Below, piece after piece: positions 1 to 64,000 of a DNA stretch of 64,000 nucleotides. Made by a program: the position numbers and the translations under genes. The number at the start of each line of letters is the position of its first letter. The first letter of the stretch is position 1. This DNA is from a virus, in the IMG/VR virus record IMGVR_UViG_3300050821_010968, positions 62,001 to 126,000 of that record. One strand, 5' to 3'. The notes beneath the pieces are model-generated. The model had not been told where the DNA came from and searched no databases. It saw nothing but the letters and a program-made list of their open reading frames with translations.

Positions 1-1
1 C

Positions 2-139
2 GTCGATCATATCGAGCAATTGAAGGCCGACTTCAAAGCCGCTGGCGAACCCTCCTCGATGGAGAGCGTGGAACGCCGGGAGAAAACAGGCAAGCGCGAT
101 AAATGGGGCAATCATGGTCATGCCCCGAAATGGTGGTGA
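2..139 (+). CDS. C-terminal part of an unidentified protein
   Basis: The frame is open from the left edge of the window and stops at 137-139, so only the last 45 residues are visible. They are polar and basic and end in PKWW. No family is recognised. It is the first of a run of small plus-strand genes whose starts and stops abut or overlap; the next start lies two bases after its stop. Confidence 0.5.
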   Translation, partial: VDHIEQLKADFKAAGEPSSMESVERREKTGKRDKWGNHGHAPKWW

Positions 140-140
140 G

Positions 141-401
141 ATGCCATTCATCAATATCGCCGATATCGTAGACCCAACCGATCCCGAGAAGCGAACGTTT
201 CGGCAGATCAACGCTGCAACAAAGCATGCGATCCCGATTGGCGCGCTCGTCGAGTTGGAAAGTGGTGTGCGCATGTTCGTGGCTGAACATGATCGCGATT
301 GCGATATGACGCCGCTTTACGCGTTGGCACCGTCACTGGACACACATAAATATAAGTGGTTCTGTGGATGGCCCGAGGAGAGTTTGAAGATCGTGTCATG
401 A
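141..401 (+). CDS. Small hypothetical protein, 86 aa
   Basis: Starts with ATG at 141 just after TGGTGGTGAG, which holds the stop of the preceding gene and could serve as ribosome site. The product has a small beta-rich central part (IPIGALVELESGVRMFVAEHD) suggesting a compact beta fold, and ends WFCGWPEESLKIVS. No family recognised. The next reading frame begins around the stop, as in the rest of this coupled cluster. Confidence 0.6.
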   Translation: MPFINIADIVDPTDPEKRTFRQINAATKHAIPIGALVELESGVRMFVAEHDRDCDMTPLYALAPSLDTHKYKWFCGWPEESLKIVS

Positions 402-408
402 CCGTTAG

Positions 409-612
409 ATCGCGCATTCCGAAGTCGATAAGCTCGCCGATGAATTGTTCTCAGACATTCAGCGTGCGCAGGGTTACGCGTATGTCAGCGACGGCGAGAC
501 ATTCAAGACCAAGGCAAAGTTCTTCGAACGCATTCGCGGTCGCCTGCTGTGGCAGAAGAAAGGCGTCGAAATCATGACGGCGTTTCTGGAAAAACACGGG
601 GAGTTGAAGTGA
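409..612 (+). CDS. Small protein with no visible start codon
   Basis: The frame is open from after a TAG at 406-408 to the TGA at 610-612. From about 421 the translation looks real (VDKLADELF, then GYAYVSDGETFKTKAKFFERIRGRLLW) and it overlaps the next start by four bases. There is no ATG or GTG early in the frame. An ATG at 398 overlaps the upstream stop but is in another frame, so either an unusual start (ATC at 409, or TTG near 445) is used or a one-base frameshift separates the ATG from the body. Confidence 0.45.
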   Translation: MAHSEVDKLADELFSDIQRAQGYAYVSDGETFKTKAKFFERIRGRLLWQKKGVEIMTAFLEKHGELK

Positions 613-818
613 TCCACGAGAGATGCCCGTCCTGCACTTCTGAAGATTTTGTGAGAGGCCCTCTCACAAACAAAGCTACCGGACAAATCGCCGGAGAGTA
701 TTTCCAATGCAATAGCTGTAAAGCTGGTGGCATGAATCTGGAATTAAATGTCGAAGAGATGGAAACGGAAGTCCCCGTTAAATTTGTGAGCGGACCCTCC
801 GATACGGTGGCCTCATGA
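609..818 (+). CDS. Zinc-ribbon small protein, 69 aa
   Basis: GTG start at 609 overlaps the preceding stop in GTGA. The N-terminal half contains two cysteine pairs, CPSC near residue 6 and CNSC near residue 36, with the spacing of a treble-clef or rubredoxin-type zinc knuckle. The C-terminal half is acidic. Phage zinc-ribbon proteins of this size are common and usually uncharacterised; binding to nucleic acid or protein is possible but not shown. The stop overlaps the next start (ATGA). Confidence 0.65.
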   Translation: MIHERCPSCTSEDFVRGPLTNKATGQIAGEYFQCNSCKAGGMNLELNVEEMETEVPVKFVSGPSDTVAS

Positions 819-1039
819 TCACAGCCGCCATCAAGATCACGCTCGCGGGTCCGAACGGCTCGGTCGAACTGGATGTCACGCCGGAGGAATTCGATCTTCT
901 TCGCGAGTGGTTCAACGTCGCCGAAAGCGCTGCGGAAGATATGAAAAACTATTCATTCAAGCCGGATCGTGCTTTCGCGAAGCGGCTTGGAGATGCCGCC
1001 ATCGAAGCCGGTCTTTATGAGGAGGGAGATCACTGGTGA
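815..1039 (+). CDS. Small acidic hypothetical protein, 74 aa
   Basis: ATG start at 815 overlaps the upstream stop in ATGA; its own stop overlaps the next start in GTGA. It begins with a beta-strand-like stretch (AAIKITLAG), then helical, acidic sequence (TPEEFDLLREWFNVAESAAEDM). No family recognised. Confidence 0.65.
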   Translation: MITAAIKITLAGPNGSVELDVTPEEFDLLREWFNVAESAAEDMKNYSFKPDRAFAKRLGDAAIEAGLYEEGDHW

Positions 1040-1260
1040 ACGAACACATAGAAAAAGAAGATATGGAAGCGATCAAGTATCTCGATACATGCTTCCGCCG
1101 CAATGTCGTGACCATCGACAGTGGGGGGTATCAAAATGAAGTCTATATCCGTGCACTCCATCGCGTCCTGAAGGCGATGGTTTCACGCCAATTCACGGTC
1201 GTTCAACCCGATAATGCCGTGAAGACATTCATCGAAGCCAATTTGTTGATGGCACCATGA
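1036..1260 (+). CDS. Hypothetical protein, 74 aa
   Basis: GTG start at 1036 inside GTGA shared with the upstream stop. The sequence is mixed alpha-beta, with a predicted helix at EDMEAIKYLDTCFRR and another near ALHRVLKAMV. No motif recognised. Its stop overlaps the next start in ATGA, so the genes from 609 to 2411 are probably one translationally coupled unit. Confidence 0.6.
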   Translation: MNEHIEKEDMEAIKYLDTCFRRNVVTIDSGGYQNEVYIRALHRVLKAMVSRQFTVVQPDNAVKTFIEANLLMAP

Positions 1261-1829
1261 CGCTGGACCTTGAGGCCATCGAAACCCGCACCAATGGTGC
1301 ATCCCCAGCGCCGTGGACGTTCCGCGATGTCTCGGGTGCCGGACTCCAAATTTCCGCGATCCTGCCTGCCGGATTCAAATTCGACGCGACCTGCCGGGAT
1401 GCGGACGGCAACCGCGAGTTCATGCATTACACGATGCGGCAGGACATCTGGGTCCAGATCGCGGACGCCCGTTGGGTCCAGTTCGGGACTGGTCCTTGGA
1501 CTGAGTTACAAGAACGCAATGCCGAGTTCATCGCCCATGCACGCGCCGATGTCCCGGCGCTCGTCGAGGAGGTGAAACGCTTGACGGCGCACAATACGGC
1601 TTTGCGCGCGACCGTTCTGACGATGCAGGCCGATATGCGCGACCGGGCGGCGAAAATCGCCAGCGATCACGTGGGACGGGCTGAACGAGATCGGCATAGG
1701 CGTGGCATCACCTTCTCGTCGTTGTCTTACGAGGTACAAGAGGAAATCCGGGCTGAGTCGCGCGGCGAGAACATCGCAGCCGAATCCATCGCCAAAGAAA
1801 TTCTTGCACTTCCGGTCCATTCGATATGA
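1257..1829 (+). CDS. Hypothetical protein with C-terminal coiled coil, 190 aa
   Basis: ATG at 1257 overlaps the upstream stop. The first hundred residues are rich in tryptophan and aromatic residues (SPAPWTFRDVSG, IWVQIADARWVQFG), resembling phage proteins that begin with a short ead/Ea22-like motif. They are followed by helices with heptad character (VEEVKRLTAHNTALRATVL) at about residues 105-130 and a basic stretch. The NAEFIAHARADVPALVEEVK segment matches the recurrent phage motif in which an AR-D--L--EV-RL helix closes an accessory protein. Function unknown. Confidence 0.7.
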   Translation: MTLDLEAIETRTNGASPAPWTFRDVSGAGLQISAILPAGFKFDATCRDADGNREFMHYTMRQDIWVQIADARWVQFGTGPWTELQERNAEFIAHARADVPALVEEVKRLTAHNTALRATVLTMQADMRDRAAKIASDHVGRAERDRHRRGITFSSLSYEVQEEIRAESRGENIAAESIAKEILALPVHSI

Positions 1830-1990
1830 GACATTACATCATAAGCGCATCGCGCCCGACGCCGATGTACCCGGATCGGCAGTTTCACATCTATGCCGAT
1901 TCGATGGAAGAAGCGCGGTTGATTTTCTTCTCAACGCCTTCAGCATTCCGCTACGGCTTGGGAATTCTCTCGATCACGTGTCTGCCATGA
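1826..1990 (+). CDS. Small hypothetical protein, 54 aa
   Basis: Runs from ATG 1826 (overlapping the upstream TGA) to TGA 1988-1990, which overlaps the next ATG at 1987. Residues such as RQFHIYADSMEEARLIFF look like a genuine alpha-beta fold rather than a chance frame. No family recognised. Confidence 0.55.
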   Translation: MRHYIISASRPTPMYPDRQFHIYADSMEEARLIFFSTPSAFRYGLGILSITCLP

Positions 1991-2190
1991 CCAAATGTCA
2001 ATCCTGCGAAATCCCGCTTGAAGTTCCAATCGCGGATGGCTTAGGCTTTCTTGCTGTCTACCATACCTATCCGAAGCTTGGGCGCAATGGGCCGTACTGT
2101 CCACCGTGCTTACGCATGATCTTGCAAGGACTGACACTTGGATTAAACGGTCGATGGCAAGAAGGTGCATGGCTACGGCGCGCAGTATGA
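1987..2190 (+). CDS. Zinc-ribbon small protein, 67 aa
   Basis: ATG start at 1987 overlaps the upstream stop (ATGA). Two cysteine pairs are present, CQSC at residue 4 and CPPC near residue 38, typical of a zinc ribbon. The C-terminus is helical and basic. One of three zinc-knuckle proteins in this coupled cluster. Target unknown. Confidence 0.6.
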   Translation: MTKCQSCEIPLEVPIADGLGFLAVYHTYPKLGRNGPYCPPCLRMILQGLTLGLNGRWQEGAWLRRAV

Positions 2191-2411
2191 CCAAATTGCT
2201 ATCCCGGTTGAAACTCGCATTCCGAGACCTGCACTGGAAGCTCGCCCACTGGCGCTTGCGGGACTACCGATGGACGGTCGAAATCTGGCTGACGCGGCGT
2301 GGATGGCTTTCGTGTTCGCTCTGCGCCGGACGCAGGCACGTCCTTACGTCCTCGAAAATCGACACCGGCATTGTAGGCTGTCCGCGTTGCGGCGACGCGG
2401 GATGTATGTAA
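2187..2411 (+). CDS. Zinc-ribbon small basic protein, 74 aa
   Basis: ATG at 2187 overlaps the upstream stop. The N-terminal half is strongly basic and tryptophan-rich (SRLKLAFRDLHWKLAHWRLR). The C-terminal half carries CSLC and CPRC pairs about 23 residues apart, a plausible zinc ribbon. Basic charge plus a zinc ribbon suggests nucleic-acid binding, as inference only. It is the last gene of the coupled run that begins at 609. Confidence 0.6.
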   Translation: MTKLLSRLKLAFRDLHWKLAHWRLRDYRWTVEIWLTRRGWLSCSLCAGRRHVLTSSKIDTGIVGCPRCGDAGCM

Positions 2412-2471
2412 TCACCCGTAGGGGATATTTACGTTCATGTTTTGTACTTCAAGACCTGAGAGGAGATCATC

Positions 2472-2798
2472 ATGTCCTTGGCTTTCAACTGGCTATCGCA
2501 CCCCGGTATCGTCTTGCGGGCCGAGATCGACGGAGAGGCGTTTGAGACGGTCCTGACCGACTGGTCGGGAGTCGGCGGTATCGGAGAAGGGCGCATCAAG
2601 TTCAACCGTGACGAGATGCTGAGGCTGCTCCAGAACGTGCCGATGCTCGCAGCAGCGGTCTTCGTGGTGGCGGTGCGCCTGAATGGTATTTGCCGGGTCG
2701 GCGAGGATCGCTCGAAATTGCTGCCGATCATTTCGCTGGTGCCGTTGCTGACGCCGGAGGGGACGAGGATGGTCGCGGAGGGGTACGAGCCGGGTTGA
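2472..2798 (+). CDS. Hypothetical protein, 108 aa
   Basis: The start is supported by a strong ribosome site, GAGAGGAGATCATC, directly before ATG 2472. The product is a mixed protein with acidic N-terminal strands (VLRAEIDGEAFETVLTDW) and a hydrophobic helix near MLAAAVFVVAVRL that is probably buried rather than a membrane span. No family recognised. Gaps of about 60 bases separate it from both neighbours, unlike the coupled genes upstream. Confidence 0.65.
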   Translation: MSLAFNWLSHPGIVLRAEIDGEAFETVLTDWSGVGGIGEGRIKFNRDEMLRLLQNVPMLAAAVFVVAVRLNGICRVGEDRSKLLPIISLVPLLTPEGTRMVAEGYEPG

Positions 2799-2851
2799 GC
2801 TTTTGGAATGAGGCAGTTATGACGATAGTTCCCGATTGATGGATTCTCAGA

Positions 2852-3073
2852 ATGCCGTGGATGACGACCTACACGAAGACGGATAATGCAACTTACCTGA
2901 AAGCTCAAAAGCTCCACTTCATCGTGCATACAACTTCGGGGCAGCTTGGGGGCACGTCTCTGTGTGGGCGAAAACCGCCTTTGGGATGGAGATATAACAC
3001 GCCTGCGTGGCGTTACTGCGCAAAATGCTTGACATTATATGAGGCTCCACAAAATAAACCTAAAATTACTTAG
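2852..3073 (+). CDS. Small hypothetical protein, 73 aa
   Basis: Frame from ATG 2852 (or ATG 2861) to TAG. The sequence is basic and includes CGRKPPLGWRYNTPAWRYCAKCL, where C-x-n-C-x2-C could bind zinc. No family recognised. It is the last gene before a 640-base non-coding stretch. Confidence 0.5.
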   Translation: MPWMTTYTKTDNATYLKAQKLHFIVHTTSGQLGGTSLCGRKPPLGWRYNTPAWRYCAKCLTLYEAPQNKPKIT

Positions 3074-3714
3074 AAAATCCCTCTTTATTAGGAATTTTGT
3101 TGCGACAGCGTAATTTACGTCGTACGCGATGATGTGACGTGTGGTATCAAAGTAATAAATAACGATTAGAAAAAGTTTACGGCTCGCCAGCCCTACTCAC
3201 CAATGGGAGCGCACGATTGATATCACAGTAATATATACAGTAATATACCTCTAATTACTTTAATATATACTTTAATAGTAATCGTTAGCTTTTTCAGACG
3301 GGGGGTATAGAGAGTAGAGTAAACTTTTTCTGTACTTATTTTATTTCTTTAATATCACTCGTCAACAATTCGCGTGGATTACTTGTCTGGAAGTCTATGA
3401 GGAAAATAGATTATCGGTGTCGTTGACGCAGACGTTACCAGTCGTGCGAGCACGGAAGCTCACGCCGAACGACCACCGAAGCTTCCCAGCCCGATCCTAC
3501 AGCCTGAGCACAAAGCTTCCAAGCCTGACGCTGAGCGATCCTACAGCCTTCTAAACAAATTAGGGACAAGGCCGGTTAGTGCCTCTTGATCGAGACCGCG
3601 AAGCGGGCCGATGGAACAGGCCGTGTCGGCGCAATCCTTGACTTCAAACTTTTTTGTGTTAGGGCTATTGACATCGTTGCGCGTTTGTGATTATGCGCCT
3701 ATTAGAAAGTTCTT
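3074..3714. other. AT-rich intergenic region with short repeats
   Basis: No convincing gene. Around 3160-3350 the sequence is very AT-rich with repeated TAATATATAC and TTAATA tracts. At about 3440-3550 two copies of GAAGCTTCCCAGCC-like sequence alternate with two copies of GATCCTACAGCCT. A promoter or replication region upstream of the resolvase-terminase block is possible but not demonstrated. Confidence 0.4.
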
Positions 3715-4332
3715 ATGCCCCCCGTTTTACGACCGTCGCCATCAGACGATCCCCGTCCAACGCTTTATGGTAGTTCTACTATACGCCGCGCGTTGACGCG
3801 CCATGCGTCTGCGATCACCGATTGGGCTCATTTGAGAAAATACTCATCTGATGCTGAATTCGTCATACAGACTGTCGTCGATGCGTTAGAGCACGCGCTC
3901 GGGGATGGTGACAAAGCAGTCCAAACGCTTCAGACCCTTCACGGCTGGAAAGCCGATATGAATCTTCGAAACCATGTTGCGGTCGCGGCGAAACACTTTC
4001 CGGAATGCTTCAACTACCTCGTGACGGAATGGGTGCTTCGAACAGGCATTCGTTTCCCGGGCAAGCCGGGCGATCTCGTCCTATACTGGGATAAAGAAAA
4101 TCAACGCAAGGGTCGTGTGGCGAAGGTCTACAATAAATTTTCGACCGCCGACATCGAGGGTGAGAATGGAACTAAGGTCGTTGCTGCGGAACATGTTATT
4201 ATGAATATCACATCAGGAGAAAGCGCCGTTCCGTTTCGTGTGGTGCATCATCCTGCGAAACTGTCAAACATCATTCCATCCAGCGAACTCTTGCCGTTTC
4301 CAGCCGACAGTGAAAAGCATTTGAAAGAATGA
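3715..4332 (+). CDS. Hypothetical protein with SH3/KOW-like segment, 205 aa
   Basis: Start chosen at ATG 3715; ATG is scarce further in. Residues about 110-160 (GDLVLYWDKENQRKGRVAKV and the following strands) look like a small beta barrel of the KOW/SH3 type found in nucleic-acid-binding proteins. The N-terminal part is helical. The stop overlaps the resolvase start in ATGA, so the two are probably co-translated. Function unknown. Confidence 0.65.
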   Translation: MPPVLRPSPSDDPRPTLYGSSTIRRALTRHASAITDWAHLRKYSSDAEFVIQTVVDALEHALGDGDKAVQTLQTLHGWKADMNLRNHVAVAAKHFPECFNYLVTEWVLRTGIRFPGKPGDLVLYWDKENQRKGRVAKVYNKFSTADIEGENGTKVVAAEHVIMNITSGESAVPFRVVHHPAKLSNIIPSSELLPFPADSEKHLKE

Positions 4333-4835
4333 CTCGGATTGTAGGAATCGATCCGGGTTTGAATGGTTCAATTGCGATGATTGATTCAGAGGATTGGACA
4401 CTCTCGGTATTTGACATGCCAAAAGAACCGGGACGTGGAAGCAAGAATGCAGTCTCGCCAACTGGAACGGCGCAACTTCTAAATCGCCTCGCGCCTGAGT
4501 ATGTTTTTATCGAGGATGTGCATTCATCACCACAAATGGGCGTGACGAGCGCATTTAATTTCGGGAGATCACTGGGTGTTGTACTGGGTGCATCGGCGAC
4601 GACGGCGATCCTGACATTGGTGCGTCCACAAGAATGGAAAGCGAAAACGAAAACTCCGGCAGATAAAAATCAAGCCCGGCGTCGAGCCCAGCAACTTTTC
4701 CCATGTGCATATGATATTTTTTCCCGTGTCAAAGACGACGGACGTGCAGAAGCGAGCATCTTATGTTTCTACGGACTACTCTCTCTAAAGCTAATGCCAC
4801 CAAAACCTCTAACCTTAAAGGAAATTCCAAGCTGA
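4329..4835 (+). CDS. RuvC-like Holliday junction resolvase
   Basis: 168 residues, the usual length for phage RuvC-type nucleases. The RNase H fold signature is visible: GIDPGLNG at residues 6-13 gives the first metal-binding aspartate, FIEDVH near residue 60 the catalytic glutamate, and VKDDGRAEA near residues 138-146 the C-terminal acidic residues. These enzymes cut branched DNA; in phages they resolve recombination and replication intermediates before packaging, which fits its place four genes upstream of the large terminase. Gene starts overlap on both sides (ATGA and TGATG). Confidence 0.85.
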   Translation: MTRIVGIDPGLNGSIAMIDSEDWTLSVFDMPKEPGRGSKNAVSPTGTAQLLNRLAPEYVFIEDVHSSPQMGVTSAFNFGRSLGVVLGASATTAILTLVRPQEWKAKTKTPADKNQARRRAQQLFPCAYDIFSRVKDDGRAEASILCFYGLLSLKLMPPKPLTLKEIPS

Positions 4836-5149
4836 TGCGTCGCCGACGTGTAAGGATGGATGATGAAGATGAAGAATTTTTTGACGCAACTGGCGGATCG
4901 TATACGAGAGAGTGGATTGATGATCCTCGTGAAGTTGCAATTACACAAACTGGGCTCTTGGATAGTCGCGGCATTCCTTTCATTCGCGTCAGCGTTCCAA
5001 TAAAGCAGCCAATGGGATTTGTTCCATATGAAGCTGCATACGATGAAGTCGAGGTCATTTGTCCAGAAGACGAACTGGCTAAAGTCCCAGCCACATTCCA
5101 TCCAGATGAAGTTGAATTAGGTGATGAAGAAACAACTTACGACGAGTAA
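4835..5149 (+). CDS. Acidic hypothetical protein, 104 aa
   Basis: Start chosen at ATG 4835, which overlaps the resolvase stop (TGATG); the frame is open further upstream but inside the resolvase gene. After a basic start (RRRRVRMDDEDEEFFD) the product is strongly acidic throughout, ending GDEETTYDE. No family recognised. It overlaps the protease gene by about 26 bases and so is probably co-translated with it. Confidence 0.6.
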   Translation: MRRRRVRMDDEDEEFFDATGGSYTREWIDDPREVAITQTGLLDSRGIPFIRVSVPIKQPMGFVPYEAAYDEVEVICPEDELAKVPATFHPDEVELGDEETTYDE

Positions 5150-5927
5150 TCGTAATCGCACGCTAAAGCGAGGCGACCTCGATCCTAAAGTTCGCAAGAA
5201 GTTGATGAATGATTTTCTTCTTGAAGACGTACATCTGTATCGTGTTAACCGGCACGATTTTACGATCTACGTTGGTGGCGATCCATTTGCAATGTGTGAT
5301 GATGCCGGAAATGAACCGGGCGTCGAATATAATATGGCAGATCGCTTCGAAATGAATTTGGCGTTGTTATCTTCGATTAATCCACAGCGACCAATCCTTA
5401 TCAATATGGCAAGCTGCGGAGGTAATTGGACAGAAGGAATGCAGATGTTTGGTGCAATCCTGATGTGCCCGAATCCAGTCACAGTCCTTGCCACGAAGTG
5501 GGCACGGTCGATGACATCGATCATTCCGCTTGCCGCTGATCGCTTCGTCATTCGCCCACCAGCAAAATACATGATCCATCGTGGCACTTACGGTTTTGAC
5601 GGACTAGATCAAGAAGCTGACACTGACGATATCGAACGGCGTAAATCGATTGAGCAGATGCTACGCATTTACACAACGCGTTTACGCGAGCAAGGCAAAT
5701 ACGCGCGCATGTCTGAAAAGCGTATTCGGGATCAATTACTAAGACAGATGGAAAAGACAATCGACGTTTGGCTTGATGGCAAAGAAGCTGTTGAGGCTGG
5801 TTTTGTTGACGCCGTATTTGATGGGGATTTTAAGAATTTGCGTGCTAAGAAACGAAATACAGAGCGGCGTCAGCGAATGCTCGACGCGCTTACGCGTTCA
5901 GTGAAGATTGATGTGGTCGTGAGTTAA
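5124..5927 (+). CDS. ClpP-like head maturation protease (peptidase S14 fold)
   Basis: The protein of 267 residues follows the ClpP/crotonase-like plan: a strand and glycine motif INMASCGGNWTEG around residues 95-107, the segment TKWARSMTSIIPLAADRF whose serine matches the nucleophile position, and YMIHRG containing the expected catalytic histidine. Phage members cleave scaffold or capsid delta domains in the prohead. Its position just before the terminase genes supports a virion role. A GTG at 5121 is an alternative start. Assignment of individual catalytic residues is by pattern only. Confidence 0.8.
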   Translation: MKKQLTTSNRNRTLKRGDLDPKVRKKLMNDFLLEDVHLYRVNRHDFTIYVGGDPFAMCDDAGNEPGVEYNMADRFEMNLALLSSINPQRPILINMASCGGNWTEGMQMFGAILMCPNPVTVLATKWARSMTSIIPLAADRFVIRPPAKYMIHRGTYGFDGLDQEADTDDIERRKSIEQMLRIYTTRLREQGKYARMSEKRIRDQLLRQMEKTIDVWLDGKEAVEAGFVDAVFDGDFKNLRAKKRNTERRQRMLDALTRSVKIDVVVS

Positions 5928-5928
5928 G

Positions 5929-6558
5929 ATGGCCCGTCTAAGCGACCAACGCCAAGAACTCTATGCATTCAATCGCGCGCGTGGAATGCTGCCTGCGAAA
6001 GCGGCTGTAGCTGCTGGGTACGCAGTTGGGTCTGGTATTTACACAAAACTCGAAAACGATCCGGAGATGCTCAACCGCATCACCGAACTCGCAAACGAAG
6101 TGCGTGACAAGCGTGAACAATTACGCGCAGCCGCAATCGAATCTGCAAAAGTTGTCGGTCAGACTGTTGGTATCAGTAAGGCATGGGTTATCGCTCAACT
6201 TGCCGAGAACGCAGTTCTTGCGCGTCAAGAAGGTGACATGGCAGCAAGTAATGCAGCCTTAAAACTTATCGGCGACGAGTATGGGATGTTTAAAGGCAAT
6301 TCTGGCCTCGAAGAAAATGACAACAGCGGTGTTCGCCATATCGATCTCGACGCGACAGAAGCATTATTGAGTCAAGCACGAGAAGCTATGGGTCAGAAGG
6401 AAGAATCGCAACCATCTTTCGATATCGAAGGTGCAATGGCACTCATTGCTGGAAACCGCCCACGCGACCGCGTTGCAATAGAGAGTCGCCAGATCACAAC
6501 AGGCTCAGAAACCGATCAAAGTTTTATGGCCGAGACTGATGTGGAGAATGGTGAATAA
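5929..6558 (+). CDS. Terminase small subunit (probable)
   Basis: 209 residues immediately upstream of the large terminase. The N-terminal part has a helix-turn-helix-like arrangement, ELYAFNRARGMLPAKAAVAA followed by GYAVGSGIYTKLENDPEML, as in small terminases that recognise the packaging site. A central helical region ending in a KLIGDEYGMF segment recalls the Terminase_2 group. The C-terminal 60 residues are acidic and low in complexity and may contact TerL. The function rests on position plus domain pattern. Confidence 0.75.
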   Translation: MARLSDQRQELYAFNRARGMLPAKAAVAAGYAVGSGIYTKLENDPEMLNRITELANEVRDKREQLRAAAIESAKVVGQTVGISKAWVIAQLAENAVLARQEGDMAASNAALKLIGDEYGMFKGNSGLEENDNSGVRHIDLDATEALLSQAREAMGQKEESQPSFDIEGAMALIAGNRPRDRVAIESRQITTGSETDQSFMAETDVENGE

Positions 6559-6563
6559 CTTTT

Positions 6564-9299
6564 ATGACCTATGATTATGAAGCTCGCGCGCACTCGCGAT
6601 CCGTTGTTCGCCAACTCAATACGCTTTCCAATGATGTGAAAATCTCACTGCAACGTGGCCTTATCATTCCGACTGAAGCTGAAAAACGTATTGTAGAACT
6701 TACAAAGACTACCGATCCTTCGCGTCAAGTGGATGTCTTGAGCATGATGGCGGAACGCGTTCAGTCGAGTCATCTGGCAAAATTGTTACCGCTCGCAAAG
6801 AATGAATTCAACGCGTTCTGTGAGTACGTTAATCCGGATGAACCACCGGAATCGAAATGGCATATCTGGCTGACCGATTTATTGCAGCGCGTTGAAACCG
6901 ATCCGAGTTATCAACGCATCGTATTAAACGTTCCTCCGGGTCATGCGAAACCTCTCATAGGATCGACCCTCGTCCTTATGCATGATGGTTCTTACAAACG
7001 TCTGGATCAAATCAAAGTTGGCAACAAAGTCATCACTCATAAAGGACGCGCACGGAAAGTCCTTGCAGTTCATCAGCAAGGTAAGCTTCCAGTTTTGAAG
7101 GTCGCTACGCGATTCAACCGCGAAATTATTGCTGCATCAGACCATCCGTTTCTGACTAACACGGAAAGAGACAATCCTTATAAGAATGCAGCCGATCTTA
7201 TGCCCGGCGACGAACTTGTTTTAGGCTCTCTAACGAAATCACGCGACCATAGTGGACATTCAATAGATGATTTTACGCTTGCAGCTTATTTCGGAGCGCA
7301 GGCTGGTCGCACATATTCTCCGAATCGCAAACGCACGCAGATGAATCGCAACGTGTTCCTCTACACGAACAATATGGCTGCACGCGATGATATGATGGCG
7401 CTCTTGAAGCGCATGGGGATTGAATGCTCAACATGGCGCTTGACAGCCGACAACGTCAGCTTCATCAAAATCTTCAAGAAACATGGCGATGAACTGGCTT
7501 CAAAATATCGTCTCGACGACCGTGCCAAAGATCGTGTCATCCCTGAATTTGTTTTTAAAGGCGACGATACGAAAATCAAGAAATTCATCTCGACATTCGT
7601 GAATATGCGTGGGGCGATCCTTCAAGGTCGTCCATATCCAAACCTGATCGTAAGTATACCGTCTCGTACATACGCGAAACAGTTACAATCTTTACTGGCT
7701 CGCTATGGTGTTGCGCCTGTGTATCGCGAAACTGGTGGTGATAAGATTCCTGCTGCTCAGCTTCGTTTTCTGCCTCGCCAGATCGAGGCATATATACAGC
7801 ACTTCACGTTCAGCGAACGCTTAGCGACACGCTTCACCGAGAAACGCAAACATGTAGAACCATTACCTCCCTTTGATGCAATTCATAGTGTGCTTCCAGC
7901 CGGTGAAGAAGAATGCTTTTGCTTGACGGTCGAGGAAGATTCAACGTTCGTTGCAAACGACGTGATCGTCCACAATTCGACTTACGCGTCTCGTCTATAT
8001 GTTGCGTGGCGTCTAGGACGACGACCGCGTGACAAAATTATCGGTGGTGGTCACTCACAGACATTCGTTGAAAACGAATTCTCAAAAAAGATTCGCGGAC
8101 TTGTTACCGGCAAAGCATATCACGATGTATTCCCCGAGATTGTAATTTCGAGCGACACCCGCGCTGCTGCGCAATGGGCGTTGGCAGGTACTGAAGGTCA
8201 GTATACTGCTAAAGGTGCTGGACAATCCGTACACGGATTTCGTGCGAACTTTGTTTGCGTTGACGATCCTTACGGTAAAATCGAAGACGCTGAATCACCA
8301 GCGATGCGTGAGAAAGTCAAGACATGGTTCTTCGGCGATCTCTGTTCGCGTTTGTTACCCGGTGCGACTGTGTTCGTGATTATGACTCGCTTCAACGAGC
8401 ACGATCTCACAGGCGAAATCATCGAAGCAAACAAACGACTCGCCGAGAACGCACGCTATAAAATCTTCGCGATTCCTGCAATATGTTATGATCCAGATAA
8501 CGATATGTTAAAAAGATCATTAGGTGAAGTTTTATGGGAATACTACAACCTAGCGCATTTCCAAACGTTCCGTGCAACCTGGAGTTTTGCCAGATTCTTT
8601 TTGGTCTTTCAGCAATCGCCGTCTGCTGCTGATGACACAAGCATTGCAAGTAAAATTAAATTCTATCGCACTGCGCCACATCTCACCGATGCAGCGATCC
8701 GAGATGCGAAAGACAAAAACTCCATTGATCCTGAAACAGGACGTGTACTGATTAATAAGCGAGATTACTATCGGCGTATTGTCGCGAGCGTTGATACGGC
8801 TTCCACCAAGACAGAACGATCAGACTACACGGTCGTGCAAATCTGGGGATTAGGTCACGATGGTAAGCATTATTTGCTCGATCAGGACCGAAAAAAGGTC
8901 GAATTCAATGACATGATCAGCACAATTGAGCGTCTTGCGCGCCTCTGGGAGGTCGATGCGATCCTCATCGAAGATAAGGGCGCTGGCAACTCTTACCTCC
9001 AACACAGAGGAGCGACGGACGGTCAGAAGCGAGCGGCACCGGCACCACTCGTCGCCATCAAGGTCAATCCGGCTCAAGGCAAAGAGTTCCGGTTCGACGA
9101 AATCAGCCCTCTCATCGAAGCAGGGGAAGTGTGGGTGCCGGAAGACGCATCATGGACTGAACTGTTCATGCAGGAACTGGGACAGTTCCCTGACGGCGCG
9201 CATGACGACCAAGTGGACGCCATGTCTCAAGCTCTCAAGTGGTTCAAAGGCAAACGTCGAGGCCGCTATGGCAGCCGCAAAGTGACGAGTATGGGCTAA
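6564..9299 (+). CDS. terL: Terminase large subunit interrupted by an intein
   Basis: The 911-residue precursor holds two extein parts. Residues 1-129 end in the Walker A loop VPPGHAK, and residues 472-911 continue it with STYASRLYVAW. Further ATPase motifs follow: VCVDDPYG (Walker B) and IMTRFNEHD (coupling motif). The RNase H-like nuclease domain shows VDTASTKTERSDYTVV, ILIEDKGAG and PDGAHDDQVDA, giving the expected acidic metal ligands. After splicing the enzyme would be about 569 residues, normal for a TerL that pumps and cuts DNA during head filling. It is followed by a perfect 13-bp hairpin at 9303-9345. Confidence 0.95.
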   Translation: MTYDYEARAHSRSVVRQLNTLSNDVKISLQRGLIIPTEAEKRIVELTKTTDPSRQVDVLSMMAERVQSSHLAKLLPLAKNEFNAFCEYVNPDEPPESKWHIWLTDLLQRVETDPSYQRIVLNVPPGHAKPLIGSTLVLMHDGSYKRLDQIKVGNKVITHKGRARKVLAVHQQGKLPVLKVATRFNREIIAASDHPFLTNTERDNPYKNAADLMPGDELVLGSLTKSRDHSGHSIDDFTLAAYFGAQAGRTYSPNRKRTQMNRNVFLYTNNMAARDDMMALLKRMGIECSTWRLTADNVSFIKIFKKHGDELASKYRLDDRAKDRVIPEFVFKGDDTKIKKFISTFVNMRGAILQGRPYPNLIVSIPSRTYAKQLQSLLARYGVAPVYRETGGDKIPAAQLRFLPRQIEAYIQHFTFSERLATRFTEKRKHVEPLPPFDAIHSVLPAGEEECFCLTVEEDSTFVANDVIVHNSTYASRLYVAWRLGRRPRDKIIGGGHSQTFVENEFSKKIRGLVTGKAYHDVFPEIVISSDTRAAAQWALAGTEGQYTAKGAGQSVHGFRANFVCVDDPYGKIEDAESPAMREKVKTWFFGDLCSRLLPGATVFVIMTRFNEHDLTGEIIEANKRLAENARYKIFAIPAICYDPDNDMLKRSLGEVLWEYYNLAHFQTFRATWSFARFFLVFQQSPSAADDTSIASKIKFYRTAPHLTDAAIRDAKDKNSIDPETGRVLINKRDYYRRIVASVDTASTKTERSDYTVVQIWGLGHDGKHYLLDQDRKKVEFNDMISTIERLARLWEVDAILIEDKGAGNSYLQHRGATDGQKRAAPAPLVAIKVNPAQGKEFRFDEISPLIEAGEVWVPEDASWTELFMQELGQFPDGAHDDQVDAMSQALKWFKGKRRGRYGSRKVTSMG
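6951..7976 (+). other. Intein in TerL Walker A loop with degenerate LAGLIDADG domain
   Basis: 342 in-frame residues lie exactly between GHAK and STYA. The N-terminal block reads PLIGSTLVLMHDG, so the first residue is proline rather than cysteine or serine. Block B contains AASDHPFLT with its histidine. Block F is ECFCLTVEEDSTFVAND with cysteine where most inteins have aspartate, and the end is VIVHN followed by serine. That combination resembles class 3 inteins, in which the block F cysteine starts splicing. The middle has two LAGLIDADG-like helices (FTLAAYFGAQAG and KKFISTFVNMRG) lacking the acidic residues, so the homing nuclease is probably dead. Confidence 0.9.
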
Positions 9300-9302
9300 T
9301 GA

Positions 9303-9345
9303 CCGATATAGCCTGCCTTAACCACTCTAAGACAGGCTATATCGG
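9303..9345 (+). terminator. Hairpin after terL
   Basis: Perfect 13-bp inverted repeat CCGATATAGCCTG / CAGGCTATATCGG separated by 17 bases, starting four bases after the terL stop. No T-tract follows, so it may be a weak terminator or an mRNA-stabilising hairpin. Confidence 0.6.
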
Positions 9346-9400
9346 GTCAAACATTGGCCGTTAACCATGTTTTTCGAGGTTTTCCGCGCTCGCGCAGGGG

Positions 9401-9448
9401 GCGTTAACCTTAAAGCCATTAACCTTAACGGCATTAATCCTAACGCCG
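9401..9448. repeat. TTAACCTTAACGG repeat cluster 1
   Basis: Three imperfect direct copies of GCGTTAACCTTAAAGCC / ATTAACCTTAACGGC / ATTAATCCTAACGCC. The same family recurs at 10150, 13590 and 15851. Confidence 0.75.
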
Positions 9449-9487
9449 ACATTGATCCCTTGCTCTTGCGTCTCATTCTCATGTGAA

Positions 9488-9516
9488 AAGTCACACTTTG
9501 GGGAATTTGTGACTCT
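9488..9516. repeat. GAGTCACA-type inverted repeat
   Basis: AAGTCACACTTTGGGG with AATTTGTGACTC on the other arm. One of a family of short palindromes scattered through 9-36 kb. Confidence 0.6.
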
Positions 9517-9650
9517 TCCTCCTAACCCATTGATTTCATTACCAAATTCCGAACTTGTCGGCATTCCCGACACATCGCCCAAATCGACCACTACATCTAG
9601 CTGCGTCAACTTGTCTCAAATTTGACAGCCGACAAACCGTGTAGCAGCCA

Positions 9651-9680
9651 AAGAGTCACACTCCCGGGAAAATGTGACTC
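9651..9680. repeat. GAGTCACA-type inverted repeat
   Basis: AGAGTCACACTCCCGGG with AAAATGTGACTC on the other arm, in the same intergenic region. Confidence 0.6.
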
Positions 9681-9730
9681 TCGATATGTCAAGCTGTTTG
9701 TAAGTCATTGATCGAGCAGGCATTTTCGTC

Positions 9731-9797
9731 CCATACCGTGCGCATGCATCTTTTTCGGCGCGCAATCCGTCCCATACCGTGCGCAGGCGCATTTTGG
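9731..9797. repeat. TACCGTGCGC repeats, first group
   Basis: Two copies of CCCATACCGTGCGCA about 40 bases apart, each followed by a GCGCATTTTGG or GCGCG element. Confidence 0.65.
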
Positions 9798-9922
9798 GGC
9801 TTGACCTCTGACCGAATCAGTCATAGAACCCGACACATCGACGACCACGAGCCCCGGCATCCCGCTCCCCCCGATCTGCCAAAGCCCTCGTCGATTTCAG
9901 GCGACGATCTCCTCCCGCCTAA

Positions 9923-9961
9923 CAACACCCGCGACCTCAGCCCCTCCGGTCGCGGGTGTTG
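9923..9961. terminator. GC-rich 14-bp hairpin
   Basis: Perfect inverted repeat CAACACCCGCGACC / GGTCGCGGGTGTTG around an 11-base loop, in non-coding DNA between repeat groups. It has the shape of a terminator but has no clear T-tract. Confidence 0.5.
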
Positions 9962-9969
9962 TCATATTC

Positions 9970-10110
9970 GGCCCTATACCGTGCGCGATTCCATTCCCTA
10001 CCGTGCGCTGAATCATTTTCTGGCGCGCTATATCGTGCGCAGGCGCATTTTGTGACGCGCGCCCATACCGTGCGCGGTTTCGTTCTATATCGTGCGCTCG
10101 ATCATTTTCT
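9970..10110. repeat. TACCGTGCGC repeats, second group
   Basis: Five copies of TACCGTGCGC or TATCGTGCGC, alternating with GCGCATTTTG or ATCATTTTCTGG spacers and GGCGCGC blocks. Periodicity is roughly 30-35 bases. Function unknown; a protein-binding array is possible. Confidence 0.7.
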
Positions 10111-10149
10111 GGGGCGCGCTCGCGATCCGGCGCGCAAATGCGACCATTA

Positions 10150-10255
10150 TTAACTTTTCCAAAATTAACCTTAACGCCGTTAACCTTAATGGATTTCCGG
10201 ACGGCGTTAACCTTAACGGCATTAAGGTTAACGGACTCGGGCGTGTCGTTAACCA
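10150..10255. repeat. TTAACCTTAACGG repeat cluster 2
   Basis: At least four copies, AAATTAACCTTAACGCC, GTTAACCTTAATGG, GCGTTAACCTTAACGGC and an inverted ATTAAGGTTAACGG, next to the end of the minus-strand gene at 10249. Confidence 0.75.
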
Positions 10256-10476
10256 ATTGTGAGAGGTCTTCTGCCGGGCGGCGGGACATAGACTCCAGCC
10301 TCAAACGTCGCGCATCTCTCGCCTTCTAACGGGCATACACATGAGCGCTCGCAATTCGCGAATTGCATGGAGAATGGCAGGCGTTCTGGCGGGTACTGAC
10401 AAAGCCCTAACGCCTCCGCTGGATCATCGTTCGACGCTAGGTCCGGATCAAACCATTTGCAGCGCCCGCATGTCAC
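10249..10476 (-). CDS. Cysteine-rich small protein, 75 aa
   Basis: Starts at 10476 with MTCGRCKWFD and overlaps the preceding minus gene by four bases. Six cysteines (CGRC, LCQYPP, NCERSCVCP, RCATF) in a pattern like the short phage proteins beginning CxxCkwf, probably zinc-binding. No function known. The two genes 10760-10473 and 10476-10249 form a small operon. Confidence 0.65.
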   Translation of the reverse strand: MTCGRCKWFDPDLASNDDPAEALGLCQYPPERLPFSMQFANCERSCVCPLEGERCATFEAGVYVPPPGRRPLTIG

Positions 10477-10760
10477 GCGCGGTATTCCGATTCCTTGATG
10501 CCCCGGAAGTAGGGGGCGAGTTCATTGTAGCGAAGCTTTGAACCCTTGTGCGCCACGGCGTCGGCGTTCTTGTCGTGGATCGACGCCTCTAGTTGATCGT
10601 CTTTGCGTGCGTGGCAGGGCACGAGGGCTACATAGGCCGCATAGAGGCCGGAGCTATCCTTCGTAAGAACTGCCATCAATTCCAATGCCGGGCGTTCCGT
10701 AATTGCTCCGGTTGAGTCGATGACAGGCAGGCCGGGAATGTAGGTTTTCACGATTTCCAT
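10473..10760 (-). CDS. Hypothetical protein, 95 aa
   Basis: ATG at 10760 preceded on its strand by ACAAAACAGGAGTCGAAC, the leader shared by nearly all genes of this region, and by TTGACA at 10818-10813. The product is a mixed protein with no recognised motif (PALELMAVLTKDSSGLYAAY). It is in an operon with the cysteine-rich gene downstream. Confidence 0.7.
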   Translation of the reverse strand: MEIVKTYIPGLPVIDSTGAITERPALELMAVLTKDSSGLYAAYVALVPCHARKDDQLEASIHDKNADAVAHKGSKLRYNELAPYFRGIKESEYRA

Positions 10761-10812
10761 GTTCGACTCCTGTTTTGTTTGTTGCCCCTCTTAGATCATG
10801 GCTTGTGATGGT

Positions 10813-10849
10813 TGTCAATCGGAAATTATTTGGCTTGCGTCGGTTGACA
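10813..10849. promoter_or_regulatory. Divergent promoter cassette A
   Basis: Minus-directed TTGACA (read as TGTCAA at 10813-10818) and plus-directed TTGACA at 10844-10849, 31 bases apart. Each is preceded on the plus strand by the same element, GGCTTGTGATGGT and GGCTTGCGTCGGT. The minus promoter serves 10760; no gene is seen for the plus one. Confidence 0.7.
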
Positions 10850-10865
10850 AAGAGGATTTTTTCGT

Positions 10866-10975
10866 GGTAGAAATTTTCCGAGGGTGATTTTCAATTTTGG
10901 AAATTTTTCTAAGCACGTTTTTACTGCGATGGAAATTTTCCTGAGCGTGTTTTGTTTTGACGGAAATTTAGCTAT
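10866..10975. repeat. Iteron-like AT-rich tandem repeats
   Basis: About three and a half copies of a 32-base unit, GGAAATTTTCCTGAGCGTG followed by a T-rich spacer. Copies read GAAATTTTCCGAGGGTG, GGAAATTTTTCTAAGCACG, GGAAATTTTCCTGAGCGTG and a truncated GGAAATTT. There is no gene here; the interval 10850-11047 is otherwise AT-rich non-coding DNA. Confidence 0.65.
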
Positions 10976-11047
10976 AACAAAAAATCGATTCTGGAATCAC
11001 CATGAGCATATAATAGTAGCTTAACCTTTATGCGACTAGCAGCCTTT

Positions 11048-11335
11048 TTAACTATTCACCGCCTCACGCACCCGGCGCAAATTCTCCGCCGCTGCCATCG
11101 CCGACTCTGCCATCCGTAGCGCCTGTAGCCTCTCACCGCGTCCCTGACAGGCTTGGGCCCTTATCCCACGTTCCCGCACTTGCCGGGTGAAAGTGTCAAT
11201 TAGGAACGCTATGAGCGGGTCACGCGCACGGGCGGCGACGGCTGCTTTATGCAGCGCCGCGCCGTGCGCGGTTGCTTGGGCCTCGAATCCGTTTATGATC
11301 GAGTTCCTAACAACGTCCGCGAGATTATTCGCCAT
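11048..11335 (-). CDS. Alanine-rich helical protein, 95 aa
   Basis: Start chosen at ATG 11335 because ACAGGAGTCGCT lies directly upstream and TTGACA stands at 11392-11387; the frame is open further upstream through the promoter. The product is almost entirely helical and rich in alanine and arginine (AAAENLRRVREAVNS at the end). No family recognised. Confidence 0.65.
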   Translation of the reverse strand: MANNLADVVRNSIINGFEAQATAHGAALHKAAVAARARDPLIAFLIDTFTRQVRERGIRAQACQGRGERLQALRMAESAMAAAENLRRVREAVNS

Positions 11336-11386
11336 AGCGACTCCTGTTTTGATTGTTGCCCCTCTTAGATCATGGCTCGCGTGGGT

Positions 11387-11422
11387 TGTCAATGCCAATT
11401 ATTTGGCTTTCGTGGGTTGACA
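11387..11422. promoter_or_regulatory. Divergent promoter cassette B
   Basis: TGTCAA at 11387 (minus-directed -35) and TTGACA at 11417 (plus-directed), preceded by GGCTCGCGTGGGT and GGCTTTCGTGGGT. Serves the genes starting at 11335 (minus) and 11476 (plus). Confidence 0.75.
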
Positions 11423-11475
11423 ATGCTTTTTCTTAGGCTTACAAAGGCTGCATAACAAACAAAGGAGTCGAGCAC

Positions 11476-11976
11476 ATGGGAAAGATGGTCTATATGCAAG
11501 ATACGGATGGAAGCGTCTTTAAAACGCTTCATCCGGAATATCATTCTGGCGCAAAGCGAATCAGTGAAGCCAAAGGCAAAAAAGTTAATGCCGAAAATGC
11601 GGCGGCGAAACTTCGCCAATACTTTAAGCCCGGTGATGTGGCCTTCACGGTTCTTAAATCGGTTTCTCGCAATGGCATGTCGCGGCATATCTCAGTTATC
11701 GCAACGGCCCGCGAGGAATCAAAAGACTATGATGGCAAGAAACGCGTTCAATATGTCCCGGTCAACGTGACTGGCCTTGTGGCGGACCTACTCGGCTACA
11801 AGTGGAATGATGATGGGTCGCTCACGGTTGGCGGCTGCGGAATGGACATGGGTTTTCACGTTGTTTATTCTATGTCCTCGCGCATGTTCCCTAATGGCAC
11901 GAAAAAACCTCACGGGCGACGGAATGGCGAGCCTGACACAGCCGGAGGGTATGCGATTAGGCATCGTTGGCTCTAA
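11476..11976 (+). CDS. Phage protein with GCGMDMGF motif, 166 aa
   Basis: ATG 11476 follows CAAAGGAGTCGAGCAC. Residues 50-70 read KPGDVAFTVLKSVSRNGMSR and residues 115-130 GGCGMDMGFHVVYSMSSRMF. These two blocks recur together in a family of uncharacterised phage proteins, and conservation of glycine, cysteine and aspartate suggests an active or metal site. Function is unknown. It has its own promoter (cassette B) and no close downstream gene on the same strand. Confidence 0.75.
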   Translation: MGKMVYMQDTDGSVFKTLHPEYHSGAKRISEAKGKKVNAENAAAKLRQYFKPGDVAFTVLKSVSRNGMSRHISVIATAREESKDYDGKKRVQYVPVNVTGLVADLLGYKWNDDGSLTVGGCGMDMGFHVVYSMSSRMFPNGTKKPHGRRNGEPDTAGGYAIRHRWL

Positions 11977-12053
11977 GCGGTGTTTGTGAGGTGGACATAA
12001 CGTCCACCTCACCAATTCCTAATAGGCGTAAAGGTTAAAGCCTTCTGAAAAGC

Positions 12054-12108
12054 GGAGGGGCAGGGAATCGAACCGCGCCTGCGCATCACCGGCACCGCCC
12101 GGCCCTCC
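12054..12108 (-). other. tRNA-like hairpin at the end of a minus operon
   Basis: Read on the minus strand, GGAGGGC pairs with CCCCTCC at the other end and the interior includes the T-arm-like GGTTCGATTCCC. It begins directly after the stop codon of the gene ending at 12109 and is followed by GCTTTTC, so it may act as a terminator. It is too short (55 nt) and imperfect for a tRNA. Confidence 0.35.
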
Positions 12109-12324
12109 TCACTGAAACGCTGAATCGTCGTATGCGTTCACGTCCGGTTCATCGTTAATCGATCCTTTCGCGAAAATCGCCACGTCGCCCGGTGCAATCT
12201 CTTGCTTGGCGCGCACATCCCAACGGCGATGTACAAAGTCCGGCTTTCCGAACACGCGCACGGCTTTGTTATACGCCACGTCCGCCCCGATATTGGGATG
12301 AATGAATCCAACGAAGTGCATCAT
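12109..12324 (-). CDS. Hypothetical protein, 71 aa
   Basis: ATG at 12324 overlaps the stop of the gene upstream by four bases. Sequence includes AKQEIAPGDVAIFAKGSIND, likely a small beta fold. No family recognised. Second gene of a two-gene minus operon. Confidence 0.6.
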   Translation of the reverse strand: MMHFVGFIHPNIGADVAYNKAVRVFGKPDFVHRRWDVRAKQEIAPGDVAIFAKGSINDEPDVNAYDDSAFQ

Positions 12325-12560
12325 GACGGAAACCTCAATCCGAATCGTTCAATCAGGATATCGCGCACCCGTTCACGATCAATGGAGTCGCCATCACCCC
12401 ATGTCGCGCCGGGCATTTGACCACTCGCAAGCCCTACGAGATAAGTGTGAGTCGCTTCCGCTATTTGTGCGCCTGTCGCACCCATATCGTATACGCCCTC
12501 AATCCCGTAAAATGTGTGAACGTATTTGTGGAATTGTTTCATGCTAGTGAGGGTTGTCAT
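12321..12560 (-). CDS. Hypothetical protein, 79 aa
   Basis: ATG 12560 follows ACAGGAGTCGAGC and the TTGACA at 12618-12613. The body is helical, with TGAQIAEATHTYLVGLASGQ and a C-terminal DRERVRDILIERFGL helix. No family recognised. Expressed divergently from the gene at 12703. Confidence 0.65.
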   Translation of the reverse strand: MTTLTSMKQFHKYVHTFYGIEGVYDMGATGAQIAEATHTYLVGLASGQMPGATWGDGDSIDRERVRDILIERFGLRFPS

Positions 12561-12612
12561 GCTCGACTCCTGTTTTGATTGTTGCCCCTTTTAGATCATG
12601 GCTTGCGGCGGT

Positions 12613-12649
12613 TGTCAATAGAAAATATTTTGGCTTTTAGGGGTTGACA
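12613..12649. promoter_or_regulatory. Divergent promoter cassette C
   Basis: TGTCAA at 12613 and TTGACA at 12644, preceded by GGCTTGCGGCGGT and GGCTTTTAGGGGT. Serves the genes at 12560 (minus) and 12703 (plus). Confidence 0.75.
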
Positions 12650-12702
12650 ATAAATTCACGTCCGGCTAGAACATGCCCACAACAAAACAAGGAGTCGAGC
12701 AC

Positions 12703-13470
12703 ATGGAAAAATTGAGCATCAATATCCCGTTTAGCGGATTCTATGAATCATTCTACTCGGAAGCAATCGATAGTGAACTGGAAAGCCTCGCCGAAAATTA
12801 CGCGGAGGAAGATAAGAATTCCCTCGCGAAGGAACTCCGGCTTACGGCGGGCGAATTCGGCGAAGTGATTAGCGTCAATCTCAATTACGAAGTTGCCTGC
12901 CAGAACGTCGCGAAAACTTACGTTGACGTTTTTAGCCGTCAATGGGGCGAAACAATCGGAGTCGAGCTTGGACTCGAATTCGAGGAAATGACTTCACCGA
13001 AAGAGTACAACTTCGCAACCGACAGAATTTTCTGCCTCATATCGGCCCGCGCAGTCCGGAAGTTGTTTGCGAAGTCGCGTAAAGATAACCACGTCATGCT
13101 CGCGACAATAATCCGCAAGCGCCACACGTCTTATGATGGCTTCATTTCGTTCTATACCAACGAACTGGAATCATGGCTTGCGAAGCCGGTGATTAAATGG
13201 GATGCGAACGAACTCGCGACTCTTTTAATTGCAGTTCACAAACTTTCGCCAGACTATGACTCCGAGTGGAAAATGGGAGTCTATTATGGCGTGACGGATG
13301 ACGGTCTCATGGGGGAAGTTGATCCGGCAATTGACTGGAACAAACTTGCGGCGGACATTGGCGAGCTACACGCGGACAAAGAGGCGGAGTTGCATGAACT
13401 CGATCCGTCATATATTGCACCTGCCAAGCGTTGCAGCGATACGTTAGACCTGTTCAGAGAGGGCAGATAA
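12703..13470 (+). CDS. Hypothetical phage protein, 255 aa
   Basis: Start chosen at ATG 12703, preceded by AACAAGGAGTCGAGCAC; the open frame extends ten codons further but into the leader. It opens with INIPFSGFYESFYSEAID, a beginning shared by a family of uncharacterised phage proteins, and is acidic throughout, with a C-terminal half containing FISFYTNELESWL and GELHADKEAELHEL. Followed by a strong terminator at 13525. Function unknown; one of the larger proteins of this accessory region. Confidence 0.75.
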   Translation: MEKLSINIPFSGFYESFYSEAIDSELESLAENYAEEDKNSLAKELRLTAGEFGEVISVNLNYEVACQNVAKTYVDVFSRQWGETIGVELGLEFEEMTSPKEYNFATDRIFCLISARAVRKLFAKSRKDNHVMLATIIRKRHTSYDGFISFYTNELESWLAKPVIKWDANELATLLIAVHKLSPDYDSEWKMGVYYGVTDDGLMGEVDPAIDWNKLAADIGELHADKEAELHELDPSYIAPAKRCSDTLDLFREGR

Positions 13471-13524
13471 TTTTCGAGGTGCACGGCTCGACTCCCGCGC
13501 AAGCGGTTGCCCTGTACCTAACTT

Positions 13525-13560
13525 CGCCGGATGGGCTAACAATCCATCCGGCGACTTTTT
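13525..13560 (+). terminator. Intrinsic terminator
   Basis: CGCCGGATGG / CCATCCGGCG stem with a nine-base loop, followed by ACTTTTT. It lies 55 bases after the stop of the gene ending at 13470. Confidence 0.85.
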
Positions 13561-13589
13561 CACTTGTCAGATTTTCCGACTGTATATGT

Positions 13590-13650
13590 CATTAACCTTT
13601 AAGCCGTTAAGGTTAACGCGCCGCCGCGCTGGACACACGCGGCGTTAACC
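13590..13650. repeat. TTAACCTTAACGG repeat cluster 3
   Basis: ATTAACCTTTAAGCCG followed by inverted GTTAAGGTTAACGCG and a later GCGTTAACC. The 450-base stretch 13471-13928 holds this, a terminator and a divergent promoter; no supported gene. Confidence 0.6.
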
Positions 13651-13839
13651 ATCCGCCGCAAGCGCCGGTACGGGTTGGTTACCGCTTTCCTACGCGCTCG
13701 CCCGGACTTTGCGAGCGCGACTCTTCTTGCTCTTGCCTACGGGACTTGCCGCGTGAGTAGCGTTCCCGGCTAACGGCGTGACTTAGATCATGGTTGCACC
13801 TCCAAACTGTTGCGTGTTTGTAAAATGGCTTGCGTCCGT

Positions 13840-13874
13840 TGTCAATAGAAAAATTTGGCTTTCGTGGGTTGACA
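13840..13874. promoter_or_regulatory. Divergent promoter cassette D
   Basis: TGTCAA at 13840 and TTGACA at 13869 with GGCTTGCGTCCGT and GGCTTTCGTGGGT in front. The plus arm serves 13929. On the minus side a ribosome-like GGAGG precedes ATGATCTAA, so only a two-codon frame; a minus gene is not supported. Confidence 0.7.
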
Positions 13875-13928
13875 ATGAAAATTCTTTGATTTACAAACGA
13901 CCCCACAAACAAAACAGGAGTCGCACAT

Positions 13929-14552
13929 ATGAGCAAACAGTTTAGGAACTTCGATTCGTCCAAACGCGAGCAACGCGTCTATATCGAATTTGAACGCGAG
14001 ATACTCGTGGACGAATCTCCGGACTTGTCGTACCTCGAACAGGATTATGTGGGCGTCACGCCCGCATCCGAACGCGACAAGTACATTGAGCAGGACAAAG
14101 AACGCCTTGCCGCGTACAATCGCCGCGATTGGCATATGGTCGGCGTGCGCGTGGTCGCGCACATTCTCGTTCCCATTGGCGGCAAATCGTTTCGCATGTT
14201 TGACATTGCGAGCGCTGGCTTGTGGGGAATCGAATCGGAGATGGGCGAAGATTATTTCGCGGAAGTTGAGGCGGAGGAAAAATCCGAACTCATTTCCAAT
14301 ATCAAGAAAATGGGCGAAGCGTTCGCTAATTTGGACGATGAAGGCAATCCGCTTCCGTCGCATGATCCTGATGAACCTATCATTGCGGATGATGGACGCC
14401 ATGTCCGACACGATGCCATGGGCTTTTATCTACTTGAACCCGAAGAATGCGAGCACGAAGATGCTGGCAACAATTCTGTCGGCTTCGACGGTCGCCCGCA
14501 TTATGAAACGATACAACTCGCGCTTGATGCAGTGCGCATGGGTGACGTATGA
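13929..14552 (+). CDS. Acidic hypothetical protein, 207 aa
   Basis: ATG 13929 follows ACAGGAGTCGCACAT. Strongly charged and acidic, with VRVVAHILVPIGGKSFRMFD as a likely beta core and a helical segment ISNIKKMGEAFANLDDEGNP. Family not recognised. Its stop overlaps the next start (ATGA), beginning a three-gene coupled operon. Confidence 0.7.
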   Translation: MSKQFRNFDSSKREQRVYIEFEREILVDESPDLSYLEQDYVGVTPASERDKYIEQDKERLAAYNRRDWHMVGVRVVAHILVPIGGKSFRMFDIASAGLWGIESEMGEDYFAEVEAEEKSELISNIKKMGEAFANLDDEGNPLPSHDPDEPIIADDGRHVRHDAMGFYLLEPEECEHEDAGNNSVGFDGRPHYETIQLALDAVRMGDV

Positions 14553-14827
14553 GCGCGTCCGTGTATACGCTAGGCTCGGGCCGCACGATCCTGAAAAACG
14601 GCGTCCCGGTCGCTTACATTCAGCGCACGGGCAATTCATCGGACGGTCACGCCTTGACGCCCGCTGAAGCCGACGCGCTGGCGCATGAGGTTGTCAACGC
14701 ATTATCACTTGCGGCACAAGTGATTCGCGTGGCGCGGATCGTAGAGGAAGACGAATCGATGGACGCCGATATGATCGTGGCGCTCATCGGCGAATTGCGC
14801 GACGTTGCTGAAGGAAGTGACGCATGA
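14549..14827 (+). CDS. Hypothetical protein, 92 aa
   Basis: ATG overlaps the upstream stop. The N-terminal half reads as beta strands (GRTILKNGVPVAYIQRTG), the C-terminal half as amphipathic helices with TPAEADALAHEVVNALSLAA. This arrangement recurs in small phage proteins but has no named function. The stop overlaps the next start. Confidence 0.65.
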   Translation: MSASVYTLGSGRTILKNGVPVAYIQRTGNSSDGHALTPAEADALAHEVVNALSLAAQVIRVARIVEEDESMDADMIVALIGELRDVAEGSDA

Positions 14828-15006
14828 CCCTTGACCCGCTCCTAGAAAGCTATGGGCGAATGCGCACTTCAAACATGCGCCCTAGCGCTCGCCAAGCCGT
14901 GCAAGCCGTCGCCCTCGAAACCAGTAACCGGGAATTGCGACTCGCAATCCGGTTACTGCAAGAGCACTTGAGGGCACGCACTTCATCGGATGCAAGGGCC
15001 GGATAA
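14824..15006 (+). CDS. Small helical protein, 60 aa
   Basis: ATG overlaps the upstream stop (ATGA). Helical and arginine-rich: RQAVQAVALETSNRELRLAI, then LLQEHLRARTSSDARAG. Possibly a short coiled coil. No family recognised. Third gene of the coupled operon. Confidence 0.6.
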   Translation: MTLDPLLESYGRMRTSNMRPSARQAVQAVALETSNRELRLAIRLLQEHLRARTSSDARAG

Positions 15007-15018
15007 TGTCACGGAAAA

Positions 15019-15047
15019 AGAGTCACAAATTCCCTAAACTGTGACTC
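15019..15047. repeat. GAGTCACA-type inverted repeat
   Basis: AGAGTCACAAATTCCC with AACTGTGACTC on the other arm, located just after the stop at 15006; a half-site GAGTCACATTTTC lies 35 bases further on. A terminator or operator role is possible. Confidence 0.6.
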
Positions 15048-15116
15048 GTCAACTCAATAGGGACGGCCTTAAATCGACGCGAGTCACATTTTCACCCATG
15101 AAAGGAAAGGCACATA

Positions 15117-15251
15117 ATGCACAACGGCGGACACAGCCACGGCGCGCACGGCGGACACATGCACGGCGGAATCATCTTGCTCTTAGAGGTGCTATTCCTG
15201 CGGCGTCATCCGTGGATAATGGGCCTCATATTTTTGATGCTGCTTAAATGA
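15117..15251 (+). CDS. Histidine-rich membrane micropeptide, 44 aa
   Basis: ATG 15117 follows GAAAGGAAAGGCACATA. The first 17 residues hold six histidines and six glycines (MHNGGHSHGAHGGHMHGG), a classic metal-binding run. The rest consists of two hydrophobic segments, IILLLEVLFL and WIMGLIFLMLL, split by RRHP, so the peptide may insert as a hairpin. It could bind Ni, Zn or Cu at the membrane, as inference. Stop at 15249-15251, just before the next promoter. Confidence 0.65.
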   Translation: MHNGGHSHGAHGGHMHGGIILLLEVLFLRRHPWIMGLIFLMLLK

Positions 15252-15267
15252 ACTTGGCTTGCGGGGG

Positions 15268-15296
15268 TTGACAATAAACCCCCGTTTTGCTATCCA
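15268..15296 (+). promoter_or_regulatory. Single-direction promoter of the GGCTTGCG family
   Basis: GGCTTGCGGGGGTTGACAAT, the plus-directed half of the cassette found at 11387-13874, without its divergent partner. Serves the gene at 15324. Confidence 0.7.
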
Positions 15297-15323
15297 CAAT
15301 CCGAACAAAAACAGGAGTCAAAC

Positions 15324-15767
15324 ATGAAACACACAACCGACCACATGGCTGCAATCAAAAGCGGCACGATTACGAAAACCAACGTAATCGGATTGCGTAA
15401 AATCCTGAATGCCAGCAAGCGGCGCTATCTGGGATACTCGGTTAGCTCAACCGCCCCGAATTACACGCCTGCGGAAGTTGACGCGCTGGAAAACGCGCTA
15501 GAGCGCCACAAGCCGCGTGTGACGGGCGAGCTTCACGCGTCCGGCCTCAAGCTCTTGCAATCGCCGCGCTACCGCAAGCGCCTCGCGGACGTGCAAGCCA
15601 TCATCGCCAAGCTGGACTCGTTCCGCCTCGTGCGCTTTGATCGTATTGGCAACCGCGAGGAAAATGCGGTGCCGGTCTACAAGGCTTGCGCTGGGCGCAA
15701 ATCCTTCACGTTCCGTAATATCCCGTGGCAATCGGGCGGCAACGGGCCGGAGATTGTCGAGGCCTAA
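15324..15767 (+). CDS. Hypothetical protein, 147 aa
   Basis: ATG 15324 follows ACAAAAACAGGAGTCAAAC. Basic protein with TNVIGLRKILNASKRRYLGY near the start and a KSFTFRNIPWQSGGNGPEIV end. Probably alpha-beta; family not recognised. It is followed by the TACCGTGCGC and TTAACC repeats. Confidence 0.65.
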   Translation: MKHTTDHMAAIKSGTITKTNVIGLRKILNASKRRYLGYSVSSTAPNYTPAEVDALENALERHKPRVTGELHASGLKLLQSPRYRKRLADVQAIIAKLDSFRLVRFDRIGNREENAVPVYKACAGRKSFTFRNIPWQSGGNGPEIVEA

Positions 15768-15768
15768 G

Positions 15769-15830
15769 CATACCGTGCGAGCGCGTATTCTGTACCTTGC
15801 GCGCTCGCATTTTTTGGAGCGCTCGCACGA
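15769..15830. repeat. TACCGTGCGC repeats, third group
   Basis: CATACCGTGCGAGCGCG then TGTACCTTGCGCGCTCG and a GGAGCGCTCGC element, variants of the family at 9731-10110, directly after the gene ending at 15767. Confidence 0.55.
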
Positions 15831-15850
15831 TCCGGCGCGCATCGATTAAT

Positions 15851-15938
15851 CGCCGTTAACCATCCGGCGCGAATCGGTTAACGCGCGTTAACCTTGATGG
15901 CGTTAACCTTAACGGTTTCGCCCGTGCCGTTAACCATG
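15851..15938. repeat. TTAACCTTAACGG repeat cluster 4
   Basis: CGCCGTTAACCATCC, GCGCGTTAACCTTGATGG, CGTTAACCTTAACGG and GCCGTTAACCATG in 88 bases between convergent genes. Confidence 0.65.
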
Positions 15939-15994
15939 TCGGAAAATGTGACAAGCGAAGGCGCGGATCGTGACCGACCCGCGCCGCGCTCGAT

Positions 15995-16219
15995 TCAGTG
16001 TTGCGACATGCCGGAGAATCGCGGGTGTTCATCGCACCAAGCTTGCGCTTGCGCCTCGGTTTCAAATGGCGGGCGGGCGAGTCCTGTCGTTCCGTCCGGG
16101 TGCTGAACTGTCCATCCCTCTTGCTTGAGAATCGAGCCGGGCGGGATGAAGCTGGAAAACATAGAGACGCGCTTCCCTTGCGGCGTCAAATAAAAACGAT
16201 ACGGGATAGGGTTAGACAT
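15995..16219 (-). CDS. Hypothetical protein, 74 aa
   Basis: ATG 16219 follows AGGAGTCGATC. Contains YRFYLTPQGKRVSMFSSF and PPFETEAQAQAWCDEHPRF, the latter like the end of a small SPOR-like or uncharacterised phage fold. Third gene of the minus operon 16612-15995. Confidence 0.6.
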   Translation of the reverse strand: MSNPIPYRFYLTPQGKRVSMFSSFIPPGSILKQEGWTVQHPDGTTGLARPPFETEAQAQAWCDEHPRFSGMSQH

Positions 16220-16246
16220 GATCGACTCCTATAGCTAGATTCAGCG

Positions 16247-16483
16247 TTAGACGTGCTTCACGAAAATTTCGGCAGTCAGTCCGAGCATGTCCACAAGGTA
16301 AGTCTTTTCGGTTTCAGCGGTGAGGCGTGAACCATATGCGGCCCATAGTGTCCAAGCGCCGTCGCGCAGGATATGAACGCCATAAAGCGGAGGTGATATA
16401 CGATTCCCGTGTTTTACTAACTGAACGAAACGGAATTCTTTGCAACGTCCGCATTCACATGTCGCCGTTTTGAGAGTGCACAT
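16247..16483 (-). CDS. Small protein with CECGRC motif, 78 aa
   Basis: ATG 16483 follows AGGAGTCAATC. N-terminal CTLKTATCECGRCKEF may bind zinc. The middle reads GVHILRDGAWTLWAAYGSRL. Second gene of the minus operon. Function unknown. Confidence 0.6.
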   Translation of the reverse strand: MCTLKTATCECGRCKEFRFVQLVKHGNRISPPLYGVHILRDGAWTLWAAYGSRLTAETEKTYLVDMLGLTAEIFVKHV

Positions 16484-16492
16484 GATTGACTC

Positions 16493-16612
16493 CTATAGGT
16501 TGCTATTCCAGAAAAACCAGTCGGATGCGTTGCCTTCAGCTTTCACATCGTTTTTAAAACGACCTGCAAGCCATATGCACCTACCTAATTCGCGAAATTT
16601 CATCTTAGACAT
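16493..16612 (-). CDS. Micropeptide, 39 aa
   Basis: From ATG 16612, preceded by CGGAGTCGATC, to TAG at 16495-16493. Sequence starts MSKMKFRELGRCIWLAGRF and ends FFWNSNL; basic and aromatic. It is the promoter-proximal gene of the three-gene minus operon, with TTGACA at 16669-16664. Leader and spacing match the neighbouring real genes, which is the main support. Confidence 0.55.
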   Translation of the reverse strand: MSKMKFRELGRCIWLAGRFKNDVKAEGNASDWFFWNSNL

Positions 16613-16663
16613 GATCGACTCCGTTTTTGTTTGTGACTACCTTAGAGCATGGCTTGCGTTAGT

Positions 16664-16669
16664 TGTCAA
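16664..16669 (-). promoter_or_regulatory. Minus-directed promoter of the GGCTTGCG family
   Basis: TTGACA on the minus strand (TGTCAA at 16664), preceded on the plus strand by GGCTTGCGTTAGT. The plus-directed partner is missing. Serves the minus operon starting at 16612. Confidence 0.65.
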
Positions 16670-16710
16670 ACGAAAAAACGCGATTTACCTAATATTAAGC
16701 ACGAATTTAA

Positions 16711-16740
16711 GAGTCACATTTTTCGTTCAAAATGTGACTC
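16711..16740. repeat. GAGTCACA inverted repeat
   Basis: GAGTCACATTTTTCG with CAAAATGTGACTC on the other arm, immediately before GACTTTTCCGAATAACGC and about 70 bases upstream of the gene at 16809. Confidence 0.65.
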
Positions 16741-16808
16741 GACTTTTCCGAATAACGCGCTTAGGCTCTTATCACGTTGCAATGATGCAGCGATAGCAGG
16801 AGTCGAAA

Positions 16809-17222
16809 ATGCAAAGTCAAGCAATCGTGATTCTCCCGACAAAGAATAACGCGGGCGAATCTCTGGCATGTGAACTTACCAACTTTCGCCGCGTCCTCAT
16901 GAATCAATTCGGCGCGGAATGTTTCTCGGAAGAAACCGAGCGTGGCAAATGGAAGAATCACGAAGTCGTGTATAACGATATTGCCATCCGCTTCACGATC
17001 CTAGCGGACTGGGATATGCGCCTGTCGCCCAAGCGGGAAAAGACTTTAGCCGATAGGCTGGAATCGATTGCCGCCGATGCTTGCCGCGCTTTCGATCAAG
17101 AGGCGGTTTTCGTGCGGCACGGCAACGGGCAAGTCATATATGCACATCCCGCCGACGCCGCACCGCCGCAAAGCGTACGCCTCACATGGGCGCAACGCAT
17201 TGAGCAATCCGAAGCAGCCTAA
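16809..17222 (+). CDS. Hypothetical protein, 137 aa
   Basis: ATG 16809 follows GCAGGAGTCGAAA. Begins with QAIVILPTKNNAGESLACEL and contains the helix KTLADRLESIAADACRAFDQ followed by a strand AVFVRHGNGQVIYAH. Similar in outline to phage proteins thought to be small regulators, but no family recognised. Confidence 0.65.
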   Translation: MQSQAIVILPTKNNAGESLACELTNFRRVLMNQFGAECFSEETERGKWKNHEVVYNDIAIRFTILADWDMRLSPKREKTLADRLESIAADACRAFDQEAVFVRHGNGQVIYAHPADAAPPQSVRLTWAQRIEQSEAA

Positions 17223-17262
17223 CCCCAACGGGCGCGAGCCCACAACTGAAGGAGTCATCACC

Positions 17263-17394
17263 ATGAAATATGCAATCGCTTACATCCTCTCCGGAATGCT
17301 CGCAATCTCCCCCGCTTATGCACGCGGTCACGCGACCGGCAATCACGGTCATCATGCCAAGACGTTGGCATTGCCACACGTTAGCGCGTGGTAA
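17263..17394 (+). CDS. Secreted histidine-rich micropeptide, 43 aa
   Basis: ATG 17263 follows GAAGGAGTCATCACC. The first 20 residues (MKYAIAYILSGMLAISPAYA) form a typical signal peptide ending in an AYA cleavage site. The mature part of about 23 residues has five histidines (RGHATGNHGHHAKTLALPHV). Export to the periplasm with possible metal binding is inferred. It pairs conceptually with the histidine-rich membrane peptide at 15117. Confidence 0.65.
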   Translation: MKYAIAYILSGMLAISPAYARGHATGNHGHHAKTLALPHVSAW

Positions 17395-17414
17395 CTATTC
17401 ATTAACTACGAAGC

Positions 17415-17450
17415 AAAGAGTCACAATATCATATGATATTGTGACTCTTT
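17415..17450. repeat. Perfect 36-bp palindrome
   Basis: AAAGAGTCACAATATCAT on one arm and its exact complement on the other with no loop. It sits after the stop at 17394 and is followed seven bases later by a TTGACT box, so it may end one transcript and/or bind a regulator of the next. Confidence 0.8.
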
Positions 17451-17528
17451 GCGCTTGACTCGCTTTGTCGTTTGGCTTTAAGGTTTACGCATAGCCGCAA
17501 GCAAGCGGCGCAACCAAAGGAGTCGAAT

Positions 17529-17879
17529 ATGTCTATTGCTCGCCACACTCGCCAAAGCGTTGCAAATCATAGCGCGCTCATTCTCACCTTCATCGGTCAA
17601 GCCGTTGAGCAAGGCTGCATTGTGGACAAACACGCGCTTTACCTCGCGGACTTGGCGTACAAAAAAGCTGAACGTTGGATAGCCGTACCCACCGAGGCTG
17701 TAAGGCGCGACCTGCGCGCGTTGCTTGCCAGCATCGTGGAAACCGTTGACGCATCCGAGATGCGCGGCGACATGATGCTGAAAGCGTTTGCGCAAGCGTT
17801 GTATGACTACTCCGAGTGCTATTACACGAAGGCTAATCGTCGCCTGTATGCGATAGGGCGCACGCTCGGGCGCGCATAG
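17529..17879 (+). CDS. Helical hypothetical protein, 116 aa
   Basis: Start chosen at ATG 17529 after CAAAGGAGTCGAAT; the frame is open upstream through the leader. All-helical, basic: ARHTRQSVANHSALILTFIG, ALYLADLAYKKAERWIAV, AVRRDLRALLASIVETVD. No family recognised. A strong terminator follows at 17901. Confidence 0.65.
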   Translation: MSIARHTRQSVANHSALILTFIGQAVEQGCIVDKHALYLADLAYKKAERWIAVPTEAVRRDLRALLASIVETVDASEMRGDMMLKAFAQALYDYSECYYTKANRRLYAIGRTLGRA

Positions 17880-17900
17880 TCGTTACGTCTCGCATGAAAC

Positions 17901-17930
17901 AAAGGCCGCGCAATCGCGCGGCCTTTTTGT
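17901..17930 (+). terminator. Intrinsic terminator
   Basis: AAAGGCCGCGC / GCGCGGCCTTTTT with a short loop, followed by GTTTTG. Confidence 0.85.
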
Positions 17931-17964
17931 TTTGTAGTTGTGAACTGTTTGTTTACTATCTGCT

Positions 17965-17995
17965 AAGAGTCACATTTTAATTCGAGAATGTGACT
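17965..17995. repeat. GAGTCACA inverted repeat beside a -35 box
   Basis: AGAGTCACATTTTAATTCG with GAATGTGACTT on the other arm, overlapping the start of TTGACT, the likely -35 box for the gene at 18054. Confidence 0.65.
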
Positions 17996-18053
17996 TGACT
18001 TCGTTACGTTGATATGCTCATATTCACATCACAAACAAACAACGGAGTCGATT

Positions 18054-18254
18054 ATGTCCTACATCGTAGTCAATGACAAAAGAGCCGCCGCAATGATCGA
18101 GCGCAACGCAAACGTGCTGCGCGCGCAAGCGATACGCCAAGCGCACGCCGCGACGCGCCCGCACTTTATTAAGGCTCATGCGTCCCTACTGGCCGGGGGT
18201 GCGGGCATTGGATTGCTTTTGAGCCTTGCGGCGATGCTCTTTGGCATTGTTTAA
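18054..18254 (+). CDS. Small tail-anchored membrane protein, 66 aa
   Basis: ATG 18054 follows AACGGAGTCGATT. A basic helical N-terminal part (IERNANVLRAQAIRQAH) is followed by one hydrophobic segment at residues 47-66 (GGAGIGLLLSLAAMLFGIV). Probably inserted in the inner membrane by its C-terminus. Function unknown. Followed at 18260-18298 by GTTAACG / CGTTAAC arms that could form a hairpin. Confidence 0.6.
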   Translation: MSYIVVNDKRAAAMIERNANVLRAQAIRQAHAATRPHFIKAHASLLAGGAGIGLLLSLAAMLFGIV

Positions 18255-18470
18255 GAATTGTTAACGGGGATGGGACCCAAGGCCCTCCTCGTTAACCATT
18301 TTTCGCGCGGCACCATCCGACGTGTGCGGATTGAATTGAAAATTAATCAGTGCACAGATTAAAAAAAAAAAAGAGGTCGGGGACCCGGTAGAAAACATGA
18401 TCGATCTAAAAATAGGCCTATACCTGAAAAATTGATTCACAATTTTTAGGGAAAATGATCCGTATACTGA

Positions 18471-18728
18471 CTATTTGGATTTGATCTCATTACTATGTTC
18501 GTCGAGCTTCGGCATCACAAGCGCTTCAACGGTTAAAACTAATTCATCTATAATAGTACCAGCATAACGCATACAACGCGCCAGCGCAGCCGCATCAGCC
18601 TTTGAAATGGTCACGGATGTCTTCGACATGGCATTGACGATATCTAAACGGTGAGCCAGCAACACCAGCGTAGCGGCTCCTTCAATGATCTCTATAGGGC
18701 TGCGTGTCGTATCGGCAGAATGCCTCAT
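18471..18728 (-). CDS. Helical hypothetical protein, 85 aa
   Basis: Starts at ATG 18728. Helical with a conserved-looking serine-rich centre (NAMSKTSVTISKADAAALAR) and the end TVEALVMPKLDEHSNEIKSK. No family recognised. The 215 bases before it (18255-18470) are non-coding and include a run of twelve A. Confidence 0.55.
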   Translation of the reverse strand: MRHSADTTRSPIEIIEGAATLVLLAHRLDIVNAMSKTSVTISKADAAALARCMRYAGTIIDELVLTVEALVMPKLDEHSNEIKSK

Positions 18729-19002
18729 CCGAATCCTTTAAGTTGAAAGCTCGATCCTGACACACTGTCCCATCTCGTCAACGATTCCAAAACAAAGCGC
18801 CGCCCGAGAGTCACTCGGACGGCGCTATCCAATATACGACAAAAGGTTTCTATAAGGTGGGTATGGGGTTTGTTATCCTGCCGAGAGCGCCTCCTTTGTT
18901 CGTTAAACCGACTTTGGAACCACACAGATGACGAACTCTACGCCTAATTCCTCAGCCTTGTCAAGGGTCTGTCGAAGCCTCCGACAGGTGATTCTGGAAT
19001 TC

Positions 19003-19031
19003 TTGACACCATCCTAGAACCATGAGACACA
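19003..19031 (+). promoter_or_regulatory. Promoter of the portal operon
   Basis: GGAATTCTTGACA at 19003-19008, 17-base spacer, then GACACA, a weak -10. The GGAATTC/CTTGAC beginning recurs at 38878, 57974 and 63692. Confidence 0.55.
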
Positions 19032-19050
19032 GCTTCGTCGGCTTATTTTA

Positions 19051-19107
19051 TGTCTGAAGCCGATCTCCTTATGGCAACTGGCAGCGGCTAAGGTCGCTGC
19101 CCCTTTT
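19051..19107 (+). terminator. Leader peptide plus hairpin upstream of portal
   Basis: A 13-codon frame (MSEADLLMATGSG) ends inside the 5-prime arm of GGCAGCG / CGCTGCC, which is followed by CCTTTTCTTT. It lies between the promoter at 19003 and the portal start, so it may attenuate the operon. Interpretation is inference. Confidence 0.5.
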
Positions 19108-19134
19108 CTTTGCCGAAGGCATAATAGGAATCAC

Positions 19135-21030
19135 ATGGCAGCCGGTCAGAGTCCCAATAGCACAAACATTTCTCGCGTAGCTGCGGGCGTTGCAAACGCC
19201 ACATCAGTCGTCGTTCATCCAGAGTTTATGTACTGGAGGGTAGATTGGGCCAAGATTCGAGATGTAATTTCCGGCTCCCGTGAAGTCAAGCGCAAAGCCG
19301 AAATTTATCTGCGGCGCATGCCCGGTCAGGATGACGATGCTTATCTTCGCTACTTAGAGCGTGCCGTCTTCTACAATATGTCTGCTCAGACGCAGACAGG
19401 CATGCTTGGTCAAGTCTTCCGCCGCGACCCTGTCATCAAAAACTTACCATCCAAATTCAAAGACGCCATCGTCAACAATTTCGCAAAAGATGGCGCTGGT
19501 CATGTAGCATTCACGAAGACCGTGATGGCTGAAGTGATCGCCATGGGCCGTTTCGGCGTCCTCGTCGATGTTCCAGAAACACCTTCAAAAACTCCTCTAC
19601 CCTATGCCGTGGGCTATGCAGCCGAGAACATTCTCGATTGGACAGTCCAATCCATCAACGGGCGCTACATGGTCACTCGCGTCCTCCTGCGCGAGTTTGT
19701 ACGCTCCATCTCCAATGCCCCTGATCAGCAAAATCCATGGATCGGTCAACGCGATCCGGGCTCACCGGAAGGCATGCGCGCCACCAACGCGGTTCAGAAC
19801 GCCGCTCAAGCAGCCATCGATAGTCAATGGGGCCGTAACCGGATGGGCCAAATGGTTCGACCGGTCAACCGTTATCTCGAAGCCTATACTTACAAAACAG
19901 TTTACCGGGAACTCCTACTCGAACAGCAGGAAGATTTTACGTGGCTCTATCGGCAGAAGGTATACTCGGACGATCCTCGTACCGTCCCCGAACTGAACTT
20001 TGTACCCACAGTTCGCGGCGTCCCACTTAGTTTCATCCCGTTCATGTTCTTCGGCGCAACATCAAATGCCGCTGACTGCGAGAAACCACCGCTCCTCGAT
20101 ATCGTCGATCTCAACCTCAGCCATTATCGTACCTACGCCGACCTCGAACATGGTCGTGTCTTTACCGCCCTTCCAGTCTATTACGCGCCCGGCAAAGACG
20201 ACGAAGGCGCTTCTGAGTATCACATCGGCCCTGACATGGTCTGGGAAACCCCAGCCGACGCTCATGCGCCCGGTATCCTAGAATTCCATGGAACAGGCCT
20301 GAAAGCGCTTGAGAGCGCTCTTACAGGCAAAGAAGAACAGATCGCTGCCATTGGCGGACGCCTCATGCCCGGTGTGAAGTCTTCCGAATCCAAAGATCAG
20401 ACCGTCCTGCGGGAAGCAAACGAACAATCCCTCCTCCTGAATGTCATTCTCAGCACCGAAGACGGCATGCGCGAAGTCTTCCGCTGGTGGATGATGTGGC
20501 GCGATATCCCACTCACCGAATCCGAAAACATCCGTTACGAAATCAATCAGGCGTTCTTGTCGGCCCCAGTCGGTGCCCGTGAACTCCGTGCGATTCATAT
20601 GATGTATGACGATGGTGTCATTCCTGTTGAGGTTTTCTATGACTATCTTCACAAGGCAGAAGTCATCGACCCGGACATGACGCTGGATGATTTCATTTCT
20701 GCATTGAAGGACCCTATGAGCTTCATCAACAGCCCCGATGCCCAAGCGCGTCAACGCGGCTACGCAACTCGTCAGCAGGAACTGGATCAGGTTTCTGTGG
20801 CACGCGAAGCGGATATGCAGCAGCAGGAAATCGATCTGCAAGAACGTCAGGTTGTTCTCGAAGAAAAAGCGCCACCGCCAAAGATCATGGCTCCGCAGGC
20901 TCCATACCCACAAGGACCGAATCCTTCCAAGGCCGCTGGCCCGGCTCCGCCATCACCGGGACGTAGTGGAAAGGTTTCCAAAGCGAAGAAGCCTAATCCG
21001 GGTGGCACAGGCGGTTCCGGAGGTAACTAA
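19135..21030 (+). CDS. Portal protein (DUF4055-type)
   Basis: 631 residues. The N-terminal part has the order seen in DUF4055 portal proteins: HPEFMYWRVDWAKIRDVISG with REVKRKAEIYLRR at about residues 29-65, then TQTGMLGQVFRRDPVI and a GRFGVLVDVPE segment near residue 145. The C-terminal 80 residues are coiled-coil and then proline- and glycine-rich. Portals form the dodecameric ring through which TerL pumps DNA. It is nearly 10 kb from terL, with the accessory region between. Confidence 0.85.
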   Translation: MAAGQSPNSTNISRVAAGVANATSVVVHPEFMYWRVDWAKIRDVISGSREVKRKAEIYLRRMPGQDDDAYLRYLERAVFYNMSAQTQTGMLGQVFRRDPVIKNLPSKFKDAIVNNFAKDGAGHVAFTKTVMAEVIAMGRFGVLVDVPETPSKTPLPYAVGYAAENILDWTVQSINGRYMVTRVLLREFVRSISNAPDQQNPWIGQRDPGSPEGMRATNAVQNAAQAAIDSQWGRNRMGQMVRPVNRYLEAYTYKTVYRELLLEQQEDFTWLYRQKVYSDDPRTVPELNFVPTVRGVPLSFIPFMFFGATSNAADCEKPPLLDIVDLNLSHYRTYADLEHGRVFTALPVYYAPGKDDEGASEYHIGPDMVWETPADAHAPGILEFHGTGLKALESALTGKEEQIAAIGGRLMPGVKSSESKDQTVLREANEQSLLLNVILSTEDGMREVFRWWMMWRDIPLTESENIRYEINQAFLSAPVGARELRAIHMMYDDGVIPVEVFYDYLHKAEVIDPDMTLDDFISALKDPMSFINSPDAQARQRGYATRQQELDQVSVAREADMQQQEIDLQERQVVLEEKAPPPKIMAPQAPYPQGPNPSKAAGPAPPSPGRSGKVSKAKKPNPGGTGGSGGN

Positions 21031-21407
21031 TGGCATGCGAGTGCAATCCGGGCGACGATTGCCGGTGCAAGTACAGCCGACTGGATCGTTGGCCTTTAAC
21101 AGACACACGATGCCACCTTCCTCCTTATCAACTCGATCTCTTCTACGATAACACCTTGACCTGCGACAAAACATTTGAAGGTAGTGCCCCTCGTTTTCCG
21201 AATACGGAAAATTTTGAAGGCTTTCCCAAGCTGCCTGACGGACCACAAATCCGTCACGAGTATGTTCCGCCTAAACCAGCCCTCGTCCCATTATCAGAAC
21301 CATACCGTTCATTAAAGGACTGTTGGGGTCGCCCACGCAATCTTGGAAAAATGTGTCTTGTCTATTGTGGTCCAGATCGTTGTGACTGCGGTAAGGGTTC
21401 AATTTAA
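21030..21407 (+). CDS. Cysteine-rich hypothetical protein, 125 aa
   Basis: ATG overlaps the last base of the portal stop (TAATG). Cysteines cluster at both ends: CECNPGDDCRCKY at the start and CLVYCGPDRCDCGKG at the end, with a proline-rich centre. Zinc binding or disulphides possible. Co-translated with portal, so perhaps a minor virion protein. Confidence 0.6.
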   Translation: MACECNPGDDCRCKYSRLDRWPLTDTRCHLPPYQLDLFYDNTLTCDKTFEGSAPRFPNTENFEGFPKLPDGPQIRHEYVPPKPALVPLSEPYRSLKDCWGRPRNLGKMCLVYCGPDRCDCGKGSI

Positions 21408-21417
21408 AATCATCATC

Positions 21418-21636
21418 ATGGGCCGGAAGAATTATAATTCGTTGAATGAATTGATCGACGACCTCGATCACGAGTCCCTTTCGGAAGATGACGAGATGGA
21501 TATCTTGGATGATGAGGACTTAGCGCTTCTTCATCCAACGACTGTCCCTATCCCTACACAGCCGAAACCAAAACAAAAACGCAAGCCCAGAACGAAAAAA
21601 CCCACATCAAAACCGAAGAAGCGGAAAGCAAAATAA
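21418..21636 (+). CDS. Acidic-then-basic low-complexity protein, 72 aa
   Basis: Start chosen at ATG 21418, ten bases after the upstream stop. First half very acidic (DDLDHESLSEDDEMDILDDE); last 25 residues almost only lysine, arginine, proline and threonine. Such bipartite tails often mediate charge-based contacts. No family. Its stop overlaps the next start (TAATG). Confidence 0.6.
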   Translation: MGRKNYNSLNELIDDLDHESLSEDDEMDILDDEDLALLHPTTVPIPTQPKPKQKRKPRTKKPTSKPKKRKAK

Positions 21637-21911
21637 TGGCTACCAAGACGAAGCCCAAGAACAATGTGAAATTTATTAAGGAAAAGAAACAGGCTGCTAA
21701 ACCTAAGAAAGAAAAGCTTGATCTTCACATAAAAATCGATCCGGCACTCAGCGCCATCTTGACTCAACTTTCAGATCGTCTTAACAAGATCGAATCTGAA
21801 CTCGCTCTTCTGAAAAAGGATTCGCACGTTCAGGTGACGGAAGATCAACTTCATCACATCTGGCGCAATCTTCCACCCAATCCCGGTTCTGCTCCGCGCC
21901 GCCTGTGTTAA
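21636..21911 (+). CDS. Basic coiled-coil protein, 91 aa
   Basis: ATG shares a base with the upstream stop. A lysine-rich N-terminus (KEKKQAAKPKKEKLDLHIKI) precedes a short coiled coil (ILTQLSDRLNKIESELALLK). No family recognised. Confidence 0.6.
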   Translation: MATKTKPKNNVKFIKEKKQAAKPKKEKLDLHIKIDPALSAILTQLSDRLNKIESELALLKKDSHVQVTEDQLHHIWRNLPPNPGSAPRRLC

Positions 21912-21918
21912 GGACTAC

Positions 21919-22179
21919 ATGTCAGAAGTTGTGAAACCTCACAATGGCACGATCCGTAACTGGTATCGTGCCCATTTCGATAAGGCTGAGACAGAAAATT
22001 ACTACAAGGAAGATGTAGGTCTCGGATATATGATTCGAGGTAAATTTCTCGATCACCCATATTACGCCGGACAGTTCGGACACACATCGTGGGTTATGAG
22101 CTTCGACGAGGAGACTGGCGAGATCGAAACGCGTAATTCTCGGTATACACTTGAATTGACTTCCGAGATGAAAGAATGA
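21919..22179 (+). CDS. Hypothetical protein, 86 aa
   Basis: Starts at ATG 21919. Reads like an alpha-beta protein: GYMIRGKFLDHPYYAGQFGH, then TSWVMSFDEETGEIETRNSR. The FLDHP and TSWV parts resemble small phage proteins of unknown role. The stop overlaps the next start (ATGA). Confidence 0.6.
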   Translation: MSEVVKPHNGTIRNWYRAHFDKAETENYYKEDVGLGYMIRGKFLDHPYYAGQFGHTSWVMSFDEETGEIETRNSRYTLELTSEMKE

Positions 22180-22367
22180 AGTGCCTTGGCGAAATGCGCA
22201 GCGACGTTCGTGTACACGAAATAGCAGTATCAAGTGCATGGCACGGATTAAGCGTGTTCTGGTATAATGCTACGCGCATTGAACTTCCTGAGAGTTATCC
22301 AAAAGATTTCCAATCCAAATTATTCGACTTCTGTAGGGATAACTTTGTCGAGAAAATGAAGGAATGA
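22176..22367 (+). CDS. Hypothetical protein, 63 aa
   Basis: ATG overlaps the upstream stop; the own stop overlaps the next start. Contains SAWHGLSVFWYNATRIELPE and a C-terminal helix KLFDFCRDNFVEKMKE. No family recognised. Confidence 0.55.
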   Translation: MKCLGEMRSDVRVHEIAVSSAWHGLSVFWYNATRIELPESYPKDFQSKLFDFCRDNFVEKMKE

Positions 22368-22609
22368 AATCTCTCACATCATTGAAAGTCGGTGATGCGG
22401 TGGCCCTTGGTTGTGGTGGTCCATTGATGACAGTAATCGACAGCCATGAGAAAATGACCTGTCCTGCTGTCAAGCAAGACCCAGAAACGGGTCAATGGAT
22501 TGAATTACCTCACATAAGCATGCGGCATTTGACTGTTCGTTGGTACAGTAAGCGTGGATACGAAGTGTCCATATACCCAGAAGTCTGCTTAGAATATAGG
22601 AATCTCTAA
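22364..22609 (+). CDS. DUF2158/YodC-like small protein
   Basis: 81 residues beginning MKSLTSLKVGDAVALGCGGP, then LMTV; the pattern VGD-V-L-GGP-MTV is the core of the DUF2158 (YodC) family. The later MRHLTVRWYSKRGYEV fits the second half, where the family usually has C-x-WF. A small beta-barrel fold is expected. Cellular role unknown. Confidence 0.7.
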   Translation: MKSLTSLKVGDAVALGCGGPLMTVIDSHEKMTCPAVKQDPETGQWIELPHISMRHLTVRWYSKRGYEVSIYPEVCLEYRNL

Positions 22610-22708
22610 ATGATCTGGCTGATTTCTGTAATCCTTCTAAGCTTCCTCGCTGGAGCCGCAGCCTCGATCTGGATTATCAAGGATGCCTTGATTTTACCGC
22701 CGTGGTAA
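22610..22708 (+). CDS. Single-span membrane micropeptide, 32 aa
   Basis: ATG 22610 directly follows the upstream TAA. The sequence MIWLISVILLSFLAGAAASI is one membrane segment, followed by WIIKDALILPPW. Tight spacing to the preceding gene is the main support. One of at least four micropeptides with a single span in 22-31 kb. Confidence 0.55.
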   Translation: MIWLISVILLSFLAGAAASIWIIKDALILPPW

Positions 22709-22727
22709 AAGTTTCATGTCCTGAAAC

Positions 22728-22756
22728 TTGACACGTCCGGTCCAGAAGCGTAAGGA
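22728..22756 (+). promoter_or_regulatory. Promoter
   Basis: TTGACA at 22728, 17 bases, then TAAGGA. GAAGCG / CGCTTC around the start could form a small hairpin. Precedes the micropeptide gene at 22796. Confidence 0.6.
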
Positions 22757-22795
22757 TAGCGCTTCCTGATCGCCCAACCTAAAAGGATTCTCGCG

Positions 22796-22909
22796 ATGTT
22801 TGTAGCCGTTCTAGTTGTAGTGGGAGGCCTCGGGGCCGCTCTCTATTTCATTCCCACCTTCCGCGCTTGGGTTTTCTCCAAGCTTGGGATTACCCCTCCG
22901 GCTGCCTAA
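22796..22909 (+). CDS. Single-span membrane micropeptide, 37 aa
   Basis: ATG 22796 lies 40 bases after the promoter. MFVAVLVVVGGLGAALYFIP is a membrane segment with glycine zipper character, then TFRAWVFSKLGITPPAA. Probably an inner-membrane peptide. Function unknown. Confidence 0.55.
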   Translation: MFVAVLVVVGGLGAALYFIPTFRAWVFSKLGITPPAA

Positions 22910-22912
22910 CCA

Positions 22913-23155
22913 GTGGCCTCAAGACCTGCCAAAACAATTGCCTTTCATATGCGGGAACTCGCAGCACGGGGTCATACTCGTGCTGACGAGTTGCTGCGCT
23001 TGGCGGCGAGCTATGAGCAGGCCCTCACCAACCTCATGATCCCTGCCAAGAACTGGCCTAATCCTGAGAGCAGCAAACTTTTTAAGCAAATCCAGAATCA
23101 AGCACTCGTTCTTTATCAAGAGTGTGGCGGAGACAATCAAGATGTGCGCGGTTAG
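22913..23155 (+). CDS. Helical hypothetical protein, 80 aa
   Basis: GTG start at 22913, three bases after the upstream stop; an ATG at 22949 is the alternative. All-helical: MRELAARGHTRADELLRLAA, then ASYEQALTNLMIP, and a glutamine-rich final helix. No family recognised. Confidence 0.55.
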   Translation: MASRPAKTIAFHMRELAARGHTRADELLRLAASYEQALTNLMIPAKNWPNPESSKLFKQIQNQALVLYQECGGDNQDVRG

Positions 23156-23450
23156 TGCAATTACAGATTATGGCATGCGTATGCCGAATGAGTGGTGGGA
23201 CTATCAGAAGGCGCTTGAATACAAGCGGCTAATACGACAAGCGGAAGAGTTCGACCGCAAGACTAATCAACCTGATTGTGTCGATCCCGCAAAAGACGAA
23301 TTCATGAAGAAAATTCTGGAAAGGCTCGAAGCCATCGAAAAGAAGCTGGATCAACCAGTAGGCTTTTATCCGGCTGTACCTTTTCCTGAAGTACGCACTG
23401 GTGATATCGTCGAAATTTCTCCAACCTTTATCGGTCCACGTATCTATTAA
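23142..23450 (+). CDS. Hypothetical protein, 102 aa
   Basis: Start chosen at ATG 23142 with GGCGGAGACAATCAAG in front; GTG 23124 is possible. Contains NEWWDYQKALEYKRLIRQAE and a coiled segment FMKKILERLEAIEKKLDQP, ending in a GDIVEISPTFIGP beta segment. Function unknown. Confidence 0.55.
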   Translation: MCAVSAITDYGMRMPNEWWDYQKALEYKRLIRQAEEFDRKTNQPDCVDPAKDEFMKKILERLEAIEKKLDQPVGFYPAVPFPEVRTGDIVEISPTFIGPRIY

Positions 23451-23759
23451 ATGCTCAAGTCCCTTCCGCCACATTGCTATAAAGAAGACGGTACGCGTCG
23501 TATTTGGCGCACGTGCTTGCGCTTCCTCAATGTGGTCGAGCCCGGCCCTGAGATCGTCCTGTCACCCACGCGCATCGGCATGTGGGTGATTATCTTTGTC
23601 GTTCCTTTCATCGCCATCTCCTCCCCCAATAATATTGCAGCCGTGCTCACCGCACTCGGCACCGCGATGCCTTTCGTCTTCAATTACATCCACCAGCGCT
23701 ATTGTGATTCTAAAGCTGGATCGAATCCCAACTCGATTGTCTCGCCTGCTCAAAGCTAA
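23451..23759 (+). CDS. Membrane protein with two spans, 102 aa
   Basis: ATG directly abuts the upstream stop. Two hydrophobic segments, GMWVIIFVVPFIAI and AAVLTALGTAMPFVFNYI, at about residues 43-80, with a cysteine- and arginine-containing N-terminal part inside. The size and two-span layout would suit a holin, but nothing specific supports that. Confidence 0.6.
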   Translation: MLKSLPPHCYKEDGTRRIWRTCLRFLNVVEPGPEIVLSPTRIGMWVIIFVVPFIAISSPNNIAAVLTALGTAMPFVFNYIHQRYCDSKAGSNPNSIVSPAQS

Positions 23760-23795
23760 GCTCTTGATCCCGTAGAGGATTATGAGTCCAGCATC

Positions 23796-23824
23796 TTGAC
23801 AGGTAGAGTCCAATATGCTTTCTG
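23796..23824 (+). promoter_or_regulatory. Promoter
   Basis: CATCTTGACA with a 17-base spacer before TTTCTG. Upstream of the HD-domain gene at 23852. Confidence 0.5.
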
Positions 23825-23851
23825 ACCTCCTGAGTTGAACAAACGGATTCG

Positions 23852-24673
23852 ATGTCTCCCGAGAAATTAGGGTACCAATACGATGTAGGGCTGCACGAAG
23901 CAGCCAAGCGCGCCGCCGAACGGCATCGCTTATGCGTCTCGACACCGTATAAGGCTCCTCCAGAATTTGACCTTGAGGTATTGGCGCGAGCCTATCTCGA
24001 TCTTCTGGAGAAGCGCGGGCTGCCTCCATTCCTGATTTGCGAACCCTCAATCCAGCTTACATCGGGTGGCTATTTTAATTTTCTTGAACCTTATCGGTAT
24101 CCGATAAAGCCGGAAGATATTGCAGGCGCGCTGAGTAAGATTGCCCGTTTCAACGGGCATAACAAAAGCGGCTTCTTGGCATATACGGTCGCACAGCATT
24201 CAGTGCATGCATGTGAGAACGCTCCCGAGGAATACAAATTTGAAGCCTTGATGCATGATTCCCAAGAGTCCCTAGTTGGTGACACGACGACACCACTTAA
24301 ACAGTTGTGCCCAGACTTCCAGAAATATGAAGATGCCGCAGCGGGCGCAATTGCTTATCAATTTCATCTCCCGACAAAGATGTCTCCTATAGTCAAGCAA
24401 ATCGATATTCGCATGGCTGCGACTGAGAAACGCGACTTGATGGTTGCAGACCAACCGGGTGACGAGTGGGAGTTTCTCCGGCAGATCAAACCATATCCGG
24501 ACAAAATCGAAATTTGGAATCCATGCATCGCAAGAATGCGGTGGCTGGATACATTCAATGAACTTTGGCCGATCCACGAAAAGAATTGGAAGGTTAAACA
24601 GGCACTCAATGCCAACACCGGTATCAATAACACCAACGCCAACGCCAAAGAAAGGCAATCAGAATGGGTCTAG
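23852..24673 (+). CDS. HD-domain phosphohydrolase (YfbR-like)
   Basis: 273 residues. The HD signature is clear: IARFNGHNKSGFLAYTVAQH at about 95-115, VAQHSVHAC giving the first histidines, then ALMHDSQESLVGDTTTPLK with the HD pair and the following acidic residue. This pattern is that of YfbR-type 5-prime-nucleotidases and related phage enzymes that hydrolyse deoxynucleoside monophosphates. A role in nucleotide pools during infection is inferred. The last 20 residues are asparagine- and alanine-rich. The stop overlaps the next gene. Confidence 0.8.
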   Translation: MSPEKLGYQYDVGLHEAAKRAAERHRLCVSTPYKAPPEFDLEVLARAYLDLLEKRGLPPFLICEPSIQLTSGGYFNFLEPYRYPIKPEDIAGALSKIARFNGHNKSGFLAYTVAQHSVHACENAPEEYKFEALMHDSQESLVGDTTTPLKQLCPDFQKYEDAAAGAIAYQFHLPTKMSPIVKQIDIRMAATEKRDLMVADQPGDEWEFLRQIKPYPDKIEIWNPCIARMRWLDTFNELWPIHEKNWKVKQALNANTGINNTNANAKERQSEWV

Positions 24674-24876
24674 TACAGAAAATGGATGAGGTCTTCGAAG
24701 AGTTTTCAGAAGCCGAAACGAATGCTCTCACCGCACGCGGCTGGGAATACCACCAGATCGACGAAGACGATTGGATGTGGCTCAAATACGTCGATGACAA
24801 TTGCGTCGCCGAGGAAGACGATGCCGTTTGGGTAGCGGACTTGGCGGCGATCCAGAAGATGCTCGCGAAGTCGTGA
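24664..24876 (+). CDS. Acidic hypothetical protein, 70 aa
   Basis: Overlaps the upstream gene by ten bases. Very acidic and tryptophan-rich (QIDEDDWMWLKYVDDN, EEDDAVWVADL). Acidic small proteins like this in phages are sometimes DNA mimics, but no family match is seen. The stop is shared with the next start in GTGA. Confidence 0.55.
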   Translation: MGLVQKMDEVFEEFSEAETNALTARGWEYHQIDEDDWMWLKYVDDNCVAEEDDAVWVADLAAIQKMLAKS

Positions 24877-25091
24877 AGACGCTGAAGTACTGGAAGCGTA
24901 TCCGACTTAACGCTCCCTTCCATGCGGATTACTACATCGTGCCTATTCGCGAAGTCAATGAAGACGATACGATGTTCGACTACATTCTGGACGCAGTCAA
25001 AAAATCTGATTGCAGCTTCGTTATTTATGAACGAACGACGAAGGTAAGCGAGTCGCGTGGAAATTTGGCTGAGATCGATGAAAACAAATAA
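24873..25091 (+). CDS. Hypothetical protein, 72 aa
   Basis: GTG at 24873 in GTGA. Contains LKYWKRIRLNAPFHADYYIV and DAVKKSDCSFVIYERTTKV. Probably alpha-beta. No family recognised. Confidence 0.5.
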   Translation: MKTLKYWKRIRLNAPFHADYYIVPIREVNEDDTMFDYILDAVKKSDCSFVIYERTTKVSESRGNLAEIDENK

Positions 25092-26040
25092 GCGGTTTCA
25101 GTTTAATGCTCCACCTCGGCCTGACTTGGAAGCTCTTCTCGAAGAATCGGCTCGCCGTGTTGTAGCGATGACGCCGGAAGAACGCGAAGAGATGATCCGA
25201 CAGCAGATTCGAAATGTTGCGCCTTATCCTGATAAATCTACTTACCAAAGAGATGCAGTTCCAATGTCACCCCCAAAAGATGATTTGAAAGAGCGCCTCG
25301 ATGCGTGGACTGATAAACTCAGACAGGCAAAGGCCGAGTTCTCTAAGCATGAAAGAGAACGCGCCGAACGCAAGAACGAAGAATTTCGTCAACTGAAAGA
25401 ATTCTTTGATACTGTTAAAGTAAGAGCAGTGCAGCCACCTAAATTTAGATGGAAAAATTTTGCGGATGCTTTTCCGGCAGCCAACTCTCCTTTTCATGAC
25501 GAGGAGATCAAGCAACAGCTTGAACATGATGATGATGAAGACCGTGAATTCTGGGATGACATGGTGAGATCGTTCAACAAGTTCGATCCTTGTGCGTTGC
25601 CCGGTTGCGAGTCACACAGTCCAGATGCCGGTACGAAACCCAGCACATGTGGAACACCACCGAAAGGTTTCATCGACAATGAGTGGTTCAGGAATTTCCC
25701 GAAGGATCGTGCAGGCATCGTTCATCCGAGAGAGCGCATCGTCCCTCGCTACGACGAGCCTGTTGCACCGCTTTCTGAAAAGAATAAGGTCTCATTGGAC
25801 GGGGAGCGCGAGATAAAGATCATTGTGAAGGTAGTTGATCGTCATTACCCTTTTACCTTCACCGTAAATTCGTCGCCTGTCGCACGTGAGCAAGCTGACG
25901 CCATTGTAACAAACGGCTTTTGCCACTGCGCAGGCGACGATCTTGTTTTTTATCCAACCCACCGGATTGAATGGGTTCAAATAGTGGGAATGGATAAAAA
26001 CAATTCGTGGTACCCGAAGAATGGAGCGATCATCCCATGA
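25078..26040 (+). CDS. Hypothetical protein, 320 aa
   Basis: Start chosen at ATG 25078, overlapping the upstream gene by 14 bases; GTG 25057 is possible. Helical, charged N-terminal 150 residues with ERLDAWTDKLRQAKAEFSKH, an acidic middle (EHDDDEDREFWDDM), and a C-terminal beta domain around HYPFTFTVNSSPVAREQADA. That last part could be a ubiquitin-like or phage-specific fold. Not assigned. The stop overlaps the next start. Confidence 0.65.
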   Translation: MKTNKRFQFNAPPRPDLEALLEESARRVVAMTPEEREEMIRQQIRNVAPYPDKSTYQRDAVPMSPPKDDLKERLDAWTDKLRQAKAEFSKHERERAERKNEEFRQLKEFFDTVKVRAVQPPKFRWKNFADAFPAANSPFHDEEIKQQLEHDDDEDREFWDDMVRSFNKFDPCALPGCESHSPDAGTKPSTCGTPPKGFIDNEWFRNFPKDRAGIVHPRERIVPRYDEPVAPLSEKNKVSLDGEREIKIIVKVVDRHYPFTFTVNSSPVAREQADAIVTNGFCHCAGDDLVFYPTHRIEWVQIVGMDKNNSWYPKNGAIIP

Positions 26041-26243
26041 GCGATTACATCCAAGGTACTCTTTCTGACGGAAGAGAAACGACAATCAGATGTGATGCTG
26101 TTGATCAGCTTGCTGCCACTGCCACTACTGACGAATATTGTTTAGTTTTTCTTCGAGGTACAGTGATTGCAAAAGTATCGGGCTCGTATGATGAGCTTCA
26201 CGCTCTTATCTTTGAAGGTCGTTCCAGAAGAGTTCCTCGTTAA
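26037..26243 (+). CDS. Hypothetical protein, 68 aa
   Basis: ATG overlaps the stop of the 320-residue gene. Beta-rich, with QGTLSDGRETTIRCDAVD, then a CLVFLRGTVIAKVSGSYDEL segment like the small repeat fold seen again at 26927. No family recognised. Confidence 0.55.
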   Translation: MSDYIQGTLSDGRETTIRCDAVDQLAATATTDEYCLVFLRGTVIAKVSGSYDELHALIFEGRSRRVPR

Positions 26244-26560
26244 TGCATCTCGGCGAGAACATTGTTACAGAGCGCCCCGATCTGCCGATTTTGATCGTCG
26301 TCTCAAGGCATGATACCGCAGAAAGGCTTCAGCGTTCTCATAACCCAAAGGAGACAGTCTTCAAATCTATAAGGTCCCCGTTAATGGGCCTCCGCTTTCG
26401 TGCAATTTATCTTGCGATAGGTGAGTATGAAAATGAAATTCGTTTTGCTCCATCAAAAGATAGCGAAAGTCTATTGGTGAATTCGTTGCACGAGTACCTC
26501 TCACAGCTTAGATGCAAACTCGCAGCAGGCTGTACGGAAAATTTTTTCTTACTCTCTTGA
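26243..26560 (+). CDS. Hypothetical protein, 105 aa
   Basis: ATG overlaps the upstream stop by one base (TAATG). Mixed sequence with LPILIVVSRHDTAERLQRSH and MGLRFRAIYLAIGEYENEIR. No motif recognised. A ribosome site GAAAGGACTACA precedes the next gene. Confidence 0.5.
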   Translation: MHLGENIVTERPDLPILIVVSRHDTAERLQRSHNPKETVFKSIRSPLMGLRFRAIYLAIGEYENEIRFAPSKDSESLLVNSLHEYLSQLRCKLAAGCTENFFLLS

Positions 26561-26570
26561 AAGGACTACA

Positions 26571-26927
26571 ATGTTATCTCCAGACCGTAAACATATGATC
26601 GCTCGCGTTTACCATGAGGCACAGCGTGCCTACATGTTCGAGCAAGGCGACGACAGCCAACTGGCATGGGACGATGCACCGTCTGATCAGCGTGAAGCTG
26701 CTCTCGCTGCCGTTGATTTCCGTTTGAAGTTTCCAACACTTGGTGATGCTGCCCAACATAATGTGTGGATCGAAGAGCGCAAGAAGGATGGATGGCAATA
26801 TGGTCATACATTCAGTGAGATCGAAAAGCTCGACCCTCGGATGGCTCCGTATCACTTCCTCCCCATCAATGAACGCATGAAGAATCGTTTGTGCTCGGTT
26901 ACGGTCGCCGCCTTGAGTCAGGTTTGA
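26571..26927 (+). CDS. RyR-domain protein
   Basis: 118 residues. The segment HNVWIEERKKDGWQYGHTFS and the following MAPYHFLPINERMKNR match the RyR domain (named after ryanodine receptors and widespread in phages): H-x2-W, GW-YG, and PY-LP-E spaced as expected. The domain may bind small molecules or nucleotides; its phage role is unknown. A short helical N-terminal extension precedes it. The stop overlaps the next start (TGATG). Confidence 0.8.
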   Translation: MLSPDRKHMIARVYHEAQRAYMFEQGDDSQLAWDDAPSDQREAALAAVDFRLKFPTLGDAAQHNVWIEERKKDGWQYGHTFSEIEKLDPRMAPYHFLPINERMKNRLCSVTVAALSQV

Positions 26928-27127
26928 TGTTTGTTGAATTCAAGGTTTCGACTACCGGACGGAAAGTTCTGTTCAACATAGCACATATCTTACGTGTCTT
27001 AGAAGGCCAACCAAACGTTACTTGTGTTGTTTCTGTTGAATGGCCCAATGGGCATTTGGTTGAAGGCAACTATGACGAGACTGTCACGAAGATCATGAAC
27101 GTCGCAGCCAAATTCAAAGTGAAGTGA
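26927..27127 (+). CDS. Hypothetical protein, 66 aa
   Basis: ATG 26927 overlaps the RyR gene stop. Small beta fold: FVEFKVSTTGRKVLFNIAHI, then VVSVEWPNGHLVEGNYDET. Similar in layout to the protein at 26037 (functional-residue pattern NGH-VEG-YDE versus RGT-AKVSGSYDE), suggesting paralogues. Confidence 0.55.
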   Translation: MFVEFKVSTTGRKVLFNIAHILRVLEGQPNVTCVVSVEWPNGHLVEGNYDETVTKIMNVAAKFKVK

Positions 27128-27345
27128 TGAATATCTTCTCATACATCCCTACCGGGACTGCGCCTCCTTCCTTGGCAGTAAATGTCGAGGATGACGGCGT
27201 CATCAGTTTCTCGATTAGGGGTGTAGAGAAGATAGACAGCCAACTAGCACCGTCAGGAACAATACGCGTTCCTATGGAGCAATTGCTGGAAATGATTACT
27301 GCCATCGCACGGTATCTTCAACTACTCGCACATAGCGGACCTTGA
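27127..27345 (+). CDS. Hypothetical protein, 72 aa
   Basis: ATG 27127 overlaps the upstream TGA (a GTG at 27124 is the alternative). Beta-rich N-terminal half (DDGVISFSIRGVEKIDSQLA) and a C-terminal helix (QLLEMITAIARYLQLLAH). No family recognised. Confidence 0.5.
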   Translation: MNIFSYIPTGTAPPSLAVNVEDDGVISFSIRGVEKIDSQLAPSGTIRVPMEQLLEMITAIARYLQLLAHSGP

Positions 27346-27346
27346 T

Positions 27347-27715
27347 ATGCAACTCTGCGACAAACATTATGCCGACATCAAAGATGCCATGACGCTCCGT
27401 GGCTTGTGGAAGCTTCGTCCTCAGACCGATGAAGAACTGAAACAAAAAATGAAAGACGCAAATCTCAACGGTGAGAATGCGACAAACTTCGATCCGCTGC
27501 GTGGCGTCACAATCGGCATCTATTCAAATGCTCTTCAGCAGGGTGGCGAATATCTTCTGCACATGAAGGATGACGGATCGCATCATTGCCCTCTCTGTGA
27601 GGTCCTGATCCACAAGGGTCAAGATCATGTCGATGACTGGGTGAATGCAGCATCGGACGAAGCCATGCGCCGGTCTATCGAGTACGGACTGATGCCCAGC
27701 GAGACTGCACAATAA
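27347..27715 (+). CDS. Zinc-finger hypothetical protein, 122 aa
   Basis: ATG 27347. C-x2-H near the start (LCDKHYADIK) and HHCPLCEVLIHKGQDH near residue 80 could together bind zinc, in the style of phage C-x2-H...C-x2-C proteins with a DKHY beginning. The centre has KLRPQTDEELKQKMKDANLN. Function unknown. Confidence 0.6.
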   Translation: MQLCDKHYADIKDAMTLRGLWKLRPQTDEELKQKMKDANLNGENATNFDPLRGVTIGIYSNALQQGGEYLLHMKDDGSHHCPLCEVLIHKGQDHVDDWVNAASDEAMRRSIEYGLMPSETAQ

Positions 27716-27746
27716 CTTTCTCAAACCAAAACCAGAAGGGAATAAT

Positions 27747-28022
27747 ATGAGCTACTCATTCTCGATCACAGCCAGCAGTAAAGACGACGCTATCGGAAAG
27801 GTCGATGCGGAATTCGATAAGGTCGTAGACAGTCAACCGACGCATCGTGCAGACCGAGATATCGCACAGGATGCATTGGAACACATCCTACAAGTTTTGA
27901 TCAATCCAAGTGACAATGAGAACGTTTATGTCAGTTGCTCCGGCTCCATATCTTGGCGTGAAGAGAATGCCTTTACCGGAGTTAGTGTCAACGTCAGCGC
28001 TTCTGTTCGAGCTAAGACCTAA
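27747..28022 (+). CDS. Hypothetical protein, 91 aa
   Basis: ATG 27747 preceded by AGAAGGGAATAAT. Begins YSFSITASSKDDAIGKVDAE and ends with repeated beta strands (SVNVSASVRAKT). The N-terminal pattern of alternating hydrophobic residues followed by a K-KV helix recurs in phage proteins annotated only as hypothetical. Confidence 0.55.
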   Translation: MSYSFSITASSKDDAIGKVDAEFDKVVDSQPTHRADRDIAQDALEHILQVLINPSDNENVYVSCSGSISWREENAFTGVSVNVSASVRAKT

Positions 28023-28024
28023 GT

Positions 28025-28360
28025 ATGCAGCGTGAGTTCGTCATCGTTGGTTTCCTGCTTGGATTAATGCTCCTGACCTACGGTGGCATTCAGTACGAGC
28101 ACGAGACGATGGTTGAAGGTACTGCATGGTACGTGAAGATCGGAAAAATCTTTGCAGCCTTCGATACCTGTGGCGTCCGCGAAGATCGCATCGCTTTTGT
28201 GACGCTTCCACCAGTCCCGAATATCCCAGACCCAAAATGGTCGGACGGGATTGAGCGACTTCCGCTTAGTGATTGTCCGTACATCATCGATAAGGAAATG
28301 TTTGATGATGGCGTTGAGCGCGAAATTCCAGACACTGAAACTTATACGGATTCAATTTGA
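28025..28360 (+). CDS. N-terminally anchored protein, 111 aa
   Basis: ATG 28025. Residues 5-21 (FVIVGFLLGLMLLTYGG) form a membrane anchor or uncleaved signal; the rest is soluble and acidic with two cysteines (DTCGVRED, LSDCPY). Probably periplasmic. The stop overlaps the next start (TGATG). Confidence 0.6.
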   Translation: MQREFVIVGFLLGLMLLTYGGIQYEHETMVEGTAWYVKIGKIFAAFDTCGVREDRIAFVTLPPVPNIPDPKWSDGIERLPLSDCPYIIDKEMFDDGVEREIPDTETYTDSI

Positions 28361-28590
28361 TGGCGGATAACGGATACAAAAACTGGGATATTGATCCTCA
28401 TGATTTCCTTGCCGATCTAAAGAAGAAAGCGGATGAGGCTGAAGCGCAGGCTGCCAAGGAACGCGAAGAGAAATATTTTCGCTTCACCATACTTGCGTCC
28501 CAGCTTAATCGCATGTCAATGCGGCGGATCGATGTCCTTAAGATGTTCTTGAAAGGCACGAGCGCCCTTGTCAGCGTTCAGATATACTGA
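28360..28590 (+). CDS. Helical hypothetical protein, 76 aa
   Basis: ATG 28360 overlaps the upstream stop. A charged helix (DLKKKADEAEAQAAKEREEK) dominates, then RMSMRRIDVLKMFLKG. No family recognised. Confidence 0.5.
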   Translation: MADNGYKNWDIDPHDFLADLKKKADEAEAQAAKEREEKYFRFTILASQLNRMSMRRIDVLKMFLKGTSALVSVQIY

Positions 28591-28597
28591 GGAACTT

Positions 28598-28885
28598 ATG
28601 TTAGGCTCTAAAATAATCATCGCAACTCCGGGTGCTGAAGCTTTTCGTGAGTCACGCGGAAGCGTGGAAAGGCCAGAACGATATTTTGTTGGACACGATA
28701 ACAGTGGGCATTCCTACATCGTTCCATGGAAGGCCTATAAAGCATGGGGCGATTGGGTAGAATTCTCTTCGTCGAACGAAGAGACATGGACTGATGCCGA
28801 AACTGACTATGCTTGGAACACACCGGACTATGCCGAGCGCATCGACGGCGGCACGCTGACCTTTACTGATCCGAGGATCGAATGA
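28598..28885 (+). CDS. Hypothetical protein, 95 aa
   Basis: Start chosen at ATG 28598 with TGAGGAACTT upstream. Contains RYFVGHDNSGHSYIVPWKAY, a pattern close to small phage proteins with SH3-like folds. The C-terminal third is acidic. The stop overlaps the next start. Confidence 0.55.
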   Translation: MLGSKIIIATPGAEAFRESRGSVERPERYFVGHDNSGHSYIVPWKAYKAWGDWVEFSSSNEETWTDAETDYAWNTPDYAERIDGGTLTFTDPRIE

Positions 28886-29088
28886 CATCGCGAGATTTTT
28901 GTTTCTGGCTGCAAGGCTTTTTTGAATTGACGACACCTACTGTTCAATTGACAGCGCCGCAGATAGCGTTAGTGCGAGCCCATTTGAATCTCGTTTTCGC
29001 CCACGAGATCGATCCGTCAATGGGAGGCCCAAGACCACAGGCAAAATTGAATTCCATTCACGGCGACGATTTGGTAGCACGGTGCTAA
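28882..29088 (+). CDS. Conserved small phage protein, 68 aa
   Basis: ATG overlaps the upstream stop. Begins SRDFCFWLQGFFEL and continues LTAPQIALVRAHLNLVFAHE. The F-WLQG-fEL followed by a QI--I--HL helix is a recurring arrangement in small phage proteins. No function known. Confidence 0.65.
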   Translation: MTSRDFCFWLQGFFELTTPTVQLTAPQIALVRAHLNLVFAHEIDPSMGGPRPQAKLNSIHGDDLVARC

Positions 29089-29089
29089 T

Positions 29090-29536
29090 ATGATCAATCC
29101 AAGCGAGCATAACCCCGATACACTGGAAGAAGCAGTCGAACTGATCTTCAACAGCATGACTTTGACGGATGCTACGTATATCTATCAAACCGGCGCGGAG
29201 AGTATGCATCACGGTTACGGAACCGCCATGCGTAATGCATGGCTTTGGAATGAAGCGCATCCGCTTCACATTCACATGAAGAAACGCTTTGGTCTTGGGC
29301 ATGCAGATGACATGAGCGGGATTATCCTGCGCGGCGTCGATTGCAAGATGCGGCAGAAGAAGCATGATGTTGAAGCACAAGTACGCGAATACAAGGAACA
29401 TTGGGGACGCGAGAACATCGATCCATTGACACTCGACTATGTCGATGCGAAAGATCAGACGGTACCGATCAATCCACAGGAATTTAAAATCTTCAAGAAT
29501 GGTATTCTTCGTACTCTTCTCTTTTGGCGCAAATGA
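29090..29536 (+). CDS. DUF6794-like phage protein, 148 aa
   Basis: PDTLEEAVELIFNSM at the start, HHGYGTAMRNAWLWNEAHPL at about residues 42-60 and LGHADDMSGIILRGVDCKMR near 80-98. The combination GxG-xRN-WxLW followed by H-DDMS-II is typical of a broad phage family close to DUF6794. Function unknown. The stop overlaps the peptidase start (ATGA). Confidence 0.65.
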   Translation: MINPSEHNPDTLEEAVELIFNSMTLTDATYIYQTGAESMHHGYGTAMRNAWLWNEAHPLHIHMKKRFGLGHADDMSGIILRGVDCKMRQKKHDVEAQVREYKEHWGRENIDPLTLDYVDAKDQTVPINPQEFKIFKNGILRTLLFWRK

Positions 29537-29982
29537 CGACAATTGCGTACTCCGCAAAACATAAAATGTTGGCTGCCGACCGTCGCATCACCCTGAACGG
29601 TTTTAACATCGGGCAGATCACCAAGATTGCACGTAATAAAGGCGTCTTGGCTGGAGCGGCTGGGACAGGCTCGCTTTGTCATAGATTTTGCGCATGGGTT
29701 CGTCTTGGTTGTGTTGGCGATCCTCCCCTCATGGGTGAAGGAAGTGGTGAAGAACGCATCGAAGGTATTGGTGTGCTCTTTACCAAAAATGATCCTGAAC
29801 TTGCCATCGAATTTTCGTGGGCCGGGTTGCAGTTGTCTCGCGCACCTTTCCACGCTTATGGATCGGGGATGGAGCTTGCACTCGGAGCGATGACGGCAGG
29901 CGCAACGCCGGAAGAAGCTGTTTACGCTGCGATGCAGATTGATACGCGGAGCGGCAACGGAATTGATGTGCTCACTCTATGA
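29533..29982 (+). CDS. HslV/proteasome-like Ntn hydrolase
   Basis: 149 residues. After the initiator the chain begins TTIAYSAKHKMLAADRRITL, the proteasome beta/HslV pattern: N-terminal threonine as nucleophile, then a D-R pair in AADRR at residues 16-18. KIARNKGVLAGAAGTGSL supplies the lysine and the glycine-rich loop. The GSGMELALGAMTAGATPEEA segment is the conserved later helix. Phage copies are usually lone subunits without HslU. A peptidase role in the infected cell is likely by family; substrates unknown. Confidence 0.75.
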   Translation: MTTIAYSAKHKMLAADRRITLNGFNIGQITKIARNKGVLAGAAGTGSLCHRFCAWVRLGCVGDPPLMGEGSGEERIEGIGVLFTKNDPELAIEFSWAGLQLSRAPFHAYGSGMELALGAMTAGATPEEAVYAAMQIDTRSGNGIDVLTL

Positions 29983-30155
29983 CATCGCGGACCTTAACAC
30001 CTAGTGATCCAGACCCAGCTTCTCCTGAGAAGCATCCAGACATCTACCGGCTCGTCAAATGTTCGCAATGCGTGAAGTGCTACCTTGATATGCGTACTCG
30101 CCGCTGCCTGTCTGGTGGCCCTTGGAAAGAAGAACAGTTTTATCAGAGTCCATGA
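29979..30155 (+). CDS. Small cysteine-containing protein, 58 aa
   Basis: ATG overlaps the peptidase stop (ATGA); its own stop overlaps the next start. C-x2-C-x2-C (KCSQCVKCYLDMRTRRC) suggests zinc binding. The N-terminal 20 residues are proline-rich. No family. Confidence 0.55.
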   Translation: MTSRTLTPSDPDPASPEKHPDIYRLVKCSQCVKCYLDMRTRRCLSGGPWKEEQFYQSP

Positions 30156-30415
30156 TGAGTGACAGATCGATGTTGCTGGGCTGGCGATTGACGACGGCAC
30201 AAATATTTTATCACCTGCCGGATCACCCTGCACTAATTCAGGAGTTCATATGGCAGGAATTGGATCGAGCCCCACAGTTTCCGGTCCTGACGCGGTTCTT
30301 GGACCACTGGGAACAAAATCTCGACGGTAAGCTGCACTCCGTTATTGTCGCAGTACGCGGTATCATCTCTCCAACCGATCTTAAGCACATCGGTAAGGAA
30401 TTTAAATTGAACTGA
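30152..30415 (+). CDS. usg: Usg family protein
   Basis: 87 residues. LGWRLTTAQIFYHLPDHPAL, then QEFIWQELDRAPQFPVLTRF and LDHWEQNLDGKLHSVIV follow the Usg family almost residue for residue (LTTAEI-Y--PDHP--LQ-Y-WQ--D-AP-FP-L--FL-FW---L-G-LHSV). Usg is named from the gene upstream of trpF in Caulobacter and is typical of alphaproteobacteria. Its biochemical role is unknown; a phage copy points to the host group. Start at ATG 30152 overlaps the upstream stop. Confidence 0.85.
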   Translation: MMSDRSMLLGWRLTTAQIFYHLPDHPALIQEFIWQELDRAPQFPVLTRFLDHWEQNLDGKLHSVIVAVRGIISPTDLKHIGKEFKLN

Positions 30416-30422
30416 GGCTCAG

Positions 30423-30533
30423 ATGGCACTTAACTTGACTATAGCGGCGATAGTGATCGTAATAAGCTTGGTGCTTTTATGGCGAGGTGACCTTTCTGAT
30501 GATTGGGACGACTATGACGACTATGGATACTAA
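30423..30533 (+). CDS. Single-span membrane micropeptide, 36 aa
   Basis: ATG 30423, seven bases after the usg stop. MALNLTIAAIVIVISLVLLW is a membrane span, followed by an acidic tail RGDLSDDWDDYDDYGY. The acidic tail resembles that of the micropeptide at 31065. Overlaps the next gene. Confidence 0.6.
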   Translation: MALNLTIAAIVIVISLVLLWRGDLSDDWDDYDDYGY

Positions 30534-31068
30534 CCTGAAACTCGGCATCGATATCGGAGGCGTTATCATAGACCGCGCCAATGATAATACCGATACGTCG
30601 TTTTTCTCGGACAATTATCTGCAAACAACCGAAGTACATCGCGCAACCGACAGCATTGCAGAACTTGTCGATATGTTTTGGCCCGAGAACGTCTTCATCG
30701 TCTCAAAAGCACGCCTGAAAACGCAAGTACGATCTCGTGAATGGCTGACACATCAAAATTTTTATGCAAAGACCGGTGTGCTTCCTGAGAATGTCTACTT
30801 TTGTCTGGAGCGTGCCGATAAGGCACCGATTGCAGAAATTCTGGGACTGACGCATTTCATCGACGACAAGCTCGACGTGCTGAGGCATCTCCAGACCGTT
30901 AAGTATCTTTACGGCTTTCAAGTTCGCCCCTATGAATTAGAGAAGTTTCAACGCGATCTTCTCGTGCATGTCCAATATGCCGAGACGTGGGCTGAAACGG
31001 TTTCTCTAATTCGTTGGTCGTTGATCCGGGAGAAGACGCAGGCAGAAGCGCTTCCGGTGACGCCATGA
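30523..31068 (+). CDS. HAD-like phosphatase (nucleotidase type)
   Basis: Start ATG 30523 (ATG 30514 possible). 181 residues. Motif I LGIDIGGVIID (nucleophile aspartate in the DIGG context), motif II VFIVSKA, and motif IV THFIDDKLDVLRHL with the paired aspartates. Motif I lacks the usual second aspartate of DxD, having GG-V instead. Similar phage proteins are grouped with 5-prime(3-prime)-deoxyribonucleotidases. Exact substrate not determinable. Together with the HD hydrolase it may shape nucleotide pools. Confidence 0.65.
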   Translation: MDTNLKLGIDIGGVIIDRANDNTDTSFFSDNYLQTTEVHRATDSIAELVDMFWPENVFIVSKARLKTQVRSREWLTHQNFYAKTGVLPENVYFCLERADKAPIAEILGLTHFIDDKLDVLRHLQTVKYLYGFQVRPYELEKFQRDLLVHVQYAETWAETVSLIRWSLIREKTQAEALPVTP

Positions 31069-31181
31069 TTTTCGTAGCGCTCGGAACGATGCTCTTCATT
31101 GCAGCAGCTTGGTTTCTCTTTGTCCTCGGAAATAGTATGGAAGAACCTCCATATCACGGTTATGACGGCGAAGATGATTGA
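31065..31181 (+). CDS. Single-span membrane micropeptide, 38 aa
   Basis: ATG overlaps the upstream stop (ATGA). MIFVALGTMLFIAAAWFLFV is a membrane span; tail SMEEPPYHGYDGEDD is acidic. Similar design to 30423, so possibly a paralogous pair flanking the HAD gene. The stop shares a base with the next start. Confidence 0.6.
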   Translation: MIFVALGTMLFIAAAWFLFVLGNSMEEPPYHGYDGEDD

Positions 31182-31570
31182 TGGCCGCGCATCGCGCTTA
31201 TCCGGGCCGCTTCCACAAAGCGCCTCTCGGCATGTGTCGCTGGTGTGGACTCAAAACAAAGGATAAAGCGAAGTTTTGTAGCAACGTTTGCAGGACACAT
31301 TACCTGCTTCGTGCCGATCCGCAACGGATGCGGCAGTATGTTTTCTTCCGTGACTTCGGTATCTGTCATGAATGTGGAAAAACTCATTTTTATCTGACTG
31401 ACGATTGGGAAGCTGACCACATCCTTCCGCTCTTTATAGCCTATGGCGATCCAGAGTTTTGGGAACCGACGAATGTCCGGCTATTATGCGTTAAATGTCA
31501 TAAGAAGAAGACGGCTGAGGATCGCCGGAAATACAAAAAGCAGAAACCTGCAAAAATTTTGTTTTGGTAG
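31181..31570 (+). CDS. HNH endonuclease
   Basis: 129 residues. A treble-clef pattern is visible: CRWCG and CSNVC near the start, then CHECGKTHFYL, and the HNH core DDWEADHILPLFIAY with NVRLLCVKCHKKKTAEDRRK. The first zinc-ribbon half resembles the N-terminal part of McrA-like HNH proteins. Such nucleases may be free-standing homing enzymes or assist packaging. It closes the coupled gene run that began at 24664. Confidence 0.85.
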   Translation: MAAHRAYPGRFHKAPLGMCRWCGLKTKDKAKFCSNVCRTHYLLRADPQRMRQYVFFRDFGICHECGKTHFYLTDDWEADHILPLFIAYGDPEFWEPTNVRLLCVKCHKKKTAEDRRKYKKQKPAKILFW

Positions 31571-31582
31571 GCAAATTCGTCC

Positions 31583-31611
31583 TTGACATCACGAGTCGGT
31601 TATGAGAGAAG
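31583..31611 (+). promoter_or_regulatory. Promoter of the RNA/Ro region
   Basis: CGTCCTTGACA at 31583-31588, 17 bases, then GAGAAG. Downstream lie the 32-residue gene, the permuted tRNA and the structured RNAs. Confidence 0.55.
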
Positions 31612-31722
31612 GTCACAATCAGTGGTGAAAGCAAACGGTTACTTCTTGATAATGACCGTCATGGCTGTAGGCAGCCTACCCCGTAAGCGCCTGTTCCCTG
31701 ATATTATATAAGGTTTGTAGAG

Positions 31723-31821
31723 ATGAGAAATCTTAAATTGTTGTTATGCGTATTGGGTATCCATAAGTGGATCGACAATGGGTACGGCGGCAATTGTACT
31801 CGATGCCTGCATAGTTTTTAA
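31723..31821 (+). CDS. DUF1660-like zinc micropeptide, 32 aa
   Basis: ATG 31723 to TAA. MRNLKLLLCVLGIHKWIDNG ... NCTRCLHSF follows the DUF1660 pattern seen in prophages: a cysteine before a G-H-K-W motif and a C-x2-C pair near the end, probably a single zinc site. It is the only gene between the promoter at 31583 and the RNA cluster, and stands at the head of the unit. Confidence 0.6.
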   Translation: MRNLKLLLCVLGIHKWIDNGYGGNCTRCLHSF

Positions 31822-32023
31822 AGTTGTTGAGAATGGGGTTGGTGTAGAACCGGAGTTCTTCGCTTACCAAAAGTCAGGCCAAAAACCTGATATCAAGCAA
31901 ATGCCTTTAGTCGGACTTCATAAGTCTATACTGGGGCGCTCGCCGGGTCGCCTGTTCCACCCTGCTCAACAAAATCATCGGTTCAGATCGATGACTAGTC
32001 CGTAGTGAAGTGAAGAAATTCTT
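31822..32023. other. Structured non-coding leader before the permuted tRNA
   Basis: No supported gene. It ends in GACTAGTCCGTAGTGAAGTG followed by AAGAAATTCTT. The GTGAAG at 32005-32010 or 32010-32015 region can pair with CTTCAC at 32108-32113 beyond the permuted tRNA, closing an outer helix around it. Confidence 0.45.
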
Positions 32024-32099
32024 CGACTTGTAATCGAGAGGTCGTTGGTTCGAATCCAACCGGTTGTACTGTGCAACCGTAGCTCAGTGGAAGAGCGCT
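32024..32099 (+). tRNA. Circularly permuted tRNA-Thr(TGT)
   Basis: The 3-prime part (32024-32068) precedes the 5-prime part (32073-32099). Joining them gives a perfect cloverleaf: acceptor GCAACCG / CGGTTGT, positions 8-9 TA, D stem GCTC / GAGC with a seven-base loop, anticodon stem CTCGA / TCGAG built across the junction (CT from the downstream part, CGA from the upstream part), loop CTTGTAA, five-base variable region, T stem GTTGG / CCAAC with loop TTCGAAT, and A73. All element lengths are canonical (72 nt in total). Only four bases, CTGT, separate A73 from position 1. CCA is not encoded. A separate, normal tRNA-Thr(TGT) lies at 60294. Confidence 0.8.
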
Positions 32100-32155
32100 A
32101 AAAATGTCTTCACGTCTGTTCTCGGAATAGTCATCAATCTGAATTGGATGCATTG

Positions 32156-32253
32156 CCGGATTGAAATAGCGTAGTTATCACATGCTTCGGATGATGTGCC
32201 TTCGGGCGCTAGTGGATTCAAATTCCACAGCACTTGAATCGGTATCAAGCCGG
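32156..32253 (+). ncRNA. Structured tRNA-like RNA 1 (Y-RNA candidate)
   Basis: Ends pair as CCGGATTGA / TCAAGCCGG (one mismatch). Inside are TAGCG / CGCTA enclosing CACAT / ATGTG, then GTGGATTCAAATTCCAC, a normal-looking T-arm (five-base stem, loop TTCAAAT). There is no complete cloverleaf and no partner for an acceptor stem. It lies between the permuted tRNA and a second similar RNA, upstream of the Ro60-like gene. Confidence 0.5.
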
Positions 32254-32312
32254 TTTAATTGTAAAGACGTGGTAGCGCCTGTACTTTTCAATCCTGCAAT
32301 GCATCTTACCAA

Positions 32313-32433
32313 TCAACGAAGATAGTCCACTAAGCCAACCAAAAGGGTAGCAGTCCGACAAGGGCGGTGAGTTGCTAAAAGGCTAACAGCAGAGGTGTCC
32401 CGGTTCGATCCCGAGCGCGTCTATCTTCGTTGA
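32313..32433 (+). ncRNA. Structured tRNA-like RNA 2 (Y-RNA candidate)
   Basis: The ends form a perfect 13-bp helix, TCAACGAAGATAG / CTATCTTCGTTGA. Inside, TAGCA pairs with TGCTA around CCG / CGG, and a T-arm-like hairpin CCCGG TTCGATC CCGAG follows. The layout (outer stem, inner stem with hairpin, T-arm) repeats that of the RNA at 32156. The CGAAGATAGT in the outer stem recalls the CGAAGGUAGUG of animal Y RNAs where Ro binds. Assignment as a Y RNA is inference supported by the nearby TROVE gene. Confidence 0.55.
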
Positions 32434-32608
32434 GCACTAAGAATTGAGATTGGCGTAGACGACGAATTCATCGTTCGTTCAACTCGAACTTTTCCCGCCA
32501 TCTTCCTTATGGGAAAAGCGCCTCACGGTGAGGCAATTTCGTTATCGCTTGTTCCATCTCAATATCCTTTTGCAGCCTCCCCTCAAAACACGCAGCCAAG
32601 AAAATCAA
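32434..32608. other. Intergenic region with hairpins
   Basis: No gene seen. Contains GACGACGAATTCATCGTTCG, which can fold on itself, and GCCTCACGGTGAGGC at about 32520-32534 followed by AATTTCG, a possible weak terminator. Confidence 0.4.
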
Positions 32609-32956
32609 ATGACACGCGAAGAAGCACAGGCAATTTTGGATCAGCACGGCATCAAATGGGGAAAAACAGCAAATGTCCGCATCGACGGACGGCTACTGTC
32701 CGCTGAAGAAGCATTGGAGAATCAAGAAGCTGCTTTGCGAGAAATGACTAACTTACCGTTTATCGAAAATACGATGGAAGGGACGCCTGAACCACCTAAT
32801 CCAATACCTTCGAGTGTTCCCGCCAAATCACAAGCAGTTCTGAAAGCGGGTTGGCTTCAAGAAAGGCGGAAGCGCCTTCTAGGGTGCTACGGACCCGGTT
32901 ATGTGCTGACGCAAGAAGAACTGAGATTGGCGCGTCGCCTTTATGGCCGACCCTGA
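32609..32956 (+). CDS. Hypothetical protein, 115 aa
   Basis: Start chosen at ATG 32609; the frame upstream is open but unlike protein. N-terminal TREEAQAILDQHGIKWGKTA and C-terminal helices LQERRKRLLGCYGPGYVLTQ resemble an HTH-like small fold. Proline-rich middle. No family recognised. Overlaps the next gene by 14 bases. Confidence 0.6.
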   Translation: MTREEAQAILDQHGIKWGKTANVRIDGRLLSAEEALENQEAALREMTNLPFIENTMEGTPEPPNPIPSSVPAKSQAVLKAGWLQERRKRLLGCYGPGYVLTQEELRLARRLYGRP

Positions 32957-33047
32957 CCGTTACCTCTACAATGTGCATGACAGTCACACCATTAATCTCG
33001 TCCTCCAACCGAACGACAAACGTAGCTGTCCAGATGTCAGAACATGA
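32943..33047 (+). CDS. Possible micropeptide, 34 aa
   Basis: ATG 32943 to TGA 33045-33047, bridging the genes on either side with short overlaps. Sequence MADPDRYLYNVHDSHTINLV and LQPNDKRSCPDVRT. Support is only positional. Confidence 0.4.
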   Translation: MADPDRYLYNVHDSHTINLVLQPNDKRSCPDVRT

Positions 33048-33228
33048 AGAATACGCTTTAGCGGGATATGTATTCCAAGATATCGCTTACACACTTCCTG
33101 ATGGGGGCAGCTTCACAATCAAGCGTCCTGTGGGATTACCCCACGAAATTCCATACTATGGACGAACCATCACGCTCGAAGAATTGCTTGCAGTCTGGGA
33201 GTATCATGCAAAACCACTTCATTCCTAA
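33034..33228 (+). CDS. Hypothetical protein, 64 aa
   Basis: ATG 33034. Small beta-rich protein: ALAGYVFQDIAYTLPDGGSF and GLPHEIPYYGRTITLEELLA, followed by a short helix. No family recognised. Confidence 0.5.
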   Translation: MSEHEEYALAGYVFQDIAYTLPDGGSFTIKRPVGLPHEIPYYGRTITLEELLAVWEYHAKPLHS

Positions 33229-33268
33229 TCCTGGGCGTAGACATGCACACATAACGGAGAAGAAGTAA
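33206..33268 (+). CDS. Possible micropeptide, 20 aa
   Basis: ATG 33206 to TAA with MQNHFIPNPGRRHAHITEKK, overlapping the gene ending at 33228. Weakly supported. Confidence 0.2.
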   Translation: MQNHFIPNPGRRHAHITEKK

Positions 33269-33272
33269 GTTT

Positions 33273-33431
33273 ATGCTGAAATATTTTCGTCTAGCGCGAG
33301 AAGAAGGTTTCGTGATGGCATTTCGTATCTGGCGTCTGTATATGCTATTTCGCTGTTCACGACTGCTGCGTGTGCCCGTAATTATTGCACCGGAATTCAA
33401 TCAACTGCTTTTGCTGCCTACTCACGATTGA
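33273..33431 (+). CDS. Small basic protein, 52 aa
   Basis: ATG 33273 with CGGAGAAGAAGTAAG in front. Amphipathic and arginine-rich (KYFRLAREEGFVMAFRIWRL), ending in a hydrophobic stretch VPVIIAPEFNQLLLLPTHD. Could associate with membrane. No family recognised. Confidence 0.5.
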   Translation: MLKYFRLAREEGFVMAFRIWRLYMLFRCSRLLRVPVIIAPEFNQLLLLPTHD

Positions 33432-33503
33432 CACTCCTGCGAATCCTGTCTACACATGTCAGGATTCGCGACATCGCGTTTGGTATTCCAACCCGAGAGA
33501 AAC

Positions 33504-34829
33504 ATGGCCCGTACAAACATCAAGACCAAGAATTCCTTCACCGAAACGACGCATGAAGGCGCACCGGCTGCGCGCACGACCGTGGAGCAACAGCTTCGCC
33601 GTTCGGTGATGTCGTGCATGCTGTTTGAGAATGAATTTTATGAGGACGGCGTCGAGATCAGCAAGCGCATCTACGATCTTGCCCAGAAGGTCAGCCCCGG
33701 CACACTTGGCTTGATCGCCATCGAAGCTCGCGAGGATATGAAGCTTCGTCATGTCAGCCTCCTGCTCCTCGTCGCCCTCTGCAAGACCGGCGCTGGCAAT
33801 AATCTCACGAGTATGACAATCGCACGTGTCATTCAGCGTGCCGACGAACTCTCTGAACTGTTGGCGCTCTATTGGAAGCTCAACGGCAAAGATGCGCCGC
33901 TGTCCGCGCAACTTAAGCGCGGCCTCGCGATGGCTTTTACGAAGTTCGATGCCTACCAACTTGGTAAGTACGACCGAAAGAATGAAATCCGTCTTCGGGA
34001 TGTTCTATTCTTGACGCATCCGAAACCGAAGGATGCGGAGCAGCAGGCTTTGTGGGATAGCCTCGTCAACAACACGCTCAATGCCCCCGATACATGGGAA
34101 GTGGCGTTGAGTGCAGGCGAAGGCAAGAAGGAAACTTTTGAGCGGCTTCTCTCGACCGGGAAACTCGGCTATCTCGCTTTGTTGCGCAATCTCCGCAACA
34201 TGGTTGAGGCGAATGTTGACCGCGATCTCGTCCTTGCAGCCTTGAAGGCACGCAAAGGTGCTGAAAAGGTTCTTCCCTTCCGCTTCACGGCGGCTGCCCG
34301 GCATGCCAAGTCCTTCGAACCGGCAATCGACGAAGCTCTCATCGCCTCCTTGAAGGAAATGGAGAAGCTTCCGGGCAAGACGATCCTTCTTGTCGATGTC
34401 TCAGGCTCGATGGATGTCAAGTTGTCCGAGAAGTCGGACCTTACCCGGCTGGACGCAGCGGCGACGCTTGCCGCTATCTTCCCCGGAGAGGATGTGAGAG
34501 TTTTCACATTTTCTCACGAGGTGGTTGAAGTCCCGCGCCGCCTTGGAATGGCTGGGATCGAGGCGATCTCGAAGAGTCAGATGCATGGTGGCACCTATCT
34601 CGGCGAAGCTCTTCGGACTGTCTATAAGATCAAACATGACCGTTTGATCGTCATCACGGACGAGCAGTCCCATGACAAGACAGTGGCTCCGGATACAAAG
34701 CATGCCTATTTGATCAACGTGGCCTCGAACAAGAATGGCGTGGGCTACGGTCGCTGGAACCATATCGACGGTTTTTCGGAAAACGTTCTCCGCTGGATCG
34801 CCGAGGTCGAGAAGGCTGGCAACGAGTAA
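33504..34829 (+). CDS. Ro60/Rsr-like TROVE and von Willebrand A protein
   Basis: Start chosen at ATG 33504 (GAGAGAAAC upstream) rather than ATG 33456. 441 residues. The TROVE part (about 20-270) starts TTHEGAPAARTTVEQQLRRS and continues with SCMLFENEFYEDG and RHVSLLLLVALCK; helical repeats follow. The vWA part (about 285-441) has the MIDAS motif LLVDVSGSM, the following LTRLDAAATLA and GGTYLGEAL. Ro proteins are ring-shaped RNA-binding factors that hold Y RNAs and misfolded RNAs; Rsr in Deinococcus assists rRNA maturation and RNA decay. A terminator follows at 34861. Confidence 0.85.
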   Translation: MARTNIKTKNSFTETTHEGAPAARTTVEQQLRRSVMSCMLFENEFYEDGVEISKRIYDLAQKVSPGTLGLIAIEAREDMKLRHVSLLLLVALCKTGAGNNLTSMTIARVIQRADELSELLALYWKLNGKDAPLSAQLKRGLAMAFTKFDAYQLGKYDRKNEIRLRDVLFLTHPKPKDAEQQALWDSLVNNTLNAPDTWEVALSAGEGKKETFERLLSTGKLGYLALLRNLRNMVEANVDRDLVLAALKARKGAEKVLPFRFTAAARHAKSFEPAIDEALIASLKEMEKLPGKTILLVDVSGSMDVKLSEKSDLTRLDAAATLAAIFPGEDVRVFTFSHEVVEVPRRLGMAGIEAISKSQMHGGTYLGEALRTVYKIKHDRLIVITDEQSHDKTVAPDTKHAYLINVASNKNGVGYGRWNHIDGFSENVLRWIAEVEKAGNE

Positions 34830-34860
34830 CATAAAAGCTTTATAATTCAACGTTTTTGAA

Positions 34861-34892
34861 GGCCCGGTAGATCGACTACCGGGCCTTTTTTC
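34861..34892 (+). terminator. Intrinsic terminator
   Basis: GGCCCGGTAG / CTACCGGGCC with loop ATCGA and TTTTTT. Ends the Ro60-like gene. Confidence 0.9.
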
Positions 34893-34956
34893 TGTTTATT
34901 TTGACCTTACCCTCTTGACATCCTGTCGAGAATCTGGACAGATTGAGTCTTTTTTC

Positions 34957-34985
34957 TTGACTTCATTCTCGAACTTTAGTAGGGT
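34957..34985 (+). promoter_or_regulatory. Promoter of scaffold and capsid
   Basis: TTTTTTCTTGACT at 34957, 17-base spacer, then TAGGGT. A further TTGACA lies at 34915. Between it and the scaffold gene are an 11-codon frame (MEGFRTCPFFS) and two hairpins, GCACCG / CGGTGC and CATACG / CGTATG, an arrangement like the portal leader. Confidence 0.6.
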
Positions 34986-35095
34986 CCGCGCATTCCCGAT
35001 TAATGGAAGGCTTCCGAACCTGTCCATTTTTCTCCTGAGCACCGAGGGTCGGTGCCCCTCCATACGGGTCGTATGGTTCCCAGAGAAAGTAGAAA

Positions 35096-35884
35096 ATGCC
35101 GATTTTGAATTATGATTCCTTGGATGCAGTTCCCAAGGAGTTGCGTGAGTTCGCAAAGACTGTTGAAGGCGGAGAAGGTAAAGTCGCAGTCAACGTTGTT
35201 CCGAAGACCGCTGTTGACGAGTTTCGTGACAACAACATCAAGCTGAGCAAAGAACGCGATACGCTTCTTGAACAGCTTACGCCGCTGAGAACCATTGTTG
35301 GGGAAGACCCTTCAAGCTTTCAGCAACAACTTGAAGAGTTGCGCGCAACCGCGCAACGGGTCAAGGACGGCGAACTGAAGGAATCGCGTGCCATCGAGGA
35401 ACAACTTTCTCGACGCACAGAAGAACTTCGTAAGGACTACGATAACCGGCTCCAGACAGTCGGTAAGGAAGTGGCAGCTTGGCGTACCAAAGCTGAAACT
35501 CTCGATGGTCGTTACAAGCAGACTTTGGTTGCATCCGCCATTAAGGATGCCGCAATGCAGACTGACTCCGGTGTCGAGCCGAAAGCCATTTCTGACATTA
35601 CGATGTCGGCACTCGGAATTTTCCGTTGCGACGATCATGGCCGCATCATCCCTTACGAGGGTGACGCGCCGATCTACGGAGCGGATGGTACGACACCGAT
35701 GACACCACGTGAGTGGATTGGTCGGTTGAAGGAAGAAAAGCCTTACTTCTTCAAACCTTCCAATGGTGGTGGAGCAGGCGGCGATACAGCTAAGAAAGTG
35801 CTGAACCGCACGCCGGAACAGATTAGAAATATGACCGCAGCGCAACGCCTTGAACTGGCGAACGGCGGAAAACCTAACGTCTAA
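35096..35884 (+). CDS. Scaffolding protein (probable)
   Basis: 262 residues located directly before the major capsid gene. Long coiled-coil region at about residues 45-150 (RDNNIKLSKERDTLLEQLTP, then ESRAIEEQLSRRTEELRKDY), followed by a small domain with a GYDG-like turn and a C-terminal helix with basic end (NRTPEQIRNMTAAQRLELAN). The length, coiled coil and basic tail are standard for phage scaffolds, which template prohead assembly; the tail normally contacts the capsid protein. The ClpP-like protease at 5124 could process it. Confidence 0.75.
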   Translation: MPILNYDSLDAVPKELREFAKTVEGGEGKVAVNVVPKTAVDEFRDNNIKLSKERDTLLEQLTPLRTIVGEDPSSFQQQLEELRATAQRVKDGELKESRAIEEQLSRRTEELRKDYDNRLQTVGKEVAAWRTKAETLDGRYKQTLVASAIKDAAMQTDSGVEPKAISDITMSALGIFRCDDHGRIIPYEGDAPIYGADGTTPMTPREWIGRLKEEKPYFFKPSNGGGAGGDTAKKVLNRTPEQIRNMTAAQRLELANGGKPNV

Positions 35885-36080
35885 GAGTCACATTTCCAAC
35901 TAGGAAAGTGACATACGGACTTCCTCATTAACGGGGAGCAGCTTGGGCGAAGTGGAAACACTTCGCCCATCCAAACATCAAAATCACATACCTATGTGAT
36001 TTTCCAAATTACCTCGGAGGTCGCTGGACGATCCGGGGCGATCCCGAGACGGGGGCCGTCTCGTTGCTGTCCAGCTAAGT
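35884..36080. other. Four consecutive hairpins between scaffold and capsid
   Basis: In 200 bases: AGTCACATTTCC / GGAAAGTGAC; GGGCGAAGTG GAAA CACTTCGCCC; AAAATCACATA CC TATGTGATTTT; and CGAGACGG / CCGTCTCG. They may tune the much higher capsid expression by ending part of the upstream transcript and protecting the downstream mRNA. Confidence 0.6.
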
Positions 36081-36096
36081 ATTGAGGAAATAAGCA

Positions 36097-37032
36097 ATGT
36101 CAGCTTTGACGCTTCTCCAAGCTGCCGAACAGGCACTTGGCAATGACGAAGTGAAGCGCGCGGCAATCATCGAATTGTTCGCAGCGCCTGATCTTCTGCG
36201 CGTATTGCCGTTCATCGACATTCAAGGTGGAGCATACGTTTACATTCAGGAAGGCCAGCTTGCTGGTGTTGCCTTCCGTGGTATCAACGAGTCGTATACC
36301 ACGAATACCGGTATCATTAACCCACAGACCGAACGTCTCCGCATCGTCGGTGGCGACCTCGACGTGGATAAGGCGCTCCTAAAGACGCATGGTCCAGACA
36401 TCCGCACCACGCAGGAAAAGATGAAGGTCAAGGCCCTCAGCTTGTTCATTGCTGGCAAGATGATCAACGGCGACTCCGAAAACGATCCTCGTGAGTTCGA
36501 CGGCATCCGTAAGCGTATTACTGGTTCGCAGCTTTTCCCTGCCGGTTCTTCGTCCGGTGGTGACGCTCTGTCGTTGTCGGTGCTTGACACCGCAATCGAC
36601 GCAGTCGATGGCGCAACTCACCTAATCATGTCGCGTCCGATGCGTAATCTGCTCTCGCAGTCCGCACGTAATCCGTCTGTTGGTGGTTATGTTCAGTGGG
36701 AAAAGAACGAGTTCGGAGAACGTATTGCGTTCTACAACGACCTCCCGATTCTTACGACCAACTACGATGACGCCAACAACCAAGTCATCGACTTCAACGA
36801 AGCAAACCCGGGTGGTGGTTCCTCAGTAGGAACGTCCATCTACGTCGTCCGTATCGGCGACGAGGGTGTCGTTGGTCTCCAGAACGGTGTCATGGAAGTT
36901 GATGACCTCGGTCAAATCCAGAGCCAGCCTGTCATGCGTACCCGTATCGAGTGGCTCGTCAGCTTGGCCGTCATGAGCGGTCGTTCTGCGGCTCGCATCT
37001 GGGGCATCAAGAAGGCTGCTGTGACCGCCTAA
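36097..37032 (+). CDS. Major capsid protein (HK97-like)
   Basis: 311 residues with the features of this capsid class: helical start (LTLLQAAEQALGNDEVKRAA), then LPFIDIQGGAYVYIQEGQLA, a glycine-rich loop (LFPAGSSSGGDALSLSVLDT), the conserved NLLSQSARNPSVGGYVQWE stretch, and the P-domain end VVRIGDEGVVGLQNG followed by VMRTRIEWLVSLAVMSGRSA. Codons look strongly biased, as expected for a highly expressed protein. Preceded by GAGGAAATAAGCA. Confidence 0.85.
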   Translation: MSALTLLQAAEQALGNDEVKRAAIIELFAAPDLLRVLPFIDIQGGAYVYIQEGQLAGVAFRGINESYTTNTGIINPQTERLRIVGGDLDVDKALLKTHGPDIRTTQEKMKVKALSLFIAGKMINGDSENDPREFDGIRKRITGSQLFPAGSSSGGDALSLSVLDTAIDAVDGATHLIMSRPMRNLLSQSARNPSVGGYVQWEKNEFGERIAFYNDLPILTTNYDDANNQVIDFNEANPGGGSSVGTSIYVVRIGDEGVVGLQNGVMEVDDLGQIQSQPVMRTRIEWLVSLAVMSGRSAARIWGIKKAAVTA

Positions 37033-37082
37033 TAAGTGGTCATACAGACTTCATAACTCCAAACGGATAAGGAAATCCTCAG

Positions 37083-37532
37083 ATGGAAAGCAAAGTAAAG
37101 TCCACCTACGATGCGCTTTTGGCGCTTCAACTGGTGGGATCAGCAGCGGTCACGAACGTTGGTTCAAACGTTTCGTCCATTGTCGATCTTAATCTCATCA
37201 CAAAAGGTCGTGGTGATCTTGACGGACGTTTCGGTGAAGGTTCCTTCGACGTGGTCTTCCACGTTGTTGCCCTTGACCACACGACCGGAGATGAAACCTA
37301 CACGGTTCACTTCAAGTCTTACGACATCAACGGCGCGAACGGCACCGATCAGGAAACTCAGGTCCTGACGACCGCGAACATCGGCGAGACTTATCGCTGG
37401 AAGTTCGACACGCGCACGTTGCAGAACACTCACGCGGCTGCCGCCCAGTTTGGCCTCGATATTGTCTGCGCTGGAACGACCCCAATCTTCCAGTACTGGG
37501 CATTCATCGCTCCCAACCTTGCGTGGGGCTAA
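37083..37532 (+). CDS. Capsid cement or decoration protein (Bbp16-like)
   Basis: 149 residues directly after the capsid gene and before a strong terminator. Beta-rich: SNVSSIVDLNLITKGRGDLD, then FDVVFHVVALDHTTGDETYT. The order (short helix, D-L strand, GRG loop, long beta strands) resembles Bordetella phage Bbp16, a capsid cement protein that likewise follows the capsid gene. Assignment by position and fold pattern only. Confidence 0.6.
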   Translation: MESKVKSTYDALLALQLVGSAAVTNVGSNVSSIVDLNLITKGRGDLDGRFGEGSFDVVFHVVALDHTTGDETYTVHFKSYDINGANGTDQETQVLTTANIGETYRWKFDTRTLQNTHAAAAQFGLDIVCAGTTPIFQYWAFIAPNLAWG

Positions 37533-37555
37533 TAGCCTAAACGGCTAATGAATCA

Positions 37556-37590
37556 GGGGCAGCAGTCTAATCGGCTGCTGCCCTTTTTTC
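37556..37590 (+). terminator. Intrinsic terminator
   Basis: GGGCAGCAG / CTGCTGCCC followed by TTTTTTC; ends the scaffold-capsid operon. Confidence 0.9.
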
Positions 37591-37646
37591 TTCAAAATTC
37601 AAAGGTGCCTGATCAAACAGACGGCTAGCCGTTCACGGAGACGCTT

Positions 37647-38021
37647 GTGGAGAAAGACCACTTCATCACGCGGGACGGTCTGGTGTTTGCTGGGTCGCAC
37701 CTGATTGCAGATTTTTGGGATGCTGAGGGGCTCGACGATTGTGAGCGCCTCGAAGAGGCCATCCTTGCCGCTGTAGAGGCCGCTGGAGCCACGTTGCTTC
37801 ACATCCATCTCCACACCTTCGGTGACGGTGGAGGGGTCTCAGGCGTCGCTGTGTTGGCTGAGAGCCACATCAGCGTTCACACATGGCCCGAACGTAATTT
37901 TGCAGCCTTCGATGTCTTCATGTGCGGTGATGCGAATCCCCGGGAAGCCATTGAAGTTCTCAAGGCTCATTTGAAGCCGAAGAACTTTGTCGTAGCTGAA
38001 CATAAGAGGGGACTTGTCTAA
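37647..38021 (+). CDS. speD: S-adenosylmethionine decarboxylase proenzyme
   Basis: 124 residues, the size of bacterial class 1B AdoMetDC. GTG start at 37647 with GGAGACGCTT in front. LAESHISVHTWPERNFAAFD (residues 70-89) is the family signature: the serine in ESHI becomes the pyruvoyl group after self-cleavage. The histidine in SVHTWPE and cysteine in VFMCGD complete the site. The enzyme makes decarboxylated AdoMet for spermidine synthesis. No spermidine synthase is visible here. Polyamines neutralise packaged DNA, one reason phages carry it. The papain-like gene starts at the next base. Confidence 0.9.
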   Translation: MEKDHFITRDGLVFAGSHLIADFWDAEGLDDCERLEEAILAAVEAAGATLLHIHLHTFGDGGGVSGVAVLAESHISVHTWPERNFAAFDVFMCGDANPREAIEVLKAHLKPKNFVVAEHKRGLV

Positions 38022-38807
38022 ATGATTCAACGTACCATTAAGCGTTATGGCTGGAAGCGTGATCTTCCAGATCACCGTGATTTACTATACGGTGCCGTTC
38101 ATCACGCAACTGCGGTTGTCGAACCGCCTTCTGTCAATCTAAAGCCGAAACTTGCATTGGTCTTCGATCAGGGCGATCTCGGGTCCTGCACAGCAAACTC
38201 AACGATGTGGATGTGGCAGTTTGTCCACGGCGCTCCTCCCGGTGATACCTGCTGGAGCAGAATGTTCACATATATCGAATCTCTCATCGCTGAAGGCTCC
38301 TATCCACAGGATGCCGGAGCCGAACTCCGCGATGTTATTAAGGTCATGTCCGTCAAAGGCATTCCGCCTGAGAAAGACTTTCCATATATCGTCTCCACCT
38401 TTCCGCACAAGCCGTCTCGCCATGCCATTCAGGATGCGGCGAATGACAAGGTCATCAGCTACTCGCGTCTTGCTACTCGGGCTGATTTTCTAAACTGCCT
38501 TGCAAGCGGCTTTCCGTTTGTCTTCGGCTTCACGGTTTATGAGAGCTTTGAATCTCAGGCTGTGGCAAGCACCGGTATCGTTCCGATGCCGAAGCCGACC
38601 GAGCAGGTTCTTGGCGGTCATGCGGTTTGCTGCATCGGCTACGATCAGAACTTCAATGGAACCGGACAGCTTTATTATCTCGTTCAGAATTCATGGGGGC
38701 TAGACTGGGGCGTCAAAGCTGACCCGGGATGCTTTTGGATGCCAGCGACGTATCTGGAAAACCCGAATCTTGCGAGCGATTACTGGACGGTTCGCAACAG
38801 CAAGTAA
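38022..38807 (+). CDS. Papain-like (C1A) cysteine peptidase
   Basis: 261 residues. The catalytic elements are in order: VFDQGDLGSCTANSTMWMW with the nucleophile cysteine (residue 56 or so) and oxyanion glutamine, QVLGGHAVCCIGYD with the histidine, and YLVQNSWGLDWG with the asparagine. The N-terminal RDLPDHRDLLY region is like the pro-segment remnant found in bacterial and viral members. No signal peptide. It is coupled to speD and ends at a terminator. Function in a phage is unclear; it could be a virion component or host-modifying protease. Confidence 0.85.
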   Translation: MIQRTIKRYGWKRDLPDHRDLLYGAVHHATAVVEPPSVNLKPKLALVFDQGDLGSCTANSTMWMWQFVHGAPPGDTCWSRMFTYIESLIAEGSYPQDAGAELRDVIKVMSVKGIPPEKDFPYIVSTFPHKPSRHAIQDAANDKVISYSRLATRADFLNCLASGFPFVFGFTVYESFESQAVASTGIVPMPKPTEQVLGGHAVCCIGYDQNFNGTGQLYYLVQNSWGLDWGVKADPGCFWMPATYLENPNLASDYWTVRNSK

Positions 38808-38816
38808 TAAGTTGAT

Positions 38817-38848
38817 GGTGTAATGAGATAAAACTCATTACACCATTT
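38817..38848 (+). terminator. Terminator hairpin
   Basis: GGTGTAATGAG / CTCATTACACC perfect 11-bp stem with loop ATAAAA, followed by ATTTCCC. Confidence 0.8.
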
Positions 38849-38877
38849 CCCTTAACTGACAGATGAGGTCGGAATCC

Positions 38878-38906
38878 TTGACACTCAAGCTGTTCATAGT
38901 ATATCT
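38878..38906 (+). promoter_or_regulatory. Promoter of the tail/fibre genes
   Basis: GGAATCCTTGACA at 38878, 17-base spacer, then ATATCT, the best -10 in this family. Confidence 0.65.
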
Positions 38907-38962
38907 GAACCACAAATCTGGTGCACCCGAGCGCCATTAATCCCGAAAAATTAGGAACAAGA

Positions 38963-39379
38963 ATGGCAAAGACAGTCAAAGTGTATGGGCAGCAGGGAGA
39001 AGTTCGTGATGAGAGTCTTCTCAATGCCCGAGACCTCGTGAATGGTTGCAGCGGCTACTGGAAATGGAAGCCCGAGCAGAAAGCCGGGTCTCCTATGGAC
39101 CCAGTCCCATTCGCACGTTCCACGCCGCCGTCTCCGAAGTCAGCGACACAAGAACTTCTTGATCGCATGGGGACTGGCGGCAATGCCATCGGTGAGCGCA
39201 CGCTTGGCGTCGAGAAAGAACCTGTTGTTGAGGAAGTCGTCGAAGTAGAGGCATTTAAAGACCCTGTACTCGACGAGCCGGATGACACAGGCGAAGAAGA
39301 ATCAGTTGTAATCCCTGAAACACCGGCAGCGAAGCGTCGTCGCCAAGCTCGTGAAGCGAAAGCTGAAGATGGGAAATAA
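38963..39379 (+). CDS. Hypothetical acidic protein, 138 aa
   Basis: Start chosen at ATG 38963. Globular start (AKTVKVYGQQGEVRDESLLN) then proline-rich and very acidic middle (VVEEVVEVEAFKDPVLDEPD), and a basic helical end (AAKRRRQAREAKAEDGK). Possibly a head-completion or tail-adaptor protein by position. It overlaps the next gene by eleven bases. Confidence 0.6.
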   Translation: MAKTVKVYGQQGEVRDESLLNARDLVNGCSGYWKWKPEQKAGSPMDPVPFARSTPPSPKSATQELLDRMGTGGNAIGERTLGVEKEPVVEEVVEVEAFKDPVLDEPDDTGEEESVVIPETPAAKRRRQAREAKAEDGK

Positions 39380-39587
39380 CATCATCAGCATTCACGTCAC
39401 TGGATGCCACCACAATGGTATCCCGCAAGACATCGATCAGATGGCGTTCGAATTTGTGAAATCACTCAAGTCAGCCGGTCACACTGTAACAAGTGCCAAG
39501 ATTGTTAGCGGCGGCGAGTATGATCTTCAGAACGGTGGCCGTTTTCCGTTGAAGTCGGAAAATCCAGACTTCTATAATAAGAGATAA
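39369..39587 (+). CDS. Hypothetical protein, 72 aa
   Basis: ATG 39369. IISIHVTGCHHNGIPQDIDQ then FVKSLKSAGHTVTSAKIVSG reads as a small beta-alpha-beta fold. No family recognised. Confidence 0.55.
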   Translation: MGNNIISIHVTGCHHNGIPQDIDQMAFEFVKSLKSAGHTVTSAKIVSGGEYDLQNGGRFPLKSENPDFYNKR

Positions 39588-39593
39588 TCCTAG

Positions 39594-39899
39594 ATGATTC
39601 ACTTCGGCTTCATTGGCGTAACCGTCGTCGAATCGGTGACGAACTCCGCCGCAACTGTTTATACGGCTGATGTCCCGGATGTCAGAAAATTCCGGCTGCT
39701 GATTTCGAGTGATGTGGATATCCATATTCAACGCGATCCGGTCGGAACGGTTTCCCCAACTGTCGATCCTTCATCGGCCCCCCGCATCCCCGCCAATACA
39801 ATTGTCGAAGTCTCGATCTTCGGCGAAGAGCAGATTTCCGCCGTAATTGCTGCCAGCGCATCGGGCAATGGAAGCATCTGGATCACGCTGGCTGAATAA
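39594..39899 (+). CDS. Probable virion protein, 101 aa
   Basis: ATG 39594. All-beta character, with KFRLLISSDVDIHIQRDPVG and SGNGSIWITLAE; similar small proteins accompany tail or fibre genes in many phages. Followed after 13 bases by the larger structural gene with AAAGGAATTTAAATA upstream. Confidence 0.55.
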   Translation: MIHFGFIGVTVVESVTNSAATVYTADVPDVRKFRLLISSDVDIHIQRDPVGTVSPTVDPSSAPRIPANTIVEVSIFGEEQISAVIAASASGNGSIWITLAE

Positions 39900-39912
39900 A
39901 GGAATTTAAATA

Positions 39913-40947
39913 ATGTCTGTCTTGGAAAGCGATCTCTATTTTTACGGTTCGGCAAATATGCCGGACGGCGATGGCACGACCACGGGCGGCGCGCTCGATA
40001 CCACGAAGTTGATCTTCTTCAACGACATCTCGCCTGCTGGTACGATGAACTATGTCTCGTCATCTGCCTCGGACACGGCTGCGACCATTACACTTTCAGG
40101 CCGCGACTCCACGGGTGTCATCCAGACCGAAACCAAGACTTTCAACGGCACAACGCCAGTTACAGGATCGCAGTCTTTTGAGCGCCTCTTGAAAGGTGTT
40201 ATTGCTGGTACAACGGCTGTCGGCGATCTGGCAGCAATCTCGAACACGGCTGTCATCTCAGCACACACCGCGCAGGCGGCCTCGGCTGCATCAGGTGCGA
40301 CCGCAGCATCCATCACACTTCAGTCCGGCGACGGCGCTTCCGTTTCTGTCGGGCAGATTATCCGCATCACGAACAACCTGCCTTCTGGTGTTCAGAACCA
40401 GCTTCGCCGCATCATCCGGATTTCGGGCGACATCGTCTACGTCAACCGCGCATGGGGAACTGTGCCGTCGTCCGCATCGACATATTCCATCTATGAAGGA
40501 ATGTTGTTCGACCTTGCACCGAACCAAGTCACACAGATTCGTCGTCCGTTCTATAACGCGGCTGCCGACGTTCCGGGTGGCTCGAACCGTACCTATTACG
40601 AAAAAATCTTTGCAGTCAACAGCAATACCACAACCGCATTGACAGTTGTGGTAATCTCGAAACAGGTCGATCCTTCTTCTGGAACATTGCAGTTCGCACT
40701 CACGAACGCGCTCAATGATACCGGCACCGTTGCCAATCGCCAGACTGCACCTGTCTCTGGAATCACGTCGTTCTCATCGGGCTCGTCACCGCAGACCATC
40801 AACGTTCCGTCGCCTCAGAATCTTCCATCTGGTGCAACGCCAAATGCTGCGGGCGCACAAGGTATGTGGCTGTCTCTTGCCTTAACGGCAGGACTCGCAG
40901 CGGCGAAGACTTCTTTCGATATTCGTGTGACGGGTCAGACGACCTAA
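39913..40947 (+). CDS. Virion structural protein, 344 aa
   Basis: Serine-, threonine- and alanine-rich beta protein beginning VLESDLYFYGSANMPDGDGT, with regular strands (ATITLSGRDSTGVIQTETKT) that recall baseplate or neck proteins in phages of this type. C-terminus LALTAGLAAAKTSFDIRVTG is a typical strand-ending. Codon use is strongly biased, suggesting abundance. Name not certain. Confidence 0.65.
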   Translation: MSVLESDLYFYGSANMPDGDGTTTGGALDTTKLIFFNDISPAGTMNYVSSSASDTAATITLSGRDSTGVIQTETKTFNGTTPVTGSQSFERLLKGVIAGTTAVGDLAAISNTAVISAHTAQAASAASGATAASITLQSGDGASVSVGQIIRITNNLPSGVQNQLRRIIRISGDIVYVNRAWGTVPSSASTYSIYEGMLFDLAPNQVTQIRRPFYNAAADVPGGSNRTYYEKIFAVNSNTTTALTVVVISKQVDPSSGTLQFALTNALNDTGTVANRQTAPVSGITSFSSGSSPQTINVPSPQNLPSGATPNAAGAQGMWLSLALTAGLAAAKTSFDIRVTGQTT

Positions 40948-40957
40948 CGGAGGAACT

Positions 40958-41161
40958 GTGTCCCTTTCGGTAGTCTCATCGAGTTATTCTAGCGGAGCCA
41001 CCCAAGCAGACGGTTCACATTGGATTGTTGAAACCATTACCATCAGTGATGGCTCAACTCAGATGATCCAATATCTTGCAGCGCCCGGATGCGATTTGGA
41101 TGCGCATCTGACAGCCACAGTTAATTATTACAACACTCTATTCTCTACGGATGATTCGTGA
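40958..41161 (+). CDS. Small protein, 67 aa
   Basis: GTG at 40958 after CGGAGGAACT. Beta character (GSHWIVETITISDGSTQMIQ). Ends with the stop that overlaps the next start. Probably a small tail-associated protein. Confidence 0.5.
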   Translation: MSLSVVSSSYSSGATQADGSHWIVETITISDGSTQMIQYLAAPGCDLDAHLTATVNYYNTLFSTDDS

Positions 41162-42495
41162 CAGCGCATTACGTTCGTTCAGGCGCAGCAGGCTCGAATA
41201 ACGGTACGTCGTGGGCGAATGCCTACACGACGATGACGGCTGCGATAGCAGGTGGTGCAGCGGGAGATACCTACTACGTTTCGGAAGATCATGCCGAATC
41301 TACTGCGGGTTCCGTCGCGCTTGCGTTTAATGGTACTTCTGCTGTCCCAGACCTTGTCATTTGTGTTAACCACGCAGGGTCTGTACCTCCTGTCTCAGCC
41401 GACTTGCGCACCACTGGTCAGATCACGGTGACAGGTGCTGCCGTTATTACCACAACCGGCTACGCGAAGATTTACGGCATCATTTTCAACAATGCAACTG
41501 GGTCTGGTAGCAACAATTTAAACATTGGAGGTGCAGCGGCTGTCCCTGTAGGGTTGAAACTTATCAATTGCCAATTAAATGTAAAATGCACCGGCACTGG
41601 TGCTCGCATAGTAATCGGCACGAATACTTCTGGTGGTTCTGGAACTGGTTACATAGAGTTGTTTAACACGACATGTAGTTTTTCCAATGCCAGCCAAGGT
41701 CTTACAGTCAATGGCACAGTTTACTGGCGGAATACGCCTAGTTTGATTCAAGGCGCTACAATTCCTACGACCTTAATTTCTGTCTCATCCGCCGTTTCAT
41801 CTATAGTTCTGTTTGAAGGCTGCGATCTGAGTGCGTTGGCCTCTGGTCATATTATTGTCGGAGCAGTCGCGAGTGCATTAAAAGTTATATTTGTTAATTG
41901 TAAGCTAGGCGCATCGGTCACTATCGCTGCTACACCTACTATTGATGCTTCTATAATTGATTTGATAAACTGTGATTCGGCTGCCACCACGAACCGTCAG
42001 GAGCGCTACACCTACGCTGGTACATTATCTACGGAGACAACTGTAGTACGCAGCGGTGGCGCGAATGATAGTGTTCAATCGATGTCGTGGAAAATCATTA
42101 CCACTGCTAATACCAATAATACGTTTCCTTTCGAAACATTCCCAATCGATACTTGGAATTCTAAGGTAGGGCAGACTGTCAATGTTAACCTTGAAATACT
42201 CAATGACGGTGTGACACTTCAAAATTCTGATATCTATCTTGATGTTTACGGGCTCACCGATACCACTGATCCCCTTGCATCATTGATTTCCAGTGGTCCA
42301 GCGGACCCATTAGCTGCCGGTGCAAATATCTCATCTTCATCAGCTTCTTGGGTCACTACCGGTCTGACAAGCCCAATTGCACAGAAAATCACTGTCTCTT
42401 TTACACCTCAGACACAAGGATATATTCGTGCCTATGTACGGATTCCGAAAGTGTCGAAAACCATCTGGGTAGACCCGGCTATCTATTTCTCCTAA
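41158..42495 (+). CDS. Beta-helix virion protein, 445 aa
   Basis: GTG at 41158. Starts HYVRSGAAGSNNGTSWANAY, the pattern at the entrance of right-handed beta-helix domains in phage fibres and tailspikes (YVR-GA-GSN-GTSWANAY). Repeating strands with N and G turns follow to about residue 290, then a C-terminal beta domain (AGANISSSSASWVTTGLTSP and IRAYVRIPKVSKTIWVDPAI). Likely a tail fibre or spike component for host binding. No catalytic residues assigned. Confidence 0.7.
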   Translation: MTAHYVRSGAAGSNNGTSWANAYTTMTAAIAGGAAGDTYYVSEDHAESTAGSVALAFNGTSAVPDLVICVNHAGSVPPVSADLRTTGQITVTGAAVITTTGYAKIYGIIFNNATGSGSNNLNIGGAAAVPVGLKLINCQLNVKCTGTGARIVIGTNTSGGSGTGYIELFNTTCSFSNASQGLTVNGTVYWRNTPSLIQGATIPTTLISVSSAVSSIVLFEGCDLSALASGHIIVGAVASALKVIFVNCKLGASVTIAATPTIDASIIDLINCDSAATTNRQERYTYAGTLSTETTVVRSGGANDSVQSMSWKIITTANTNNTFPFETFPIDTWNSKVGQTVNVNLEILNDGVTLQNSDIYLDVYGLTDTTDPLASLISSGPADPLAAGANISSSSASWVTTGLTSPIAQKITVSFTPQTQGYIRAYVRIPKVSKTIWVDPAIYFS

Positions 42496-42507
42496 GAGGA
42501 TTGCGAC

Positions 42508-45500
42508 GTGAGCACGCAGCGCATCCTCGCGGGATTTCCTTTCCCAGCTTTTGCCACTGAACGCGCAGGCCAACAAAACATTGTTGTGTCTGTTTTTCTC
42601 GTTGGCTCTGAAAAAGTCAACGCTGACGTTATCAGCTTGGAAGAAACGGCATCTAGTATCTTGTCAGATACCGTTGGCCGTAACGAATTCAATATAATTA
42701 AATACAATGCCCGGATCGTTGCAGGACTCCCTTTTCCAGCAATGATGATTGAATCTGGCGTCATCGGACGACAGGCAATTATCAGTGGTCCGTCTTTTAT
42801 CAATGAAATTCCTATTCTAACAACGAAGTCCGATATCGTCGGTAGTCTGACGTTTAGTGATAACATCCAGTTCGACATCGTTCCTCGCGTGGAACCGGAT
42901 GTGACATCAAGACGTGATGATCTTGGAAATGTAGAAATCGCATCTGCGGATCGTGTAGATTCTATTACCCCAATTGAAGAAGGAGCATCTTCGAGAAGCG
43001 ATATCATTCCAGCATTGGAGTCCTCTAGCTTATCAAAAGCTGATATCCTTTCGATTCAAGAGATCGCTTCGAGTGCAAGAAACGATATACTGACTCGGTT
43101 AGAAGTTTCATCTTCGGATCGCGTTGATATTTTTTCCCAGAATGAAGGAGGGACATCGTCCAAAAATGATGTTGTCTCCGCATCTGAGTTATCTACTTCA
43201 TCGAAGGTTGATATTCTCTCGACTCAAGAAAATGCTTCTAGCGAAAAATCCGATATCCTCCCCAAACTGGAATACGCTTCATCGCTATTTATGGATGTAA
43301 TCGTTCCATCAGAATTTAATATTATCTTAAACACCGTTCAAGAACATAATTTGATTGAATTTGGGTCAAGTCTCAACTCAGATGCGATCCCACCGAAAGA
43401 GTTCTCTGCATCTAATCGGTTAGACATTATCTCGCCTATCCAGAGTCAAGCGCAGTTAAATTCGGATACAATCGGCTTAATCGCCCTGCAAGGATTGCTC
43501 GTAACCGCCGATACGATGGCGTTTGTGGAATGGCTGACAGCCAAGTATTCCGCACGTATCAACGCTGCATTCCCATTCCCGTCTTTTGTAGTGGAGACGC
43601 AGCAGCGCCAAGCGATCACTTCTGGACCTGTCTTTGTGAATGAGAATCCGATTTTGACTGTGATCGGAAACATTCTTACCAATTTTGATTGGCTGTCCAA
43701 CGTTAAAATCGCTGCCGACACATTAGCATTCGCAGAGTGGCTCATCGCGAAATACTCCGCACGTATCAACGCTGCATTCCCATTCCCGTCTTTTGTAGTG
43801 GAGACACAACAGCGTCAAGCTATTACGTCAGGCCCAGTGTTCATTGTTGAAAATCCGATCATTTCCATCATGGGAAATATCCTATCATCTATGGATTGGC
43901 TCTCCATCCTGAATTCCGATATCAATGGAGTTAATGAAGTTGCGCTGACGACACACACAGACCTGATCCCAAGCCAAGAATGGGGAATGTCAGCAAAATC
44001 CGATGTTCTCCCCAAACTGGAATATGCTTCATCGCTATTTATGGATGTAATCGTTCCACAAGAATTTCATATTATCTTAAACACCGTTCAAGAACATAAT
44101 TTGATTGAATTCGGCGCGACATTTAGAGCGGATACTGCATCCGTGCAGGACTGGGCATATATATTACAGAATGTGCAACCCAAACAACAGATAGAATTCG
44201 CAGGCTCAGCCAAAAGCGATAATGTCTCCTTGCCATGCTGGCAAGCGACGTTGAACACAGATCAATTGGTCCCGACTGAGTTCCTCGGCTCTAGCGTTGC
44301 GACATTCACTCCACGAAACCCGCTTGAATTCGGAACTGGAATGCGTGCAACTTCAAGACAGCAAACTGAGTTTGGAATGGGAGCGCGCAGCGATAGCAGC
44401 GCGCCGTCCGAAAGAGCAGCTTCATCGAAGATTGATCTTGTTGGGTCGCTGGAGAGCGCTGCGCGTATTTACAGTAATCCACACGTCGCATTCGATTATC
44501 TAACAAACGAACAAGCCGGAATTCATATCTTTGACGATTTTGGCATGACGACGAAAGCTGATATTGCCTCGGTATCAGAGCGTGGGATGTCTGCGCAACA
44601 TGACGATATTGGAACCGTCGAGGAAAGTGGAACTTCATTCAATAATTCGCGAATTCCTTCCGATCATTTGTCAGCGCCATTAGCGCTGACTCACGTTCTG
44701 ATCGAAGCCGCAACAGGCGCTCGCTTCACGGCACACCAGAATATCGATTTTGGCATGACAGCGCGTGCCGATAACTTGGGCTTCGTAGATTTTGGCTATG
44801 GCATTTACGGTCGAGCATATTCTCAAATGGAAATCTCGGCGTCATCGAAACTGGATATTTCCGGACCTTCCGAATGGCGCACATCGTTGAATGCAGATAA
44901 TATTTCTCCTCTGGAATTTCACAATTCTAGCTTCTTATCGACAACATACGCTCCGATTGAATTCGGTGTGTTATCTCAAGCGACATCGCGTGTGCAAACG
45001 GAGTTTTCTACAAGTGTTCGCGCGGATTTGAATACAGCACTGTATAACTTGGCATCTTCGCAAGCAGATCAGAGCACATTCTTTGAGATGCAGACTGCAA
45101 TTGCTTCTTCTATCCATGTGATGGCTAATTGGTTGGCTATCATGCACACGATTCAAGAAAAGTTTCAGATTGAGTATGGAACCAATGTAACTTCTAACGC
45201 TATCTCAATTATTGAAGGCTTGGCAAGCTCGTTCGCGCAGATTGAGAGCGGCATCGCGACGTTGACAGACGTTAGCATGACGGAAGAACTCGATAGTGAC
45301 TGGATTGGCGATCTTCAAACCAGTATTTCAGACCTCGTCGAGTTCAATACAAGTCTGCAATCCGAGATTGAAGCGTTTTTCGATGCCGGAATGGTCTCAA
45401 CACAGGATTTTGAGGGTGATCCGGAAATTTCTGTGTCTTCCGAGGGCGTCAATCTTGTCGAGATTACGTATTTAGCCAATCTTTTCCGCGCAGAGACGAT

Positions 45501-46311
45501 TTTCAACGAAAATTCGACAGAGACACGCGCAACGCATACGCATCAGATTGAATTTGCGATGTCCGCAGAGGCATTCCTGATTGGGCGCATCGATTGGGTC
45601 GGTATCTGTTCTGCTATCTGGCCGAATCCGGTTAATTTCAGCGCTAATACCTTAGCAACTCTACCTGTTCGTGAAGAAAGTGGTACGAAAGCGGAATCTG
45701 CTGTTGAACCATTGGAAGAAATTGGTGCTCGTATAGATGGCAGCATGGAATCGCAGATTTCACGGACTGCAACTACTCTTCATACGGAAAATGTTGCGAC
45801 GAACTGGCTCACGACATTGAATTCAGACATTCAGATAGCCATGTCGGCTGCTGTAAGCGCAACCGCACTCATTACGTCTTATGCGGAAGTTATTATTCAT
45901 GCATCTGTCATCTTCAATGGTGAATTTCCTCTTGAAATCAACACAAGCGCACAGATGGTCCCATTACCCGAGATCGATGTGGTAGCTTCGCTGTCGGCAA
46001 CGACATCGAACGTTCCAGTGAGCGAAGCATCCGGCGTCACTACTGACTTTGAAGCCTTTACCGCTTTTGAGAGCAGCGTCGAGATCACCTATTTCACTTA
46101 TCTTGAATTCTCGGGTGTCTTCTTCGTTACTACTGCCGTTGGGCGCACATGGCACCATCAGACGGCGCTCCGTATGTTCGGGGACGGCATCAACACGCTC
46201 CGTTCGTTCGCCGAGTATCAGATCGTCCGTGAGTCGCAGGATGCAATGGCGGTTCGTAGTTTTGCAGCCGAGATGGCACCCAGATTCTTTGCAACCGCAA
46301 TGGCTGCATGA
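42508..46311 (+). CDS. Giant repeat virion protein, 1267 aa
   Basis: From ATG-equivalent GTG at 42508. The protein is built from dozens of degenerate 20-25-residue repeats of the form E-xASSxxDI, e.g. EIASSARNDIL, ENASSEKSDIL, ERAASSKIDLV, interspersed with EFG-x-SxxRADx. A longer block KYSARINAAFPFPSFVVETQ occurs twice (about residues 347 and 418). The pattern suggests a long fibrous beta or trimeric structure. It lies between the beta-helix protein and a probable fibre adaptor, so a tail fibre is likely. The last 60 residues are different, with TTAVGRTWHHQTALRMFGDG. Confidence 0.65.
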   Translation: MSTQRILAGFPFPAFATERAGQQNIVVSVFLVGSEKVNADVISLEETASSILSDTVGRNEFNIIKYNARIVAGLPFPAMMIESGVIGRQAIISGPSFINEIPILTTKSDIVGSLTFSDNIQFDIVPRVEPDVTSRRDDLGNVEIASADRVDSITPIEEGASSRSDIIPALESSSLSKADILSIQEIASSARNDILTRLEVSSSDRVDIFSQNEGGTSSKNDVVSASELSTSSKVDILSTQENASSEKSDILPKLEYASSLFMDVIVPSEFNIILNTVQEHNLIEFGSSLNSDAIPPKEFSASNRLDIISPIQSQAQLNSDTIGLIALQGLLVTADTMAFVEWLTAKYSARINAAFPFPSFVVETQQRQAITSGPVFVNENPILTVIGNILTNFDWLSNVKIAADTLAFAEWLIAKYSARINAAFPFPSFVVETQQRQAITSGPVFIVENPIISIMGNILSSMDWLSILNSDINGVNEVALTTHTDLIPSQEWGMSAKSDVLPKLEYASSLFMDVIVPQEFHIILNTVQEHNLIEFGATFRADTASVQDWAYILQNVQPKQQIEFAGSAKSDNVSLPCWQATLNTDQLVPTEFLGSSVATFTPRNPLEFGTGMRATSRQQTEFGMGARSDSSAPSERAASSKIDLVGSLESAARIYSNPHVAFDYLTNEQAGIHIFDDFGMTTKADIASVSERGMSAQHDDIGTVEESGTSFNNSRIPSDHLSAPLALTHVLIEAATGARFTAHQNIDFGMTARADNLGFVDFGYGIYGRAYSQMEISASSKLDISGPSEWRTSLNADNISPLEFHNSSFLSTTYAPIEFGVLSQATSRVQTEFSTSVRADLNTALYNLASSQADQSTFFEMQTAIASSIHVMANWLAIMHTIQEKFQIEYGTNVTSNAISIIEGLASSFAQIESGIATLTDVSMTEELDSDWIGDLQTSISDLVEFNTSLQSEIEAFFDAGMVSTQDFEGDPEISVSSEGVNLVEITYLANLFRAETIFNENSTETRATHTHQIEFAMSAEAFLIGRIDWVGICSAIWPNPVNFSANTLATLPVREESGTKAESAVEPLEEIGARIDGSMESQISRTATTLHTENVATNWLTTLNSDIQIAMSAAVSATALITSYAEVIIHASVIFNGEFPLEINTSAQMVPLPEIDVVASLSATTSNVPVSEASGVTTDFEAFTAFESSVEITYFTYLEFSGVFFVTTAVGRTWHHQTALRMFGDGINTLRSFAEYQIVRESQDAMAVRSFAAEMAPRFFATAMAA
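43259..43362 (+). repeat. Internal repeat R1, copy 1, in the giant fibre gene
   Basis: Near-identical to 44007-44110 (CTCCCCAAACTGGAATACGC ... onward): only a few synonymous or single-residue changes over about 104 bases. Confidence 0.8.
43527..43670 (+). repeat. Internal repeat R2, copy 1, in the giant fibre gene
   Basis: Starts AAGTATTCCGCACGTATCAA and is nearly identical to the stretch at 43749-43892; identity is highest in the first 60 bases. Confidence 0.8.
43749..43892 (+). repeat. Internal repeat R2, copy 2
   Basis: Second copy of R2; 222 bases downstream of the first, i.e. an in-frame 74-codon spacing. Confidence 0.8.
44007..44110 (+). repeat. Internal repeat R1, copy 2
   Basis: Second copy of R1, with CAAGAATTTCAT in place of TCAGAATTTAAT near its end. 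Confidence 0.8.
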
Positions 46312-46335
46312 TAGACTTCCCGAAAAGGTAGAGTT

Positions 46336-46656
46336 ATGATAAAACCCCAATCATTTCCATCGAAGTTCAGTTTCGAAGAGCCGATTACGTCGATGGATTT
46401 TGCTGCGCAGATTGCAGCCCAATCTCCCGGCGCAACCATTGCGAGCTTCGAGGTCGATTCGGACTTCTTTGCCGGAGATGCGAGTTCGCCGAGCGATATT
46501 CGTATGGGAGGAGCATCATTATCCGGCACACGAGTCATCCAGCAGATCACAGGCGGATTGCCCGGCAATACTTACCTTCTTACTTACCGAGTCACCCTTT
46601 CGACGGGAGAAATCTTCGGCGAGCAGCGCCTCCTTCCGGTCGTCTTCTACATTTAA
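46336..46656 (+). CDS. Fibre or tail adaptor-like protein, 106 aa
   Basis: Contains SGTRVIQQITGGLPGNTYLL and the strand YRVTLSTGEIFGEQRLLPV, a beta-sandwich pattern (PG-TY-L-Y-V-TS-G) shared by small phage proteins that join fibres to the tail or baseplate. Preceded by GAAAAGGTAGAGTT. Follows the giant fibre gene by 25 bases. Confidence 0.65.
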   Translation: MIKPQSFPSKFSFEEPITSMDFAAQIAAQSPGATIASFEVDSDFFAGDASSPSDIRMGGASLSGTRVIQQITGGLPGNTYLLTYRVTLSTGEIFGEQRLLPVVFYI

Positions 46657-46736
46657 GATTGATTTATATGGAGTTTTACCCCTTGTAGGGGAGATTCGGC
46701 ATATGGATTAATCGATGACACGAAGAGTCGGCGATC

Positions 46737-46765
46737 TTGACTCCTCGATTTCCTTGAATTAAGGT
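46737..46765 (+). promoter_or_regulatory. Promoter
   Basis: GATCTTGACT at 46737, 17 bases, TAAGGT. Followed by CCTC ATAGTT GAGG before the gene at 46789. Confidence 0.6.
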
Positions 46766-46788
46766 GCGCCTCATAGTTGAGGTCAGCC

Positions 46789-47064
46789 ATGCCGGATCGT
46801 ATCCGTGTTTATCATCCTGAGACAGGCGAACCTTTCGATCTTCCGGTCGGAAAGGCGAATGAATTGCGCCTCGAAAAAGGATGGCTGGCGCAACCGCTCG
46901 ATCCGGATGCCGAGCCCGCTGTGAAGACGGTTGAGACCGTCAAGGTAGAGGCTGAAGAGAGAGAAGCTGAAGAGCTTTCGCAGATCAAGCGATTCGTCGA
47001 TCTCTCGAAAGATGTGGCTGAAACTTATGTCCCGAGCGCTTGGATCAAACCGAAAGCAGGCTAA
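46789..47064 (+). CDS. Small acidic protein, 91 aa
   Basis: Start chosen at ATG 46789 after GTTGAGGTCAGCC. N-terminal part DRIRVYHPETGEPFDLPVGK and NELRLEKGW resembles the start of phage proteins with a YHP-tG-P pattern found near tail genes. The rest is acidic coiled coil (VETVKVEAEEREAEELSQIK). Function unknown. Confidence 0.6.
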   Translation: MPDRIRVYHPETGEPFDLPVGKANELRLEKGWLAQPLDPDAEPAVKTVETVKVEAEEREAEELSQIKRFVDLSKDVAETYVPSAWIKPKAG

Positions 47065-47084
47065 GGATTTTGTTATCCCATTAA

Positions 47085-47576
47085 ATGACTAAAATGACCC
47101 CCGAGGAAAATCGGGCTTATTACCGTAAGTATAAGGCCGACAATAAGGAAAGACTAAGGTATCAAGAGCAAGTTCGACATAGGGAATGGCGGGCAGAACT
47201 TTTGAAAATTGTCGGTGATCATAAATGTAAAGATTGCGGGAATGATGATTTTCGTGTTCTTGAGTTTGATCACATAGGTGACGATAAGACCGCCAATGTA
47301 GCTAGATTCATAAGTAGAAACTGGCGTAAATCATTGGAAGAAGCGCTTAAATGTGAAGTCGTATGTGCCAATTGCCATAAGATTCGTACGTTCGAAAGGT
47401 ATCCTAAGTTATCACCACTACAGGAAGAATGGAAAAGATTGTCTGAAACTCATTGTCCTCAAGGACATGAGAAAATTCCGGAAAATAGAGTGACTTACGA
47501 TGGTAAGGAAGGGTGCCGGATTTGCCGAAGAGACGCTGGGGCTCGATATAGAGAGAAACAGAAAGAAATTACATAA
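47085..47576 (+). CDS. HNH endonuclease with extra zinc module
   Basis: 163 residues. KCKDCGNDDFRVLEFDHIGD and CEVVCANCHKIRTFERY give the HNH metal site and flanking zinc cysteines. The C-terminal part CPQGHEKIPENRVTY with GCRICRRDAGARYREKQ is a second zinc module frequent in phage homing HNH enzymes. Its location among tail genes next to a tRNA cluster fits a free-standing homing endonuclease. GTG-free start ATG 47085; ATG 47094 is possible. It abuts the kinase gene (TAATG). Confidence 0.85.
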   Translation: MTKMTPEENRAYYRKYKADNKERLRYQEQVRHREWRAELLKIVGDHKCKDCGNDDFRVLEFDHIGDDKTANVARFISRNWRKSLEEALKCEVVCANCHKIRTFERYPKLSPLQEEWKRLSETHCPQGHEKIPENRVTYDGKEGCRICRRDAGARYREKQKEIT

Positions 47577-48103
47577 TGACAATCGTCTTTAATTCGTTAG
47601 GTGGTCCCGGAGTCGGAAAATCGACCTTGTCGTATGGCTTGATCGCCAAACTGAAAAGCCGAGGGCATAAGGCAGAGTACGTTCCAGAATATGCGAAAGA
47701 ACTCACGTTTCGTCGAGACTGGAACACAATCAACGATCAGGGCGTTGTTACAAGAGAGCAGGATCGGCGTTTACGCGATCTATTAGGGCATGTGGATTTT
47801 ATTATACATGATACGGCTCTACCGCTTGGCCTGATGTATACGAAAGGCGACTATACGCAGGATTGGTTCGCTCGACGGGTTTGGGAATTATACGAGGGAT
47901 ATAATAATTTTAATTGCTACGTCCGCCGCGTTAAACCATACGCGACATACGGAAGAAGTCAGACGGAATCCGAGGCGCGAGAACTCGACGACCGGATTCG
48001 ACAGTTGTTTGGTCCAGAAAAAATCCATCTTGAAGTTGATGGAGCAGAAGGATCAGTTGACATCGCGTATAAAGCTTTGCTAGAGTACGCAAATATTCAG
48101 TGA
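47576..48103 (+). CDS. P-loop ATPase/kinase (AAA_28-like)
   Basis: 175 residues. Walker A GGPGVGKST at residues 9-17, then a EYVPEYAKELTFRRDW segment and DFIIHDTALPLGLMY with the Walker B-like aspartate; RRVKPYATYGRSQTESEARE is the later lid. The pattern is that of the AAA_28/NadR-type kinase group (nucleoside or nicotinamide riboside kinase-like). Substrate not determined. Overlaps the HNH gene by one base. Confidence 0.75.
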   Translation: MTIVFNSLGGPGVGKSTLSYGLIAKLKSRGHKAEYVPEYAKELTFRRDWNTINDQGVVTREQDRRLRDLLGHVDFIIHDTALPLGLMYTKGDYTQDWFARRVWELYEGYNNFNCYVRRVKPYATYGRSQTESEARELDDRIRQLFGPEKIHLEVDGAEGSVDIAYKALLEYANIQ

Positions 48104-48125
48104 CTCGTTGAGTCACAAAAGTTTA

Positions 48126-48201
48126 CACCAGTTTAGTTCAGGGGTAGAACAGCGGCCTCCAAAACCGCGTGTCGGGCGTTCGAATCGCTCAACTGGTGCC
48201 A
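48126..48201 (+). tRNA. tRNA-Trp(CCA)
   Basis: Acceptor CACCAGT / ACTGGTG, anticodon loop CTCCAAA, T-arm GGGCG TTCGAAT CGCTC. CCA encoded. Confidence 0.9.
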
Positions 48202-48209
48202 CGATTTTT

Positions 48210-48283
48210 AGGGTGTGAGCCGGGCGGTGAGGCTCTTGTCTGCAAAACAAGCGATATGGGTTCGACTCCCATACACTCTTCCA
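48210..48283 (+). tRNA. tRNA-Cys(GCA)
   Basis: Acceptor AGGGTGT / ACACTCT, D-arm GAGCC / GGCTC, anticodon loop CTGCAAA in CTTGT / ACAAG, T-loop TTCGACT, discriminator T as usual for cysteine. CCA encoded. Confidence 0.9.
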
Positions 48284-48367
48284 AATCGGCGCAGCAAGAA
48301 AGCACACAGTCGTGATATCAGGTTTGCTCATCGTCGTGAGCGCCGTATTGCGAAACTAGAATTAAAT

Positions 48368-48443
48368 GCGGGTAAAGCCTAGAGGCGAGGCGCTACGTTG
48401 CCAACGTAGATAGAGGAGATCACTGGGCTCCTTACCCGCTCCA
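48368..48443 (+). tRNA. tRNA-Gly(GCC) with aberrant T-loop
   Basis: Acceptor GCGGGTA / TACCCGC, D-arm GCCT / AGGC, anticodon arm CTACG TTGCCAA CGTAG, CCA encoded. The T-stem AGGAG / CTCCT closes the nine-base loop ATCACTGGG instead of TTCRANY. Confidence 0.75.
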
Positions 48444-48449
48444 GTTTAT

Positions 48450-48512
48450 GCCGAGGTCTTGTATAAAGACGGGGGCAAGTCCCGGCTGGTGTAATTCCAG
48501 CCCTTGGCTCCA
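48450..48512 (+). tRNA. Short tRNA-like, possibly Leu(CAA)
   Basis: 63 bases: acceptor GCCGAGG / CCTTGGC (one G-T), T-arm GCTGG TGTAATT CCAGC, CCA encoded. The D-arm is reduced (TCTT / AAGA) and the anticodon stem only four pairs, CGGG / CCCG around GGCAAGT. Position 33 is G. May be degenerate or a D-arm-poor tRNA. Confidence 0.45.
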
Positions 48513-48517
48513 AGTTT

Positions 48518-48590
48518 GCTTGGGTCGTGTAAGAGATAGCATGTAAGCGCTTATTTGCTATCGGTGGTGAAATCCCATCCCCTAGCGCCA
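48518..48590 (+). tRNA. tRNA-like of unclear identity
   Basis: Acceptor GCTTGGG / CCCTAGC (one mismatch), T-arm GGTGG TGAAATC CCATC, CCA encoded. The centre is a seven-pair stem GATAGCA / TGCTATC with a 14-base loop that itself contains the palindrome TAAGCGCTTA, so no standard anticodon can be read. Confidence 0.4.
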
Positions 48591-48823
48591 ATTCGATATT
48601 CATCCATGTCGGGTGCGTAGGACTTTTGGTAATAGCCGTTAGCTCTGTCATTCAAATAAGTACGGCCTTGGCTGACCGGAATAAATAGAATGATATTCTG
48701 ACGTTTCTCGGTTTCGATTGCATGTCTAAAGCCCTAAAGGAGACATGGTCGAGTAACCTGCATGAGGAAGCGCTGTTTGTGGTGCAGCAGGAAAGGTGAG
48801 GATATCGCCAACCACGGAAATTC
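48591..48823. other. Intergenic region between tRNAs
   Basis: No clear RNA gene. Contains a CATGTCT / AGACATG hairpin at 48721-48747 and a possible 25-codon frame from 48722. Confidence 0.35.
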
Positions 48824-48899
48824 GCGGTGTTAGCTCAATGGTGGTAGCGGCTGACTTCCAATCAGCAGGACGGGGAATCAGTATCCTCACACCGCACCA
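48824..48899 (+). tRNA. tRNA-Gly(TCC) with aberrant T-loop
   Basis: Acceptor GCGGTGT / ACACCGC, anticodon arm CTGAC / CAG with TTCCAAT, CCA encoded. T-stem GGGGA / TCCTC closes ATCAGTA, without the TTC motif. Confidence 0.75.
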
Positions 48900-48922
48900 G
48901 ACAGACCCTTCAGTCGGAGAAG

Positions 48923-48945
48923 TGGCACCTTCGGGTGCCATTTCT
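48923..48945 (+). terminator. Intrinsic terminator
   Basis: GGCACC / GGTGCC with loop TTCG and ATTTCTTT; ends the first tRNA cluster. Confidence 0.75.
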
Positions 48946-48957
48946 TTATGAGGTAAT

Positions 48958-49602
48958 ATGACCAACTTCACGTATAGTGTTTTCTACGGACAGTTCTCTG
49001 TTCCGGTCGAAATGGTCGTCGCGATCTTCGCGCCAAATCCCCCGATTGCCGAGATCGGTTCTACTGTCCCATCCGTTATCCTAAACTGGGGACTTTCCAA
49101 AGCTGCCGTCTCGCTTTCACTCAACGGTGTTGCTCTCAACCCCGCCATTACACAGGTCACCCAAATCGGTCCTTTCACCGACGATACGACATGGGAACTG
49201 ATTTGCGCCGATGAAGATACGCAGGCACGTCAGCGGACCCAGCTTGAATTCCTTCCATTGGTTTACTGGGGTGTCGTTCAAGCACCTCCGGCGTCGAGCG
49301 CGGATATTTTAGCTTTAACATCAAGCGAGTTTATCGACCGCAAGTTGGAGATGACAGTTCAGTATGCCTGCGCAGCCGGAGGCTATCCATGCATCGCATA
49401 TCCGGCAAGCATTGGACTGCCTCGTCGCCCGCAAATTGCAACGCCTGATGTAATGCCCAATACGTTAGACTGGAACGCCTTTACCGATTACACGGCTACA
49501 ACTGTCTCGCATACGAATGCATCCGGATACACGCAAGACTATCTTGTGCTGACCTTTAATACCCTCCAAACGAGTCAGAACGTTCCTGTTATTTGGACCT
49601 AA
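48958..49602 (+). CDS. Probable virion protein, 214 aa
   Basis: ATG 48958 with ATGAGGTAAT in front. Beta-rich: PSVILNWGLSKAAVSLSLNG and the later QYACAAGGYPCIAYPASIGL; its C-terminal half (GYTQDYLVLTFNTLQTSQNV) matches no named motif but resembles small tail-associated proteins in large phages. Position between tail genes supports a structural role. Confidence 0.6.
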   Translation: MTNFTYSVFYGQFSVPVEMVVAIFAPNPPIAEIGSTVPSVILNWGLSKAAVSLSLNGVALNPAITQVTQIGPFTDDTTWELICADEDTQARQRTQLEFLPLVYWGVVQAPPASSADILALTSSEFIDRKLEMTVQYACAAGGYPCIAYPASIGLPRRPQIATPDVMPNTLDWNAFTDYTATTVSHTNASGYTQDYLVLTFNTLQTSQNVPVIWT

Positions 49603-49618
49603 TCATGAGTCATCATTC

Positions 49619-49647
49619 TTGACTCTATCTGTCTTAAATGTCATCTT
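49619..49647 (+). promoter_or_regulatory. Promoter
   Basis: CATTCTTGACT at 49619 with a 17-base spacer before CATCTT. Upstream of the gene at 49677. Confidence 0.5.
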
Positions 49648-49676
49648 GCAGTTCATAATCTCTTAAGGAAATTTCC

Positions 49677-50144
49677 ATGGCAAGCGGCGTATACGATCCG
49701 GAACGCGACCACAGCGATATGTCGCAATTGACAACCGTCAATCGCAACAATGTGGTGGGCGCACTCAATGAAGTTAATGCAGCAGGAAAGGCAGCTACCG
49801 CAGCCGTGGCTCTCGCCATCAAGTGCCAGCACGTCGCCATTGGCGTAGCAGGCCCTGTCGCGATCCCAGCGCTTCCGTCAGGCTCGAAGATTATTGGCAT
49901 CCGCGAGCACGTCACTGCGGCTTACCCAAGCGGCGGTAAGATCACCGTAGGCGACCATTCTGGCGGCAGCGGCGCACTGGCTGCAACGTCCATCACGGAT
50001 GGAACGCATGCAGCCGTCACAGCGCCCGGCGACTTTAATGTGCCAGTCTACGTGCAGCCTGTCGGCGATCTCAGCATCTCAATTTCAGGCGGCGACGGAT
50101 CGACCGGCGCAGCTACCGTCATGATCGAGTACATCGACGCCTAA
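49677..50144 (+). CDS. Head-fibre-like virion protein, 155 aa
   Basis: SQLTTVNRNNVVGALNEVNA near the start is a motif seen in phage fibre and head-fibre N-termini. A glycine- and alanine-rich beta C-terminal half follows (SISISGGDGSTGAATVMIEY). Preceded by TTAAGGAAATTTCC. Ends overlapping the convergent minus gene by four bases, with no terminator between. Confidence 0.6.
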   Translation: MASGVYDPERDHSDMSQLTTVNRNNVVGALNEVNAAGKAATAAVALAIKCQHVAIGVAGPVAIPALPSGSKIIGIREHVTAAYPSGGKITVGDHSGGSGALAATSITDGTHAAVTAPGDFNVPVYVQPVGDLSISISGGDGSTGAATVMIEYIDA

Positions 50145-50857
50145 TCGGCGATGTAGTCCAAACCTGCCAAGCTATGCAGCGCATAGTTTTGAAGAATCCG
50201 GGGCTGAAGCGACTCAAGTTGCTTCAGCCTTTGGGTTATCTGGGCCTCTGTAAACTTGTTGTATAGGCCTTCCAGTGATGGAGCACCCGTTGGATGTTTC
50301 AGCATACTGGCACCGTAGGGATCGACGAATGTACGGCTCGATGCGAATGGCCCTTTCACATCGGGATATTGCCAGATGAGCAGCACGGTTTCGGGCGCAA
50401 CATCGATGAGTGTATGGATTTGGTCATAGCACATCGTATGGCGCGAACCGACTTGGTGAACGCGAGTACCACTTAACCTGAGCCAGCTTTCGCGCTCATA
50501 TTTGAAACCTGCGCCGCCATTTAGAGGCGTACGGAAACTGTATTCCAAAAATTTTGTAACGCCGTCGCCATACATCCCCGTCTCAGCCGTTTCGACCCAT
50601 ATGGCATTTCCTATTTTCCCACGTAGGACGAGAGTAGCAAAATCGTAGCGATGGTCATGTGGACTGACGATCTGCCGGTTCTTCCCAAGCGCGCGTCCAC
50701 TTCCTTCATCGAAGAAATACGCCTTTATGGTCAGATGCGGATGCCTATGCAGGCAAACGTAATCGACGCCCGGCGCATGGAAGTCGCGGTAGGAGTTCGC
50801 AATGAGCGTTTTCATCTGTTCTTCTGGTGTTACGACTTGCATCATATTCAGGTGCAT
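50141..50857 (-). CDS. Cupin-like protein, 238 aa
   Basis: Last gene of the ABC operon. SPHDHRYDFATLVLRGKIGN contains an H-x-H pair followed by the G of a cupin motif 1, and RVHQVGSRHTMCYDQIHTLI carries the second conserved H. Together they suggest a metal-dependent cupin, possibly a dioxygenase or a binding protein. The remaining C-terminal 60 residues are helical. No exact family; substrate unknown, though the operon context hints at metabolism of the imported solute. Confidence 0.6.
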   Translation of the reverse strand: MHLNMMQVVTPEEQMKTLIANSYRDFHAPGVDYVCLHRHPHLTIKAYFFDEGSGRALGKNRQIVSPHDHRYDFATLVLRGKIGNAIWVETAETGMYGDGVTKFLEYSFRTPLNGGAGFKYERESWLRLSGTRVHQVGSRHTMCYDQIHTLIDVAPETVLLIWQYPDVKGPFASSRTFVDPYGASMLKHPTGAPSLEGLYNKFTEAQITQRLKQLESLQPRILQNYALHSLAGLDYIAD

Positions 50858-50866
50858 AGCTTTCTC

Positions 50867-51076
50867 CTAGTTGATTCCAAGAACAATAGGAATTCCGTTC
50901 CAGACAAGGAACAGACCTGTCGCCATCAAGATCGGCATGATGACGCCAAAGATGCCGGTGTCCGCGACTTTAAGATTCAGTTTGATCACCGACGAGAACC
51001 AAAGTGCACTTACGCAGATGAGAGAACTTCCCATCATCGTGTAGGCCCACCCCATGAAGATATCAAACGCGGTCAT
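50867..51076 (-). CDS. Two-span membrane protein, 69 aa
   Basis: ATG 51076 overlaps the ATPase stop (ATGA). Segments WAYTMMGSSLICVSALWFSS and GVIMPILMATGLFLVWNGIP are membrane spans. Probably an accessory inner-membrane subunit of the transporter system. Confidence 0.65.
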   Translation of the reverse strand: MTAFDIFMGWAYTMMGSSLICVSALWFSSVIKLNLKVADTGIFGVIMPILMATGLFLVWNGIPIVLGIN

Positions 51077-51900
51077 AGTGTCGTAAAGATGCTCTTGATT
51101 TCCTGAACGGTAGAAACGAAGTTCGGCATATGCTCCACGTCCGTATGCCACGCCAAGTTGCGCTCGATTAGATCGATGGTCTGCTGGATACGCGCACCCG
51201 GTACCGGCATTCCATGAACATCCTTATCGCGTCCGAGGATCAGGATCGTATCTGCGATCATGACGGCGCTCTCGATGTCGTGGGTCGAGAAGATGGTCGT
51301 ATTCAGTTCGTCTCGCGACGATACCGCATCGATCACATCGCAGACCGTTTTCTTCGCGATGATGTCCAAGCCCGAGAACGGCTCGTCCATGAGCAGAAAG
51401 TGATTGCTAGAGAGCAACTGCTCGGCAATCGAGATTCGCTGTCTCTGGCCCCCTGAAAGCTCCTGCGGATAGACGTGACGCTTATCGGCAAGTCCGAACT
51501 GCTCCAGAAGCTCCAGAACCTTGGCCTTTGCCGTCGTACTGTTTTTTTCGCGCATCCCGGCAGCCAAAAGCAGACTGCTCTCGACCGTTCGGTGTCCGAA
51601 CAGGAGGTAATTCTGAGGCACTATTCCAACCATTCCAGCTTTGACTGGCGTCTGGTCAATGCCAATCAGAACGGTACCTGAACTGGGCGGAAGAAGTCCT
51701 GAGAGGCGTTTGAAGAGTTGCGTCTTACCTGTCCCGCTCGGTGCCAAGAGCGCCACTTTCTGGCCTTGCGTGATCCCCGGACGTTTGATGTCCCGAATTT
51801 CGATATTGACATCGCGCAGGATCGGCAAGCTGTAGTTCACGCACAGGCCAGTGACCTTAAGCAGAACTTCGGCGCGCTCGTAAGTGTAATCAGAAGACAT
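51073..51900 (-). CDS. ABC transporter ATP-binding protein
   Basis: Start chosen at ATG 51900, which overlaps the permease stop. 275 residues with Walker A APSGTGKTQ, a Q-loop (VGIVPQNYLLFG), the ABC signature QELSGGQRQRISIAEQLL, Walker B FLLMDEPFSGLD and the H-loop STHD. The family is that of NitT/TauT/SsuB importers. It would energise the permease encoded next to it. The C-terminal 50 residues extend beyond the core. Confidence 0.9.
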   Translation of the reverse strand: MSSDYTYERAEVLLKVTGLCVNYSLPILRDVNIEIRDIKRPGITQGQKVALLAPSGTGKTQLFKRLSGLLPPSSGTVLIGIDQTPVKAGMVGIVPQNYLLFGHRTVESSLLLAAGMREKNSTTAKAKVLELLEQFGLADKRHVYPQELSGGQRQRISIAEQLLSSNHFLLMDEPFSGLDIIAKKTVCDVIDAVSSRDELNTTIFSTHDIESAVMIADTILILGRDKDVHGMPVPGARIQQTIDLIERNLAWHTDVEHMPNFVSTVQEIKSIFTTL

Positions 51901-52688
51901 CAGCCGCGTCCTTTCCCGAGATTGGCATACGGGCAAGCGATATAGTTTCGGAACATCCCAATGAGGAAGTCCTGAATAATTCCAACACAGAAAAGGCTAA
52001 TCAGGATCGCGCCGGTTGCGGGCAAATCCATATGCCGGTTCATATTGATCAGCACGGTGCCTATGCCGCCCTCTGAGCGAACGATGCCCTCGACCATTGT
52101 CAGCATCATCCAACCCATCGCAGCATTGACGCGAAGAGATTCGAGCGCCTCGTCGAGGGTTCCCAAGACGATCACCTCATAGATGATGCGAATCTGGCTC
52201 ATCCCGAGGGTCTCGGCATGGTCATATTCTTCCTGCGGGATTGCTTGAACAATACTGAGCATATCGCGGAGATAAAAGACTGTCATACCGAACGTCAGCA
52301 CCATGACCTTGAGTGCATGCCCGTCCGGCGCGATCAGCGTGAAGGCCAGCATGAGGCCGACGAGGCCGAGATAGCGAAGCCCGGTGATGAACTTTACGAA
52401 TGGTTCGAGGATGGGCAAGACGGACAAATACGCGAGCGAAAGTGAAATCGCGACAGTCCAGAAGATTGCTTCCATCATCGTCCAGATGCTGGTGCCGAAT
52501 TCAAGGAAGGTACCATTCTGCCGGAGCGTCTCGAACGCATTGAGAATTTCAGTTGGCTTGGGAAGGAAACGGATATCAACGAATTGCCAGATCAACAGCG
52601 TGACAACAATCCAGCCGAAGATGATCGCCGACCGCGTACTCTTATTGATACAGGCATTCGGCGTGATGAGGGAAAGCAGATTGTTCAT
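51900..52688 (-). CDS. ABC transporter permease (NitT/TauT type)
   Basis: 262 residues with about six membrane spans (IIFGWIVVTLLIWQFV, GLVGLMLAFTLIAP, AILISLFCVGIIQDFLIGMF). The conserved cytoplasmic loop that meets the ATPase is present: EYDHAETLGMSQIRI followed by LRVNAAMGWMMLTMVEGI, like EAA-x3-G in SsuC/TauC. Located in the inner membrane with the ATPase from 51900. Confidence 0.85.
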   Translation of the reverse strand: MNNLLSLITPNACINKSTRSAIIFGWIVVTLLIWQFVDIRFLPKPTEILNAFETLRQNGTFLEFGTSIWTMMEAIFWTVAISLSLAYLSVLPILEPFVKFITGLRYLGLVGLMLAFTLIAPDGHALKVMVLTFGMTVFYLRDMLSIVQAIPQEEYDHAETLGMSQIRIIYEVIVLGTLDEALESLRVNAAMGWMMLTMVEGIVRSEGGIGTVLINMNRHMDLPATGAILISLFCVGIIQDFLIGMFRNYIACPYANLGKGRG

Positions 52689-52915
52689 GAATGGTCGTCC
52701 TTCAATGCACGGACTTCCCGGAGGCAGCCTTTGATATCAGAATCACTGGAAAACCACTTAGCGATGATTTTGAGAACACGCGCAATCGTTTTCTCGCGCC
52801 CGGATTGTTCACCTCGCAGGAAGGCTAATTCGATTGCTCCCGCGACTTGAGTATCCCTGCGCATACGATTTGCCCAAGGCTTTTTCAGGTCTTCAGTGCA
52901 TTCGTTCCGTCTCAT
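52685..52915 (-). CDS. Small helical protein, 76 aa
   Basis: ATG 52915 overlaps the next-upstream stop (ATGA); the own stop overlaps the permease start. Charged helices: VAGAIELAFLRGEQSGREKT and IARVLKIIAKWF. Function unknown. Confidence 0.6.
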   Translation of the reverse strand: MRRNECTEDLKKPWANRMRRDTQVAGAIELAFLRGEQSGREKTIARVLKIIAKWFSSDSDIKGCLREVRALKDDHS

Positions 52916-53139
52916 TTCGGCATCATCTTCCTGATCGTATTCCACTTCACGAGAGCGGTTCCCGTCCAGACGAATTCTGCAATTCCAAAGGGCCATGCTC
53001 CTTGCGCAAAACCGTAGATCGATCCCAAAAGACAACTTCCAGCGAACGCCAGCATGAACCAATGACTACGAGACTCAAGGCTATGAAACAGAATCATTAA
53101 AGTGACGGCGAGCAAGCCAAATGCCGTCAGCAATGTCAC
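52912..53139 (-). CDS. Membrane protein with two or three spans, 75 aa
   Basis: ATG 53139 overlaps the upstream stop. LLTAFGLLAVTLMILFHSL, WFMLAFAGSCLLGSIYGF and FGIAEFVWTGTAL are hydrophobic segments. Resembles small YgaP- or SMR-like inner-membrane proteins in outline only. Confidence 0.65.
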   Translation of the reverse strand: MTLLTAFGLLAVTLMILFHSLESRSHWFMLAFAGSCLLGSIYGFAQGAWPFGIAEFVWTGTALVKWNTIRKMMPK

Positions 53140-53387
53140 TCCTCTATCTCATTTATTGCAGCCCATAACTCATAATCCTCGACCGTATCAAGATGATGCC
53201 TCTCTGCAATCTCACTGGCTTTCTTTAGGGGATAGGAGACGACCGAAAGAGATTCCCAATGACCTCCCGTGTCGAGAGGATTGTTACTGGGCTCATGGAA
53301 CCATCCATAAGGCATGTACTCATCTTCGCCTAGTTCGACGAGGAAAGCATACTTGGTTACGATAGGCATTTCGCGGCACGTACTCAT
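53136..53387 (-). CDS. Hypothetical protein, 83 aa
   Basis: ATG 53387 after GAGGAAAAGCATAA. Contains YAFLVELGEDEYMPYGWFHE and ASEIAERHHLDTVEDYELWA. Acidic, soluble. No family recognised. Confidence 0.6.
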   Translation of the reverse strand: MSTCREMPIVTKYAFLVELGEDEYMPYGWFHEPSNNPLDTGGHWESLSVVSYPLKKASEIAERHHLDTVEDYELWAAINEIEE

Positions 53388-53410
53388 TTATGCTTTTCCT
53401 CGCCGTATTG

Positions 53411-53611
53411 TCAGGCGTGCAGGCGAAGGCGAGCCAGAAGATCGTCGTGAACTTCCTTTGCGCATTCGTCGGCAACGATTGGCGCGATGGCGGAAACGAG
53501 CTTTTCGGCGTCCGCCTCCCCATAGTGGCAATTGCAGCCTTCGCAATCGCATTTGCGCCCTGCCATCGCACCTACGACGGCAGTAACGAGTTTCTGTTTG
53601 AATGCAGTCAT
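53411..53611 (-). CDS. Cysteine-rich small protein, 66 aa
   Basis: Start chosen at ATG 53611 because AAGGAGTTGTCC lies just upstream; ATG 53617 is possible. KCDCEGCNCHYGEADAEKLV has a cysteine cluster that could hold zinc or a metal. Rest helical. No family. Confidence 0.6.
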   Translation of the reverse strand: MTAFKQKLVTAVVGAMAGRKCDCEGCNCHYGEADAEKLVSAIAPIVADECAKEVHDDLLARLRLHA

Positions 53612-53646
53612 GGACAACTCCTTTTTAAGACACAGTGAGAAAGAGA

Positions 53647-55413
53647 TTATGATCCTAGGCTGATTTCAACGCGACGGTTCTGAGCGCGGCAATCTGCCGT
53701 GTTATCAGAGCACAGCGGATCGTCAGAACCGTGCCCACGGGCTTCCATACGCGTAGCCGGGAAGTTATTCGGAGCTTTGGTCGTCAACCAGTTAGCCACG
53801 GCCTGAGCCCGCGCTTCCGAGAGCGGAATGTTACGCGTCGCCGACCCCGTGCTGTCCGTATAGCCATCCAAGCGAATACGGAGATTGGTCATCGCCGCCG
53901 TATCTTCGATCTGATAAAGCTGATTCATCGAATCCGGCTTGATCGTTGCCTGACCGGAGTCAAACTCGATGTGCCAAGACTTCTTGGAGACCGTCTGCGT
54001 GATAGGAGCCGACACTGCCAGTGCAGCAGTGACTGCGCCTTGAGTTTCGGGAATTCCGGCAAGAGCATCGGCGAGATAGCTGGTATCGACGACCTCTTCG
54101 TATGACGGAATAGAATCCGATCCAGATTTCGGATACAGGGTCGGGTAGAACGTCCCATCATAGTTTGCGAACACGCGATAGACCGATGCGTAAATGTTTT
54201 CGGTGCCAGCGCGCATGCCGAAGTAATCGCGTTCTTCTTGAAGCGTGATCACTTTCGAACCGCCGAGGTTCACCATATCGCCAGCGTGTGAGACAGTTTC
54301 GCCTTTGAAATAGTGCGCCCAATAGTCTGGCGTTTGCTCCTTGAAGATTTGAGCGTTTGCTGCGCCCATTTGCATCAAGCCACCTTCACTGGTCCGGATC
54401 GCCATCGCGCCCCGGTCGGAAGCCCGTAGCAAGCCGACCACGTAATCGTGGTGCGCCGCCATCCATGTTTTCGCACCGATGATGAGGGCTGGCATCTGCC
54501 CTGCATAGTCATGTGTCGATGCAACGCCGACGATGCTGCCCGGATATTTCTTGATGACATCCACGTCGCCCGGTGTCCATGTCGCTACGCCGTTGACGCA
54601 GACTTTCTTCGTACCATGCGTCAGACCGTTCGACACAACCGTACGATCTTCGCAAGCGCCTGCAATGAGTTTGTCGTCGGCGGTCGTGAAAGCATCCACA
54701 TCCATGAAGTTCATTGCGGTCGGGTCATAAGTCTTCTGATCGACATTGATCGGAATTCCATTGTCCGATGCCCACTTCACGCAAATGTTCCAGTCGCCGT
54801 CACGTGCCACAGCAGCGACGAGCGTTCCGCGAGCCTTTTGCGGGTCCTTGGCAACCTCGCCCGGAAGCATGCACTTGTCTTCGCCATCCGAGAAGCCGAT
54901 AGCGCCGATGGCTTCAAACTGTCCCGGAATCAATTTCTGAAGCGCGGCAGCGACATACGGATAGGCGTCGCCCATAATAGCGATAAACGCGTCGCCTTTC
55001 GCTCCATCGGAACTGACGAAAGCTGCAAGATTGGTTTCCATCTGCCCATAATCGTCTTGACGCTTGAGCGAGATGCAGCCGCCATTCGTATATTTGGCGA
55101 CCATGGAATCGCGGTCGGTCTCTGCACCGCCATTGGCGACGTTGAGTGCGCCCATGGCATTCCATGCCAGTTCTTCCATGACCGGACATGTCGGCATGGA
55201 AGTTGGTTTGGCAGATACGGGAAGGGAATAAGTCGCCGCAGAATCCGACACAGTAAAGTGTTGAATTGTCGTGACTGTCGGAACCGACGACACAACGTCT
55301 GTCGGTTTGCCGAGAATGCCTTTGTTGATGGCGAACTTGCCGAGCGCGCCGAGGGCCGCGACGCCCACGACGGCGATGACAAGAAAGCCTGCGCGTGTAA
55401 TTTTCAATGCCAT
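53647..55413 (-). CDS. Substrate-binding protein fused to OmpA-like domain
   Basis: Start chosen at ATG 55413 with TCAGGAGACGACA before it. 588 residues. A single N-terminal membrane segment (AGFLVIAVVGVAALGALGKF) anchors it; residues about 60-440 form a periplasmic binding domain of the NMT1/phosphate-like type (NVANGGAETDRDSMVAKYTN, MGDAYPYVAAALQKLIPGQF). The C-terminal 120 residues are an OmpA domain: WHIEFDSGQATIKPDS, RIRLDGYTDSTGSATRNIPL and LSEARAQAVANWL, with RVEISLGS at the end. It would deliver substrate to the permease while bound to peptidoglycan. Uncommon in a phage. Confidence 0.85.
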   Translation of the reverse strand: MALKITRAGFLVIAVVGVAALGALGKFAINKGILGKPTDVVSSVPTVTTIQHFTVSDSAATYSLPVSAKPTSMPTCPVMEELAWNAMGALNVANGGAETDRDSMVAKYTNGGCISLKRQDDYGQMETNLAAFVSSDGAKGDAFIAIMGDAYPYVAAALQKLIPGQFEAIGAIGFSDGEDKCMLPGEVAKDPQKARGTLVAAVARDGDWNICVKWASDNGIPINVDQKTYDPTAMNFMDVDAFTTADDKLIAGACEDRTVVSNGLTHGTKKVCVNGVATWTPGDVDVIKKYPGSIVGVASTHDYAGQMPALIIGAKTWMAAHHDYVVGLLRASDRGAMAIRTSEGGLMQMGAANAQIFKEQTPDYWAHYFKGETVSHAGDMVNLGGSKVITLQEERDYFGMRAGTENIYASVYRVFANYDGTFYPTLYPKSGSDSIPSYEEVVDTSYLADALAGIPETQGAVTAALAVSAPITQTVSKKSWHIEFDSGQATIKPDSMNQLYQIEDTAAMTNLRIRLDGYTDSTGSATRNIPLSEARAQAVANWLTTKAPNNFPATRMEARGHGSDDPLCSDNTADCRAQNRRVEISLGS

Positions 55414-55432
55414 TGTCGTCTCCTGATTAAAT

Positions 55433-56455
55433 CTACGAACGGATGAATCCGGCAAGCATATCCGAAGATGTACTTGCCTCAACGGGAGGGGCCAGAGGAA
55501 GTGGTGTCGCAGCCGTTGATTCGAGTAGTTTGGCTCCCCCTGTCTGAACTTGCTGGAACATTTCTTCGCTGTATGACGCATTTTCCACGTCAATCGATTG
55601 CAAGAACGGTTCCGCGTAATTTTTCAGGTGATCGAGATGCCCAAGCTCTTCGGAATATTTGGTATCGATGAGCGTCTCCGCCTGTTGTGCCATATCCCAG
55701 ACCTGCGTCTTAGAACGACCGAGAATACGACTCGCGGCCTTCGTAGCAGAACCCACTGCTTTCTGTACTTGCCATTTGTCGGCAAGGAGAGTGCGCTCAG
55801 TTTCAAGTTTCTGGGCCGTGATATCGCACGCCTGCGAAATGTTCTGAAAAGTCTTGCGGATTGGATCAAGCCGTTGTGCCGTCGCCTCATAAGAATCAGC
55901 AGCATCTTTGAATCGACCGAAATTTGAAATGGCGACTTCAGCCGCAGCTTTTTGACCCTGCTTGGTTGCAGCGATTCCAAGCCGTTGGGCTTTCGCACTC
56001 TGATCGCGATAGTTCGCCGCCTTATCGTGCAGACTTGAAATCAGGCCATCGAGTGTTTCGAACTGCTTTTGAAACTGCGCCTGATCGGCGCGGACGGCTT
56101 GCAACCGTTCCGTGATCGGCGAAAGTGGATCGATGTTCAAAAAGAATCTGGTCAAACCGTTGACCATGATCCAATACGGCATCCGGAGAAGGCGATTGAT
56201 ACTGCCAGCCGGGCTGATTGTTTCTCTCGCCAGCCAAGCCACGATGATCAACCCGACTCCGGAAATGATCATGTGCGTGGCGTCTTGCAAGATAAGATTG
56301 AGCAACGTGACAGCAGTCACGACCGTTGGCGCAAACGTATTGAAGGCAATGAAACCTCCAATTACGAGCGCAGCCAAACCTCCCCATTTGACGATTGACT
56401 GCATGACTTTGGACTCCGGTGGAGTCCACGGCGTCGAGACCAGATCGTTGCTCAT
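55433..56455 (-). CDS. Membrane-anchored coiled-coil protein, 340 aa
   Basis: ATG 56455. Two hydrophobic segments at about residues 24-75 (GLAALVIGGFIAFNTFAPTV, MIISGVGLIIVAWLA) and then a long helical cytoplasmic part (ERLQAVRADQAQFQKQFETL onward) to about residue 290. The coiled coil loosely resembles PspA or toxic-anion-resistance proteins; no confident family. It lies between the binding protein and the proline-rich gene, so it is likely part of the same envelope complex. Confidence 0.65.
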   Translation of the reverse strand: MSNDLVSTPWTPPESKVMQSIVKWGGLAALVIGGFIAFNTFAPTVVTAVTLLNLILQDATHMIISGVGLIIVAWLARETISPAGSINRLLRMPYWIMVNGLTRFFLNIDPLSPITERLQAVRADQAQFQKQFETLDGLISSLHDKAANYRDQSAKAQRLGIAATKQGQKAAAEVAISNFGRFKDAADSYEATAQRLDPIRKTFQNISQACDITAQKLETERTLLADKWQVQKAVGSATKAASRILGRSKTQVWDMAQQAETLIDTKYSEELGHLDHLKNYAEPFLQSIDVENASYSEEMFQQVQTGGAKLLESTAATPLPLAPPVEASTSSDMLAGFIRS

Positions 56456-56464
56456 ATCAATTCC

Positions 56465-57151
56465 TTAGTGAGCGGTGGAGAGAAGCTGTTTGGTTTGGAG
56501 CAGAGGCGCGTTCAACTGATCTTCAACCAGTTTGAAATGTACCGCCGCATCTTGGAGAGCCCGGTCGGCATTCGCAATATCTGTCTGCATCTGCGCGATC
56601 TTGGCTGTGCGGTCGGCGATCTGCTGAACGGCAGCCGCATTCGCCGCAGTGAGATCGGCAATCCCTTGCGTTGGACCATCAATCTTTGCAGCACGTGCGT
56701 CCTTCATCTGCTGATCGAAGCGAGCCCGCAGCGTACCGACGATCCCAAGATGAGTTTCGATATCTGCAACAACCTTATCGGTTGTGACGCCCGGGTTTGC
56801 CGCCGACAACACCTTGAATATCATATTGACATCCGAGATATTACCCAAGCTCTCACGCACACGTTGGAAGATAACGTATGTAGAAGGCATCGCGTAGACT
56901 TGCGTCGTCATTGCTTGCAGTTGCTTCTGGTCGGCTTCGGTCAGGACCGCAGGCGCGGTATATAAAGGAGCGCTTGAAGTAAATTGCGGAGGAGGTTGTG
57001 CGCCAGTGACCGCAGCCGGAGGAGGCACCATTGTATTTGGTTGCATCAAGGGCTGCGCGGGTGGCGGCGCATGAGGAAGATCATGTGGCAGTTCCGGCTC
57101 GTCGCTTTCGACGAGTCCCAGTTTTTCCAACATGCTCGGGTGTTTGGTCAT
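56465..57151 (-). CDS. Proline-rich coiled-coil protein, 228 aa
   Basis: ATG 57151 overlaps the stop of the 58-residue gene. Residues 18-70 are proline-rich and disordered (LPHDLPHAPPPAQPLMQPNT). The rest is helical, with a final heptad region ADRTAKIAQMQTDIANADRA. Probably a cytoplasmic partner of the membrane coiled-coil protein downstream. Confidence 0.65.
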   Translation of the reverse strand: MTKHPSMLEKLGLVESDEPELPHDLPHAPPPAQPLMQPNTMVPPPAAVTGAQPPPQFTSSAPLYTAPAVLTEADQKQLQAMTTQVYAMPSTYVIFQRVRESLGNISDVNMIFKVLSAANPGVTTDKVVADIETHLGIVGTLRARFDQQMKDARAAKIDGPTQGIADLTAANAAAVQQIADRTAKIAQMQTDIANADRALQDAAVHFKLVEDQLNAPLLQTKQLLSTAH

Positions 57152-57324
57152 TTTGCGCCTGCCGCTTCGACGACTTTTGCCGCCTCTTTGAGAATGATTG
57201 CACGTCCCCAGACAGAGGGTGGAAGGCCGAGAAGGGCAGCGGCTTTATCGATCAGCGCCCGATCCTTCTGCATCAACGCCATAGCTAGTCTGGACTCTTT
57301 CTTCTTCGGCGGTTTTTTCGCCAT
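57148..57324 (-). CDS. DUF1778-like small protein, 58 aa
   Basis: First gene of the minus operon; from ATG 57324 to TGA 57150-57148. Lysine-rich start (MAKKPPKKKESRLAMAL) and a helix pattern DRALIDKAAALLGLPPSVWG followed by RAIILKEAAKVVEAAGAK. It recalls the end of DUF1778/TacA-type antitoxins (lI-rAA-llG-s-s-fi--a), which could make it an operon autoregulator. No toxin gene is adjacent. Confidence 0.6.
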   Translation of the reverse strand: MAKKPPKKKESRLAMALMQKDRALIDKAAALLGLPPSVWGRAIILKEAAKVVEAAGAK

Positions 57325-57351
57325 GTAGTGAGACCCTTCTTTATGGGATGC

Positions 57352-57380
57352 GGTGTAATGGAGTGGAATGGGGCTGTCAA
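57352..57380 (-). promoter_or_regulatory. Promoter of the ABC operon
   Basis: On the minus strand TTGACA (57380-57375), 17 bases, then TACACC. It is about 50 bases from the start at 57324 and faces away from the promoter at 57463. Confidence 0.65.
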
Positions 57381-57462
57381 TATGGCATCTGTCGCTTTTT
57401 ATGACCGGTAGTGCCGGATTTCAGCCGCTTTCCTATATGGCGTCTATATTATCGAGGCATTC

Positions 57463-57491
57463 TTGACAAGGCCGTCTGAAAATGAGATGAA
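57463..57491 (+). promoter_or_regulatory. Promoter before tRNA unit
   Basis: GCATTCTTGACA at 57463, 17 bases, GATGAA. Precedes the micropeptide at 57497 and tRNA-Glu and -Asp. Confidence 0.55.
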
Positions 57492-57496
57492 AGCGC

Positions 57497-57604
57497 ATGG
57501 TTATCTCGAATCACATCCGCGCACTCATGCACGTGTGCCTCTCCGGCACCGTTGCCCGCGAACTTGAACGTTCGACGGGCCGAGATATGCGCGTCGCCGC
57601 TTAA
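57497..57604 (+). CDS. Micropeptide at the head of a tRNA unit, 35 aa
   Basis: ATG 57497 to TAA. Sequence MVISNHIRALMHVCLSGTVA and RELERSTGRDMRVAA. Lies between promoter and the Glu/Asp tRNAs, as do similar frames at 31723, 59791 and 62125. Support is positional. Confidence 0.45.
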   Translation: MVISNHIRALMHVCLSGTVARELERSTGRDMRVAA

Positions 57605-57728
57605 GCGCGCGACGTAAATCTTCGACCCGTCCGAAACTCCTCTCTACGGGTCATCGTCTAAATCAGGACTAGGACAGCTTGCCTCTCAAGCTTGCTATGC
57701 GGGATCGTTCCCCGTTGACCCGACCAAT

Positions 57729-57805
57729 CATGCCATGGTCTAGCGGTCTAGGATACGGGACTTTCAATCCTTGTGGCACGAGTTCGAATCTCGTTGGCAT
57801 GACCA
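57729..57805 (+). tRNA. tRNA-Glu(TTC)
   Basis: Acceptor CATGCCA / TGGCATG, anticodon loop CTTTCAA, T-arm ACGAG TTCGAAT CTCGT, A73 and CCA encoded. D-arm GTCTAG-rich as in glutamate tRNAs. Confidence 0.9.
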
Positions 57806-57826
57806 ATTTATTATATGTGAGATAAT

Positions 57827-57902
57827 GCATCTAGGTTCATCTGGGAATGAAGCTTGATTGTCGATCAAGTCGCTGCGAGTTCGAATCTCGTTAGGTGCGC
57901 CA
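57827..57902 (+). tRNA. tRNA-Asp(GTC)
   Basis: Acceptor GCATCTA / TAGGTGC, anticodon arm CTTGA TTGTCGA TCAAG, T-arm GCGAG TTCGAAT CTCGT, G73, CCA encoded. Confidence 0.9.
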
Positions 57903-57973
57903 TCTCATATATTATAAATTTCATATATTAGATTTCATCTCTGTAACTTGACTCCGGCAATGAGTCGGAATTC

Positions 57974-58002
57974 TTGACTCGTTGTGTCATAAGCGAGACA
58001 AT
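57974..58002 (+). promoter_or_regulatory. Promoter
   Basis: GGAATTCTTGACT at 57974, 17 bases, then GACAAT. Upstream of the gene at 58039. Confidence 0.6.
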
Positions 58003-58038
58003 CCGCGCTTCTCAGGTCCCTATTGAGGTAGCGCCGTC

Positions 58039-58251
58039 ATGGCAAAGAAAGCAAAACATTTTATCCAGAAAGCGATTGGCGGCGACAAAGGCGCGCTGCA
58101 TCGTGCATTGGGAATTCCACAAGGCCAGAAAATTCCGCAGGACGAACTCAAAAAGGCGGCTGCGGAACCGGGTAAGATCGGCAAAGAAGCGCGTCTCGCC
58201 GAAACTCTGGAAGGCTTCCACAAGAAGCGCGATGGAAAGGCTCCAAAATAA
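58039..58251 (+). CDS. Conserved small phage protein, 70 aa
   Basis: MAKKAKHFIQKAIGGDKGAL then HRALGIPQGQKIPQDELKKA and AEPGKIGKEARLAETLEGFH. The HFIQKA-GALHRALGVP-G--IP--K pattern is common in phages, often near structural genes, and its function is unknown. GTAGCGCCGTC precedes the start. Its stop abuts the next start. Confidence 0.75.
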   Translation: MAKKAKHFIQKAIGGDKGALHRALGIPQGQKIPQDELKKAAAEPGKIGKEARLAETLEGFHKKRDGKAPK

Positions 58252-58473
58252 ATGAAGTACAATATGCGAAAGAATAAGGCTGCTTCGACGAAGCACCCGA
58301 ATTCGAAGGCGCTTGTTGGCGTCATCACCAACAATCAGGCTGGTCCGCCAACTTCTGCGCCTCGTGGCGCATGGCCTACCGGAGAATTGATGGACCCGAA
58401 TAATAATGCACATCCCAATCAGGCGATGTGCGATCCCGACATGGACCCGGACGCAGACACGCCGGGCATGTAA
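58252..58473 (+). CDS. Hypothetical protein, 73 aa
   Basis: ATG immediately follows the upstream stop. Basic start, then proline- and asparagine-rich low-complexity sequence (MDPNNNAHPNQAMCDPDMDP) that is likely disordered. No family. Confidence 0.55.
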   Translation: MKYNMRKNKAASTKHPNSKALVGVITNNQAGPPTSAPRGAWPTGELMDPNNNAHPNQAMCDPDMDPDADTPGM

Positions 58474-58503
58474 CTACCCTCAACCAACAAAAGGAAATCC
58501 CGA

Positions 58504-58626
58504 ATGGCCTCGAAGAAACCTGCATTCCCCGGTGCAGCACCTCCCTTTGGTAAGAAGAAAGGTGCAGGCAAGAAACCGGCTGGCGGAAAGAAGGCAATGC
58601 CGATGCCCAAGAAGAAGGGCAAATAA
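58504..58626 (+). CDS. Lysine-rich micropeptide, 40 aa
   Basis: ATG 58504 after AAAAGGAAATCCCGA. About a third of the residues are lysine, with G, P and A (KKKGAGKKPAGGKKAMPMPK). A histone-tail-like peptide that could bind nucleic acid; inference from composition. The following gene begins three bases on. Confidence 0.6.
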   Translation: MASKKPAFPGAAPPFGKKKGAGKKPAGGKKAMPMPKKKGK

Positions 58627-58628
58627 AA

Positions 58629-58838
58629 TTGGACCAAGGTATCTCTGATCTTCAGGCTTCTATCGGGCCTGATCTCCAGCAAGAACATCAAGCTGGAACA
58701 GCAGCCCTTCAAGCCGCGATGAAGTTACATCAGGGACACATGGATGGAACAATTTCTCGTAATCCAGATACGAACGCTCAAATGACTGGATTATTGAAAC
58801 GTGCTGGTAAGGCGATGGCTAAACTGGCACCTGCGTAA
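58629..58838 (+). CDS. Helical hypothetical protein, 69 aa
   Basis: TTG start at 58629. Contains SDLQASIGPDLQQEHQAGTA and LLKRAGKAMAKLAP; helical. No family recognised. Member of the coupled four-gene unit from 58039. Confidence 0.55.
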   Translation: MDQGISDLQASIGPDLQQEHQAGTAALQAAMKLHQGHMDGTISRNPDTNAQMTGLLKRAGKAMAKLAPA

Positions 58839-58917
58839 ATAAGATCGTCCTGCGACAGATGAAAATCTGGCGATCTTTGTGTCTGTGAAAGCAGGCTGGC
58901 GGCGAGTAGCCGAACAA

Positions 58918-58942
58918 GGCCCGGAGCGATCCGGGCCTTTTC
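58918..58942 (+). terminator. Intrinsic terminator
   Basis: GGCCCGGA GCGA TCCGGGCC followed by TTTTC. Confidence 0.85.
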
Positions 58943-58958
58943 ATTGTGTGGGAATAAA

Positions 58959-59279
58959 ATGAAACTTGCTCCTTGGACCGCCGAGTTTGGCGGCAATTTA
59001 TATCACTGGTGTCCAGCTTGTGAAGAACTGCATGTTATCCCGACAGGGCGCTGGGCACGATCAGGCACTGATGATAAACCAACGTACAGTCCGTCATTCG
59101 GTCAGCACTTGAAACGTGGATACTGCCATTACAATATAACGGATGGGCAGTTGTTTTTTCATGCTGACAGTTATCACGCACTTCGAGGCACAGTTCCCAT
59201 GCCGGAAATTCCGGACACGGCGCTGGAAGAAATTGATGGCGAGGTCGGCGTGACGACTGATGCTGTATTTTGCCGCTAG
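58959..59279 (+). CDS. Conserved phage protein (DUF6527-like), 106 aa
   Basis: Start chosen at ATG 58959. Contains YHWCPACEELHVIPTGRWAR with a zinc-like C-x2-C, then TYSPSFGQHLKRGYCHYNIT and FFHADSYHALRGTVPMPEIP. The PTYSPS-CHY-I-DG-F-D--HAL-G---MP order is a recurring one in phages and is close to DUF6527. Function unknown. Convergent with the next gene, ends overlapping by four bases. Confidence 0.7.
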   Translation: MKLAPWTAEFGGNLYHWCPACEELHVIPTGRWARSGTDDKPTYSPSFGQHLKRGYCHYNITDGQLFFHADSYHALRGTVPMPEIPDTALEEIDGEVGVTTDAVFCR

Positions 59280-59572
59280 TCGTCGAACGAAGGATAGATG
59301 CCGGTTTGACGATGATGCCGATGCGCCCAAAGTAATTTCTGGGCTCTTCGAACCATCAAATCTCGCATTTCGGGAAAGAGCTTTAAGCCTTTTCGTTCCT
59401 TGACGATGAGTCGAAGAAGTCCTCGGACTTCATAATGGTAGCGCTGCTTTGGCGTCAACGATCTATACCATTCCATATATTCCGCCTCAGCCACGCGGAG
59501 TTCCTGCTCCTGTTCCGCATCGGTGAGCGCGATCCAGCGTTCCCATTCTTCATTGTCCCAATCATCGTCCAT
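59276..59572 (-). CDS. Acidic helical protein, 98 aa
   Basis: ATG 59572. Starts MDDDWDNEEWERWIALTDAE and continues with long charged helices. Ends QTGIYPSFDD. No family recognised. It has a ribosome site AAAGGAGATCAAA. Confidence 0.65.
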   Translation of the reverse strand: MDDDWDNEEWERWIALTDAEQEQELRVAEAEYMEWYRSLTPKQRYHYEVRGLLRLIVKERKGLKLFPEMRDLMVRRAQKLLWAHRHHRQTGIYPSFDD

Positions 59573-59721
59573 TTTGATCTCCTTTACTCATATGAGCCGC
59601 TCATCCGGGAATTCGGATGCATTGCCATAAAGAAAGCGACACGACGCCTGCAAAAGCGGGCGTCCTTTTGTTAATCGCGGCAACCCGGCGAAACCGGAAA
59701 GTGGATTTTGAAATTTCTTTG

Positions 59722-59750
59722 TTGACATACGAGTCTGGATATGAGACACA
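59722..59750 (+). promoter_or_regulatory. Promoter of the main tRNA array
   Basis: TTGACA at 59722, 17 bases, then GACACA, nearly the same -10 as at 19003. Followed by the micropeptide at 59791 and tRNA-Pro at 59994. Confidence 0.55.
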
Positions 59751-59790
59751 AAGACTTCCGGCGCGACTCGCGCCACTTAAAGGTTTGAAA

Positions 59791-59904
59791 ATGTTCGCAA
59801 CGTTGTCACTCAAGTCGAGCCCCAAACTGGCCTCCGCCAGTTTGCATTCGCTCGTGCTGACAACGCCAGCGACCGCACCACTCTCAAGCCGCTTACGGGA
59901 CTAA
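59791..59904 (+). CDS. Micropeptide at the head of the tRNA array, 37 aa
   Basis: ATG 59791 with MFATLSLKSSPKLASASLHS and LVLTTPATAPLSSRLRD. Serine- and leucine-rich. Its AAACTGGCCTCCGCCAGTTT at about 59822 can fold into a hairpin. Support is positional, as for 57497 and 62125. Confidence 0.4.
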   Translation: MFATLSLKSSPKLASASLHSLVLTTPATAPLSSRLRD

Positions 59905-59993
59905 GTCCCTCTCGCGGCTAACACGAGTCGCGACCAAACCTTCTGATCCCCGCTCCAGAAACAGGTCCGGCTCCAACAGGAGACGAAGAACGA

Positions 59994-60069
59994 CTGTCTA
60001 TAGCTTAACTTGGTAGAGCCCCGGCCTCGGAAGCTGGTGATTCAGGTTCAAATCCTGATAGGCAGACCA
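59994..60069 (+). tRNA. tRNA-Pro(CGG)
   Basis: Acceptor CTGTCTA / TAGGCAG, anticodon arm CCGGC CTCGGAA GCTGG, T-arm TCAGG TTCAAAT CCTGA, CCA encoded. Confidence 0.9.
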
Positions 60070-60116
60070 ATTCAATCATCGTAAGCGGAGATTCGCTATG
60101 ATGATATTAGAATTAT

Positions 60117-60204
60117 CAGAGTGTCGGATAGGCTGGCTCATTCCGCCTGCTTTGGGAGCAGGAGCCGAAAGGCATCGTGTGTTCGAATCACACCACTCTG
60201 ACCA
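60117..60204 (+). tRNA. tRNA-Pro(TGG) with long variable arm
   Basis: Acceptor CAGAGTG / CACTCTG, anticodon loop TTTGGGA, T-arm GTGTG TTCGAAT CACAC. Between anticodon and T-arm is a 14-base arm with GCC GAAA GGC. Proline tRNAs normally have a short variable region. Confidence 0.85.
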
Positions 60205-60210
60205 TTTTGT

Positions 60211-60282
60211 GCATGATCTCCGTAAGCCGGTGATGGCTGAAACTATCGGGACGCGAAGAAGGCGAGACTACCCGAATCATGC
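60211..60282 (+). tRNA. Degenerate tRNA-like element
   Basis: GCATGAT pairs perfectly with ATCATGC and TCGGG with CCCGA just inside, but the T-loop would be 20 bases and no CCA or readable anticodon is present. Possibly a decayed tRNA; a Met anticodon was looked for and not found. Confidence 0.35.
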
Positions 60283-60293
60283 AATTGTTTTTT

Positions 60294-60369
60294 GCCGATA
60301 TGGCGCTAGTGGAGCGCAACTGTTTTGTAATCAGTCAGGGAGGCAGTTCGATCCTGTCTATCGGCACCA
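60294..60369 (+). tRNA. tRNA-Thr(TGT)
   Basis: Acceptor GCCGATA / TATCGGC, D-arm GCGC / GCGC, anticodon loop TTTGTAA in ACTG / CAGT, T-arm GGCAG TTCGATC CTGTC, CCA encoded. Confidence 0.85.
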
Positions 60370-60370
60370 C

Positions 60371-60445
60371 GCCTTTTAATCATAGAAAGCGATGAGCACC
60401 TTTGGTAGGGGTGAGAGGAACGGGCAGGTCGTTCAAGAGGCACCA
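60371..60445 (+). tRNA. tRNA-Thr(GGT) with aberrant T-loop
   Basis: Acceptor GCCTTTT / AAGAGGC, D-stem TCAT / ATGA, anticodon arm CACCT TTGGTAG GGGTG, T-stem GAACG / CGTTC closing GGCAGGT instead of TTCRANY, A73, CCA encoded. Confidence 0.75.
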
Positions 60446-60450
60446 GTTGA

Positions 60451-60526
60451 TCCGCTTAAGCATTGGTAGCGATGCGCTCGTCTCGTAAACGAGAGATGAT
60501 CTGTGCAAGTCAGATAAGCGGAACCA
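60451..60526 (+). tRNA. tRNA-Thr(CGT)
   Basis: Acceptor TCCGCTT / AAGCGGA, D-stem GCAT / ATGC, anticodon arm CTCGT CTCGTAA ACGAG, T-arm ATCTG TGCAAGT CAGAT, CCA encoded. Confidence 0.9.
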
Positions 60527-60541
60527 ATTTTATACTGAGAT

Positions 60542-60626
60542 GGATCGGTGGACAGAGTAGTCGAAGTCACGGGTCTTTTAAACCCACGCAGAAATGCCAT
60601 CGTGAGTGCAAATCTCACCCGATCCT
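60542..60626 (+). tRNA. tRNA-Lys(TTT) with long variable arm
   Basis: Acceptor GGATCGG / CCGATCC, anticodon loop CTTTTAA, variable arm with GCA GAAA TGC, T-arm GTGAG TGCAAAT CTCAC, T73. CCA not encoded (TCAG follows). Confidence 0.75.
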
Positions 60627-60644
60627 CAGTATACTGAATAATTT

Positions 60645-60732
60645 GGACTCGTGACCCGAGAAGCGATGGGCGTGGATTCTTAATCCACTAGCGTAACTGC
60701 CACCGAGAGTGCAATTCTCTCCGAGTCCTCCA
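60645..60732 (+). tRNA. tRNA-Lys(CTT) with long variable arm
   Basis: Acceptor GGACTCG / CGAGTCC, anticodon arm GTGGA TTCTTAA TCCAC, long variable region (AGCGTAACTGCC), T-arm GAGAG TGCAATT CTCTC, T73, CCA encoded. Confidence 0.8.
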
Positions 60733-60737
60733 AGTTT

Positions 60738-60821
60738 GGCCCTATGGCGTAATAGAAGCCGCGTTGGTCTTAGGAACCAATGTCGAAAGACGTGGGGGTG
60801 CAAGTCCCTCTAGGGCTACCA
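60738..60821 (+). tRNA. tRNA-Leu(TAG)
   Basis: Acceptor GGCCCTA / TAGGGCT, anticodon loop CTTAGGA in TTGGT / ACCAA, variable arm GTC GAAA GAC, T-loop TGCAAGT, CCA encoded. Confidence 0.85.
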
Positions 60822-60861
60822 ACTTACAAGTGAATCGTACTACTCGATCACAAGTTTATAA

Positions 60862-60945
60862 TGCCCATCTGGCGGAATGGCAGACGCGACGGCTTTAAAT
60901 CCCGTTCTCATTGAGGTGTCGGTTCGACCCCGACGTTGGGCACCA
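60862..60945 (+). tRNA. tRNA-Leu(TAA)
   Basis: Acceptor GCCCATC / GTTGGGC (one mismatch), loop TTTAAAT, class II variable arm, T-arm TCGG TTCGACC CCGA, CCA encoded. Confidence 0.85.
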
Positions 60946-60957
60946 AATAACGAATAT

Positions 60958-61040
60958 GCCTCCATGGTGGAAATGGTAGACACGCTGGCTTCAAATCCCA
61001 GTGCGAAAGCGTCCCAGTTCGAGTCTGGGTTGAGGCACCA
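60958..61040 (+). tRNA. tRNA-Leu(CAA)
   Basis: Acceptor GCCTCCA / TTGAGGC (one mismatch), anticodon arm CTGGC TTCAAAT CCCAG, variable arm GC GAAA GC, T-loop TTCGAGT, CCA encoded. Confidence 0.85.
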
Positions 61041-61049
61041 CTAAAATAA

Positions 61050-61133
61050 CGCTCTATGGCGAAACTAGTAGACGCGCAACGTTGAGAACGTTGTCCTTCG
61101 GGATTCCAGATGCAAGTTCTGGTAGAGCGACCA
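61050..61133 (+). tRNA. tRNA-Leu(GAG)
   Basis: Acceptor CGCTCTA / TAGAGCG, anticodon arm CAACG TTGAGAA CGTTG, variable arm TCC TTCG GGA, T-arm CCAGA TGCAAGT TCTGG, CCA encoded. Confidence 0.9.
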
Positions 61134-61141
61134 AATTAAAT

Positions 61142-61217
61142 GCTGCGTAGGACTAGCAAGCGAGTCGCCGCCCTGTGAAGGCGGAGGAGGTCCGTGCAAA
61201 TCGGACACGCAGTTCCA
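61142..61217 (+). tRNA. tRNA-His(GTG)
   Basis: Acceptor GCTGCGT / ACGCAGT, D-arm GACT / AGTC, anticodon arm CCGCC CTGTGAA GGCGG, T-arm GTCCG TGCAAAT CGGAC, CCA encoded. Confidence 0.9.
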
Positions 61218-61221
61218 GTTC

Positions 61222-61293
61222 GGGGTAACCGCGAGGGCGGAGATTGGTCTTGCAAACCGATTGCGATGGGCGCGACTCCCATTTACTCCACCA
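61222..61293 (+). tRNA. tRNA-Ala(TGC) with aberrant T-loop and short D-arm
   Basis: Acceptor GGGGTAA / TTACTCC with G3-T70, the alanine identity pair. D-stem CCGC / GCGG with only GAGG as loop. Anticodon arm TTGGT CTTGCAA ACCGA. T-stem ATGGG / CCCAT closes CGCGACT. CCA encoded. Confidence 0.75.
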
Positions 61294-61299
61294 AGCTAC

Positions 61300-61375
61300 G
61301 GGCCTTTAGCTCATCTGGGAGAGCGGCTGCTTTGCAAGCAGCGGGTGGTCGGTTCAAGTCCGGCAAGGTCCACCA
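61300..61375 (+). tRNA. tRNA-Ala(TGC), canonical
   Basis: Acceptor GGGCCTT / AAGGTCC with G3-T70, D-arm GCTC / GAGC, anticodon arm CTGCT / AGCAG region with TTGCAA, T-loop TTCAAGT, CCA encoded. Confidence 0.9.
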
Positions 61376-61382
61376 TTTTTAC

Positions 61383-61473
61383 AGAGAGTGAAGCCGTCGA
61401 GGTACGGCGACCGTTTCGAAAGCGGATCGAACTTCGAGAGAAGTTTGCGGAGCATCCCCGTCGCTCTCTGCCA
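61383..61473 (+). tRNA. tRNA-Ser(CGA) with aberrant T-loop
   Basis: Acceptor AGAGAGT / GCTCTCT, D-arm GCCG / CGGC, anticodon loop TTCGAAA, long variable arm AACTTC GAGA GAAGTT, T-loop AGCATCC, G73 as in serine tRNAs, CCA encoded. Confidence 0.75.
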
Positions 61474-61478
61474 ATTAC

Positions 61479-61568
61479 GGAAGGTGAATCTAACCAGTGT
61501 TAGACTCCGTTTTGAAAACGGATGGAGCCCTAACCGGCTTGGGCGGCAGCAGCACCCGCCTTCCTCCA
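61479..61568 (+). tRNA. tRNA-Ser(TGA) with aberrant T-loop
   Basis: Acceptor GGAAGGT / GCCTTCC, anticodon loop TTTGAAA in CCGT / ACGG, long GC-rich variable arm, T-stem GGGCG / CACCC (one mismatch) around GCAGCAG, T73, CCA encoded. Confidence 0.7.
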
Positions 61569-61580
61569 GTCAAGACCAGC

Positions 61581-61671
61581 GCAGGCCAACGTGCCGGAAT
61601 GGTTGAAAGGGATGCGTCGTGGCATCTCGCGCAAAATTGGAGCGTAAACGGGACGAGCGCGCCCGGCCTGC
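61581..61671 (+). tRNA. tRNA-like element of unclear identity
   Basis: GCAGGCC pairs with GGCCTGC 91 bases on, and GTGCCGGAATGGTTGAAAGG looks like a class II D-arm. A GATGC / GCATC hairpin takes the anticodon place with a six-base loop, and no T-arm or CCA is evident. Perhaps a decayed serine or leucine tRNA. Confidence 0.35.
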
Positions 61672-61733
61672 TTGGAAAGCATCGCGAGCCTGCAAAGGCC
61701 TCTGACGCAACTTCAGTGCGCTCCGCCAGATTA

Positions 61734-61823
61734 GGAGAGTTAACTCATCAGGTGATGGGACAGGTTTGCTAAACCTTGTGTACCTTTACGGGTATGGGAC
61801 TCGGGTTCGCCAACTCTCCGCCA
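61734..61823 (+). tRNA. tRNA-Ser(GCT) with aberrant T-arm
   Basis: Acceptor GGAGAGT / ACTCTCC, anticodon loop TTGCTAA in AGGT / ACCT, variable arm TACC TTTAC GGGTA, G73 and CCA encoded. The T-arm is irregular (TGGG ACTCGGGTTCG CCA). Confidence 0.75.
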
Positions 61824-61934
61824 TTTACGACTTTCCCGTACCTGAGATACGCGAAAGTCGCGATCCTTGACCGCACCTGTCGAATCCCCTAGCCTCCCCA
61901 GATCGCGTGGCATCCGCGTCCGGCGCAAGCCGAG

Positions 61935-62033
61935 GTCGGGAGGGCTATGATAGGCCGGAGCGCAGGAGTAGCGCTGTTCTGGGATTGCTACAGCCCAGAT
62001 GAAAAGCCTCTGGCCTTTCCTAGCCCTCCCGAC
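61935..62033 (+). ncRNA. Highly structured RNA with 13-bp closing stem
   Basis: GTCGGGAGGGCTA and TAGCCCTCCCGAC pair perfectly. Inside, AGGCC pairs with GGCCT, enclosing two hairpins, GCGC AGGAGTA GCGC and CTGGG ATTGCTACAG CCCAG. It looks like a three-way junction, tRNA-like in its D-arm-like hairpin, but has no T-arm or readable anticodon. A run of TTTT follows four bases on. Not recognised as a known family. Confidence 0.6.
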
Positions 62034-62089
62034 AAGTTTTGGGAATGTCAAGTCAGTCAAACTGACTCACCACCCCATATTGGGTATCC

Positions 62090-62118
62090 TTGACATTCAA
62101 AATCGAATCAGGTACACA
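62090..62118 (+). promoter_or_regulatory. Promoter before the second half of the array
   Basis: TATCCTTGACA at 62090, 17 bases, then TACACA. Precedes the micropeptide at 62125. Confidence 0.6.
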
Positions 62119-62124
62119 AACATC

Positions 62125-62214
62125 ATGAGCAAGAGATTCAACCGCGTGCAGCAAGTCAACTTCGTCCGGTATATTCCGGGCGGGTCTTCGGCGCGTGAGC
62201 AGGATATCTGGTAA
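62125..62214 (+). CDS. Micropeptide, 29 aa
   Basis: ATG 62125, seven bases after the -10. MSKRFNRVQQVNFVRYIPGG and SSAREQDIW; basic. Followed by a strong terminator at 62241, making a separate short transcript. One of several such frames at the head of tRNA units. Confidence 0.5.
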   Translation: MSKRFNRVQQVNFVRYIPGGSSAREQDIW

Positions 62215-62240
62215 ACCCAGTCGCTCTCAAGGTTCCGAAA

Positions 62241-62273
62241 GGCCCGCCCGGTAAACACCGAGCGGGCCTTTTT
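62241..62273 (+). terminator. Intrinsic terminator
   Basis: GGCCCGCCCGG / CCGAGCGGGCC stem with TTTTTG; between the micropeptide and tRNA-Tyr. Confidence 0.85.
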
Positions 62274-62286
62274 GCATTTGGACCAT

Positions 62287-62372
62287 GGGAGTGCGGTCGA
62301 GTTAGAGAGCGGCGCTGGTCTGTAAAATCAGTCCCCACGGGTGAGTAGGTGCAATTCCTTCCACTCCCACCA
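62287..62372 (+). tRNA. tRNA-Tyr(GTA)
   Basis: Acceptor GGGAGTG / CACTCCC, anticodon arm CTGGT CTGTAAA ATCAG, class II variable arm, T-loop TGCAATT, CCA encoded. Confidence 0.9.
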
Positions 62373-62465
62373 AAAGCAGAACTCGTCAAAGACGACGAGT
62401 TACAAACGAAACAGACGTTAACTCGCCAGAAACGGCGAATTATGGAGATGAGAAGTAACGAATAT

Positions 62466-62540
62466 CGATCTGTAGCTCAGGAGTAGAGCAGGAGACTGAA
62501 AATCTTCGTGTCGGTGGTGCGAGACCATCCAGATCGACCA
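62466..62540 (+). tRNA. tRNA-Phe(GAA)
   Basis: Acceptor CGATCTG / CAGATCG, D-arm GCTC / GAGC, loop CTGAAAA, T-arm GGTGG TGCGAGA CCATC, CCA encoded. Confidence 0.9.
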
Positions 62541-62541
62541 T

Positions 62542-62616
62542 ATCTCTTTAGCTCAGTGGGAGAGCACCGGTATGACATGCCGTGATGAACTGGTTCGATT
62601 CCAGTAAGAGATACCA
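62542..62616 (+). tRNA. tRNA-Val(GAC)
   Basis: Acceptor ATCTCTT / AAGAGAT, loop ATGACAT, T-arm ACTGG TTCGATT CCAGT, CCA encoded. Confidence 0.85.
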
Positions 62617-62621
62617 AATTT

Positions 62622-62696
62622 CGGCCTATAGCTAAGTGGTACAGCAAGCGCCTGATGAGCGTTTATGCCCGAGTTCGATTCTCGGTAGGCCAACCA
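62622..62696 (+). tRNA. tRNA-Ile(GAT)
   Basis: Acceptor GGCCTA / TAGGCC with a C1-A72 mismatch outside it, anticodon arm AGCGC CTGATGA GCGTT, T-arm CCGAG TTCGATT CTCGG, CCA encoded. The C1-A72 mismatch is a feature of initiator tRNAs, but the anticodon reads GAT. Confidence 0.8.
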
Positions 62697-62701
62697 AATG
62701 A

Positions 62702-62776
62702 TGTCTCTTAGCTCATCGGTAGAGCAAACGGCTGATAACCGTTAGGTAGATGGTTCAACTCCATCAGGGACAACCA
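62702..62776 (+). tRNA. tRNA-Ile(GAT)
   Basis: Acceptor TGTCTCT / AGGGACA, anticodon arm AACGG CTGATAA CCGTT, T-arm GATGG TTCAACT CCATC, CCA encoded. Confidence 0.9.
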
Positions 62777-62810
62777 AATCAACGTTTACTCGAAAGGAGT
62801 AAAAAAGTTT

Positions 62811-62885
62811 AGTTCCTTGGGCCAGTGGCTGGTCGCCTCCTTTACACGGAGATTTAGCGGAGTTCGATTCTCCGAGGAACTACCA
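62811..62885 (+). tRNA. tRNA-Val(TAC)
   Basis: Acceptor AGTTCCT / AGGAACT, D-arm GGCC / GGTC, loop TTTACAC, T-arm CGGAG TTCGATT CTCCG, CCA encoded. Confidence 0.9.
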
Positions 62886-62886
62886 T

Positions 62887-62962
62887 TCACCCTTGGCGCA
62901 ACTGGTAGCGCAACAGACTCTGAATCTGGAGGCTCTTCGTTCGAATCGAAGAGGGTGAGCCA
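62887..62962 (+). tRNA. tRNA-Gln(CTG)
   Basis: Acceptor TCACCCT / AGGGTGA, D-arm GCGC / GCGC, loop CTCTGAA in CAGA / TCTG, T-loop TTCGAAT, G73, CCA encoded. Confidence 0.9.
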
Positions 62963-62967
62963 AATTT

Positions 62968-63042
62968 TCAAGGATCGTCTAGCGGTAGGACACGACGCAT
63001 TGAACGTCGGCAACGTGGGTTCGAATCCTACTCCTTGATCCA
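62968..63042 (+). tRNA. tRNA-Gln(TTG) with A33
   Basis: Acceptor TCAAGGA / TCCTTGA, anticodon arm CGACG CATTGAA CGTCG. The base before the anticodon is A instead of the near-universal T33. T-arm GTGGG TTCGAAT CCTAC, T73, CCA encoded. Confidence 0.8.
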
Positions 63043-63073
63043 AATCAATCTGTGAGATATGTCATCTCACTAT

Positions 63074-63150
63074 TCCTGTTAAGTGCACCGGGTGTGGACA
63101 TCTGACTGTTAATCAGATCGCGGCAAGTTCGAGCCTTGCAACAGGAGCCA
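63074..63150 (+). tRNA. tRNA-Asn(GTT)
   Basis: Acceptor TCCTGTT / AACAGGA, anticodon arm TCTGA CTGTTAA TCAGA, T-arm GCAAG TTCGAGC CTTGC, G73, CCA encoded. Confidence 0.9.
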
Positions 63151-63187
63151 TTTTAATCAGTGTACGGATTATCCGTATACATAATAC

Positions 63188-63276
63188 ACTGACGTAGTCT
63201 AACTGGATCAAGGCACCAGACTACGAATCTGGAGTGGGAAACCACATTGCGAGTTCGAATCTCGCCGTCAGTGCCA
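63188..63276 (+). tRNA. tRNA-Arg(ACG) with long variable arm
   Basis: Acceptor ACTGACG / CGTCAGT, anticodon arm CCAGA CTACGAA TCTGG, variable arm GTGG GAAA CCAC, T-arm GCGAG TTCGAAT CTCGC, G73, CCA encoded. Arginine tRNAs are normally class I. Confidence 0.85.
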
Positions 63277-63288
63277 CTTAATGTGCAT

Positions 63289-63363
63289 AGTCCCATAGCT
63301 CAGCGGAAGAGCCTTCGTCTTCTAAACGAATGGTCGGCGGTTCGAATCCGTCTGGGACTGCCA
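63289..63363 (+). tRNA. tRNA-Arg(TCT)
   Basis: Acceptor AGTCCCA / TGGGACT, anticodon arm TTCGT CTTCTAA ACGAA, T-arm GGCGG TTCGAAT CCGTC, G73, CCA encoded. Confidence 0.9.
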
Positions 63364-63367
63364 CCTT

Positions 63368-63445
63368 CTCGCTATAGTTCAAATGGATAGAACGTTGACC
63401 TCCGAAGTCTTCACGATCCGAGTTCGAGCCTCGGTAGCGAGTCCA
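63368..63445 (+). tRNA. tRNA-Arg(CCG)
   Basis: Acceptor CTCGCTA / TAGCGAG, loop CTCCGAA in TTGAC / GTCTT, T-arm CCGAG TTCGAGC CTCGG, T73, CCA encoded. Confidence 0.9.
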
Positions 63446-63446
63446 C

Positions 63447-63540
63447 TTGACACCCCACAGAAAGATTGCTTATCCTGATCGTCCTTCGACTAGTACGGGA
63501 GAAGGCCGTGTTGAGCCGCAATCCCAGCGCGGCCTTTTTC
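63447..63540 (+). ncRNA. Possible small RNA with its own promoter and terminator
   Basis: TTGACA at 63447, 17 bases, TTATCC, then about 65 bases ending in the hairpin GGCCG / CGGCC with TTTTTC. No open frame of note fits, so the transcript may be a small RNA or a processed tRNA-operon end. Confidence 0.4.
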
Positions 63541-63590
63541 TCCTGATCGAAGCAGCCCGTGCTTGGGCTCATCTGTACGCTGTTAACGAA

Positions 63591-63627
63591 AGCCCCGTGG
63601 GTTTCCTCCCCATGGGGCTTTTATTTT
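63591..63627 (+). terminator. Intrinsic terminator
   Basis: AGCCCCGTGGG / CCCATGGGGCT with TTTATTTT. Confidence 0.85.
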
Positions 63628-63631
63628 GCCC

Positions 63632-63720
63632 TTGACACACAGTTCCAATCCTCCTATTAACCATGCAACTTACTGTATCAATGGGGAATTCTTGACTTCA
63701 TTCCCTCTCTAAAGTAACTT
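63632..63720 (+). promoter_or_regulatory. Tandem promoters before the last gene
   Basis: TTGACA at 63632 with TATTAA 17 bases on, and TTGACT at 63692 with TAACTT 17 bases on. Both point to the gene at 63804. Confidence 0.6.
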
Positions 63721-63803
63721 GCGCGAACGAAACAATACTTGCGCCGGGGGCATAAGTATGTGTCGAACTCTGGACCCGACCAGATTGATTCATCCCCGCG
63801 CGA

Positions 63804-64000
63804 GTGAAGACATTGGTCAACTTCGACGACGAAATTGATGCTGCGGATACGTCTTCGCACCATCACAAACATAGAGGACCAACTTTTGATTGGTCTTTGA
63901 ATCTCGGACATGTGGCGATTGTGATTTCGTTCTTGCTCGGCACCGCCGGTCTATACGGTCAGAACGAATCACGTTACGCTGTCCTGAGTGCCCGTGTGGA
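63804..64000 (+). CDS. N-terminal part of a small membrane protein
   Basis: Starts at GTG 63804 and is still open at the window edge. Acidic, histidine-containing start (VNFDDEIDAADTSSHHHKHR) then the membrane segment HVAIVISFLLGTAGLYGQ and the beginning of a helical part. The single span followed by a periplasmic helix suits an i-spanin or similar, but this is only outline similarity. Start choice uncertain. Confidence 0.5.
   Translation, partial: MKTLVNFDDEIDAADTSSHHHKHRGPTFDWSLNLGHVAIVISFLLGTAGLYGQNESRYAVLSARV

Follow-up and report, generated by a model that had tools for sequence, protein, structure and literature searches.

Repeated divergent promoter cassettes with a predicted operator over the -35 box between the terminase and portal genes of a phage of the Dolichocephalovirinae clade

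Between positions 10800 and 16669 of the window analyzed here, a 64,000-nt stretch of a 156-kb viral contig, a short sequence recurs in front of genes that are read in both directions. The question raised by this locus is whether these copies are promoters that have simply been multiplied, or whether they carry the binding site of a regulator that is common to all of them.

The repeated element and its cassettes

The element, TGGCTNNCGNGGGTTGWCAAT (W = A or T), is 19-21 bp long and asymmetric, its TTGWCAA end being a -35 box, and it is present in 10 copies at 10800-16669, all on the plus strand. When the window was searched with GGCTTNCGNGGGTTGWCAA, allowing up to 3 mismatches and with shuffled sequences as the control, 10 matches were obtained, none of them outside this region, and the shuffles gave a mean of 0.30 and at most 2 matches. 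The consensus quoted in a preliminary description of the locus covers all 10 copies at this tolerance, but it is exact only in those at 11405, 13857 and 15256, the others having 1-2 mismatches. About 10 additional copies are located elsewhere in the contig, beyond the window; since the element matrix was first built from the 10800-16669 region, the counts near the region are not independent of it. Eight of the 10 copies form four divergent pairs, with starts at 10800/10832, 11374/11405, 12600/12632 and 13827/13857. These same-orientation doublets had been described with a spacing of 29-31 bases and with the coordinates of the TTGTCAA core; the doublets are real, but their spacing is 30-32 bp. 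In all four, T is found in the upstream copy and A in the downstream one, as had been noted; a search of the contig gave these 4 pairs, and the control with the reversed pattern gave 0. The single halves, at 15256 (A) and 16651 (T), could also be confirmed.

The identity of the cassette families is 60-87% overall, and copies 1 to 3 belong to a 93-nt family (68-84% identity). In copy 1 (10755-10850), the W=T element (10800-10818) provides a minus-strand -35 box (TTGACA, 10818-10813) and is followed by a -10 box (TCTAAG, 10795-10790) and, 58 nt from the -35 box, by the ATG at 10760 of a 95-aa ORF (10473-10760, minus); the W=A element (10832-10850; -35 at 10844-10849, plus) is an orphan arm, with no convincing plus-strand gene after it. 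In copy 2 (11331-11475), the W=T element (11374-11392) is 57 nt from the start at 11335 of a second 95-aa minus-strand ORF (11048-11335; like the first, with no family match), and the W=A element (11405-11423; -35 at 11417-11422, -10 TACAAA at 11440-11445) is 59 nt from the start of a plus-strand gene of 166 aa (11476-11976, phrog_12365), whose homologs are gp011 of the CcrRogue terminal repeat and the post-terminase gp092 of Lacusarx. Copy 3 (12556-12702) directs on the minus strand, from the W=T element at 12600-12618 and over 58 nt, a unit that starts at 12560 and consists of a 79-aa ORF (12321-12560, phrog_7799, with its nearest relatives in cyanophages) and a 71-aa ORF (12109-12324, no match); its W=A element (12632-12650; -35 at 12644-12649, -10 TAGAAC at 12667-12672) is 59 nt from the start of a plus-strand 255-aa ORF (12703-13470), for which Curvibacter, Bacteroides and Acinetobacter phages have weak relatives. 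The minus arm of copy 4 (13775-13928) is degenerate: the W=T element (13827-13845) is an orphan, with no minus-strand gene, and a displaced remnant, TTAGATCATGG, is found near 13784. Its W=A element (13857-13875; -35 at 13869-13874, -10 TACAAA at 13892-13897) precedes by 60 nt a 207-aa ORF (13929-14552, plus). The single W=A element (15256-15274, plus; -10 TATCCA at 15291-15296) is 56 nt from the start of a 147-aa ORF (15324-15767, plus), and the single W=T element (16651-16669) points to a three-gene minus-strand operon, whose first ORF, of about 39 aa, lies at about 16612.

Hairpins follow some of the genes only, and their number is in modest excess (21, vs 13.7 in shuffles, sd 3.8). One that resembles a terminator is present at 13524-13554 (plus) after the 12703-13470 gene, and a stem-loop, TGAGGTGGAC-ATAAC-GTCCACCTCA, without a clear T run, is located between convergent genes at 11987-12011.

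Promoter direction and the conserved flank

A TTGACA -35 box is contained in every copy, and since TTGWCAA is palindromic except at its centre, one element can offer this box on either strand, the W base setting which one. The earlier proposal that the central base decides the direction of the promoter was supported: on the side to which the promoter should point, 16 of 20 copies have a start codon at a distance of 52-62 nt, and on the other side 1 of 20 does (random rate, 1.5%). On the side predicted for 26300- and 129627+, no start codon is suitably spaced. The promoters are of the sigma70 type, with TTGACA, a spacer of 16-18 nt (usually 17) and a TAnnnn or TCTAAG -10 box, and those at 19200+ and 129627+ and the TCTAAG boxes of the spacer class are imperfect. 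Of the 17 TTGACA-N16-18-TA promoters in front of called genes, 10 have the element and 1 more, 7377-, has a degenerate copy. A consensus promoter scanner did not single out the cassette promoters, owing to their weak -10 boxes. A sigma54 promoter (TGGC at -24 and TTGC at -12) was discarded on reading the sites, which have TTGW instead of TTGC and a spacing that is 2 bp too long.

The copies fall into two classes, according to where the flank GGCTNNCGNGGG is located: upstream of the -35 box in class A (W=A) and within the spacer in class B (W=T). Relative to transcription, 12 sites are oriented one way and 8 the other. For class A, the seven dispersed sites gave an information content of 0.44 bits per column further upstream (chance, 0.37), against 1.28 within the 12-bp flank and 2.0 within the core, so that the flank is conserved within surroundings that are near chance, which indicates more than shared duplication. 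Class B flanks were in the top 0.004-0.03% of the 12-mers of the contig when scored with a matrix from the class A sites, and the three dispersed ones were in the top 0.03% with a matrix from the dispersed class A sites alone. Because the flank is kept both upstream of the -35 box and in the spacer, a protein-binding operator that overlies the -35 box is predicted, and it fits better than an extended promoter. The common regulator that had been suggested is therefore plausible, given that the same flank is found in both positions and at dispersed sites with unrelated surroundings, but no regulator was found; its proposed restriction to this accessory region did not hold, since dispersed copies stand in front of genes elsewhere, an ArdC-like anti-restriction gene among them.

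The search for such a protein consisted of a Pfam scan of the 123 called proteins, in which no strong DNA-binding regulator was present among the 25 families listed of 38; the contig is incomplete, and at least one gene, that of a GcrA homolog, escaped the gene caller. An XRE/TgrL-type regulator was discarded, with no HTH_3 match. A HTH_38 match (contig 55317-55436) was below the cut-off, in a 422-aa frame, and is likely a transposase, since an IS1 transposase was also listed in the scan. The site of PraR was rejected as well, its consensus being TTGCAA (PMC4149787) and not TTGWCAA.

Without a special regulator, the copies would be duplicated strong, unregulated promoters of the host type, whose flank was kept by recency or by promoter strength. 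The four cassettes are clearly homologous, the near-perfect -35 box makes an activator unnecessary, and the result of the Pfam and HTH_3 searches points the same way. We nevertheless consider this unlikely, because the dispersed copies keep the flank while their surroundings are at chance, and because promoter strength does not explain one flank sequence that is located either upstream of the -35 box or in the spacer.

The corresponding arm in related phages

The MCP is 79-80% identical to those of Dolichocephalovirinae and is placed, at clade level, inside this group in the MCP tree (support 98/97). The cassette region lies between TerL (6564-9299) and the portal gene (19135-21030), with promoters repeated gene by gene as in the phiCbK-type repeats, and since phiCbK-like phages carry terminal repeats after the terminase gene (PMC3556154), the synteny suggests that it corresponds to their terminal-repeat arm. 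In Rogue, Bajun, Colossus and Marchewka, CtrA-box promoters are repeated before most genes of the same arm; CtrA was shown to activate phiCbK promoters, and lytic deferment was proposed (PMC9437464). The two arrangements have in common the post-TerL position, the many small genes each fronted by a promoter, a regulatory box in that promoter, at least one homologous gene and, with Bajun, an AGGAGTC-type leader. Here, however, the element is another one, the TTGACA -35 box replaces the CtrA box, and there are divergent copies. CtrA-controlled promoters are ruled out by the lack of any TTAA-N7-TTAA box in 9300-19134 (vs 6 exact ones in an 8.1-kb part of the CcrRogue repeat), and the 11476+ gene has the element in front, whereas its CcrRogue homolog has a CtrA box. 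Per-gene cassettes were also found here at the corresponding position in Lacusarx, MD18 and the IMG/VR contig L028 (the last also with a GGAGTC leader), with unrelated sequences: CCAGAAGAAAAGGCC-TTGACGAATC, GGCTTGAAGCG..CGAATCTG and GTGTCTCTAGGCGA..CCTAGGCTGAA, respectively. With CtrA boxes in some relatives and unrelated elements in others, the architecture is common to these phages and the control element specific to each lineage.

The element might bind a host regulator in place of CtrA, so that the phage would read a different host state. The CtrA boxes that Caulobacter and Brevundimonas phages have before the corresponding genes, the activation of phiCbK promoters by CtrA and the lack of such boxes here are consistent with this, but we think it quite improbable: a strict-consensus scan of genome_contigs gave 4 scattered matches in unrelated taxa, near chance, and hence no known host regulon with the element. 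A near-identity DNA search in phages gave no match, and a pattern search of viral_contigs gave 4 scattered single elements and 0 pairs, taken as chance, as were 25 single matches to the leader in the same collection, none with a second copy or a cargo homolog. A portal search by one sequence returned no relatives; portal alignments retrieved 12 and 8, and the motif search in related phages that had been put forward as a check found the element in none of them. Across viral_contigs, genome_contigs and the portal relatives, nothing beyond chance was detected.

A phage-specific activator or a modified RNA polymerase with the element as its recognition site would be in keeping with the weak -10 boxes and with the presence of the element in most TTGACA promoters of the non-structural half. 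It is very unlikely, because the -35 box is already consensus and because the flank is upstream of it in class A and in the spacer in class B, so that a single polymerase contact cannot serve both.

The shared leader that had been described is real, but what its copies have in common is AGGAGTC and not the whole of ACAAAACAGGAGTCG. It also precedes genes that lack the element; it belongs to the region and does not depend on the element. Of the 12 genes called at 71.3-81 kb of the contig, 10 have GGAGTC no more than 20 nt from their start, vs 1 of 194 elsewhere. GANTC is present at -85 to -1 in 15 of 15 region genes (19 sites, vs 4.5 expected), mostly 8-11 nt before the start codon and not between -35 and -10 as in GcrA/CcrM control. 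That control resides mainly in this leader, with GcrA reading the GAGTC of AGGAGTC as a CcrM methylation site and with the element in a secondary role, is scarcely credible despite these 15 genes and the GcrA homolog encoded on the contig, because the site falls within the Shine-Dalgarno sequence, at about +12, a N6/N4 methyltransferase (PF01555) was not found in the contig, and the element is left unexplained.

A putative operator for the left-end genes

We favor, with modest confidence, the reading that these are duplicated promoter cassettes for the left-end genes of a phiCbK-like phage, with the element as an operator and early transcription by the host sigma70 RNA polymerase, the timing being suggested by synteny. 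The duplicated early promoters would be under a common regulator, probably a repressor. The four tandem pairs create overlapping divergent promoters, on which a DNA-binding protein, most likely a repressor, would cover the -35 box in either orientation, and binding at two copies, which are about three helical turns apart, may be cooperative. The four divergent units would have arisen by duplication, and cargo genes would then have been gained and lost.

In Cluster A mycobacteriophages, promoters and intergenic spaces contain a repeated element that is likewise asymmetric; these stoperators are bound by the repressor, follow the orientation of transcription and lose repression when reversed (PMC9283540), whereas here both orientations occur and every site is promoter-like. 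The start-associated sequences of Cluster K mycobacteriophages (PMC3203893) are likewise a conserved AGGAG-containing stretch just before non-structural start codons, but here the sequence is different, is partly coupled to the promoter element and lacks the ESAS inverted repeat. The PeSL promoter-stem-loop cassettes of T4-like phages, as cited in PMC4503421 (Arbiol 2010), are also repeated promoter units between unrelated accessory genes; the present cassettes have divergent promoters and no consistent stem-loop per cassette.

A wider proposal is tentative, and we think it possible rather than probable: the left-arm genes of this phage group would all be driven by cassettes that were copied, and the regulatory half of these would have been swapped as a set when lineages diverged, with CtrA in Caulobacter/Brevundimonas phages, others elsewhere, and here an operator that is neutral as to direction, a single base picking the strand of the -35 box. 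If this is true, a change of controller affects the entire arm in one step. Among lytic phages that tie their left-end genes to a host cell-cycle regulator, here CtrA, the phiCbK-like phages are a leading example (PMC9437464). A close relative with the same architecture and another element suggests that one controller can be replaced by another, and it supplies the sequence with which the new one may be found. With five unrelated cassettes at the corresponding position, the joint replacement of a promoter set becomes directly testable.

Copies of the element and their promoters

Ten copies of GGCTTNCGNGGGTTGWCAA were found at window 10800-16669, all on the plus strand, with 0.30 expected from shuffles (up to three mismatches allowed). 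Eight of them form four pairs with starts 30-32 bp apart, and in all four the central core base is T in the upstream copy and A in the downstream one. The window is bases 62001-126000 of a 156,272-bp viral contig. Scanning the pieces of this contig with a matrix located about ten extra copies outside the cluster (contig 6597-, 8999-, 11761-, 19200+, 20498+, 23081+, 26300-, 28982+, 60657- and 129627+), and no background match exceeded 15 bits; the extended consensus is TGGCTNNCGNGGGTTGWCAAT. As window sites supplied the original matrix, the dispersed copies and the distances to start codons test the element more independently.

Every copy carries TTGACA when read in the direction set by the core base, and a -10 box (TAnnnn or TCTAAG) lies 17 nt past the -35 in nearly all copies, those at 19200+ and 129627+ being imperfect. 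Of 20 sites, 16 have a start codon 52-62 nt from the -35 on the predicted side and one has it on the opposite side, compared with 1.5% of random positions; five start codons had been added or corrected by hand beforehand. In the whole contig, which is incomplete and whose genes were called approximately with a purpose-written caller, 17 TTGACA-N16-18-TA promoters precede called genes. The element is present in ten and, in degenerate form, in an eleventh (7377-); the others, situated either at 48 kb or within the structural half, lack it.

A putative operator and neighboring motifs

The 12-bp flank is located upstream of the -35 in class A copies (central base A) and within the spacer in class B copies (central base T). 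Both classes share the flank consensus, and when contig 12-mers are scored with the class A matrix, class B flanks rank among the top 0.004-0.03%. At dispersed class A sites the information was 0.44 bits upstream of the element (0.37 by chance), 1.28 in the flank and 2.0 in the core. Because this conservation is independent of promoter geometry and of the surrounding sequence, as expected of a protein-binding site, we infer from the sequence pattern that the element is an operator. A repressor would be favoured as the bound regulator, since copies of either class cover the -35, a box that already has the consensus sequence. Profile searches of the contig's called proteins revealed no regulator of the element: HTH_3 had no match, and among 25 of the 38 Pfam families recorded for 123 proteins there was no strong DNA-binding regulator.

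Of the 12 called genes at contig 71.3-81 kb, 10 have the motif GGAGTC no more than 20 nt from the start, compared with 1 of the 194 in the rest of the contig. The motif also occurs in leaders of the related phage Bajun and the related contig L028, so that the leader may predate the element now present. GANTC is contained in this leader and was found within 85 nt of all 15 genes examined (19 sites versus 4.5 expected); the excess is shared by the Lacusarx and MD18 cassettes, but not by CcrRogue, Colossus or Marchewka. A GcrA homolog is encoded by the contig (E=3.9e-26), as it is by CcrRogue, Bajun, Marchewka and MD18. Its gene (G000:C1:9126-9596, L086; outside the window) adjoins a dispersed element site, and is itself preceded by TTGACC with GAATC in the spacer. 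Tandem 16-nt ACGCGAGTCGGTTTTGAC repeats, rich in GANTC, are present at L028:4356-4554.

All six copies of the palindrome AGTCACA-N12/14-TGTGACT are in the cassette region (window 9489, 9654, 15021, 16712, 17419 and 17968), with none in other contig pieces. Genes without the main element follow several of these copies at 50-80 nt, and the palindrome is perhaps a second promoter-associated operator. Repeats of the TTAACCTTAACG type (window 9404-10233, 13592 and 15888) are also present close to the left ends of CcrRogue, Bajun and Lacusarx, and ACCGTGCGC..GCGCATTTT repeats (families D6 and D8) were observed in non-coding stretches at window 9720-10130 and 15769-15841.

Divergent units and their cargo

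The divergent units share homology, falling into families of 54-93 nt with 60-87% identity; the plus arm of unit 1 and the minus arm of unit 4 have no gene. The cargo genes show no kinship among themselves, and their nearest relatives are scattered over different phages, those of 11476+ in Achromobacter, Caulobacter, Sphingobium and Gordonia phages, those of 12321- in cyanophages, and those of 12703+ in Curvibacter and other phages. Homologous units with unrelated cargo of such diverse kinship fit duplication of the promoter unit, followed by gene gain and loss. At window 10851-11024, 3' of the orphan plus promoter, AT-rich imperfect GGAAATTTTCC repeats were observed, which may be the remains of a gene or a non-coding RNA.

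The corresponding region in phiCbK-like phages

The portal and major capsid proteins are 57-58% and 79-80% identical to those of phiCbK-like phages, and in the capsid protein tree the phage falls within the Dolichocephalovirinae clade (support 98/97), with no firm placement among its members. The cassette region is flanked by TerL (6564-9299) and portal (19135-21030). An intein domain (Pfam PF14890) was identified in the large terminase, and since the Bajun and L028 TerL proteins align full length with it, the insertion may be shared. The phiCbK direct terminal repeat starts inside TerL and is ~10 kb long (PMC3556154). Homologs of 11476+ (gp011, 60% identity over 67 aa) and, more weakly, of 16809+ (gp017, 31%) lie in the annotated CcrRogue repeat, and another of 11476+ (gp092) in the Lacusarx post-terminase region. 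Together, these positions suggest a terminal repeat at the cassette region of the present phage.

The relatives carry repeated promoters of other kinds. CtrA, which binds and activates phiCbK promoters (PMC9437464), has boxes in repeated CcrRogue promoters (within the 8.1-kb part examined, a 29-nt element nine times, six with exact TTAA-N7-TTAA), and, in the upstream regions read, ahead of most of the 21 genes listed in Bajun, about 16 of 24 in Colossus and many of 40 in Marchewka; no TTAA-N7-TTAA was found in the window's cassette region. Other sequences are repeated at the corresponding position: CCAGAAGAAAAGGCC-TTGACGAATC in Lacusarx, GGCTTGAAGCG..CGAATCTG in MD18 and, ahead of AGATGGAGTC, GTGTCTCTAGGCGA..CCTAGGCTGAA in contig L028 (TerL 49% identical). 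The element was not found beyond chance in a second genome in searches of other phages and genomes. Since different repeated elements occupy the corresponding position, the comparison indicates that repetition of a promoter per gene is common to the relatives, whereas the element itself is not.
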